NCBI RefSeq assembly: GCF_000003815.2
Contig: NC_049982.1
Location: 17,880,423-17,944,422 of the forward strand
Length of the DNA stretch: 64,000 nucleotides
Source: Branchiostoma floridae
Lineage: Eukaryota; Chordata; Leptocardii; Amphioxiformes; Branchiostomatidae
Direction of reading: 5' to 3'
Positions 1 through 64,000 of the stretch are shown piece by piece. Below the pieces are notes generated by a model. The model saw only the letters and a list, made by a program, of their open reading frames with translations, was not told the origin of the DNA and did no database searches. The number at the start of each line of letters is the position of its first letter. Position 1 is the first letter of the stretch. A program made the translations under genes and the position numbers.

Positions 1-3000
1 TAATGGCCCGCCTGTTGCTTCGCTCACTCGGTGGATTTACAGTATTCGGTGATTATATCAAAGGCCCAGGCGTTATGACACCTTATACACCTCGGGGTGG
101 GTCATTAACTCTTAAGTAACAGCCAGACATGTCAGCTGGTGTTCTCACACGCACTGACTTTTTTCGTAAGTTTAAAAAATAAACAATGTGAGTTTGGGCA
201 CATCATTTCCCTGTCTGTCAGCTTCCGTTATATTATGCAAATAGAACTGGAAGCAGGCGCGGCACACTTGGGAAATACCTGAAAATGTGTCTTTTCCCTA
301 CTGACATGAAGGTCAACAAGAGTAATTGATGTCTTACTACACCTCATTTAAGTCAAATTAGCCTAACCGGCTAAGGTTGTAAGGTGGCAATGTGTTGACG
401 TCACCATGACTAATAGGCACTCTTGCTATAATTCTTTTGCAAGATATTATACATCTAATCAGACAACTGATCAACACGCACAGATACGTCTACTGGGGTA
501 ATTTGTGCATCCGGGCAACCCTGACTGTGGCCTGTGGATAGCAGTTTGAAAGTCATCTAGGAAACGAGACTAGTTATTTTGCAACAAAAAAGTTGCACAT
601 TCACAATCCTACAGGACTGGTCACACCGTGTCGACTGTAAAGCAATCTAAAATGTCTCACGGCATCGCTTGTTCTTATACGACACAATACAATCCATCCC
701 ATACAGGACATCAATGTAGAACCATTTCTCATGGTCGTGTTCACATTATATAATTACGTAACATGAATTTGTACCAAGCGTTAATTGTCCGCTATTGATT
801 CTTGAGAATATATCGAATTAGAGAATCTGTTCATCATAAATAAGAAATGATTGAGGAACTAACGGAAGAAAAATCATCAGCAAATTCCCCTTATAAATGT
901 GAAAGACATTCAAAAGCTATTTGACAGCCAACAACACGTATGTACATGTAGCTAGTTTTCACATAAAGTAACCCATCAATATGTAACGATATCGATAAAG
1001 ATTATAAAAATACTCATTGACGTGACAAATTCTACCCTCTCGTCGTTCAAAGTTGTTTAAAAATTCCAAGTCCAGTCCCCATATCACACGACGTACAGTC
1101 CTGGATCGCTGTAAACATAAGTACCTATGTAACTTTTGTTGGATCATGGATGACTCCAAGTGTTTTCCTACATGGAGGTATATATGTGGCATCACAGTAA
1201 GATTCGAGTAGAGAGATCTCCTGCGGTGAGCAGACTTGTCGTCCCAATTAATCCGGGAACAGTTTGAATGGCAGACATGTCTTTTGTCAGGCGTTTTGCT
1301 ATTTTATCGACATGCCCATTGTGGTGTCTTTTATACAGGAAAGGCACATCTCTCTGTTGTACCTGCAATCAACGTCATCGTTCCATCATCAATGAACAAC
1401 TTAGTAAGTCTGCAGGAATTACTTAAACCATGAAAACCCCGTTCATTTTAGCTATGCTGTAAATAGTTCAACATATCATCTGGGTTCAAACCTTTAATCT
1501 TTAAGTTGACGCATAAATGTATATCGCTTTAGCTCGTCTTTTAACTCTGGTGTTTTATTTCATGTTACGTATCAAACCAAAAAGTACGGTAAATGAAAAA
1601 ATAGCATTACTTGAAAGACGTACAAAGTAATCAAAACCACGGGCCCTTCTTCAAACACCTACCTGGAGATTAGGCTGATCCTACCTTTACATCCATCATC
1701 AGTTCCTCACATTTCCTTAAGCGGGGACGAAAGGCCCTGAGCCAGCTACTAACGTATGTGTGATCAAGGAGGTTGAAAGAGGGGCGTCCATCTCTGGACT
1801 ATTGTATTTGTGCAGGACCTTGTGCTTTTCCTTCATATGGGCTATTCCTGGGTGCAGAGGAAACACCAGGCAAATCCTCTGTCCATCTATGTTACTTTTA
1901 ACGTCTGTTTCATGTGCCGGTAGGTCCTGGAGCTGGCAGTTATCGATGTTCTGTTCTATGAGGGTGTTTCTCGTTAACTTAAGTCCCCGATGAGTGGATA
2001 GTTGGCCTGGTGTCTCAGCAGACGTACGGGCTAGACTTCTCGTGGGTCTATTGTGTGCTGTTTTCTGATTTATTTAAGTACTGATTGTGTCCTTGGATCC
2101 TTGAGACTCACTACAAAAAAAAAGGGTAGAATCTGAACGGATATAGAGTAAGAAAACGGCGCATAATAAGCCCATAAAAACACAGCCCGTAAGCCTGATA
2201 AGATAGACATGGCTGATCTCTTTGGATGAAGCTATTATGATTATATAACCACTTGCTTATGTAAAATAACCTGACTTTTTTTTTTGCTACTAGTCTATCG
2301 TGTTTGGGATATCTAGGAGGTATGACTTGCGTTATGAAACTGTTAGGGACTGGTAGGGAGTATAAGAACATCCGCGGTGGTTGTGGTGTGGCTGGGACTA
2401 CGACCACTGCTGACTTTATACTACAAATCAGTTTTCCACCCGCTCATGACCTCCTTTTGACCAATATCCCTCCTAACCCATTTCCAACTGAGGTGACTAC
2501 CACCGGAACGTGTGCCAACTAAACGCCCCCCCCCCACCCCCAAACTTCACACAACCTTCACTCAAATACAAACGCAAAAGAGCTGCAGAAGCAGCACGGA
2601 TGATATTTCACGACATAGAAGTGTGGACCATTTTATTTAACGGAAACGGACCCTTCTTTTAAGGTTCGCTGTTTTTTTTCTTCACTTTAATTCGTGAGAG
2701 AGTTGGCAATTGGTTGGGGATCGTTTTAGGAGGTAGGCTTGAAAGCGTTCGGGCTTCGTTGCGACATGGTCGTCTTTAAAGATAGGCGTGGTCTAAACTG
2801 GTCAGACTGCTCTCAACCCATCGCCATCGATTGATGTATGATTGACCATCGCCTTAAAAGATATAATACATGATCCCTTTGTCCGATCCTATCAAATACT
2901 ATGTATGTCATTGGATTAAGAAGAAGATAAAAACGTACGTTACCTAGGGAATCTCCTGTGGCGTTTCTACATGTTTATATAATACAGTAGTGAAGATGGC

Positions 3001-5185
3001 AACTGAAAGAACGCCTAATACTCTTTGACTTTATCTATTCCCTTTCAACCTTCTAGAACTATGACAACGGGAAAACACGTGACGTGCTTTGGACTTATCT
3101 TAAATCTTTGAATCAAAACTGGTCGGAACAAGCTTCACAAACAGCTGTACACAAATGCGAGTGCGGACCTGTTGGGCGGCTACTTCAAACACAAATAATC
3201 TAGCCATTTCTCTCGGATTTCGAGCCTGTACTGTCGTAATCTGTATGTGGATGCACGCTTTAACTCATTATCTTCGCCAAGATAATAATCTTTTCGGTAG
3301 CTTCAATATTTCAACAGGATAACTCGATAACCATTGTATGAATTGTATGGGTAGGTCTGCATAAGAGCACAAAATTGCGAAATTTTGGGCCCCTAGCTAT
3401 AGCGACTTCCTATGGCACTGCAGCGGAAATTACAATTCGGATATCTCGTGATCTGGAAAAGATATGGTCTTGACTGTGGTTGGTTGATAGCTCTTGTGGT
3501 CAGAAAGAAGTGATCTAAGATTCGGCCTTCTATCAGCTTTCTTGGGAACAACATGGTGCATTTAAGTTGTAGACTTCGAAGCATGGTATGTCAAGAAGAG
3601 AAGACTGATTTTGTTTTATTGTTTTTGACCTGTGTACGTAACTGTGAAAAAGACCAATGTCATGGTATGTTTTAGGACATATCTTTATTGACACAACTTA
3701 AAGTACAGCGACTTTCGTAAGGTCTGCTACAAATATATTATATGTGAACAAACAAGTGTATACAATAAATTACATACATGAATGTCTATGAATAAGTACA
3801 TGTATCAATATATTAGCATGTCGAGTCTATAGTATCATTTATACTATTTCTAAGGCATATCTAACTTGGTCCGAGAGGAACATCAATGGATACGACATCC
3901 AAATCATGACCTACTTTCAATAACTAATGAGAAAAATTTATATTACCGTAGTAATAAATGATAGCATATTCATACTAGTGACATATTTGGGTTAAACAAA
4001 GGTGAATATTATCAACCTTATATTATGTAAATTTGGAGAACATGTATGATGTATACGGAAATGTTACAATGGCTTCCTAAAGGAAATTTGTGGCATATGT
4101 GATTTGGAAAGAGGAGATTACGAATTCATAAAAGTCATAGTAATTAGAAACATATTTATCATCTACATTGCAACGAGACAATATTACTTGGAGAAGGTAA
4201 GAGGTAGTAGTTTTATACATGACTTCACTTACAATATTACGCATTATAGATGGAGTACTAGCATATCTGATGTACGGATTCTGCGTGTTGAAATAGAAAG
4301 TTCCTACTCATAAGGATTAACGCCAAGAGATATCAGAGAAACTTGTCAGGTAGGAGACAGATAGGACAGGAGACGTCATTCCAAATACCTCAATTTCCTG
4401 TCAAGAAACCTGACAAGGAAGTATTGCGTTTAACAAGAAGCTGATTATCTAACTGTCAGGCACTAACCAGCAACACCAAGCCTAGGGGTAATTACTCGCG
4501 CTTCTTCCCTGCGATCCTGATAAAGAAATAAATATTGCACACAGACGACACGTCACATCTCAACATCTAATCTTCTACATACAATGTATTGCTAAATTAC
4601 ACGCGTTTTCAGTTTTATGCACAAATCATGATCGCAAAGCGGGCATGATCGATGACATGAACTTTCTAGAGACAACAACTTTTCCCAACATGATTTGTCC
4701 TATGAAATGCCCTTGATGACCTAAACAGGTGAACTCAATGTAACTCCTGTAAATGACTCTTGTAACCCTACGACACTCCAATGCCCTCTTAACAATATTT
4801 GTACGGCACCCAAGCGTTCTGATCGTGTACGTCATGCTCATTACTGTTGCGTTACCGGCAATTTCAGCCCGTGTGTCCTACAGGAACACGCTTATCTCGC
4901 AAATATCACTCCTCCGTAAACGATTACCGGAGCAGGTATATTGGTTTGTACAGAATGGAACTTTTGATGGTTTGGATATCATACAGTGTATCAATACGAA
5001 TATTTTTTAAATTTTTTTTTTATTCTGTTTTCTTTAGCCAGAGTAGCCAAACTCAGTGTATCACACTGATTTACAGTGGGGCCCTGGATAACACTTAGTA
5101 CATGACACATCAACACAATACATAACATACAAATAGTATATACAAAGACCGTTTTCCATAATCATACTTCAGTCCGGTCGTGAGG
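1..5185. other. intergenic, no supported gene
   Basis: The open frames here are short (under 100 codons). None has a recognisable domain or sits between convincing splice sites with a continuing frame. The stretch at about 3.7-4.3 kb is AT-rich. A poly-C patch lies at 2525-2540. I see no RNA gene, though tRNA folds were not searched exhaustively. Confidence 0.5.
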
Positions 5186-5416
5186 TCAGAGGTCAGCTCT
5201 CAGTTTCATCATATGCTTGAATGTTGTAATGTTGGGAGCCGTTTTTAAAGTCATTGGAAGGCGATTCCACTGACAAACGCCCCTGTAGCTAAACTTAGTT
5301 GTGCGTTGCAGATCAACATATCGACAGGGTGAGAGTCGAGTCCTATGTGTGTACAGCACAGAAAAATCCACATTCATTTTACAATGGGTTATTAGACTAG
5401 AGCTCGGTGACCTCAT
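5186..5416 (-). mobile_element. LINE reverse-transcriptase C-terminal fragment
   Basis: The minus-strand frame ends with a segment of the type FSYRGVCQWNRLP followed about 15 residues later by TFKHMMK and a stop. This F-x-x-RG-x-x-WN-x-LP ... FK-x-x-K pattern is the usual carboxy end of non-LTR retrotransposon ORF2 proteins, just after the RT domain. Only about 75 codons are intact and there is no RT catalytic motif, so this is a 5'-truncated dead copy. The sequence below 5186 (about 5100-5185) is probably its 3' tail. The clade cannot be fixed from this fragment. Confidence 0.6.
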
Positions 5417-7384
5417 ACCTCCATTAAATATTTAGAGCTTTTGTAAATTTTATGCAAATGACTTACACGTTTACATGATTTATGCATGGTGATGTTCATC
5501 ATTGACTAACATGCACATGTCACAAGTATGAAATTCCCATCACTAATCATTAAGCGGTTTTGCAATTTTTGCATATGTCACGTCTTCCTGAGCACAAGAG
5601 TTATCTAACACCAAAAAATCGTGACAATAGCTTGTTCAGAACACGAGATAGCAAAACCGGAAGTTGCGCTGCAGTACCAAGGGAAGCCGTAAGGGGGCCC
5701 AACATCTAGTCATTCCGACCGGTTGGTTGGCTTTCATCACACACTACCAGCACACCAACTATGAAACCAATCCACCCAGCCGTTCTCGAGTTATTTTGTT
5801 CACAGACACAGACACAGACAGTAGTGAAAATATAAACCATGTACTATAAGTTCTAACTGCCGTTACATTTACAGCTGTCTTCGGAAGTGAGAAGAAGTTG
5901 AACCTATACATACTGGTATGCACTAGCCATAATAGATGTAGTAAGATTTCACTGTACTTGTACTTCTGCTGTGTCACACACAACGACCTGTATTCATTTA
6001 TTCATCATTTATGAAATCCAAGTGAAGGATGCGTAGCCACCTTGTTACCAGCACATAGATCAATAGTAATCCATGCTGTTAGATCATTTGAGAACAAGAT
6101 GTGCTTTGTAGGAAATGGTCTCACAGATTTAATGATTAACAAATCTTGCAGAATTTCGACACAAACTAAAGAATGCAGAGCGGAGCGAGAAAGAAAACAT
6201 TGGTGCCAAGTTTGAGGCCAAACAGAAGTCGTGTGAAGTATTGGTAGTTCAATAGAGTTGAGTAGGTAAGGAGAGTTAGGACAGTACACAGCAATTCAAA
6301 AGAGCGACACGAAGCAGCGCAGCCTATTGGAAAACATCTATCAAAGACTACCGGGTCTTCTTTCATTTACTCGCCATCAACTAAAGTAACAACTCTTAGT
6401 CTGATCTTCGATATCTATGTTAAGCTTTATGTCCATCTGAATGATTTACAGCGTTACCCATCTTATGATCTTCACACCCTCCGTGGAGTACTTAAGGTTC
6501 GCACGTCACGGAAATGTATATTTGAGAACCTTTAATCGTTATGTACGCCGGAGATACTGTGATCAAAGCTTTCAGTAGAAATGTTTGTTGCCTTTATAGA
6601 TCAGGTCTATGATGCAAGTGGGGATATTCTAACCGCCAACCGACGACTTTTGACGTCCAGACAAGAACAGCAAAGTGTATAGGACTGGCAGAAGCTTAGG
6701 CTTCTATCGGTAAGTCTTAACGAACATGTTCGTTGTCATCATTAGTAAGACCATCATTGATAACTCCTCGAACACAAATGGACCAAGCACGACCGCCCAG
6801 GTCTTTTCACCTTCCAAACCCATCGCACTCGCCGATGAGTGCACTGAGCAAGAACTCCCGACATTCATCCAGGTTATACATTATAACTGCGATTTATTCA
6901 TGACAGGAAATGTCTTATTTTTGGTCCATGTCTGTGCGCACGGGGTTAATGGTACATTGTCAAGATTTCAAAGACTAGCTGGACGGAAATAACCCTAACG
7001 AGAGACAGAAAGATGCATGCCATCAAGCACCATGTCGTAAAATTCACAGATAAGACAGTCGGTACCGAACGTTCTGTCTCTAACATGTCGAATGGCATAT
7101 ATCAGGTGAGCGCGTAAGGTGAAAACTAATAAAGCTAGCATTACCGGTGACTTAAGTGGAGAAAACAGAGGAAAAGTGAAGTCGTTAGCGCAAAGTCCCA
7201 ATTGACGCGAGTTTGTTCTTAACGATGTGCTCAGATAAGTAGAAAGTGAACTTTTTGATCTCGTCAGCTGATAGCCCTGCTCTTATCTCGGGTAGTTAGG
7301 GAGATTGGCTGTTTGTTTTCGCAGATATAGGGAGACTGGGATCTTGTCTGACGTCCGGACACTACAGGCTACAGCCGAACGAAC
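5417..7384. other. intergenic
   Basis: No gene can be supported. A stretch at about 5690-5830 ends in a CAGACACAGACACAGACA run after a segment reading TCGAGTTATTTTGTTCACAG. It resembles 45270-45400 in this window (TTGAGTTATGCTGGTC), so it is probably a dispersed repeat tail. The bases before 7385 (GTTTTCGCAG at about 7313-7322) could be an acceptor for a 5' UTR exon of the peptide gene that follows. Confidence 0.4.
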
Positions 7385-8776
7385 ATGTCGCCGCACATCC
7401 CCGGGAAGACCATGGTGGCTCTCCTCCTCATTCTTGCTGCGGTGGCCTCCGAGTCACGGTTTGCCCACAAACTTCCTAGTTTTCCAGGTGAGTTATTGTT
7501 TCATGTCCTCAGTCTCCTCTCCACAATGAATGTGTCGAAATTTCACAGGAGTTTCCTACTCGTGTGCGTTCAAGTTTTGTGGTACGTAACATTTTTTTTA
7601 CTTTAAGTGTAGTCGATACGATACGCTATTTCTACATATCTGTCGCATTTGAGCCTGAACGTCATCTTCAACTTGCCTGCGGTAAGTTCAGTTTGGACTT
7701 GTTGAGCGACAAGGCACCGAGCTTAAAGCATCCTTTAAGCGCCTTACCCCATGCTTATGGTGAATTGTGCAAGGCAAAACCTACTCTTTGTAACTTTCGT
7801 CAACCCTTCCCTTTTATTGCATTGCCATCTCGTGTTGCATGCTGCCGGTAAGCAGTTCTAGCACTACAAATAGCTTGCTGTGAGACTCTTTGTTTTAACG
7901 CGTACCTCCAGTAACGAACCTGTTGTCGGGTGTTCAGCACTGTACCCAGTCTCTACGCGATTTTAACTTTTGGCGGACTAAATAAAATAGTAAAAATTGC
8001 CAATTTTTTGACATCTTAGAAAAACTTGGTTGTCATAGGATTGCGCATTTGTTGGTGTTATAGGATGGTCCAGCCTTGGCTGCATGTTCTGTCGTAGGCC
8101 GCATGCTCTTTCTAGAACTTGTCTTAGTATCTCTGAGTACGTGTGTTAGATACTAGTAGATGATTTTCTAAGACACACAGTCGAATTTTTCTTGGGCCCG
8201 AATACAAGCCTAGTCGACAGTGTTCCGTTGTCTGAGGTGCACGCTGATCTTGCAATCCTTTCTGAAACAGATTTTTTTGAATGTCATTATATTGCTATAA
8301 GTTGACAAATTTCCAATCCAACGCATTCAGGAAAAAAGCATCACCACGTGCGCATTTTTTTCTTTGTTACCAGTACATTGAGGTCGACTATAAGTTGTTA
8401 CTTCTCATAGTGACAAATCAGACAATACTTCAGTCTTCCCTGGCGGTGGTCACGTCATTTCTTCCCAATCTACTGCTTCATATACAGTGTATTTTTTTTC
8501 TGTCTTACAGGACTACAGCAGACATCAGGCCCATACGGCCCCAGGGAGCCCGCCACCACACCACTACGCTCCTTCACACAGGAAAGTCGGTGGCAGCCGT
8601 GGAAGCCGGCCGGTGTCGTCCAGACCAGCGAAGGGTCTTCGGCAGGCTTCGGACTGCTGCACGAGTGGTTCCGAATCGGCTCGAAGAGGTCTGGGGGAGC
8701 CTGGGTGGCGGACACGAACATGGACGATATCTCCCCCAATATGTTCAGCCTCCACGGGAAAAGAAATGTCTCCTAA
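7385..8776 (+). CDS. putative secreted, amidated peptide precursor
   Basis: Two coding exons, 7385-7487 and 8511-8776, join across CCAG|GTGAGT and TTCTGTCTTACAG|G in phase 1. They give a 122-residue protein. The N-terminus is a signal peptide with a hydrophobic core at residues 11-21 (VALLLILAAVA) and likely cleavage near AVAS. A second ATG at 7412 (residue 10) has an ideal ACCATGG context and may be the true start; it keeps the signal. There are no cysteines in the product. Lys93-Arg94 follows WFRIGS, and Gly117-Lys118-Arg119 near the end is a classic amidation plus dibasic cleavage site. Processing would release a 22-residue peptide starting SGGAW and ending NMFSLH-amide, leaving a three-residue tail NVS. 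I do not recognise the family. The architecture (short, signal peptide, spacer, bioactive peptide, GKR at the C-terminus) is that of a neuropeptide or hormone precursor. A 1-kb intron separates the signal exon from the peptide exon. Confidence 0.7.
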
Positions 8777-11700
8777 CACTGTTATTCCCCTCCCTATACC
8801 TCAGATAAAGCTCGTCACTGACTTTATGATTCTATTTAACTGAGCACAAACAGCGTGCCTGGAGCACATACTGCACTAATATGGAGTTCGTAAGGAAATC
8901 CACCGTTGGCCAACTATATTGGCAATTTCAAAAAATAAAATTTCCAGAAAAAAAGGAACCATGTCTCGTCTTTTATATGTATATATCTGACGTTCTAACG
9001 ATACTTGGGCTCTCCCATGCCTTCCTTAGGCTTAGGTCCCAATTCAATTGCACCGGTGCCCGCCCCGGCCGGGCTCCGAAGCTACAAATTTGCTCCGGTG
9101 CACTGCCGGGTACCGGGGGTTACCCATCGGTGTTGGTCACGTCGTCTTTTTGTTACCGGTCCCCGGGTTCATCTTAAGTCCAACTTAAATTCAACCCGGT
9201 GCACGGCCGGGCCTAAAAATACCCACGGGGCCACGTAGGGGTCATGCCCGAAAGTGCCAACAGCCCATGAACTGTCCGGCAGGGTCCCGTTTTCCAATTG
9301 GGGCCTGGACGAGCAGTTTGGAGAACGAAAAGTACGATAAAAGTACTTTAATTTTTCGTTTCCGCAAACAGCCCAGCCGGGCCCCGGGTAGAAAATTTGA
9401 CGTATAGGCCTTACCTGGACAGACTTGGTCTCCGGTATCTTTGAACTTTCGAGTAAATGACCGCTTTACTTTGAACAATGATGTACTCTTCTGTAACGTC
9501 TTTCTTGCGTGTGATCAAAGTCTCTTACACGTATTACTATTAGAGCACGTGCCTGTCTATCAAAAAAACGTTAACTAGCATGTGCTAGTTTCGAGTGGTC
9601 AAACATGCAGGGATTGCCTAATCCTCCTGATATAAAGAAGCTGCTCAGACGAGCGACAGATGACCAGCACACAACTTTAAGATCTTACAACTGTGAAGAG
9701 AAAGGGAGATGTGAAAGGGTTGCTTGTGACAGTTACTTTTTGTTCTTAATTGCTCGCTAATGAAGCAGATACTAAGGAGCTTATCGCGTTGAAAGTGTCT
9801 GGATAAGAGTAATAAATCAAAACGTCAGCTAAAGCACGAGGGCGACGTTAATCCACCTGATTCCACCTGGCAGCCACCTGGTAACGACAAAAGGCTGTAA
9901 GTCAAGTATAGAGCTGAAGGCCGCCAATGAAACAACACGCACGCGCGCCACACAAGGGCCCGTTAACCAAGGGGCTCGGAAATAAAGGCCGGGCCGTTTT
10001 CTTATTTTCTTTCCATAGGAACGGCAACATTTTAAACCCCTCACTACCGACAACAAACATCACAGCCCATGGATACATTTACCACGTTAGAGTTGGCACA
10101 AAAGGCGACTTGTCTCCCGACCCCGTAACAAAGTGAGGATATTGCACCATGTCTATCAACGGAAGACCTTGACATTGTAGGTGGAAAATAACACGCTTAC
10201 GTCTGAAAGTTTTCATGTTATTTGGGCAGTTTCTAATACAACAACTAGGACAATTCTAGGTAGTCTCAAAGTGCTTTTGACTGGTGACTTCAAACTTTTA
10301 GGCTCCTTGGTCCAAAGAATTTGCACCTGACTTCAAAGCAAGTAGGTGTAATACACGAGCCAGATGTAATGTACGATTTCGCTATATCTAAAACTGAGCT
10401 AATTCCAGAGTATGTATTCAACGGTTTTGAATGTACTGCTACCCAATAAACCAGACGGCTACATGTGACAGTATTCTGTCGCAAAGGATGCCGCGGAAAC
10501 GTTAAGGTGGAAACATCTGCGTCTGGTCAACACTTCACGAAAACGTCAAGTGGCTGAACAACAAAAAGGAACAGGTTGCTGAGTGTCCTTCAGTGCCGAG
10601 GCAGGGGGCAGAGGGTGGGGGGGGGGGGGCTGTCATGTGTAGGTGAGTCATGCACAGGGACGTGGCTTTCTTACTCTTGGATAACACGGGAAAAACATGA
10701 AAACAGCTCTTGCATAATACAGAAACGCCATTTGTACCTATTGGCAAAATGCCCCACCATGGACCATGTACGTACGGTGTTTCGGACTGGTACTTGTTCA
10801 TGTAAGAAGTCGTTCGCATGGATATTGTATTTACACATCAAATCATCGAATGAAAGTATTTTCTCATGTTATAGCTGATATCTACGACAGCTGGTAGATA
10901 CAAAAAGTATTGCAGACATACGGCATATTATACAAGAGAATTCAAAACTGCGAACTGGATCCAACGTTAACGTTCTTAGAATCCGTCCAACAGCCTCGAC
11001 GCATTCTGGGTAAGCTATCGGATGGTCCATGATGACTAAGAATAGAGTTCTTACAACAACAATTTTTCACTGTTTTTCCATCCTGTTTTCCTTGCTGATG
11101 CTGGGTATTTCTTGGATACTTCAAAGATGTCCTACTTTCAAAACAGGAAGTTATCAGACCTTGGTGTTGATTCAATATTTCTATTGAAACGTCCCAGACA
11201 AATACACGACACCTGTCAAATAGTGTTGCCTGTTGACAAAAATGCAGACTGCTCAACGCCAGGTGTTGAGTATTTTGTCCATTCAAGCGATCACTTTAAA
11301 AACGAATGACACGTACATCTTCATTTTTATCTATTATATCAGCTGTACATATATATTATAATACGTCGCCAACGCTGCACTTTGTAGATGGTATGTTCGC
11401 AATAATGCAAACAAATCATTTGCCACTTCTGTATATGTTGCTGACATCGAAGTAGCCCAGTGCGTGCGTCATCAACATGCATTCCGTCTGATTTCTGTGG
11501 ATGTCGTTTTGATTTTGTGAATTTCGGCGTTTTCATGCCATGCTAACATGTGTTGTCTCCAGCATGATCTGAACTGGTTCCGATCACCTCTCCAATATAT
11601 AGGTGCCATTTTCTATGATGTCACCGTGTGCGATAATGTGAAACTGTTTTCCTAGTACAGTAGCTACAGGGTGGTGGTGGGAATATAATACCTACCCGAC

Positions 11701-12458
11701 ACCGTATACTGAATAAACGTTTGTCGAAGAGTATTTTGACGTAACGTAGACGTAAAGAAACACATGACAGTATGACGTAATATTTGAGGAAACGTCTTTA
11801 TGTTCCGCCTTCAGTATGTTTCGCAACAGTAGGTCTAGAGGTGTGAAAGTTTACGAAATGTTGAACTTGCAGTGAGAAGATGTCAACTTGTCAGGAAAGG
11901 TTTATTCCATCCCAAATTATACATCAAATCTCGATATCCGGTTGGCTATGGTACCACTTTTCTGGGAGGTCGGGGTCAGCTACTGAATAAACGGCGATTT
12001 GCGCCTTGGTATAACTTGTACGTCCACAACGAACACTGACTCGACAGGTAAGAAAACTTGCTGTCCTCAGTCCATGCACAACGTGTTGTTGAGTTTGTGT
12101 TGATGGTGATTCCAAGGATACATCCATCGCGACTGACAATATCAGTCAAAACACACCTTGCACAGATTACCCAACTTTAGCTACACATGACGCAACCAGA
12201 ACCAGTGTTATTTCTGACTCATTGTGCGCCAAGTTATATCGATTGTCGTCTTTGACGTGGTCCGATGTTTTGTTCCGTTGACGTTACGGTAACCATGACT
12301 ACGGGCTAGCTAATTTGATGATGGATTACGGAGAGATTAAGCACGACTCCGCCCATTCAGATATTTCCGGTAAATTCATTGGAGCCCCTTTTAGCCTAAC
12401 ACAATTAAGAGTTGATATTGTATGGCAACAGTTATCACTTTTGTCAACAGAACCAGCC
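8777..12458. other. intergenic
   Basis: 3' flank of the peptide gene and upstream region of the next gene. I find no further coding exon I can support. It contains the GC-rich repeat patch listed separately and a poly-G run at 10615-10629. Confidence 0.45.
9030..9460. repeat. GC-rich patch with degenerate CCGGGC repeats
   Basis: Several diverged copies of a motif like CCGGTGCAC-x-GCCGGG occur (about 9099-9111 and 9198-9211), with related CCGGGC clusters at 9062-9076 and 9372-9390. Two copies of the AAATTTG context also occur, all inside otherwise AT-rich DNA. No open frame of interest and no clear terminal inverted repeat. Probably an old repeat element. Confidence 0.35.
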
Positions 12459-12466
12459 TATAAATA
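12459..12466 (+). promoter_or_regulatory. TATA box
   Basis: TATAAATA lies about 30 bp upstream of the presumed transcription start near 12490. It is followed by a 5' UTR exon that ends at 12531 with a TTG|GTAAGC donor. Its position fits the downstream secreted-protein gene exactly, and a TATA box suggests regulated, tissue-specific expression. Confidence 0.6.
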
Positions 12467-12776
12467 ACGGCCTCACGGCGGACAAGTTCAGATCAGAGAA
12501 ACGAGACCAGCGGAGAAAACGTGATTTATTGGTAAGCATGGCGTCTGCAATTGTAGAGCGCTTCTAGTTTGAACTTGGTCTATAACCGTGGTTAACATTG
12601 ATTTGTCTATTACTTCGTTTTAAACCTTTTTTGTCGGCATAAAGTCTTTTTTCTTCATTTTTTTCTATTCTTATTCATCGTACTCTGTTCCACATCGACA
12701 AAACCTTTAGGTCCTGTCATCACCGATGCCCAACATTGTCTCTCTTATTTTTTTCAGCAAACTAGAACAAGAGAAA

Positions 12777-15700
12777 ATGAAGACCATGACGAGTAGTGTG
12801 CTGTGTGTAGCCGTTCTTGCCAGCCTCACCACTGTTGTGCTTGCCAAACCTGTGAACACTGGTACCGGAGTAGGCGCCGCCATCTCCAGGTAAGACACAC
12901 TTCCAGTCATTTCTTGTCATCAGAAAGTCGGTAAAAAGTCATTGGGACTTTAGCCTTGCGTAAATACCTAGTTTTGTGTGAATGATTCTAAGGTACGTGA
13001 TCGACGATGTGGCAATGCATTGAAGAACATGTATGAGAATCACAATTCCGGAGGAAGCACAATTCCCACAGTAGTGCTCTTTAGCGCACGACTACCAAGA
13101 GTATATTCATCATGGTGATTAGAGGTAGCCAGTTGTTGGAAGTGAAGTCATTTTTCTGACCCTGTTCTTGCGACGGCCGGACTCGCGTCGTGTCGAGCCG
13201 ATCCGTGCTGTTCAGAAAGGGTACAAAGCTCCTCTTTACAAATCGTATTCATGTATGGAAAAGTGAATGACGTGGTTTTATAAAGAACAGAGCAGTGGTC
13301 TCTTTTTCTTTTTTCTTTCTTTGAATTCATCATGTGCGCAATTTCCCCAAAGACGCATTTCTAAGATCACGACTCCATGGCCCCCCCCGTCAGAAAAAGC
13401 TTGTCTCTTGTTTGCCGAGTGCGTCACGGTACAAAAACATGCATACACAACTTGTAACAACGCGAATTTACAAAGCGCTGCCTTTGTATATGCGGCACGA
13501 CGCTAACCTGTTGTCGTTTGACTGACCATGTCCAGGACGATATCGATAGACGACGACAAAGCGCGCAAAAAAGAGCGGCAGTCATAAGTTATGACAGTAG
13601 TAAAAATCATTGTAAGATGTAGATTTCACATATGTATACAAGATGGGAGAAAAGACCATATAAAAGCGGTTACAATAAAAACGATGAAAGGTTAACCCCA
13701 TAGACGAGAACAAGCCAACTGCTCGTGCTGAGGTGATGGTGGGCATGCACGGGCACTTTGATAAATGTTTTTCCTTCATAGAGAGCAACTTTCCCTCATG
13801 TGGATTAGCTTTTTCGTTCTTTGTTTTACGCAACCCGTTACAAAAGTTGTTTGCAGCAACGTAAAGACAGTTCTTTTTACGGTTACATCATGTGTGACGT
13901 GTCCCGGATATCTTCATGACGTCTGTGATCTACACAAGTCTAGACCACTTCATGAAACCGCATCCTGGGTGACTATTCATTAAGAACACACATGAGAAGG
14001 GAAAGAAAGGCTACGGTGGGGGGTGCACGTGGGCAGTTGCCGTGCCCATTAGTCCTGCATCGTCACTAGCTTGTTGAAACACTGAGAACTCTCGATCCAA
14101 TATAATCCGCCATCTCAAGAGCAGCAACACCAAACACCGGAAAATAAACAAGTCACGGCTTGGTGAAGACCGAACCTGGGTGCTCTTGACATTTTTCGCA
14201 ATAGCTATTAATACAAACCTTTGACGTCATTGGGGTTCTTTCGGTCGTGTTGAGCAACACTCATGCCATATTTTGTGACGCTTTCAGTATGATTATCATC
14301 ACCGACTTTTGTGACCGCTCTCGACAAGGGGTATGATTTTAGTGCGTCTGTGACTGAACGGTTGGACACTAATACTTGCCATTTTTAAACGGTTAAACTA
14401 ATACATAGTCTGATCAGGCTTCTGCTTAGTTCCACGGAGACTTTCACGATGGTTCGTTATGAAACGCGCTTTCTAGAGTTGTTTTTGCCCCGCTGAGATG
14501 TGATGTAATCAAATACATTAGATATTTGCTGACAGTGGTGTAACGGGAGGATGCTAGATATGTTGCATAAACACAAATGACGTAACATTTCAATGATGTT
14601 GCAATATCGCAGCTGGAACCCTGATATAACGTTGCAATGAATCGTAGCTTTATCTCGTAAGGTTTTCAGCATCTTAGAAATCAACTGATCTCAGGAAATT
14701 GTGAAATTCAATCTTTTCTCCGCCTGTTCACTCTTGTCCCCGTGTCTAGACATGGTCAGAAAATGTTTTATTTTTACTATTATAATATTCTTCCTCTTAA
14801 AATAAATCATTCATTTGTTCATAAATTCAAAATTATACAACTTTCATCAAAATTAAAGACAAAGCAGGACAAAACGGCTCTTGGTCAATGTGCTAACCCG
14901 GATTTGAGGACACGGTGTATCCCCTGGTACATCACTGGTCCGAGATAAGAAGCACCAACTCTCTGAAGTCTGAACTCTACTTAAGTGATGCTCTTGACTC
15001 CTAAGAAACAACTTACACAAAGCGCCAACAGCCTGTCCCTGGGGTAAGGCACGTGCTGAAAGACAAGAAGAACCCGGAGCCCGTGTCTGCATCAGTAGGC
15101 AGTGAAGTTGGTGCCGACGTGTTATACACTGTACCGGATACTACTGAAATATCTGTTTATGGTTAAAAACATGATATTGCTTAACAAGCAGGAAGGGAGG
15201 AAACAGCAGCCGATACTTAAGTTCAACCCACCCTTTTCTGTCGGCATAGAAAACGAATTATTGATCTACATATCCCTAATCACCACTAATACCACATATA
15301 CTACCCGGTAGTGTTTTAGTTTCATATTCCATGACTTTTGTACTGCTAAGCCCAAAGGTAATCATTCTGCATCCTCTCGGCTGCAGGCTCCAGGCGTGGA
15401 ACGGGTTCGTGTCCCAGCTGGAGATGCTACAGACGGCCATCCCCGAGCGGCTGTACTCGAAACTCGTCGCCGACCTGCTCCAGGCGCTGGCTCGGGCGGA
15501 CACCGACGCGCTCCAGAGGCTCCTCCAGGCCACCAGTCCGGACTCAACTACCGACGATATCGAGGGTGAAGGCCGGGGAGGTATCGATCTTCTGGCCGTC
15601 CTTGATAAGTTCCTACAAACCAAGAGAACACCCCACAAGCACAAACACCACACGCTACCGAATGAGGATGAAGAGACAGCTGAAGTTGTCGGCATGTTTG

Positions 15701-16240
15701 ACAGGTCAGTGGCCATGCAGTTGAACGTACGCCAGACCCTGTTAAAGTTGGATCCTAGCACTGTTCTAAAGGGCAGCTTTGTTTCACAGCTGCATGTTTC
15801 ACATTTTCTTATTTTTTATCCATAATGTATAATGAAACAGGCACTCAAGGAGCCATCTGCTTCAAACATAATGCTCTAATATCATGGCATATTTTTTCTT
15901 TCTTTAATATATGAACACCTGAGACGGGCTCATCTGTCAACACCTGTTGTCATTTTCATAAGGTAATTCTTTTTTTAACTTCACTAGGCTGACGTCCGGA
16001 AATAAGGAGGACAGGATCCACGTAGAGGAAGACCAGGAGGCGACTGATGTGAACCACCACGGCAGGACAAAGCGGATGGTGGAGGTGTTGTTATCGGGGG
16101 ACCGGGAGAGAGAAGCCGCCCGGCAGGAGGAGACGGAGGTGGAGCGGATGATCCGGCGGCTGGTGGCGGAGGCGAGCGGGATGATCCTCTACACGCTCAT
16201 GAGCGACTCCTTGGCAGAGCTTCAGCCGGGACAGTCCTAG
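12777..16240 (+). CDS. putative secreted, cysteine-free propeptide
   Basis: A non-coding first exon (about 12490-12531) is followed by coding exons 12758-12889 (ATG at 12777), 15387-15704 and 15988-16240. All joins are phase 2 with AG|GTAAG or AG|GTCAG donors and CAG or TAG acceptors, giving 227 residues. Residues 1-23 form a signal peptide with predicted cleavage after VVLA. The mature part has no cysteine. It begins with an amphipathic, Leu-rich helical stretch (LQAWNGFVSQLEML ... LLQALARADTDALQRLL). Dibasic sites follow at LQTKR, before a His-rich piece TPHKHKHH, and at GRTKR, a furin-type R-T-K-R. The C-terminal 54 residues are again helical and charged. I do not recognise the family. A multi-peptide hormone precursor or a helical cytokine-like factor are both possible. 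The 2.5-kb intron at 12890-15386 shows nothing I can name. Confidence 0.72.
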
Positions 16241-16745
16241 ATCACGGGAACCAGAACTGAACTTGAACTTTCGGGTACCGACCGTTGCACCATGATGGGA
16301 TTACTCCAGAGCGTGGCCATGTCTGCAGTTATTTGACGGACTCATTGTGTCCAAAGACGTGTTTTTGTTGATATTAATTTATTTCTAGGACGACGAAGGC
16401 TTGGCAACTTGTTAGGTTCTTCTATTGTTTTTTGTGACGTCGTTATTGTATACACGTGCCTTATTTATTGAACATGCGACAACAAACTTTTGAAAGCTTT
16501 TTTGAAATATTTTTTTTGAAAGCATTATGTTCATGCACCTTATTTATTTTAATTTATGCTCTTGTGACATGTGAACTTCTCATCAATTTCTGACGTTACT
16601 TTCATTGATGAGCACATAATTTCAAATCGCCAGAGCCAACGAGTACAGATGTTAACCACAGACACAATCCTCACCAGACTACATACTTAATTAAAGGCTT
16701 CAACAGTTTGTATGGAATACATTTTGGACATAACGACGAAAACGT

Positions 16746-16751
16746 AATAAA
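16746..16751 (+). terminator. polyadenylation signal
   Basis: AATAAA about 505 bp downstream of the TAG of the secreted propeptide gene, after an AT-rich 3' UTR with several TTATTTAT-type elements (about 16373-16552) that often mark unstable mRNAs. Confidence 0.55.
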
Positions 16752-17949
16752 CAACGTAAGCATGTGATGGTGTGTTTTGTGTTTTAATGGAAGTACATGT
16801 ACATGTTTTCCACAAGGCAGGAAGTTGAAATTCAAACAGGAAGCTGATTAAAATCAGGGAGCTGATATCGGTTGTGAGTTATTCGTTCATTTGTCCCTTT
16901 TATAGACTGAAACAGAGGAAGTGAAATAACCGCAGGAGGGGGACATAATCAGTCTATTACACAACCTCCTGCTGCTTGATGAGAATTTGGTGCAGTCAAG
17001 GACTAGTGTAATGATCAATGGGAGGGCTGCAATATGCCAACGGAAAACATGAGGGGCCGACAGCTATGTATGCGCAGGCCTAGGATTCATTTCAAGCTTC
17101 AGCATTCCATGTTTGAAATATTGAGATAAGTATAATGCTCATTGGAAGCATAATGTCAAAGCATAGACATTGTTTATTCACTCAAGCAAGTTAAGTAACG
17201 TCCTCGAAGCTTCTTTGCCTCTTCCCAGAAGTCTTGTGTGTCCGAAGTTAGGGCAGTTCTAGTATGACCTCTTTCAGGAAAAACTTGGTCGATAAGAATG
17301 ATATCTTTCACACAATGGCCATAAATCTCAAGTTGTCAAGACCACTGATACTTTAGAAGTTCTAAACTCCAGAAGGTAGTGCTATATTCTGTTTCAATTT
17401 TGTTACGTACAAAATGCATAGTGATTTATAATTTACGGAAAAAAGATAAGGCCCGCATGCATCGAAAAGAATTCAGTATTCCTCTAAACTCCCCAGGTAC
17501 TCTCTAGTTACGGTTTCTTCTCTGGCTAAATTGGCATTTTCACCTTCCATCGTTTTCTCAGTAATAAATTAAGAAAGAATGGAGTTATAACGAATGTTGA
17601 TAGCTGGGCACAAAAGTTTTTCTCGCGCATAATGATGAAAGCTACAAACATACCTTTGCACATATTGATATCTACTAAATGTCTGCAGTTCTTAGAAAAT
17701 AATTCTATATGATGCAAAAGGAAATGTATTTCACCAAGCAAATTCACTTTTGATTCCAAACATGATAATTAAAAGTTTATACAAACTCACGCACTAACTC
17801 AAGAATAGTCACTCTTGTTAATCTTATGCATTTATTCAAATCAAAGTACACTGGTCAATTAAGCTACTTTGTATGACTTGTGAAGTCTTAATGAAGACCT
17901 TATAGTGTAAGAACTGAAAGCTGACAGTGTTAGCTCCCACGTTGTGATG
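16752..17949. other. intergenic
   Basis: No gene seen between the propeptide gene and the 3' side of PSMC4. TTTATT at about 17829 is an AATAAA on the minus strand and could be the PSMC4 polyadenylation signal. That would place the hAT-like element at 17950-18290 in the PSMC4 3' UTR. Confidence 0.35.
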
Positions 17950-18290
17950 CAGGGCTCGAAATACCACCTGCATATGCAGGTTAGTGCAGGTAAAATTGGA
18001 GCTGTGCAGGTATTTCTGGTGTCTACCTGCACCTAACCTGCACTGGTTCATGTGCTGGGATTTATACATAAATATCATATGATGAAGGTGTATGTGGATT
18101 GCCATTAGTTGCATTGACTGTTACCACCTATAAAGTATAAAAGAAAAAATAGCAATAGTTCCTGAACAATTTTAGTATAATCCATACATCCTACATTCAG
18201 AGTGGTGCAGACAAAGTTTGTCTGGTGCAGGTAATTTTCAATGTTACCTGCACCAGTGCAGGTATGCAGAAAAACGTATTTTGAGCCCTG
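17950..18290. mobile_element. hAT-like MITE
   Basis: A 341-bp segment starts CAGGGCTCGAAATAC and ends GTATTTTGAGCCCTG, an imperfect terminal inverted repeat with the CAGGG end typical of hAT elements. The inside is full of ACCTGCA / TGCAGGT repeats in both orientations. The flanking 8-mers (TTGTGATG left, TAATGTTT right) do not match well, so the target duplication has decayed or the boundaries are off by a few bases. No coding capacity. Confidence 0.6.
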
Positions 18291-18566
18291 TAATGTTTCT
18301 AGAACATATCGAAGTCTGATTTCTCATCTGACATGTGTACAGACTCTAAAGTACTTCTTCTTGGGGGAGGAACTGATATCAACAGAAATAGAAATTGGAC
18401 TAAAAAGTGACTATTTGTACCAGTAATGGTTACCTGGGTGTTGTTTTGTTTCTCTTATCTTTGACTTGAAAATCCCACTACATATCTCCTAACAAGGGGC
18501 AGGTCAGCGCGGATAGTGGGTGTGGGGGTGATAATTCTAAGCATCTGGAAGGGTAACATGAGGAGG

Positions 18567-21954
<3,388 letters not shown>

Positions 21955-22891
21955 TTTGATGACTAGAGATTTGTGAGAACAAACCGCACACACACGCAAA
22001 TAGATACACTCTTATATCAAACGCAAAAGTATGATGTAATATACAAATTAAATACCTTCATAAATTTTATGTAATTTCTATAACATATTCTAATCGATGC
22101 CATAAAATACTTCAAGTCAATATTGTCATATTGACATATTTTATCCTTTGCTTTGTTGTGTTATCCCATTTGAAGTACTTTACGATACCTAGACGTTTTA
22201 CGTTATAAAAGTTTAGGGGGAAAACCAGTATACATAGAAAGGGTGGAGGGAAAAATACGTATTTATAAAAGTAAAATAAAAATAAAGGCTAAAGATAGTA
22301 TATAGGCCTAGAAATGTTCTGAAATGATTTATAAAAAGCGTCATTGCATTTTACCTGACCCCAAAACACTAGACCATGAGACTGATTCTGATTCACCCCA
22401 GTCACGACAGCATTTTGCGGCAGTCGGTGCTGACCTCTAACCTTTAGGTGGCGTGGGACTGCGGCCGCCAGCAGAAAGTTCTGTATTTTCCAGAAAGTTT
22501 CAGAAATTTACTTGGAAACTATATGAGTTTTCGGGTAGCTGATATCGGTCCTTGTAGACACCTGCGAGGTCCAGTTTCTAAGCTATAATTATAGAGGAAA
22601 ACTATTGATTTGACAGTTTGGTGGTCAGAGCGACAGATCTACGACAAAAGTTCAAGTTGGCAAACGTCTAGCATCTTTTACGTAGACACGTCTCAGTCTC
22701 AGGTAAAATATCTGTTGTTTGGATCATTAACAAGCATGAGTTTGCCCTTATGAAATATAACGTTACGTCTGATATTCGTGGCAACATAGTTTTTAAGGCC
22801 TTAAGAGTAGACTAGTCTTTAAAAAAAATCCAATTGTCTGGATGGATCATAAATTCTTTTACATTTTCGATCTTGTAGAGAGACTGTAACG
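21955..22891. promoter_or_regulatory. divergent promoter PSMC4 / HSPBP1
   Basis: This 937-bp interval separates the two start codons, which point away from each other. The GC-rich core around 22445-22475 (GGTGGCGTGGGACTGCGGCCGCC) is the likely promoter centre. Candidate heat-shock units lie just beside it. The left half is AT-rich and may include PSMC4 5' UTR or an unseen 5' intron. Confidence 0.5.
22474..22495. promoter_or_regulatory. candidate heat-shock element
   Basis: GAAAGTTC (GAA-nn-TTC) at 22474-22481 and TTCCAGAA (TTC-nn-GAA) at 22488-22495 are the inverted pentamer pairs bound by HSF. A further GAAA-TTTC pairing follows. The two pairs are one base out of the ideal 5-bp register, so this is a gapped, candidate site only. 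It sits in the shared promoter of a proteasome ATPase and an Hsp70 nucleotide-exchange factor. Confidence 0.35.
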
Positions 22892-25800
22892 ATGGCAGAC
22901 GGTGGAGATCCGGGCTCTGGAGGTTCAGATGACCGCAATGTGCCCCGTAACCCCAACCTAGAGGGTGTGCTGAGATATGCCATAGAAAACACACCTGAGA
23001 ATGCAGGTGACACACCTGTATCACCTGGACCCATGGATGTAAATGTGAGTCAAATATACACACACACATATGCAGAGAGAGAGAGAGAGAAAGATAGAGA
23101 GAGAGATGGGAGAACATGAACCAAAAAAATAGTCAAGAGCGGGTTACTACACTGGTAACGTTAGTGGTTCCTTTTACAATGATATTAAACGGGTATCTTG
23201 ATGACAAAATGACAGCAAACCTTAACCCCAAAGGGTTTAACTATACAGGCTTTTCATTTAACGTTATCTGTGCCATGTTGGATTAGAGTGTATATCTGTT
23301 AATCACACGAAGATGCTACTCTTCAAATATCCGCCAATGTGATCGTCAGAGGATTCAAATTGACGTCAATGAAAAGTGGAAGGAAAAAGTTACATAAGCA
23401 TCTGATGAAGGGTTCGATGAAAGAGCTGGGCTGGGCCCCTGGCCTGTCTACCTGGCCTGTCTACCTGGCCTGGCCATCACGTCAGGCCACCAAGATACCC
23501 CCATTCATACCCTCAGAAATTCTCAGCCTCTCATCTAGCTGCGCCCTCTAGCAGAATATAGACAAATTGTCGAGAGCATGTACTTAGTGCATTGTCAAGC
23601 CACCTACGAGCAAGATAAGCTGATATCTATTCAATGTTACTTGTCTGAATTTAAATTTCTAAGGGTCTGCAAATAGATAAACAACAACATTAAGGGAGAT
23701 AGAAACGACGCTTGTGGTTGATGTTGAGAACAACGATACCATACTCACAGTGTAACATTTGATCTAGTGGCAAATGTTACAACAGGCAGTTTGGCCAAAC
23801 AAAGGAGGTCATATTTAGGTCACCACGTAACTGCAGGCCTGGGTATGGCAGAAACGGGTGCTGTCAGAGGATTGGACATTTATTTGACATCTTCCCCTTC
23901 ACGTTATCGAAGGTTTGAAGATTGAATATTTATTCTTCAATGTACATAACAAGGACTGACTGCTTCTTAAAACAAGGCTGGAATACAGCAGTTTGTTTTT
24001 CATTTTATAGCAAATGTTAGTTTAACACACTGCTTTAGGGATCCGATCCCCCAGACAACTCTCTAAGGGAACTAAGCGCCAAGCATGTGACCCCGGTCAT
24101 CTCAGACGCTCCACCTGTCACGTCTCTTTTAATAAAACAGCAACAGGCGCTTGTCCAGGGACAAAATACATGTAGTTGATTGAGAGGCGTAGTAATTGCT
24201 ACTCTTTAGCGCTGTCAGAGAACTCAGCCTGGCCTGTCAGCCCGGCCCCTTGACTGGCCCTTTGAGGAAGTAAAATTATAACTCTGTCTGGGAGGTATTA
24301 GGCCTTTCTACCAGCCAGAAATACAAGTACCACAGTTTGTGTCTTTTTGATCTGTCTTCGACTAGACCGTACAACAAAAAGAGAAGTAATGTTCATGACG
24401 TGCTGTTTAGAGGTAAAACAACACTTTCCTCTCCGCAGTCCCCGGAGCCAACAATCTCCACCCATTCCTACACAGAGTGCCCCAGTTGTTTCTCTGACCC
24501 CTGTGTGACATCGAGGCCACAGAAATGGCGGGGAGGGAAACCCACCAGACCAAGGAAAAACTGGGAAAATCTGCTCTTCGGAAAACTTTGTACAGAAAGT
24601 ACTGGAAAGTCTTAAATGACCGACTTGCCTGGTACGATCCTAGATATATAGACAAGAAGAACAGAATGGATTATGGAAGTAACGTTATACCTGGATGGAT
24701 TAGATGGAAGCAAATGCTTGGTTCCCTGTAGACACAGTCTGACAGAGCAGAGTGTTGGAGAAATCATGCCTGACTGTCATACACTAAGTTCACCAGCACT
24801 ACCCAAATTTGTCAAAGGTGCCATACAAAGACCACAAGTTCTTCTGAGCCATATGTTCTTCTAAACCAATCTCGCAAGATTCTGCTCTTTTCGTCACAGT
24901 ATTTATCGCACTAGTCTGTAAAAAAGTACCATAGTTTGTGTCTTTATTATATATCTGGGGTGAAACAACATTTTTTTTTAAATTTCTTTGTTTAAACCCC
25001 CAACCGTTCTCCAGAGCGCATGTTTCAGCTTCACCACCTTGCCCTTGGGAAGATTCTCCTGGCTGGAGCAGAAAATCGGGGCACAGCGCTAGCCAGAGAG
25101 CAATTACTCCTTCCCTGCAAGATTTGACATCTGGTCCTCACAACCTGCCCTGTATCCCAGAACAGCCTGACAGTGTACTGTTCTCACACTGTTATCTATA
25201 TCTTTTCATAATATTGTTTTGCAATATCAGACTCTAAAAGCCCCTTTTCCATAGTTTTGCATGTAGCATTGTAGGCAGTAAAGGTTTTTGTTATGACTTT
25301 TGTACTGCTGCCTACTGGTAAAATGCTATACAGGCCTTTTTGTGACAGGAGCCAGTAGAATCTTTAATGGTCTGTTTCCAGATTGGAGAATGTCATCGGT
25401 TATTCTAAAAGAAATACGTTACATACCAAATACAGTTCTTGAATGAAGTACATTACAAATTTAGGATAAGCTACTTTGATCATTCAGTCTCAACGTATGT
25501 ATCGCAGGCTAACAGAAACTGTGAATGTAAAAAGAGGTGCCAGTATTTGACATTGGATAAGCATAGAAATAACATCATAAAGGCAAGAAAGTCTCCATCA
25601 TAACTACAAGCACAAAACTACAAGATCATAAATATGAGCTACAATTGGTGGGTTCCTGGTAGACACAGTCCAACAGAGCAGAGTGTCAGAGAAATCATGT
25701 CTCAGACTGCGTCTTACACCAGGCAGAAAGTATTAGGGTATAACTATAAGGGCAAGTATTCTATAGCCTTATATTTTTGGCGTTCTGTCTAAGAACAATG

Positions 25801-28800
25801 TTGTGAAAAAATCTCAGGGCAAAATACATCATTTTTTCTATAGACGTGTGTGATACATACTGTGGCGAAAAGAGCAGGAAAGCGCAAGTTTGGATCTGTT
25901 TGTTGACACTACAAAACGTAATGGTTCAGAAGAACTTGTGGTCTTTGTATGGAACCTTTGACAACTTGGGTAGTGCTGGTGATTGTGAACCAGTAACTTT
26001 GTGTAAGACACGGTCAGGCATGATTTCTGTAACACTCTGATCTGTTGGACTGTGTCTACAGGGAACCAAACATTTGCATCTAATCCATCCAGGTATAACA
26101 TTACTTCCCTAATCCAATCTGTTCTTCTTGTCTATATATCTAGGATCGTACCAGGCAAGTCGGTAAAGACTTTCCAGTACTTTCTGTACAAAGTTTTCCG
26201 AAGAGCGGAGTTTCCTTTTAATGGTCTGGTGGTTTTCCCTTCCCGCCATTTCTGTGGCTTCCATGTTACACAGGGGTAAGAGAAACAACTGGGGCACTCT
26301 GTGTTGGAATGGGTGGAGATTGTTGGCTCCGGGGACTGGGAGAGGAAAGTATTGTTTTACCTCTAAACAGCACGTCATGAACATTACTTCTCTTTTTGTT
26401 GTACGGTCTAGTCGAAGACAGATCAAAAAGACACAAACTGTGGTACTTGTATTTCTGGCTGGTAGAAAGGCCTAATACCTCCCAGACAGAGTTATAATTT
26501 TACTTCCTCAAAGGGCCAGTCAAGGGGCCGGGCTGACAGGCCAGGCTGAGTTCTCTGACAGCGCTAAAGAGTAGCAATTACTACGCCTCTCAATCAACTA
26601 CATGTATTTTGTCCCTGGACAAGCCCCTGTTGCTGTTTTATTAAAAGAGACGTGACAGGTGGAGCGTCTGAGATGACCGGGGTCACATGCTTGGCGCTTA
26701 GTTCCCTTAGAGAGTTGTCTGGGGGATCGGATCCCTAAAGCAGTGTGTTAAACTAACATTTGCTATAAAATGAAAAACAAACTGCTGTATTCCAGCCTTG
26801 TTTTAAGAAGCAGTCAGTCCTTGTTATGTACATTGAAGAATAAATATTCAATCTTCAAACCTTCGATAACGTGAAGGGGAAGATGTCAAATAAATGTCCA
26901 ATCCTCTGACAGCACCCGTTTCTGCCATACCCAGGCCTGCAGTTACGTGGTGACCTAAATATGACCTCCTTTGTTTGGCCAAACTGCCTGTTGTAACATT
27001 TGCCACTAGATCAAATGTTACACTGTGAGTATGGTATCGTTGTTCTCAACATCAACCACAAGCGTCGTTTCTATCTCCCTTAATGTTGTTGTTTATCTAT
27101 TTGCAGACCCTTAGAAATTTAAATTCAGACAAGTAACATTGAATAGATATCAGCTTATCTTGCTCGTAGGTGGCTTGACAATGCACTAAGTACATGCTCT
27201 CGACAATTTGTCTATATTCTGCTAGAGGGCGCAGCTAGATGAGAGGCTGAGAATTTCTGAGGGTATGAATGGGGGTATCTTGGTGGCCTGACGTGATGGC
27301 CAGGCCAGGTAGACAGGCCAGGTAGACAGGCCAGGGGCCCAGCCCAGCTCTTTCATCGAACCCTCTGATGAAACAGATGACTGTCATTGGGTCTATTGTA
27401 GGGCTGGGTACCGGTACAGAAAATTTAGGTCCAGGTCCGGTTCAGGTCCAGAGATCAGGTCCAGGTTCGGACCTGAACCTGGACCTGATTCAGTATGACC
27501 AATGGTCCATTTCAAAGAAATCTGTTTGATGGAGTATTAGACTATCAGTGGCGTTTTTAAATCCTACAACGCTAACTGCAACTGTACGATTGACTGTAAA
27601 ACTTGGAAGAAATGGCTATAAACTCTACCCTACTTCACTCTTGTTATTTTCTTCCACTTGCAAGCGCCAAAACGTGTGAATGCCTAATCAAATAGTCTGT
27701 TAATTTCCTAATAGGTCCAACATCTGGTCCACCTAATTTTTTCAGGTCCGTTTTTTCTAGACCGGTCCAATGAGAAAAAACGGTTTTGTACCGGTACGCT
27801 GTATCGGTACCCAGCCCTAGTCTATTGACTTGTTAGGATCAGATATGAGTAATATCACAACACTGCCATCATGTCATAAATGTCATTGTTATGTTCTCCC
27901 ACAGAGAAGACAGTGGCTGGGAGCAGCTCTGCATCAGTTTGCACAAACAGCCCAGGATGATGTGGAGCAGATGAAAACATGTCTGCAGACATTGGCAGAG
28001 GGGGGTGAGGACCACATAGAGGAGAAGGAGACAGCTATGGAGGAGTTGATGGATCTCTGCTGTAGTATTGATAATGCACAAGGTACATTGCTGGGTCAGT
28101 GGGACAGGGGAAAGATATGACTGTGATAGATCTTTGCCATATGGTGTGAAAAAAGTGTAAATTATAAAGTATGAAAGCTGAACACAAAAATAATATACAC
28201 ACATCCTGACCATTCTCTGGCAAGTTTAAGCCTAAGGTCTCTTTGCAACTTCTGTTGAGTGTTGTTAAGATGTATGCCAAAAAGCAGTTTCTCAAGCAAG
28301 ATGTGAAGATGTGTTTGTATTTGCCAGACCTGCACAAGATGGGCGGCCTAGTGCTGGTCATAAGCTACCTGAAACACCGGAACAGTGGGCTGCGGTGGAG
28401 AGCAGGTGATGTCATCGCCACGGTAACACAGAACAACCCCTTCTGTCAGGCTGCAGCCCTGGAACTGGCTGCCCTGCCAACATTGCTGGAACTGGTCGAC
28501 ACAGATCCAGATTCTAACGTCAGGGTCAAGGCACTCTATGCTATATCACGTAAGGGTCAATGTCCTGAGAACTTGAGATTCTGTTCCTCAAACTTTGACA
28601 AGGCACCATTATAATGGATCACTACAAATATAAGATAAGTATAAGATAAGGAAATTTTGAGCAGAAACAGTGGATGTAGATTTTTGTAAAACCAATCAGA
28701 TTAGCCTGACTAGGGAAGGGAGTCAGCCAGAGATTATGTAAAAGAAGCATTTTGTAATTAACCTCATATAGTAAGCCATGTTGTTACTGAAGGTAACTGA

Positions 28801-30247
28801 AGTGTTTGATACAATCTTAGTAAATGGTATCGCTCAGTGGTATATATAACATATTGTAACACTATATCAAAGACTAATGTGTCAGCCCTTCTTGTTACGT
28901 TAATTAGGATATCAAGTCTTATTCTCTACACCTATTTTGTACTTTGTGTAACAGTCGTTGCCATACTTTGTACCATGTACAAATGTCGAGCAATAAAGTT
29001 CTATCTATATAGTAGCCAGGCCACAGAATCACAAGACCAACACTGTACTACTGTTGTGTAGGTCTGACTGGCAGTTGTGAGGAGGCCCAGCAGAGGCTGG
29101 TTGAACATGATGGCTTCTCTGTCCTGATGAGGGCCATGCAGAGTGATACCGAGAAACTCAAGGTCAAGGCAGCCTTCCTACTGAGGAATCTGTGCCTCAG
29201 CAACCCACAACACAAAGGTTAGCTGCTTGTTTATGTAGTCATTACATATAAACCTATAAAAGGATACATGTTAGCAATGCATGTCAATCAAATTTTGTCT
29301 ATCCATTCCTGAACTCCAAAATCTGACTTGTCCAATAACATAAAAAGTTTCATTTTTACCTTCATTCATTCCCCTTCACTAGGGAAATCATTTTTGAAAG
29401 GTTACAAACATATGATCTAATTACAGCGGTCACTGCACAGGTAAAAATCTAATCCTTTTCCAACAAATACTTTTCCTCATTTTTCAATAAGCTGCAAACT
29501 AACTGCTTGTCCCACAGATACCCTGTGTAACATGGGCATGGTGACTCAGCTGGCCTCCATGCTACAGACGGAGCACAACACCTTCCACGAACACCTGATG
29601 GGTGCACTTGTTGCCCTGGTGACAGGGAACAGACAGGCTGTGAAGGACTGCAGACAGCCACAGCTGCGGCTGAAGCAGGTGCTGACAGATAGGATAGAGC
29701 ACCTGAAGGGGAGAGAGGAATTTCAGGTAGGACTGTCAGTTTGTAGTTTCTGTTAGAGTACTCAGCACATGATGATGGAACACAATGTTTGATCAGTGAT
29801 AGCCTGGTGGCCATCCTAGTTAGTTTTCTGTGCACATGTGTCTCTTATACTTTTATTATCATTTTTGAGAAGCTAGTATGGGAACCAAAAAGATATGGCA
29901 CAAAGTCTAAATCTTGGATTCATTGTAAATTGAAATGTCTCCAGTGAATACATGTATCTATTTGATTTCAAACATATGACCCAATAATGCATGTGTCTTT
30001 TACTTTCTGAGGTTGACATGATAGCAAGGATTGTGGTAGTAGTCTGACATCTTTTCACTGCCAAAGGAGTACATTTGTTATGTTGATATTCATATGATGA
30101 TAAATAGATGGATGAACATGTACATATTTATGTCATTATGACCTGAGGTTTTCCCTCCATCCCCAGGAGGAGATGGAGTATTGCCAACAGCTCCTACACA
30201 TCTGCTTCAGTCAACATGATGACACCTTGGCAGCAGCTGACAGATGA
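22892..30247 (+). CDS. HSPBP1: Hsp70-binding protein 1
   Basis: Armadillo-repeat nucleotide-exchange factor of cytosolic Hsp70 (Fes1/HspBP1 family). Six exons: 22892-23044, 27905-28082, 28328-28549, 29062-29217, 29518-29726, 30167-30247. All joins keep frame and give 332 residues, a little shorter than human. The N-terminus is Gly/Asp-rich (MADGGDPGSGGSDD) and then carries NLEGVLRYAI. The armadillo core contains SGLRWRAGDVIATVTQNNP, VRVKALYAIS, HDGFSVLMRAMQSD, LKVKAAFLLRNL and TEHNTFHEHLMGALVALVT, which line up one for one with the vertebrate protein. Intron 1 (23045-27904) is about 4.9 kb and is mostly transposon (fold-back element plus hAT MITE). The protein is convergent with the kinesin gene; AATAAA at 30999-31004 is the probable poly(A) signal. 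Confidence 0.96.
23056..23107. repeat. CA/GA microsatellite
   Basis: ACACACACA followed by (GA)n with small interruptions, beginning a few bases inside HSPBP1 intron 1, directly after the GTGAGT donor. Confidence 0.7.
23401..23409. repeat. left 9-bp target-site duplication
   Basis: TCTGATGAA immediately left of the fold-back element; the identical copy is at 27364-27372. Neither side extends to a tenth matching base, so the duplication is exactly 9 bp. Confidence 0.8.
23410..27363. mobile_element. long-TIR fold-back element, Mutator-like
   Basis: The element opens GGGTTCGATGAAAGAGCTGG and closes with the exact reverse complement. It is bounded on both sides by the 9-bp direct repeat TCTGATGAA (23401-23409 and 27364-27372). 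The two arms, about 23410-24925 and 25840-27363, are inverted copies of roughly 1.5 kb. They are almost identical in their outer 1 kb and more diverged inward. A unique centre of about 0.9 kb lies between. A 9-bp target duplication with very long terminal inverted repeats is the hallmark of Mutator-like elements. No transposase frame is visible, so it is non-autonomous. It sits wholly in HSPBP1 intron 1. Confidence 0.85.
27364..27372. repeat. right 9-bp target-site duplication
   Basis: TCTGATGAA immediately right of the fold-back element, matching 23401-23409. Confidence 0.8.
27399..27819. mobile_element. hAT-type MITE with 8-bp TSD
   Basis: A 421-bp non-coding element begins TAGGGCTGGGTACCGGTAC and ends GTATCGGTACCCAGCCCTA, an inverted repeat. 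It is flanked by perfect 8-bp duplications GTCTATTG (27391-27398 and 27820-27827). An 8-bp duplication with TAGGG/CAGGG ends is diagnostic of the hAT superfamily. Near the left end a run of GGTCCAGGTTC / GGACCTGAACC forms a second, internal palindrome (about 27429-27488). It inserted 26 bp to the right of the fold-back element. Confidence 0.85.
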
Positions 30248-30998
30248 TGGAGATTGATTGACATTAGAACACTGATGTACACAATGACCACAGCATTTCT
30301 AAAATGGGGAGTATGCAGCCCCACCTCTTGTCAAAGGGACAGAAAAAATCCTCACATCCAAAATGTGAGCTATTTCACCAGAAAGTTGTTAGCTAGTGGG
30401 ATATGTTTATTTCTGTGGACTTAATTATGAACCATGTATTTGTACCTGCTTGGTGGTACATGTATGTGTTTTGGGAGATTGTTGAGTGATGTACATGTAG
30501 CTAGATGTGCAGAGGTTATGACAGGTCATAAAAGCCAGCTGCTGTCAGGCTGTTTTATGGACAAATGAGATGCACATTGTATTCAGGAGCTAACTAAGGG
30601 AAACAGCATGTGCTATAGAGCCAAATATTAGGGAAATACAGGACATTCAGTAATACTTAAGAAATCTTTTATCTTGTTTTCTTCACCATACTATTGTTAT
30701 TACTGACCAAAGGGGGGCATACACAAACATACCGGTACTAGCAAATATCTTCTGGAAGAATCCACAACAGTACCAACATTTTACTTAGTAAGACATAACT
30801 TTACATCACAAGGGCAGTGTGTGATGTGACACCATATTGTGATAAGATGATTCGTTGGAAACCTTTGTGTTTCAGTGTAAAGTACACATTGCTTTCTGAT
30901 ATTAGGTCTAGAAGCTACATGAGCTGAGAGAAGTAAGACAAAAGGTTGTTTCTCCAATGTCTTTGACATGGCTGTCACACTTAGGTGTATATCTGTAG

Positions 30999-31004
30999 AA
31001 TAAA
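30999..31004 (+). terminator. HSPBP1 polyadenylation signal
   Basis: AATAAA about 750 bp after the HSPBP1 stop, just before the convergent kinesin gene's own signal. Confidence 0.5.
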
Positions 31005-31159
31005 CTAAACTTGATACTCTCTAGGTAAAATATGATTTGCATTTTTATCATCCTTTGGAAGTGTGACGAACATAAAATAATAGACTGAGGTCAAATCTTA
31101 AATCCCATACTGTCTTAACATGAACAAAGAGTTAATGGAATCTGTATTGGGGTAAAAAC

Positions 31160-31165
31160 TTTATT
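31160..31165 (-). terminator. kinesin-gene polyadenylation signal
   Basis: TTTATT on the plus strand is AATAAA for the minus-strand kinesin mRNA, about 0.8 kb beyond its stop. The two convergent transcripts would then end only about 100-150 bp apart. Confidence 0.45.
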
Positions 31166-31964
31166 TCTAAAAGCTCCATGTTGCACACATGGAATCTGTA
31201 GCTTCAACAAAGCAACAGTGCTCATCCGTTTCATCATCTTAACAGCTGCCTTTGACTTCTAAACTAATGGTGAAAATAATATGTACATTTAGCTACTTCT
31301 TTGTACAATGACTAAAGATAGAATGATGCCAGCTTGCTAAAGTAAATATGTCTAACTTGACCTGTTACCAGGTTACACCTATGCCACTGGTGGCACAGCA
31401 AGGAACACAAGGTGAAGAACATGCAATCAGTATTCCTGATGTATTATCATATAAACAGGAGCTGTAACTGCATTCCACTGCTTTTAAAATGAAAATGTCC
31501 TGCTGATGACTTGATTTAATGAATCTATTTTAAGACAGGAATCCTTCAACAGCATTTAAAGATGAGTAGGTAAAGGTAAACGTCCAGTTCTAATAGGTAA
31601 GGTAAGTAAAAGTTCCCTGTCTGAGATTTCTGTATGAATAATCCACAATATTTACACTCTTGGAAACAAGATTTTGTAAGTCATCACTTGATTTTTGCAT
31701 AGTATAGTGAACATAAAAGCATCAAGACTACAAATTATCATGATATCCTTTTGAGACTGCTTAATGACAACATAGTTTCTGTATGACATGATTCCTAATA
31801 TGTAAATGTCTCCAAACTGGAAAATAAGAATTATATACAATTTTACAAAAGTTCTGACATGTTGCAAATTAACCTTATCCATGCAGAAGAAGCCTTCTGT
31901 CAACCAAACTTTATCAGCAAGGTGAAGAGTTCAGTCAGCACACTATGTCAAGGGTCTGGTGATG

Positions 31965-39823
<7,859 letters not shown>

Positions 39824-40708
39824 GGTTATTGTCGTTTGGTTCAAAGTTGTCCTTGATTTTTAAAAAGTTTGATTTTGAATTGAAGCAGACTTCTGGATTC
39901 TCTCAAGAAGGTGCTGTACATGAAAATAAAGACAAGATTATATTTCAATTTCAAATTTAGTTGGCAGGGATTTAAAGAACTGATGATTTACAGGGTATCT
40001 AAGTTTCATCATTCAGTAGTCATTGCAACAAAAAATTATCACAACATATACCTGGATACTAAAGCTAACATGATTACGTACATACTGGTTATAACACCCC
40101 TTGTAAAATGATTGCATGCAGTTTTGATTTCTACTCGATATCATAGCAAAGTTTTATTTTCAAGGTTGGCTTGAAAAAACCTTGAACCACCTAATACTCA
40201 AACTGAGTCAAAGGCTGTAGCCCTGTAGACTGTATGGGTTGACATTTTCAGCTGTTTCTTCTGTCCAGACGCAGAAACGTCCACTCATACAGAGTCGAGT
40301 CTCCAGGGTACATAATTTAGGACGTTTTAAATAAATCAAGGTTGCAGAAACGTCCACCCGTACAGAGTATCACTCCAGTGCAGAAAGGCCTCAGCAAATT
40401 GCTATTTTACTATAGCCCTTTCAACATAAGCTCCAGATCGCTTCCGGCTAGACACTCAAACTCAAACCAAGGATGCTCAAACGACGCTTTATATTTGGCC
40501 AACATGCATCAAAATACATACTTTACGGCGAAACCTCATATCAGAAACAGCTCACTTACCTTCGCACTTCTCATATGGTAGCATTATTTGATATTCTGTG
40601 CTAGAAATCTGAAGAAAAACGCCCAAATTGGGTCAAGTTAAAAGAGAGTCCATAAAAATCCTTGTCTCGAGCAAAATTAAAAAACGAGCGTTAAAATGCG
40701 GCCTCACC

Positions 40709-40743
40709 ATTGGTCAATTCAAACTTGCACGGCCTTTCATTGG
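40709..40743 (-). promoter_or_regulatory. two inverted CCAAT boxes, 30 bp apart
   Basis: ATTGGTCA occurs at 40709-40716 and again at 40739-40746, exactly 30 bp apart and in the same orientation. Tandem inverted CCAAT boxes about 30 bp apart are the NF-Y arrangement found in promoters of G2/M genes, which fits a mitotic kinesin transcribed leftward. Confidence 0.6.
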
Positions 40744-40765
40744 TCAGATGACAACGCTCAACAAT

Positions 40766-40776
40766 ACGCATGCGCA
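40766..40776. promoter_or_regulatory. NRF1 site
   Basis: ACGCATGCGCA matches the palindromic NRF1 consensus (GCGCATGCGC-like). NRF1 controls nuclear genes for mitochondrial functions, which fits METTL15 starting about 95 bp downstream. TTCCGG (ETS-type) motifs follow at 40791 and 40810. Confidence 0.55.
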
Positions 40777-40870
40777 GAATGAGATTGTAGTTCCGGGATG
40801 AAAGGTTATTTCCGGTTAATAAGAACTATAGGAGTTCGGAGGTCACGGTCGAGATTGTGATGACATATTG

Positions 40871-43378
40871 ATGATATTTCGGAAAATGTTAACCGTTGAG
40901 TTTAACGGACTTCGCCTTCTGAAGAGACTTTCAGCCGCAGTGTATAGAAAGCGGAACGTTGGTTCTGCTGCCGAACACATGGGGCAATCGAAAGTTTTGG
41001 CAGACGACGGTCACCACATGTGGGTTGGGGAGGGGGGCAGTGGGTCAGGTATGCCGCACACTCCTGTGATGGTCCGAGAGGTTTTGGACTGTCTGGACCC
41101 TCAGCCGGGACAGGTTAGTTAGCCTGTCACTATTGTGGTTCAGCCCTTTGTTGCAGTTGTCCATTATTTCACTTTTCGGAAATCTTGGTGTCACCCGAAT
41201 TTACCTGAACTACAGAGACTCCATGTCTCTGCAGTCAGGAGCTGGAAGGCTGGTACTGACACTCCTCCGACGATCTCGGCTTCTATGTATCCGCGTCGAT
41301 CTTATTCTTAAAACAGTTCACTGTGGTCTGGGTAACTACCTCAGACGGAAGTTCATTCCAGGCTTTTACGACTCTTTACAGCGAAGGATCTTCTCCGGAT
41401 TTCCAGCTTGGTATAGGGTATTGAGAGTCTCAGAATGAACTGAACTTGATTTCACTAGAGCCTAGAAACGGGGTCTTAACTGACTTAAGGTGCGAAAAAT
41501 TGCCGAACCCTGCAAAAATATAATGTGATCAAGAAATGAAATGTCAAGTCTATAATTTGATACTAACAATTTGAGGGCAAAAATTGTGAAAATACGTATT
41601 TTTTTAAGCTAATTCAGTTGACAAGTGAGTTTAGCATATCTCTTAACAGGTAACAGTAGATGGATGTGTATCTGATGTTTTTTTATATTGTCTATCTTAT
41701 ATGAGTATATTTATTTCCTACAAATGGTAGGTGTATGTTGATATGACGTTTGGTGCTGGAGGGCACACAAAGGCCATCCTCGCAGCACAACCAGACACCG
41801 TGGTGTATGCAATAGACAGGGACCCAGCTGCACACAACATGGCACAGAACATAGCCAAACAGTATGGGTAAGTACATGTATTATACATGTATAATTCCTA
41901 TGTTCTGAAATATGGTTCCAGCACTGTCTCCAGTACCTGACTCTCCGTCCCGGGAGGGGAATTGGCTTTTTCAAGTTGTTGGGACAGACAAAAATTTCAC
42001 CCCATCCTTTCCAAAATCTGAACTTCAGCACATTAAATTGATGACAATGTACAGATTTGTAAATGAAAACCAACAACATGGGCTCCCAAACGAAGAGTGG
42101 GACGGAAAAAAATTAAACCTGCCGAGACATCCCTGTATGGTTCCCTCTTTCATTCAAGGCTATGGTGTTGTGTCATTGATACAACTGAACTGTTGAACCA
42201 CAACTGATATGTTGAAGTAGTTTGGGTTGGTCAGCTTAGGATCAGGCCATGGCGATGAGTTCCCATCATAAAGACAGTCTTTTTCTCATCCCCACACAGC
42301 AAATCCATCCGCCCTGTGCTGGGGCGCTTCAGTGAGCTGCTGTACCTGCTGAGTTCCCAGAATGTGCAGGAGAACACAGTGGATGGCTTCCTGTTTGATG
42401 TGGGAGCCTCTTCCATGCAGTTTGACCAGGGCGGGCGAGGGTTCTCTCTGAGCCAGGACGGACCACTGGACATGCGTATGGATGGGGAGAGGTAAGGAGA
42501 CTTGTTTGGAGATGTATAGAATTGCTTTTTCATGCAGAAAAGTAAAGGTAGTTTTCTTTGTTTTTCAAGCCTTTTTGATTCATATGCTTGAAGGAATTAA
42601 TGCTCAGAAGTCCAAAATAGATGGTATAAATAGATGATGTTAATATAAAGATGGTATAAATAGATGATATAACCCATTTGTTCCATATTTAGGAAGTTAT
42701 TTATTGGTAGGAATCATGAGAACTATACAGTTACTCAATATAATCAAAAACTTTCTTGACAGATTTGGAAACAAGCAGCCCACAGCAGCAGATGTGGTGA
42801 ACTCTCTGGGTGAGGATGATCTGTATGGCATCATCAAGACATATGGTGAGGAGAAACATGCGCGGAAGATTTCCTCTGCTATTGTAGACGCTCGAAACAA
42901 GATACCAATCACAACAACTAAACAGCTTGCTGGGGTTGTGGCTTCCGCACTTGCACCTCCTGGTGTTTTCTTTGCTCATGACAAACTGAACAGGGCAGTT
43001 CACCCGGCCACAAAAACTTTCCAAGCCCTGAGAATCTTTGTGAATGATGAGCTGAATGAGCTGTATCAAGGATTGCAGGCTGCTAGGTACTTTTAAAACC
43101 TGGCGGGCGTGCCATTGTGATACATTCCATTCACTGGAAGATCGTGTAGCAAAACGATACTTCCAAGGTGTGAACATGAGGCAGCACGGCAGATAATATT
43201 CAACAGAGAAGCGAGAGGGGACCTTCTAAAAGAGGAGGGGCTTCCAGAGGTAGAAATGCATGACCCAAGGAAGGAGTGGACGATACTGACAGGTAAAGTG
43301 ATGAGACCACACTGGGCTGAAGTGATGGAGAACCCAAGAGCAAGATCAGCTAAGCTCCGAGCTGCCATAAAAAACTAA
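40871..43378 (+). CDS. METTL15: mitochondrial 12S rRNA m4C methyltransferase, frame-broken last exon
   Basis: RsmH/MraW-family methyltransferase, which N4-methylates a cytidine of the small mitochondrial rRNA. Exons: 40871-41113, 41731-41867, 42300-42491 and a last exon from 42763 to TAA at 43378. Exon 1 looks like a mitochondrial presequence (Arg/Lys/Ser-rich), then [20 protein letters not shown]. Exon 2 has the SAM-binding [17 protein letters not shown]. Exon 3 has [15 protein letters not shown] and [10 protein letters not shown]. The last exon reads well to LQAARYF and then hits TAA at 43094. The expected continuation ([23 protein letters not shown], then [14 protein letters not shown] and stop) is present but in three successive frames. 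Each step is one missing base: about 43091-43097, 43122-43125 and 43163-43190. The three losses restore the original frame. Either sequence error or decay of the C-terminus. Confidence 0.85.
41195..41415 (-). mobile_element. LINE ORF2 C-terminal fragment
   Basis: On the minus strand, between stops, the frame reads [14 protein letters not shown] followed by [11 protein letters not shown]. This is the usual end of a CR1-like non-LTR retrotransposon ORF2 (WN-x-LP-x-x-VV ... V-x-x-FK-x-x-LD). It lies inside METTL15 intron 1 in the antisense direction. Only the last roughly 40 codons are recognisable. Confidence 0.6.
42620..42671. repeat. short tandem duplication
   Basis: AGATGGTATAAATAGATGAT occurs twice in a row (about 42619 and 42651) in METTL15 intron 3. 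Confidence 0.6.
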
Positions 43379-44729
43379 GTTCTTTGTACAGTACAACTGG
43401 GTGAAATTACAGGACGCTTTTGTGAGGATGACCATGGATCTTCAGTGCACTTGTCACTTCAAGACACAGGTCATGCCCAATGTACAAGCTCAACAACAAT
43501 GACATTTGGAATTGCAGATACCGTATGTGTTAACTGTCAACACAAGGTTTAACTTTGGGTTCAACAGATTATGCCATCACAAGGATATGCCTCCTTCACC
43601 CTGGTTTGTTGAGTGTCATTTTGAAGAGCACGCAATCAGCTAACCAGTATTTTTCATCAATCATTGAAACATGTTTCAGAATTAGATCTTGAAACCTGTC
43701 AGAGGGATGTGATTAATGGGAAGATTTATATAGTGGAAAGAAGGCGCATCAGAAAAGTTTCACTACCTATACCCTACCCTCTGTATGATGGGATAACAAA
43801 ACAATTAAAAGCTGGTGACAATTTTGGTTTCAAGATCCCATATGAAAGGCATTATTGCTGCCTGCTCCTACAGCACACTAGATAAACATATCCAGCTTCC
43901 ATAAGAGTTGATACCTCAGCTACAATAATTGACTGAAAATACTGCAGGATTTTCTAAAGGAGAAAGCTACATTTCGGTAAGGTATGTCAGCAGAGTACAA
44001 AATGGTGTCCCATGAATTAACAGGAAAGAAATAATCAAAACAGGAAACACTGGTGTTTGTTGTTTATTTATACCTTCACTTTCATATTTCTTATTTGCAT
44101 GACTAACTTTGCTATCTCTTTGTAATACTGTAGAATGATGTGCTAGGATATAGATTAACGCATTTGTAAAATACTTCACTAAGGGTATTATAAGTAGCGA
44201 AGCTGCCATACACCATTTTCCTCTTCATTCTGTGCCTTCATAAAAACACCACAATAACACAGATATACAAAGTTCTGGTGCTGGCCTCACAGTGTGTGAG
44301 ACAAACATACATTGTATTCACAAATAACTTGATAATAACAAATGTACATAATGTTTTATTTGTACACAGAACAAAGTTTTCTTACATGTGGGAACCTGAG
44401 AATCATTTGCTTTCTTTATAGCCAGACATAAAATTTCACATTGTCACTGACAGTAAATGACTAAACACAAGAAATCAAAGATCTCATACCTTTGAAATGT
44501 CAACAGCTTTCATGACAATTATGTCACATCGATGTCCATTTCATACATTACAATTTACATGTGTATTTGCTTCTCTCTCCCCTCCTCCCATTCCTGACTT
44601 TTGGACACATTCCAACATTCACTTTCAGTCAGCCTGCCAAAGAAATCTGGACGCAGACCAGCTCAACCTTGTCACTTAGGCTATCTAAATGCCAAAAATA
44701 TGACAATACATCAAAATATTCTTAACTTA
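43379..44729. other. METTL15 3' flank
   Basis: Presumed 3' UTR and intergenic DNA between two convergent genes. An isolated 73-codon frame at 43664-43885 has no recognisable motif and no splice context, so I do not call it a gene. Confidence 0.35.
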
Positions 44730-45093
44730 GGCCACACCAATTTAATCTCTTGGTTCACGGATTCGCTCGCTCCTATTTTTTGGAGAAAAAAAATAAAAAT
44801 AAAAATTACCACTCAGCAAATTTTCACCATAAATGAAACCATTTGCCAGCTTTCTGGTGTAGCAAACATAAAAACTGACACTAGTTTTGTAACTTTCAAT
44901 GAACAGGTGCTGTTACTGTACAGTAATAGTCTTTTGTATTTTTTTCAAACTGAAAACTTTTTTATTCTTTATGTTTTGGATTAGCCCTTACCTTTACCCC
45001 AACCATTTTACAATTTTTATTTTTATTTGGCCCTCTCGCTCCATATTTTTTATGAAAAAAATCCGTGAACCAAGAAATTAAATTGGTGTGGCC
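44730..45093. mobile_element. TIR MITE, Harbinger-like
   Basis: A 364-bp element opens GGCCACACCAATTTAATCTC and closes with the near-perfect inverse, flanked by TTA on both sides (44727-44729 and 45094-45096). A 3-bp TTA duplication with GGCC ends fits the PIF/Harbinger group. The inverted arms extend inward past TTGGTTCACGGAT and then become AT-rich. A second matched pair (CTCGCTCCTATTTTTT / CTCGCTCCATATTTTTT) occurs in direct orientation. No coding capacity. Confidence 0.7.
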
Positions 45094-46086
45094 TTATTCT
45101 CCTGTAAAATGTGAAACAAAATCAGCCCCTGCAATTAAAAAGATAGCCAAAAGGGGGCCCAAACCTACACCACTTACTCTCTACACCAAGAGCTATCCAC
45201 CACTCAAAAGTCACAATCATAGCATGTCCAGAACTCCAGATATAAGAAGTTCCACCACAGTACCGTAACAAGCTGCTAGGGCCCCCCAATTCCCGTCATT
45301 TCCAGGTCTCATCAAGTACCTTCATACCAAATATCAATCCAGGCATTCTTGAGTTATGCTGGTCTCCTACACGCAATTACACATACATACACACAAACGC
45401 TACCTAAAACATAACCTTCTTACAAACAACAAGGTAAAATTACATCCATCGTCACGCAATGTCAACATGAGAAAGCACTTAAACAGTGAACACCTGCCTT
45501 AAGGTAGCATAACCAAGATCTTTGGTGCTAGAAATAGTGCCAGCACACTGTGATTAGTCCATACTGTGACAGAGCAGGCGAGGCTGAAGTCTGGTCTGCG
45601 TTAGCTTGACAATCCCACTATGCTGAACTCCCTATCTCTCAACTGCTACAGTATTGTAAACTATGTTAACAACTTTTATTAGTTATACTGGCAAAGTTCA
45701 TCTGTGTTGGTTGTTAACATTGTACAGAGCTAAAATTGTGTTTCAACACAATGGATGTTTGACTGGTCTATTGCCATTTTCTTCAGAATTCAAATAAGTA
45801 ACCCAATCTACAAACAGATTCAATGTGGGGAAAAGATAGTTGCTACCTGCTGAAATACACAATGTCCTTACCTGCTCAGTGAAATGTCAACTTAAGCTGT
45901 TGATAAAACAGCCTTTACATTTTATTGTCCATCAGTCTCTGTCAATTAATGATCTTTGAAGATAGTGAGTGAAATTAAAGTGCACAACAAATTGTCAGGT
46001 AGCCAGATATAACTTAGTAATACATTGCACAAAAGAAAAGGCATATGTACAGCATGGCTGGAACATTTAGATCCAGTTGTTGACCT
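45094..46086. other. intergenic, 3' side of ETNK1
   Basis: 45110-45420 carries a dispersed-repeat-like tail (AATATCAATCCAGGCATTCTTGAGTTATGCTGG then ACACATACATACACACA). TTTTATTG at about 45918 is a plausible minus-strand AATAAA for ETNK1. Confidence 0.35.
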
Positions 46087-49000
46087 TCATTCTGGAAGTT
46101 GTAGTCCCAAGAACTCGTCCTTCCTCTTGAGGTACTCATTGAACCGTAGGATGCCGTAGCTGTGCAGTAACACACGATAAAAGTACCAGTTAATTATACA
46201 ACTATCCAGCACAAACTTCATCAAGAATTCAAATTGATGATGACAGATGAAAATATGTTAATCTCAAAAATGCCAGCTTAGCCTTGTATGTGAGCAAGGA
46301 TTTCAAATGTGTTATTAAGTACTAAGTTAAATCATCAAGTTGCTTCAAAAAACCAAATATGTTTCCTTACTCCAGGAAGTCAAAGTCAATGGCAGAGAAC
46401 CTGGCTTGGATGAGTGCCCACAATCCCCAGAAGAAATGAGAAGCCTGCAGGGAATAAACAAGCTAAAGTACCTGTGTGCTCCAATTGACTTTATACACTT
46501 GATTAAGTAGCATTTTAATGCCAACAGCAAAATTTGGGGGCATGGTTGTGGACTGACAAACACCTGAAACATATAAACAAGGGCATCTTTATCTTCATTT
46601 GCAAAATGAACTGTTGATTTAAAACCTACGTGAAGAGTACCCTTCTGAACTCACCAAGGCAAACTTGTTGACCTGGATGTACAATATCTCCACCTCCCTG
46701 TCTGTGACAGGCTGAGGCCGATCCGCGTGGAAGTACTGCAGGTAACTCCTGAGCCAGGCGAGCTGGAACTCCCTGTCTGGGTACAGGCTGTAGTCAACCT
46801 CATCTACACCTGTACAAGGGGAAATCTTTGGATTTAGATTTTTTGTAGTCTGTGTAACACAAACTCTGCTGTCCGGGGCTGTAACTGGCCCCTCCCCGCC
46901 GGCGGATGTGGGTGGGCTGCTATAAGCGAGATTCAGTCAGGCTAGATTTTTTGGTTGTGAAAATCTAAAAAAAAACACAAATAAGTCTCCTTCCCACAAG
47001 ACAATAGGCCACTTAAAACAAGTTGAAAGTCAGTCTGTTGTGAATCTGTGCCAGTTCTGATGATGTAATTTGACAACTTTTTTAGCCTATCTGAAATTTT
47101 TCATACATGCTGACTTTTGCACTAAATAGACAAATGAAGACATAGACCTCTGGATTCATAATCAATCATTTATTACAAAACAAGTCTAATGAATTACACC
47201 TATTGTACAAACCTGCAAATTCATCAAAGTGGTTGGCAATGTCATAGGCCTGGAAGTTGTAGCTGGCATACTCATAGTCTATGAAGGTCACCTTGTCTGC
47301 GCACAAAAGAAAAAAACTCACTCTTAAGATAAAATCATAAAGTGCTTTCATGTACGAATTCTGAATCATTAAAATACAAAAGTTTATTTGCACATATCAA
47401 AGGCAAATAAAGCAAAGAGAAGGAGTGACTTCCCGACCTTCAGCCTCTGTGTACACAATGTTTTTACAGAGCAAATCATTGTGACAGAAGACGACTGGTG
47501 AGTTGAGTGGTAGCAGCGCCCCCTTGAGACTCTCCAACTCCTGCTGTAGTTGGGTGGTGCTGGGGACCTCCTTCTGGTACCTACAGGAGGTGTGTGTGTG
47601 GGGGGGGGGATACTAGTACTTAAAGTTTGGAAATGTTTGCAGTGGTTCTATTGTCATAAACCTTGCCCTCATGAATATGCATTTCTACTGTAACACTTTC
47701 AACCACAAACAACAAGAACCTCCTTACCCCTCCTATCCTGAAATCAAGTCCCAGCAAAATATATAACTTAAACAGTATTAGGGCGATGAAACATCAGACA
47801 CATTTATGTCCAACATGAAAATAAGACATATAGACTACAAACTGGGTTATGATATTTCATGCCAAATATGCCTTACTGAGTGATAGTCACAATCCTCTGG
47901 TACCCCTTTCAGGAGGAAGGGGAGTCTGTGTGTGAGAGGGGTTAAGTACAATCCAACCTCTCACCTTTGGTTTTTCTCAGCATCAGTGAAACTGTCTGGA
48001 ATAAGAGTGAAGTATTTGGACATTTTGACAAAGAGGCTTGGCTCAGGGATCTTCCCATTGGCTGGCTGGATGTGGTGCATTCTGGCCATCTCTCGTCCAT
48101 TCAACCTGATGAGACAAACACAGGTTGAAATTCTATCACTGGGCTAATTTTTTCTTTCTTTTCAATATTAGACATGCCCTCAGGATGAGAGAATGGCTAC
48201 AAAGACTGCCTACCTCTGTTGAAACATAAAAATACAAACATAGAAATGCAAATTCCACGAACATGAAGCTCTCATCAGTCCAACTGCTAAATGCCATTCT
48301 ATCATTGGTGGAACTGCTAATTGAGATGGACAGTCTAGATTAGTCTATTGCTGTCCATCATTAGCAACAAGACTACATGTACATACAAAAAAATACATTT
48401 CTAAGATTAAAACTAAGACACTCTATTGTCACTGAATTTAATTTTCCAGCAGTGCAAATACAGCTTTGGTACATTTTTCAAACAGATGTTATAGCATCCA
48501 ATGTATTCCTTCCTTTCAGCCCACGCCCCTGACAGGCACCAGGTCCTGAATGTTGACAAATCACCCCTGGATGCCCCCAGGGACAGGAATTGCCCTGAGT
48601 GATGATAACAGAATACCAAGTGAGCACTTGGGCAGACTGCCAGCATTTACAGGGCTAATAAGGGGGGAGGGAAAAGTAGGTAATAAAACTGACATGCTGG
48701 CAGCTAGCAGATTAGTCAAGCCAATGAGATGAGCAATGACATGTAGGTGTTTGTATATGGTGGGGCCAGGGGTAGTTGTGCAACTGTAGTTCATGTTCAT
48801 GTACAGTCTGAAAAGGTTGACATGTCTGCATGGATACTGATTTGTTGGGGGTCACATAGTCATGAGTAAATAGCATTCTGTCTTTTCTGACATAGCCAAA
48901 GTGCCAATTTGACATGTACAGGGGGGAGGGGATGTGTTAAACAATTTGAAAATTTTGAGAGAGAAGCACAATATTCTATATTGCATACAGGTTTAACTGT

Positions 49001-52000
49001 TCAAAGAATGAGGAAAAAAAGGTTTAATTTATAAGTATATGACCATGAATGCAACTTCAAGTAGCACAGAGAAGCTCCTTCCTGCAATACTAATGTATAC
49101 ATCATGTATGCAGCTGCCATGTTTCTGTTAAGCTGGGGTGTTTTGTTTGGGGCAAGTTATCTGCTGTCTAATTGGGATGTTTAATTGGCTACATATAAGT
49201 TCATGACTGTCTTATCATACCTGGAGACTTTAGGGTCCCTGATAAGCTGTGTGTCCAGCACAACCCCATGCACATAGCCATAACACAGACCATTGGTGAA
49301 CACACCATACAGCTCAGGAGCACAGCCATTGACATGGAGAATCTGTCAATAGAATACAGAAAACAGACCAAAACATATAGTGAGAGGTTGGAATAAAAAA
49401 ATTGCTCCAAAAATCACTGCGCTTTTTTTTCAAACCGTTCTCTATTGCTTTCATCGTAAGTACATGTATTTTCAGAATAGAAGTTTAGACAATAAATGTC
49501 GTGAATGTAACAGTAAATGTGAACAGTCATACAGGAATGTTAACTCAAAGTGCAATTGTTTCCGACAACGCACATTGCCCCTGTTGTTTAATCTGTCGTA
49601 CAGACCTGCATGTTCTCTATTTCTGCCACCCTGTCCACCAGCAGTTCTGTCTTGTTGCCGTACACCCTGACCAACACCATGTCCTTCTTATTCTCCTCTA
49701 GGTAACATCCCACCAGCTTGTTGGTGATGCCATCAGTGAACACCTGGACAACAAGGCAACATTTTTATCAATAGTTCATTTTATTTATCCAGGAGCTCTT
49801 GATTTTCACCATTGCTGCAATATATATTTACATTTATCGGTGGAACACAGGTTCATCAGGTCATGACCTCTCTAAGTTTCAATTAGTGTCAGATGACTGT
49901 AGTGACTGCACCCTAGGCAATGGAATTTTCCATCATGCTGTATCACATGCACCTCTCCCCTCCTGCTGCCTGACTGTGACCCTGACCCTGGATAAATCAT
50001 TCACAGGTGCTGGATGACTGGAACTTGTACCCTTGTTGGGGCAAGGGACTATATATATATATATATATACCAATCAAAATACTTCACAGAATTCCATCAA
50101 CAATCACCTGAGGAAATACATGTATTGGCACCTGTGCTGTGTTGATTGGAAATTTGCATGTTATAACTGAAATACTATATTGCTCATCAGAAGCTGATTA
50201 TTGTGAAATCATATCTTCCCGCCTGTCTTACCAATTCAAATTTTAAGCAGTGAAAGGGTACTAGTAATATGAAGAAGTTGGCTCATTGTATCATGGTGCA
50301 ACATACCAATCATGATCATACTAAAGATAATAGACAATGCTATTCCCTGGGATTGCTGTGTTTATTTCAACTGTGCTGTGAATATGATGATGATGTTTTT
50401 ATCTTATATGTAGCATATTTTCTATTTCAATTTCTATGCTGTACTGGGCAAAGCCCCTTTTAGGGGCATCCCGCCCAGGTGAGAAAAACGAGGTGCACGG
50501 CACTAGTGCGACCGGCATTTTGTTTAATGTCGGACTACTTTTCAACAGCACGATCTGTTTCAGCATCAATCTTACTTGAATAATATGACTTGACAGTCAA
50601 CATTTCTATAAAATGCCAGTAAATGATGTTTAGTTTTCTGCTATCTGCACAGGTGGTCACATGGCACACAGCAGGAAAATCAATACACTCCACTACTGTC
50701 CCACCCTATCCTGCAGCTGAGCTAGCACACACAAACATGTCCATATCAGGCAACTATTGGTCAAGCCAATTCTAGAGATAGACTATAAATTTTGCCATCC
50801 ATGGGGGCAGTGGGGGCGGTCGCCCCCACAAAAAATAAGCTGAAACACACAAAATCAAGCTGAAACCCTTGTGTATGTTTTCACTAATGGAAATTTCACC
50901 AAAATCTCTTAAGTCTACTGGCAAAATTTGCCCCTGAAAATGCAGGAAATGACGTTTCAGAGGGTTAAGATTTCAAAATTTCAAAGGACCTCCCTTGCGA
51001 GGAGTCGCGCCTTCGGCACTTGACATGGTCGGAAAATGTTGCCAGAGTCTGAGCGTTATCCCCCACGACCCTTTTTACTAGTAGAAATTTCATTATCAAA
51101 CTTAGCTTTGATTATAAGCAAAATGTTCCCCTCAAATTTCAACATTTCTCCAGGACTCCCTTGCGATGGCTTGCGTCTTCGAGGCGCACGATGACGCAGT
51201 GCAAAATATGGTGGGGCGTGGGGCGTCGCCCTCAAAAAATCGTTTTCTCTACTAGAAGTGTCATTAAATTCAGCTTAGTCTGTCAGCAAAATTTGACCCT
51301 CAAAAGGCAGGAAATAGTGTTTCAGAAGGTCTAGGTTTCAAAATTTTCCAGAACCTACCTTGTATTAAACGGCTCGTGCCTTCGCCGCTCGAACTGGTAA
51401 AATATGTTGGGGTGTCGCCCTCAATAACTAAAGCTAAAACTATGTGAATATTTTTGTAGAAATGCCATTGAAGTTACCTTAGTCTGGCAGCAAAATTTGC
51501 CCCTCAAAATGCATGAAATAGCGTTTCAGAGGGTTTAGATTTGAAAATTTTTCCGGGGGTGCATGCCCCCGGACCCCCCTACAAATGAGAATGGTCACGC
51601 CTTCGGCCCTCGACTTAGTGATATGAAAATTTTTCGCCCCCACAACTAAAAAAATTGGTGCCGCCGCCTCTGCATCTATATTTGTTGCAACGTAATAAGC
51701 TTTAGTTGTTTTTTCTTTTCTGTTAGAGTCCTCCAGGGATTCCATAACTATCGCCATGAGTAGTTAATCCTACACAACAATGGAGTAAGCTGTAACCAAA
51801 GCTGTTGTATCTTTGAATCAACAATGGTAAGCCTTTTTTTCAGAATCATTGTTAATATTAAAGTTCACAATGACTGTAGACATTTTTGAAAATTGTTTTA
51901 ATTTACAATTAATCTGGTATTTCTCTTCAAGTAAGGGTCATAACATAACATAACAATGAAATTATACATTTCAAGAATCTAACGTTACTATTGTATTGGC

Positions 52001-52718
52001 ATTGTTATTATAGGTAACGTTATTAGATAAGATCGTAATGCCTGTAACCAAGGAGTTTTCATTGATCATGATGAAAGCTCCTTGAAATGATTACAAATAT
52101 TATACAAGTATTCTTCTTCAAGTAAGGGGCATATTGTCACAATAAAATTATTCAAGAATCAGACTATAGAAGTGGTTTTTAATTTTTTACTTCATTTTTT
52201 CACTTCTAAAACGTTTTATGCTCTGGTGATTTACTGATAAATGACAAAATACCTGCATACCTGCATACCATCTTCAGTCGAGAGAGGAGTAGACTCCTGT
52301 AGTGGACTTTGACTTTGACTTTGACTTTATTCACTTCAGGTCATCGGCTAGGCATGCTCACGCATCATGTCATTTATGGTTCGTTGTGGTCCTAAGTATA
52401 TCAGTTATTGTTTCTCGCATTTTGTCAACAGAGATACGTGATATAAGAACTGCACCTGTAAAACAGTTAACTGCCCTGCCCACGCCTGGATGCAGCCCAC
52501 ATCACGTGTGGGTAGCTGGTAAAGGGAATCGATCTGTCAGATAACGATGCACATTTTCTCACACAAATCGTAGACATCTTGGAAATTAAATGGTTCAATA
52601 CCTTGAACTTGATCTCATCAGGCTTCCAGCTCGGTCTGACCGTCTGCATCGCCTTCAGCGCGCCGCTTTCTACCGAGTTTTCATCGATAAACAGTTCTAT
52701 CCGCTCCGGCCCCGCCAT
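46087..52718 (-). CDS. ETNK1: ethanolamine kinase
   Basis: Phosphorylates ethanolamine with ATP, the first step of the CDP-ethanolamine route to phosphatidylethanolamine; cytosolic. Nine minus-strand exons: 52602-52718, 49606-49743, 49221-49342, 47965-48105, 47438-47580, 47213-47296, 46655-46809, 46371-46444, 46087-46159. All joins keep frame and give 348 residues. Landmarks are VFTDGITNKLVGCY, VLVRVYGNKTELLVDR, the Brenner-type catalytic loop CHNDLLCKNIVY (His206-Asp208), the metal-binding IDYEYASYNFQAYDIANHFDEFAG (Asp227), GVDEVDYSLYPDRE and ASHFFWGLWALIQA. Pattern and spacing match vertebrate ETNK1 and fly easily-shocked rather than choline kinase, which differs around these motifs. The end is LGLQLPE. 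Intron 1 (49744-52601) is 2.9 kb and carries a diverged tandem repeat. Confidence 0.96.
50052..50071. repeat. TA microsatellite
   Basis: A perfect (TA)n run of about 20 bp in ETNK1 intron 1. Confidence 0.8.
50800..51690. repeat. diverged ~190-bp tandem repeat
   Basis: A module reading GGCAAAATTTGCCCCTCAAAATGCA, then GTTTCAGAGGGTTTAGATTT, then CGCCTTCGGC-x-CTCGAC appears about four times (starting near 50920, 51117, 51287 and 51487). Spacing is about 190-200 bp with 70-85 percent similarity by eye. Each unit also carries a CGCCCCCAC / GTCGCCCTCA stretch. It lies in ETNK1 intron 1 and may be a satellite-like part of a transposon. Confidence 0.7.
52306..52331. repeat. TTTGAC hexanucleotide repeat
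   Basis: Four units of GACTTT in a row, in ETNK1 intron 1. Confidence 0.75.
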
Positions 52719-52968
52719 CTTACTCTCACCAGGATACTAGTTGTATTCTATTCACCACACACTAACGTAAAGTCGCCAACAGAAATTCATCCCGCATATA
52801 TTACGTACATTTTCGTGAAGGTTAATAACAAGTTCATTCAATTTATTGTTTTTATTTTGATGGATGATTCAAAGATATATTCTACTACATGAAATACTGG
52901 TTTGAAATACTTATCGCGTTTATTTGCTGTCAATTGACCTGAAAAACGGGTCGCAGCTGCACGGTACG

Positions 52969-53135
52969 GTAGTCTCCAAGCAGACCCTACGCTGCCTTAG
53001 AAATAGTATCAAAGCTGGCAAGGCACCAGGTGCCCGTTTGACTCCCTTAGCCGGCTATCTCCCTTTGGCCGGCTATACAACATTGCCAGCTTTGATATTG
53101 TTTCCAAGGCACCGTAGGGTCTGCTTGGAGACTAC
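52969..53135. mobile_element. small fold-back element
   Basis: The left arm GTAGTCTCCAAGCAGACCCT and the right arm ending AGGGTCTGCTTGGAGACTAC are inverted copies. Each continues inward through TGCCTT-x-GAAA-x-A-x-TATCAAAGCTGGCAA, so about 57 bp of each side pairs, around a roughly 50-bp loop that itself contains GCCGGCTAT twice. GGTACG flanks both ends (52963-52968 and 53136-53141), a candidate 6-bp target duplication. Confidence 0.6.
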
Positions 53136-53384
53136 GGTACGGTATAGGCTCACATCATGCACATAGGCTGTTTCAATGCAATAAATTGCTTCTAATATTA
53201 ATCCGTGTAATGTTACTACGTCGTACTTTCAAATTACAACAGCAACCTGAAAATCAACAGTCCTAGTGTACATACGAAGATAAGTCGGTCTCTCTGAACA
53301 ATCCGCCGGTTTTGACAGTTGACTTTGACAGTTGTGACACCTTTATCTTATAGGATACCCTGGTAGCAGCGGGTGGCCCTTACT

Positions 53385-53605
53385 CAACCTGCAAGCCTCT
53401 ACCAGCTGCAGGCCCCACCCTCCCTGGACAAATAGTAGAAATTAGACGGATAACATACCAAAGTTAGCTGGCCAAGGTGTATAGTCACAAACTGTACTCC
53501 TCAGACTAAGTCCTCAACCAACTTTAAAACTCCTCTTGCATGTTATCTGTCTCAATTTCTACCATTTTTTCAGCGTCCTGTGGAGCCTGGTAGAGGCTAC
53601 CATTC
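53385..53605. repeat. inverted-repeat element
   Basis: AGCCTCTACCAG near 53395 pairs with the TGGTAGAGGCT near 53590. Further in, ATAGTAGAAATTAGACGGATAACAT pairs with ATGTTATCTGTCTCAATTTCTACCAT. The arms are 80-85 percent complementary by eye. No clear target duplication. Followed by an (ATTC)n run at 53648-53662. Confidence 0.5.
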
Positions 53606-54682
53606 AGGGTGAATTGAATAAGTAAAAAACTTACAATAAAGGTCTTCATTCATTCATTCAATAAATTAACGATTGAATAAGAGTCGACGTCTATGTTCAA
53701 CCGTATCAGACAAACGTGCCAGGTAGAAAATTGCCGTCTATTGCCGTGGCCACTATTGCCGTCCCAATATCTGCTTGGAGATTATGTCATCATTTATTAC
53801 CACATCCGATGATGGCACATGGCCAATCAGATGAAGCGGGGCACGCTTTTCTTGTACGGAGGCCGGCAGGCGACCAGAAAGCATACGCCATTAGAAAAAA
53901 AAGGTCTGGTCGCTTTAATAATTTGCTTAATTTTTTTAATGCTAGAACCGGCCCGAACGGAGAGAGGCGTGTTTTCTATACAAACCTTTTCCTACCAGCT
54001 TTCACTTTCTCATGTACGTCACACATGAAAGTCTCAAAGCAAGGTCAGACAAAACAAAATGTAAAGAGGGCAAGTATGATTAATTTATAGCGCAAATATG
54101 TCTCAAGTCAATTCTAGTGTCATGTTCTGACGCAGTTCAGCCGTTACGGTTGCCATGTTTGAGACAATGTTACTTATTTTCGAAATAAACCATTCATATC
54201 TTTATGCTCGATGGAGGTTCCAAATCATGAATGCGGTAGTCACACAGGTTACAGACATCTACTTTATTTCCATTTAATAGCGTACAGTCGCATCACGTTC
54301 ATCACGGTGTCACCACTGAGGCATTTACATCTAGTAAATGGTTACAAGCAGAACAAGTTGTAGCTACTTTGAGCGCATTATAAATTGTCTATTCATCATT
54401 CCCATACTAAATAGTGCAGTCGTCAAAGAACTACAATAGTAGTCATTACGTACATCAACTACGTGTACATTTTACTGTACGGAAAGGAGCCTTGTAGAAC
54501 AGGCTAGGAATAACTTACCATCAATGTTACCCAGTTACTCGGAAGAAAAATCGATATTTATCATTTGCATAAGGAGGGCAGCCAGGATATACAACACTTA
54601 ACTTGAACAGCTCTAATCATATATAGATACCGTGGTACTAATATGACTGAGTGACAGTTGGTACTAATATACTGAGCAGAAA
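53606..54682. other. intergenic and 3' UTR
   Basis: No coding exon that I can support. TTTATT at 54263-54268 is a minus-strand AATAAA and the likely poly(A) signal of the secreted fibrinogen-like gene that starts (in reverse) at 54683. Confidence 0.4.
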
Positions 54683-57600
54683 TCACTTCAGGAGCAGGAA
54701 GTAGTGTGTTCCCGTCCAGGTGAAGGCGTTCCTCACGTTCCCGCCAGTCTTCATCAGCAGAGACGCCAGCACCACGGGCTCGGTGGTGTTCCCCCGGGCA
54801 GGCAGCTGGTTATCCTCGGGCCCGGTCCCACAGGCTGCCGAGTACCCCTCCCGACCGGAGCACCGCAGCTGATCACAGCCCGTCAGCTCCACCAGGGTGT
54901 GCTCACTGCCGTCATTTATCTGAAAACCATTGAAAAAGACGTCTTCCAATGAAATGGAAAATGATCTTCTCCCACGCCTCAGGCTGTGGAAATACCAAAC
55001 GATAGTCACCAGGCCAAGCATACACAACGTTAACGTTATAACGTTACTCGATCTTACTCACCTTGAACTTTTGCTGTTTGATTTTGCGGGATAAAGATTG
55101 CTGGCGGATGACCTTGATCATGGATGGGTTGAAGCTGTGGTCTTGAGCCTCGATCTGAAGTGTCGTGTCGCACACCACATGGGCTGTCTTGAAAGGCAGA
55201 TCTGTTGAAAATGAAAATCATCGGATAGTAAAGATCCAATGTCATGTTCAAACCCAACCTTGACCTTACATAAAGTAGAAATCCCATCTCAATGGCATCA
55301 TTGATATACCCTATATCCTATTATAATTAACTACCCTGTGACATACGTATACAACAGACAATTAACAGCCCCGCTATATATACCTACGTGGCTTCTGAAA
55401 GCAGTATGCCTCTGTCAGTACCGTAAAAGTAAACAGTCCATACCATGTATCAGTTGTTGTTCCTCCGGAGACAACAGCTCTATTTCGTACGTCTGGTTGT
55501 CCGGTGACGTAATGTTCTGTAGGTCCCAACTCTGCGCCCATCGTCCAACACGGGTGGATCCTTTTCTCTCCTAGAAAAGTGACGTGATAGGCAAGTTAGA
55601 AGTTACACATTGTATCTTTACAAGTCTTCATATCTATCTTTCAGAATGCTGAATAAGTAGGTAGGAGTAGCCATCATCGGGAAACAGTTTGAAGCTTTTT
55701 GATGTTTCCTAGCGAAGGCTGTATATGATGCAAAAAGATTCTTTACACCAGATATTTCCTGAATTATTAAGCAAGCAAACAACCATTTAGCAAATCTACA
55801 AACAACAAACACTAGTATCAGCTAGTATCACTTACCCCTTGCATCTCACAGTAAACCCGGTAGGACGCGAGCTTGGGTTGTATGTAGTAGTAGCCAGTCT
55901 GTGGGGCCTCACCCAGAAGCTTCTTATACCGGCGGTAAATCTGGTTACAGGACCGGGGAGGGTCGTTATACACACCTGTAGAGGAGGACACAAGTAGGCT
56001 TAAAGTCTGAAACGGTCGTTTCGTACATCTGTCTTGGCTCGATAGAGTTGTTACGAAAAAGTCATCTAACGAAATACCATTCAAATAAGTCACTTAATCT
56101 ATCGATTGATCAATGACATTTGATGGATTGTTACACACAACATCATGGCGTCTTACCATTCATCAGCGTCTTGACGGCTTCTTGAAGCAGGTTCAGTCGT
56201 CGAATATAGTCCATCACCTACAGTGCCGGCGGACACGTGAAAGATCACATGAAAGGTATGTCAGATCTTCAGTAACCTTGCATCATGTACATAGATAATT
56301 GAGACTTGTAACTATGCATCATATGTTCCTACACATATAATGTACACCGATCCGGCCAATGTAAATGAAACTACATATTTATACAGTAAACAATACACCT
56401 TGATTTCAACCAGGCCCTGAAACCAAAAATCTTGCACAGGTGCGCCTCAGACCTTCTGGCTGGTAGTTCAAGGTATCACTGTCTACATTCTACAACTCCG
56501 CCAGGAGGCGTGCTTACCCTGGCCAGGTCCATGTCCTTCCACAGGAACCCGTCGCACCACTGCATGAGGCGACGGGACTCCACCAGGCGGAAGTGGCCGG
56601 CCTGACGGATGTGGCACGGCTGGAGGAGGAAGAGAAGGAATGCTATAGCACAGTCTCCGTCCTCTAAGTGTCACCAAATTACTTTGACTTTCACCGTGAG
56701 ATGAATTACTACAATCAATCATGAGGCATATGATTATGGGCAAGCTTTGAATGCCAAGAGAAAAACCTACCCATGTATGGAATTAGTTAGTGTAACAAAT
56801 GACCATTCTGAACGGATCCGGATATTTGGATGATGGTTTTCTGTGCGAGTTTTAGTCGATTTTAGAGGCATCGCAAGGAGTTGATGAGACGCGCCGTAGC
56901 AAATGCAGTTTCTGTGTGTACCAGTGCACATCAATTGAGATTTACCAGGCAAAATGCATCTAAATACAAATCTCTCACCTCATTGCTGAGCGCGTCCGGT
57001 ACGACCTTGTGTGAGCACCAGGAACAGTTGGTGTTCAGGTACGTCACACCGTAGTCCAGCTTCTATATGCAGAGAACAAACACGCGGTATTAGAGAATAG
57101 GTATCAATGGGCTTTGCATTGATACTAAGTGTGCAAGATAATAAATCGAAAACTGGCACTTCATAGTTGATCAATAGTATGAAGGGGCAGTTTTCAGCCG
57201 TCGATGTTGATTAAGCGAGTGGTACAGCGTACAGCATGCACTAGAATGTCAAGAAGACTGTATAGCTTAGTCCCCAACCCAGCTATACAGAAGGTCAAAG
57301 GTACGATGAGAAACTTACCTCTGACAGGAAGTGCGGATGGCCCAGACAGATGTCAATGCCCGCGATGAACACAAGCAGGGCGATCACGGACAGGATAGTA
57401 CTGAAACAGGACGGTAAAAAATCGTATAAGAACGATGAGCATGAGAAGCTTAAGGGCGATCACGGACACTCACCGTCCGGATAGTACTGAAATAGGACGG
57501 TAAAAGAACGATGACCATATCGCACGAGGGGTGATCACGGACATGATAGTACTGAAACAGGACGGCCAGTAAAAGATCGTTTAAGAACGATGAGCATGAG

Positions 57601-60600
57601 AAGGGCGATCACTGAGGATAGTGCTGAAACAGGACGGCAAAAGACCAATGAGAATATTGCATGAGAAGGGTGATCACGGACAGGATAGTGCTGGAATAGG
57701 ACGACAAAAGAACGATGGCCATGAGAAGGGTGATCGCTGACGGTATAGTATTGAAACAAGACGGAAATAGAACAATCAACATGAGCAGAACGATCACAGA
57801 CAGGATAGTGGTAAAGCAGGACGGAATGTTCAGTGATATGATATTTTCATCATACCATATTTGACTTATATCATGTATTCACGGTTGACCATTGTTACGA
57901 TACTAAAACCTTGGTTTTGTATATAATTAACGTTCTGCCTCAGGAGCTTTGGATTAGATTAGATGATCACAGACTGTGCAGTCTCTCTAGTTTCTCTGTG
58001 CTATAAAAAGACGCAGACTAATGATCCAATTAACTATCATAGCACTGAGTCACATCATTATCACCATATATTGCCACGGTGAGCGTGTGCACGAAAAGAA
58101 AATTAACTTCACTAAGAGTACTACAGTAGTTTTCCATCTACTTCAACATGCATGAAGTATAATGTATGCCAGCCATCACAGAAAACATTTTTGCGGTCAA
58201 GGCTGGAGACACCGTCACCGCAAAAACACACAGGCCAGGTATTCCACAAACCAAGATGGAAACAAGATAGCTTCCTGTGTTCGAAACAAAAAAAAAATAT
58301 TTCACGCGGGACTTTCACAAAGCCTGTTCGACATTGTGATATAAATCTCTTCAATGCAGATAATTTCCGTCCAAAGTCATCCCCTGACAATTGAACAAGT
58401 GGCGCCCGGAGGCGTTAATGACGTTAGCGCATCATTCGATCGTCACCTGATTCGCATCCTCTCCTCGCATTGGTCGAGGTTCTCGTACGTTTGGTCGGAC
58501 GACGTCCCGTGGTACGAGTCACGAGATTATCTGGATTGAAAATTTCCTAAACAAGATTACTGAGACCACCCTGTGCCGTATCCTCTGCAAAACATGCAGC
58601 AGATGAATAAACACGGATGGGGGAAACAAGAAGGGAACTTTAGATCTACAAAGAAATGAGAAAAAGGAAATGGGAACCAAGTAAACCATAACGTTATATG
58701 TCAGACAATATATATGGAATAGAATGGGAGGAGAGATATGTTATGCGCACAACAGACTGAAGTAGGAGAAAGGGGAAGCGAAGTAGATGTAGAGGAATGC
58801 TAATTGCTATGCGCACAACAGACAGAGTAGACGAATAGAAGGGGAAGCAAGGAGGAATGCGGGAACTTTACCTCACAAAAGTAAGACGGGACAAGACTTG
58901 GGGCAAGACTTGGTGATTCTTGGTAGGTTGAAGGAGGTCGAAAGATGTATACTTAATCTCCTTAGTATGTGAAGGATGTGGAACACCTGTAGGATCGGGA
59001 TCACACCACCACAAGGCGACTGGAGGTGCTCTTATTAGGTGAAAACCTACAGGAAATGGTGTTGGGAAAGCGCCGTGACCAACTTGAAGAGGAGAATTTG
59101 AAAAACTAAAGTCCTTTAAAAAATTGCAATGTCATGGTCTTTTGGTGAAGTTGATATTAGCGGACAGGAGGGAAGAGCCACAGGTAGTGAACGGCTTGAC
59201 ATTTTCAGCCAAGGACCGTTGGCTTCATATATCACGAACATACTTATTTTACTCATCCCATTCCTCCGAATGTTCCTAATTCCCTCTCCCGTACGTCGCA
59301 AAAATACTTCCTCTGCCAAAACTTCCCATCTACCTTCAGGAATTTCTGATTGTCATCAGGTAAGTATCTGGCTCAATGCGCATTTTTTGTATCAAAGATC
59401 ATCCAATAGGAAGCACCGAGCAAACTAAGAACAGCACCGAACAAACAACACCAAGCAGAAGTATCGTTACCAAGAAACCAGAAGCGAGACAAGGCTTTAC
59501 CACCATTGATTGTTGTTGAATATAAATGTTTACGTGGCCTGGTTTACAGGCGTTTACCTACTGTTTACCTAATTTGTTTTCTTGGATAGCGTGTTGATAA
59601 CGAGCGTCGCTGACAGACGCGTGACAGACAGTAGATTCGACCCTCGGAGACCCACCGACTTGGGGGGTCTTTCCGCGCCGTGTTCTAAACATGGGTATGA
59701 CTGACCTCACCCGTCAATCTTACAGTCACGGCTCCCGGGGTGGTCCCAGGGCTGCCTTGTCCTACCCTTGACTGTTTATCAACCACGGGTAGCAACATTC
59801 AACTCTACACACGAACAAATCTTCATAACAATGAAAAAATTGTTTCCCAGTACCCAAAAGCGATTAAAGGAGACGATCGCGCGAAGTTCGACGTACTTAA
59901 TTCAAAGTTTACCTTTTGTACAGAACGGGTACCAATAGAGCCCTAGCATAGGTAGCTGCAGGGCTTCTTTTCGTGCGTATTTTGGGGTATTCCGAAGGTG
60001 AACAAGCGCGCATCCAACAAGATGTACAAAGCGTCGCAAAATGCACGAAAAACGAGCCCAAGTGCTCATCTGTTTGGGAATTTAATGGGTCAATGCCCTC
60101 GTATAGTATATCTCTCACCATATCGCATGGCTGGTTGGCCATGGCTTTCAAAAACAGTTGTCCTCAAACAGCCCGTCATTGTGCAGTTTTAACATATTCA
60201 ATGTATGCCATGTACGCTCTGTCTGCAGTGCAGCTATTGGCTGCTGCTGATACACGCCACCGACACACCCGTCTGTACGCCTGCGGGTCTTATTGTCGTA
60301 AATCTACATGCGCACAAACAGGAACATTGCCGTGTGTCTGACCCTCAAGAAAATTACAGATATTTTGTCTTCTTAGTTGAAGCTGGCTTCGATATTGGTC
60401 ACATCAATTGGATACGGAAAGGCTTCACTAATCTTTGTGACATCTGGCGAACGAAACGTCCTATCAGCTTTTCGCCAGGAAGTGATATGTACATGACTCT
60501 AAAGGCTCTTGCTAAAAGCATATCTAAGTCACGAAAATTCAGTTTCAGAGTCTAACAATTACACCTGTTTGATGATAAATTTGACCGCATTGTCAAAGCT

Positions 60601-61102
60601 TCTTTTTTTCTGTTTCCCAGTCGAGAAAAAGTCCCAAAATCAAACCACCTTGAGGAACGGCATTGATGTAGTACGCATGTGAGACAACTCATGACGAACA
60701 AAACATCAATGTGGTGGTTAGAAAAAGGCATAAATCTCTCAGATGGATCTTATCATTTACGTCTGGTGTTAACCACATTTCTATTGGCGGTAAGTCAAAC
60801 TTTCAGATTAAAAACACTTATTACTCTGACACTTTTGAAGCCCATCCTAATGTGTTATCGGTAGATGACCTCAGGCAATATGACTATGTTGGAGAATGGC
60901 CATGGTCTATTTGGTTTTACAGGAACATACATCCAAGCAAGAATCTAACACTGCAAGGACGAAGGTGTGTCCATATCATGTCGAAAACAAAGAAACACTA
61001 GTATTCCAAAAATCTTCTCAATCAAAGGAAGCCTTAAGCGTCACAGGCTGTAAAAACCTGTAAAGAACATGACGACGTAACGGTGAGCTCTTACCACGAC
61101 AT
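54683..61102 (-). CDS. secreted protein with partial fibrinogen-like module
   Basis: Nine coding exons on the minus strand: 61095-61102, 57319-57400, 56979-57062, 56518-56619, 56157-56217, 55836-55975, 55444-55570, 55062-55201, 54683-54919. Every join keeps frame and the product is 326 residues. The ATG at 61102 leaves only eight coding bases in exon 1. The start was chosen because MSC plus exon 2 (TILSVIALLVFIAGIDIC) makes a typical signal peptide and the upstream frame has stops. Residues 113-159 contain SCNQIYRRYKKLLGEAPQTG, then YYYIQPKLASYRVYCEM. This resembles the start of a fibrinogen-related domain (C ... SGxYxIxP ... VYCDM), but the expected GGGWT continuation is absent. NCS, NIT, NQT and NTT sequons and about ten cysteines suit an extracellular glycoprotein. 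I cannot name the family. Confidence 0.75.
57379..57830. repeat. minisatellite built from the exon-2 splice acceptor
   Basis: About seven copies (57379, 57452, 57530, 57602, 57669, 57729, 57788) of GCGATCACGGACAGGATAGT-x-x-TGAAACAGGACGG joined by AAAGAACGATGAGCATGAGAAG-type linkers, period about 60-75 bp. The first copy is the real 3' splice site and first codons of exon 2 of the secreted gene. The others lie in its intron 1. On the minus strand each copy again offers CTGTTTCAG|TACTATCCTG and codons for a hydrophobic ILSVIALLM-like stretch. Confidence 0.75.
57831..61094. other. rest of intron 1 of the secreted gene
   Basis: No independent gene found. Several 60-120-codon open frames exist (for example 59973-60341 and 60205-60555, plus) but they overlap in different frames, have unremarkable composition and show no motif. 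Contains the small tandem duplication at 58742. Confidence 0.4.
58742..58860. repeat. tandem duplication
   Basis: Two neighbouring copies of a unit of about 60 bp, starting TATGCGCACAACAGAC (58742 and 58808) and ending GGAATGC, purine-rich in the middle. Confidence 0.6.
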
Positions 61103-62564
61103 CTCTGCGGTTCGCCCTGACCTCGATCTCAAAGTTCGTTTGAAGACTTCTAGTAGTGATGTGGCACTCGGGGTAGTTGTTGTCTGCTGCCTTGCCACGA
61201 TCCTGTGACTGACTTGTAGTAAGTAGCGCTGTTCTTATGGCGGTGAATCATCCAGCTTTGTGTGCGCACGACGTTCCCTCTCCACGCCCCGGGCACGCCT
61301 ACCATACGTGTCCGCTCCAAGTCCCGGTAAGTCTGCCCAATTATTTACTGCATGAGAGCCTCTCTTCTTCTGATACACAGTACACTTAATATTATAGGTC
61401 AATGGCCATAAAGTTCATTTTCCAAGTAAGAAAAAGAAGTCCGCAAACTAGAGTCCATAATGGCAAAGAACCACATGTCTGTACAGGTGTCAATGTCTAT
61501 ACCATCGTACCCGACCATCGTCGACGCGTCATCAGGAGAGCGCCATTTTCAACCTATGTGGTCTTGACTGAGCAGATATTCATTTTTCAGACGGCAGGTT
61601 CTCTATTCGTCGCCTGTCTGTCACACCACCTCCAAATTTACCAAACAAGCCCCCCCTGTGGCCCTCTGGGAGGAACGGTATGTCCGGTCCGTGAGAGCAA
61701 CATTCAAAGGTTCTGTCATCGCGGCTTCCAGTCTTGGGCGGACACAGGTATAGCAGGTAGGGAAACTTCATGGACTTACTGTACTGTTCCTGGCCTTTGT
61801 GCCTTTTGTCCAAGGCAGCATTACCTATATTGGAAGCTCAAGTAGGCAGCGCGAGCTACGTTTGAGGTGTTAAATATAAGCGACAATACTATCTCCGGAG
61901 CTCCGTCTAAGCCATGTTTACTGTCCCCATATCTTAGTGTAGCTGCATGTTTACAATACGTGAACATAAATACAGGTTTTTAAAAGTACGTAGTTCAACT
62001 TAGTTGATTCAAAAGGTAAGAGTGTCATAAGCAAACGGGTTTCAGACAAAATATAATCATTGAATATTGCAATGTTTGTGCGTTTTTATTTACACCCGAC
62101 TGTGTAGTGTATGCCGCTGTTGTAAACGTACTAACATTTCGACGACACTATTAAATGGAACTCGAGGCTGTATTGCACACAGAAGAAATCCCGAAAAGAT
62201 TTGGCATTCATACTATCAATGAATATACATCAGGGCCGGGTAACCATGCTAGGATATAACAAGCTCTGGAGCGCATCATCAATTTGTTGATAAGTTGTCA
62301 GTCGTTCCCTCCGTTGTTTACCGATTGATAAAAGACATATTTCTCCAAGCTGAAAACTCCTGACGTCGATTTGTTGTAGTTGGCTAGACGTCTTTGATCT
62401 ATCCCCTGATCGTTGCAGGTTGTACGTTGATATCTATATCTTGCCTATGCGTTTATTAGATTACAATATGCGCGGTAGTCATACGGTTGGAGACTTTGCT
62501 CGATTGTGATGTAGCTAATGCTGTCTCTTCTTTTTTATTGCACCTACCATGTTTTTTTTTTCAG
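61103..62564. other. intergenic, divergent between two secreted-protein genes
   Basis: Holds the 5' UTR and promoter of the minus-strand secreted gene and the upstream part of the plus-strand one. The 5' UTR exon of the minus gene extends upstream of 61102, with open sequence but an in-frame stop at about 61226. No other coding exon supported. Confidence 0.35.
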
Positions 62565-62624
62565 TTGACGCCCGCAAACGCACATTGTCATAAGCGTGTC
62601 AACCGCAGACGACTTACCACCATC

Positions 62625-64000
62625 ATGAACTTCATATGCATGTAAGTATTTAATTTTACAACAGTAAGTCACCCTACCTCGGCTTCTTACACACATTTTC
62701 AGTCTTGAGACACTTCAGACGCATCTCAGCTACTGAGTCACCGTCAACACGGCTGGCCACACTTCACTGGACTTTTGTGATATTGTTGAGTGACACTGTA
62801 ATAGTCATAAACAGGGAATGGGCATGGTTATGAGACGCTCGTGATCCAGTCTTGTTTTCGTTGTTAGCCCCCATGACCAATACTCATGGTAGCGAATCGG
62901 CATTCGCGTAACACAGTGGTCACGATCTATCCCAAAAGTGCGGGCGGAGCTCGAGTGGCAAGCGGCCAGGTCTATTCTTAGTTAATCCGCCGCTCTCGTA
63001 CTGGGCTGCGGTCTGCTCAATGCCTGGTGTCAGGCTGAGGAATGATAAGCAGGTGAACTTGGAAGTCAGTAAGTCTAGTATACTATACAGTCACGTAGAC
63101 AAAGGGAGAAAGACGATGCTTTGTTTCTTTGGCCATTTGTCATCTGTGCGCAGAATGCACAGTTTTTCGTTGAACTTCGTATAGATACAACTCACATTGA
63201 GCGACATTGTATCTCCTGCTGAATACTAGATAACCGTGTAAGTTATTCTTACATCACATGTACATATACATGATTCACAGTTCACACCGTGGCGTCCTGT
63301 AGCCCCCATGATTACGAGCCAGTATGGTCACGCACGTGAACTACATGAGAACGCGCGACTTCGACAGACCAATAGCGGCACTGCTACCTGATGACGTCAT
63401 GGAAATGCCCATGAAAAGCCCATGTCACGCCTCCGACCCACCCACAAGCGCGCCGTCTGAACTGAGCTTTTGTCATTCCACAGTATTAAAAGCTCACCGA
63501 ATTAAAAAGCAAACTTTTTAATGGATTCTACCTTGCAAGGAAATAAGACAAATCAAACGAAGTGACTATACACCTGGCGACGGCCTAGCTGCACTTACAA
63601 ATTATTATAATACATGTGCATGTAGTTCAATTTACAACAGAACAACATAAGTTAAGTTTGAAGACAAAAGGAGTAAATGCACCAATCTCACGGCTTGTTG
63701 TAATTACCAAGGGCCGAAATGCACCTTAAATTGAAATGACGAATACAAATGTAATAGGCTAGGCATATAAGAGTGTTTGCCATCATGATACAACACGCGC
63801 ACATATTTACGCATATATGCATACCCCGGGAGGATTGCTGCGCTGTGGGAATAAGTTGCAAATGTTTAATGACAGATGTTCAATGAGGTTTCTGTGGTTA
63901 AAAACAACCCGTGTCTTTCCAGCCTCGCGATTCTCCTCATCACCCTGGGGTCGAGTCATGGGAGAAGGACGGACTCCCCTGGGACCGAGCGCCGGCGCGG
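62625..64000 (+). CDS. 5' end of a secreted-protein gene, cut by window edge
   Basis: An exon at 62565-62641 has a strong acceptor (TTTTTTTTTTCAG) and donor (AT|GTAAGT). It carries an ATG at 62625 and only 17 coding bases. The next exon begins at 63923 after TGTCTTTCCAG and is open to the window end. The phase-2 join reads MNFICILAILLITLGSSHG, a canonical signal peptide, followed by RRTDSPGTERRR. The Arg-rich start of the mature part suggests a propeptide with basic processing sites. The rest of the protein is outside the window, so function is unknown. Intron 62642-63922 shows nothing notable. Confidence 0.55.

Follow-up and report, generated by a model that had tools for sequence, protein, structure and literature searches.

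Gene structure and chromosomal context point to a probable divergent kisspeptin-type precursor gene in Branchiostoma floridae

A two-exon gene in a 64,000-nucleotide stretch of Branchiostoma floridae DNA (the whole stretch that was analysed, hereafter the window) is probably the gene for a divergent neuropeptide precursor of the kisspeptin type in an invertebrate chordate. Kisspeptin is the hormone that controls puberty in people. The initial annotation had left the predicted peptide unassigned to any family, which is probably wrong given the gene layout, the neighbouring genes and the precedent for a His-amide kisspeptin in the text of PMC4062910; it had compared the peptide with RFamides, and the cephalochordate kisspeptins that are not RFamides went unmentioned. 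Its gene model, by contrast, stands: both exons, the clean phase-1 splice, the Lys-Arg pair and the Gly-Lys-Arg site lie where it had placed them, and the predicted two-exon model is very likely real. The features are:

7385..7487, + strand: coding exon 1, holding codons 1-34 and the first base of codon 35, for the predicted signal peptide and the first part of the propeptide
7488..8510, + strand: phase-1 intron, 1023 nt, GC 0.413
8511..8776, + strand: coding exon 2, with propeptide, peptide, cleavage and amidation sites and stop
8684..8689, + strand: Lys-Arg 93-94, convertase site preceding the peptide
8690..8755, + strand: predicted mature peptide SGGAWVADTNMDDISPNMFSLH, residues 95-116, His-amide (cleavage and amidation predicted)
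8756..8764, + strand: Gly-Lys-Arg 117-119, amidation donor and convertase site
8934..8939, + strand: candidate polyadenylation signal AATAAA, 158 nt 3' of the stop

Exon 1 is 103 nt long, so the intron is in phase 1, and it splits a Gly codon; a further in-frame ATG of this exon lies at 7412 in the context accATGg. The splice junctions read CAG/GTGAGT at the donor and ttttttttctgtcttacag/G at the acceptor, which is preceded by a strong pyrimidine tract. GC content is 0.583 in exon 1 and 0.609 in exon 2, compared with 0.413 in the intron and 0.397 directly past the stop, and non-coding positions 8961-9300 are likewise GC-rich (0.55); within exon 2 the in-frame third position is the richest of the codon positions (0.736). 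Just 3' of the candidate poly(A) signal, three imperfect, GC-rich direct repeat copies of 25 nt lie within 9044-9211 and are 68-100% identical to the reference copy. A bacterial-type promoter scan upstream of the peptide gene returned nothing, such a scan not being applicable to an animal gene.

Joining exons 7385-7487 and 8511-8776 yields a precursor of 122 residues whose most hydrophobic 10-mer, VALLLILAAV at residues 11-20, has a mean Kyte-Doolittle value of 3.35, whereas 10-mers starting past residue 30 reach a maximum of 0.66. The precursor has no cysteine and no dibasic pairs other than those at 93-94 and 117-119, and it ends in Gly-Lys-Arg, NVS and the stop. Since there is a single Lys-Arg, a single Gly-Lys-Arg and no Lys or Arg within residues 95-116, one 22-residue His-amide peptide would be expected, with a calculated [M+H]+ of 2364.038 and [M+2H]2+ of 1182.523 in its amidated form. 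This anatomy backs the earlier prediction of a secreted precursor that would release one C-terminally amidated peptide of 22 residues.

Similarity searches did not name that peptide. The whole precursor and three pieces of it matched no Pfam family at E values up to 10, although a kisspeptin model exists in Pfam, and a sequence search of the PDB gave weak matches only, the best E values being 0.33 (precursor) and 0.74 (peptide). When the 22-mer was aligned with 50 mature peptides (two of them from PMC12002301), none was significant over 50 tests; the lowest P value was 0.031 for orcokinin, and the next-lowest uncorrected values were 0.058 for NPFF and 0.087 for cerebrin. Human kisspeptin, galanin and spexin were all outside the best 12 of the 50 local alignments, among which the worst P value was 0.31. 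With Pfam, PDB and peptide alignments all null, sequence alone does not place the peptide. A full-text literature search with five stretches of the 122-residue protein found no match, and neither the 22-mer nor its neighbourhood is printed in the text passages covered from the amphioxus kisspeptin literature, as distinct from its figures and supplements. Within the window we found no tandem paralogue (the best other tblastn match, E 0.055, falls inside a kinesin gene) and no other kisspeptin-like end that both precedes an amidation site and lies in an open frame exceeding 36 residues, which contrasts with the nearly consecutive record numbers of the B. floridae precursors Bflo1 and Bflo3.

What the peptide shares with kisspeptins lies at its C-terminal end and in the layout of its gene. 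Four kisspeptin precursors are described from B. floridae, with peptides ending in RF-amide, VF/SF/PF-amide, W-amide and H-amide, the His-amide being that of Bflo3 (GI:260826605), and the same text gives all chordate kisspeptins an N at -7/-8, an N at -5/-6 and F/W at -3/-4 from the amidated residue (PMC4062910). The 22-mer has F19 at -3 and N17 at -5; at -7 and -8 it has S15 and I14 in place of an N, and it ends in LH-amide where vertebrate kisspeptins end in RF/RY-amide. In simulation, the pair of F/W and N at these positions had a frequency of 0.40% among random 10-mers and 1.75% among shuffled versions of the 22-mer; together with a C-terminal His it was present in 0.0085% of random 10-mers. 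The pair was present in 0/33 other peptides (four of them from papers), while human kisspeptin-10 and two eel and one coelacanth decapeptides have all three positions. Because the N at -7/-8 is absent though called conserved in all chordate kisspeptins, we stop short of calling the gene a proven kisspeptin.

The genes of vertebrate kisspeptins and of starfish KPP1 are described as having two coding exons and a phase-1 intron, with the signal peptide in exon 1 and the neuropeptide in exon 2 (PMC9400282), and the eel kisspeptin gene likewise has two exons by the account in PMC5766898. The amphioxus gene follows this layout, its predicted signal peptide and its 22-mer being encoded by exons 1 and 2, respectively, with a phase-1 intron between them, and the 22-mer is followed by GKR, in keeping with the GK/GKR amidation and cleavage feature of kisspeptins. 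The gene is probably either Bflo3 itself or a relative of that His-amide precursor, perhaps its orthologue; as a second N is reported for Bflo3 and absent in the 22-mer, identity is unproven.

Five neighbouring genes could be named in the window:

18585..21309, - strand: PSMC4 (26S proteasome subunit 6B) gene; subunit 6B is the PDB match of 20403-20666 (E 9.5e-39), AAA domain at 19218-19430 and 20002-20175 by Pfam, the rest by coding score and by eye
27896..29735, + strand: HSPBP1-type gene; 28276-28542 matches HspBP1 in PDB (E 1.1e-9), the rest by coding score and by eye
33059..39859, - strand: kinesin-8 (KIF18/KIF19-type) gene; kinesin motor domain (Pfam) at 39395-39859, similarity of 37754-37987 to PDB kinesin-8 motors, remainder from coding score and by eye
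40892..43366, + strand: MraW/METTL15-like methyltransferase gene; Pfam Methyltransf_5 at 42668-43096 and 41752-41862, outer exons by coding score
46652..52721, - strand: ethanolamine-kinase-type gene; exons 46652-46936, 47427-47609 and 49603-49749 by Pfam choline/ethanolamine kinase
52602-52721, - strand: probable N-terminal exon of the ethanolamine kinase gene, by eye only, with no Pfam family

The top matches of the kinesin search in PDB were unnamed kinesin-like proteins, followed by KIF18A (1e-22) and KIF19 (1.2e-20). The kinase was typed by aligning trimmed pieces of three of its exons with fragments of human ETNK1 and CHKA; ETNK1 scored above CHKA in 3/3 exons (145 vs 61, 113 vs 80 and 93 vs 28), and the kinase was therefore called ETNK. 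No kinase was matched when its C-terminal exon was searched against the PDB. We take human PSMC4 and HSPBP1 to lie at 19q13, KIF18A and METTL15 at 11p14, ETNK1 at 12p12 and ETNK2 at 1q32; KIF18B and KIF19, the remaining kinesin-8 genes in humans, lie on chromosome 17, which counts against the kinesin as an anchor.

Human chromosomes 1, 11, 12 and 19 are those given for the Kiss regions in the text of PMC3530029 and for the KISS/GAL/SPX paralogon in that of PMC4489612, and ETNK2 is described among the genes around human KISS1 (PMC3591744). ETNK, the sole neighbour tied to KISS1 by a paper, is 38 kb from the peptide gene. The likely human counterparts of the neighbours would thus fall on the chromosomes of this paralogon, but none of the 11 marker families printed in PMC3530029 is among the annotated exons of the window. 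From the distribution of these counterparts, the window resembles part of the ancestral region before its duplication into the KISS/GAL/SPX regions. More tentatively, the gene could be the orthologue of the vertebrate KISS genes in its ancestral place and still lie near ETNK, with a peptide that has lost the RF-amide end and one of the two conserved asparagines and is read by one of the expanded set of amphioxus kisspeptin receptors, which we consider possible without favouring it. The linkage of KISS and ethanolamine kinase between lancelets and vertebrates would be more than 500 million years old.

Other features of the window were observed along the way. Between PSMC4 and HSPBP1 lies an inverted repeat (23409-24434 / 26339-27364) with arms of 1026 nt that are 100% complementary; it continues inwards as three more arm pairs (84-96%) to about 24777/26010, leaving a centre of 1.2 kb, and may be a large foldback element, a recent duplication or an assembly artefact. 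Downstream of the peptide gene, the next place with a strong coding signal is 15343-16234 (+ strand), where two stretches without a Pfam family score higher than any others in the window (72.0 and 52.3, the first inflated because part of that stretch was in the training set). Beyond the ethanolamine kinase gene are coding-like stretches at 54686-55205 (- strand), of which 54686-54946 has no Pfam family, and a 60-nt tandem repeat of 2.5 copies at 57660-57810. The window contains no tRNA and no Rfam families.

Two alternatives would deny that the 22-mer is a hormone. We regard it as extremely improbable that the two exons form a reading frame that arose by chance or has decayed. A codon-usage model trained on 736 codons of neighbouring exons found exon 2 exon-like, yet it did not prefer the true frame (0.123 per codon for frame +1 vs 0.074), and, among listed frames of at least 100 amino acids, all three forward frames are open across exon 2, as is one reverse frame except for its last four bases. 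However, we scanned both strands for a signal exon, a scored intron and a dibasic...G-dibasic arrangement near the C-terminus, with 400 dinucleotide shuffles of the window in 1000-base blocks as control, and at the main donor/acceptor thresholds of 6/6 the window held one model while only 3/400 shuffles held at least one. At 8/7 there was one model vs 1/400 shuffles and at the loose 4/4 three models vs 23/400, figures that are optimistic because the criteria were set after the case was seen. Two of the three models at 4/4 start from another first exon at 4753-4935 (+ strand), an unrelated ATG exon with a hydrophobic product and a weak donor, whose splicing to the peptide exon in the loose scan is probably due to chance. 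The exon 1 donor, moreover, is the sole perfect CAGGTGAGT in the 64 kb with both strands counted, and the shifts in GC at the exon borders and the AATAAA past the stop also argue against a chance frame. The gene might instead be real and its product secreted without the 22-mer being a hormone, the GKR serving as a convertase site only or the propeptide being the active part. The segment upstream, AGFGLLHEWFRIGS, does end at the same Lys-Arg; but a GKR three residues ahead of the stop, with Lys-Arg 93-94 as the sole other dibasic, is how amidated single-copy precursors usually end, and we consider this alternative very unlikely, if a little less so than a chance frame.

The remaining alternatives accept the hormone and dispute its kinship. 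A member of the galanin/spexin branch, with the Trp near the N-terminus corresponding to Trp2 of galanin and spexin, is in our view unlikely. KISS, GAL and SPX are proposed in the text of PMC4131245 to be local duplicates in one linkage group, so the neighbours fit galanin/spexin equally well, and by eye A-W-V-A-D-T...I-S-P loosely parallels G-W-T-L-N-S...L-G-P. Since the same context suits both families, the choice between them turns on gene structure and the N/F pattern. The Tyr9-Leu10-x-Gly12 core is absent from residues 95-116, and neither galanin nor spexin ranked in the best 12 of the 50 alignments, though kisspeptin did not either. The coding sequences of human GAL and SPX are split among more exons than the two of the peptide gene, which also counts against them. 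Somewhat less improbable, though still doubtful, is a lineage-specific amidated precursor with no homologue among known families, its kisspeptin-like features being coincidental; the null results in Pfam, PDB and the 50 peptides favour it, as do the failure of one of the three kisspeptin positions and the fact that a signal exon with a phase-1 intron is common among secreted proteins. It would, however, require the gene layout, the His-amide precedent, the N/F pattern and the chromosome context all to coincide, and we prefer the kisspeptin-type reading.

If the gene is of kisspeptin type, its signal peptide would route the chain into the secretory pathway, where, judging from the sites present, a prohormone convertase would cut past Lys-Arg 94 and past Lys-Arg 119, a carboxypeptidase would trim the two basic residues and PAM would convert Gly117 to the amide on His116. 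By analogy with the family, the 22-mer may then act, through its C-terminus, on a receptor of the kisspeptin type (GPR54-like), which would signal via Gq/PLC/PKC in a reproductive or neuroendocrine role. An amphioxus kisspeptin receptor is described as triggering PKC, not PKA, signalling (PMC7282810), and an injected amphioxus kisspeptin-like peptide as raising gpb5 expression (PMC5766898). B. floridae is credited with 16 kisspeptin-type receptors and only four precursors (PMC4062910, PMC9400282). A locus placed by gene structure and neighbours offers a testable ligand for these receptors. The ends of the B. floridae kisspeptins are so varied that their kinship is hardly visible from sequence alone, and the present case points to chromosome context as a means of naming peptide genes beyond the reach of alignment; should the locus be the known Bflo3 or its orthologue, the gain would be limited to the chromosomal evidence.

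Among known systems, two families were considered and dropped. Pigment-dispersing factor (PDF)/cerebrin, with a PDF peptide that also lies near the C-terminus after Lys-Arg, resembles the lancelet peptide weakly (the cerebrin alignment above, uncorrected over 50 and not significant), and the family is said to have been lost in the chordate lineage (PMC4772807). Bombesin/GRP, including B. japonicum DKGQEHWQYGHWY-NH2, shares a phase-1 first intron and a secreted amidated peptide, but by the account in PMC12002301 that intron lies within the peptide-coding sequence and is followed by one of phase 0, whereas in the lancelet gene 60 residues separate the intron from the peptide downstream of it, and the model contains no other intron. 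Galanin and spexin share the proposed ancestral linkage group (PMC4131245), but the lancelet peptide has no W-x(6)-Y-L-x-G core. Vertebrate KISS1 and KISS2 differ in their N-x-N-x-FGLR[FY] core, absent from the lancelet peptide, and in RF/RY-amide rather than LH-amide; they are alike in having two coding exons, a phase-1 intron and an exon 2 peptide followed by GK/GKR, human KISS1 also has an ethanolamine kinase nearby (PMC3591744), and the eel Kiss2 precursor has 134 residues (PMC5766898) compared with 122 in the lancelet. Bflo3 (GI:260826605), although said to have the second N at -7/-8 that the 22-mer lacks, is likewise cephalochordate and shares with it the His-amide end and the F/W and one N at the stated distances.
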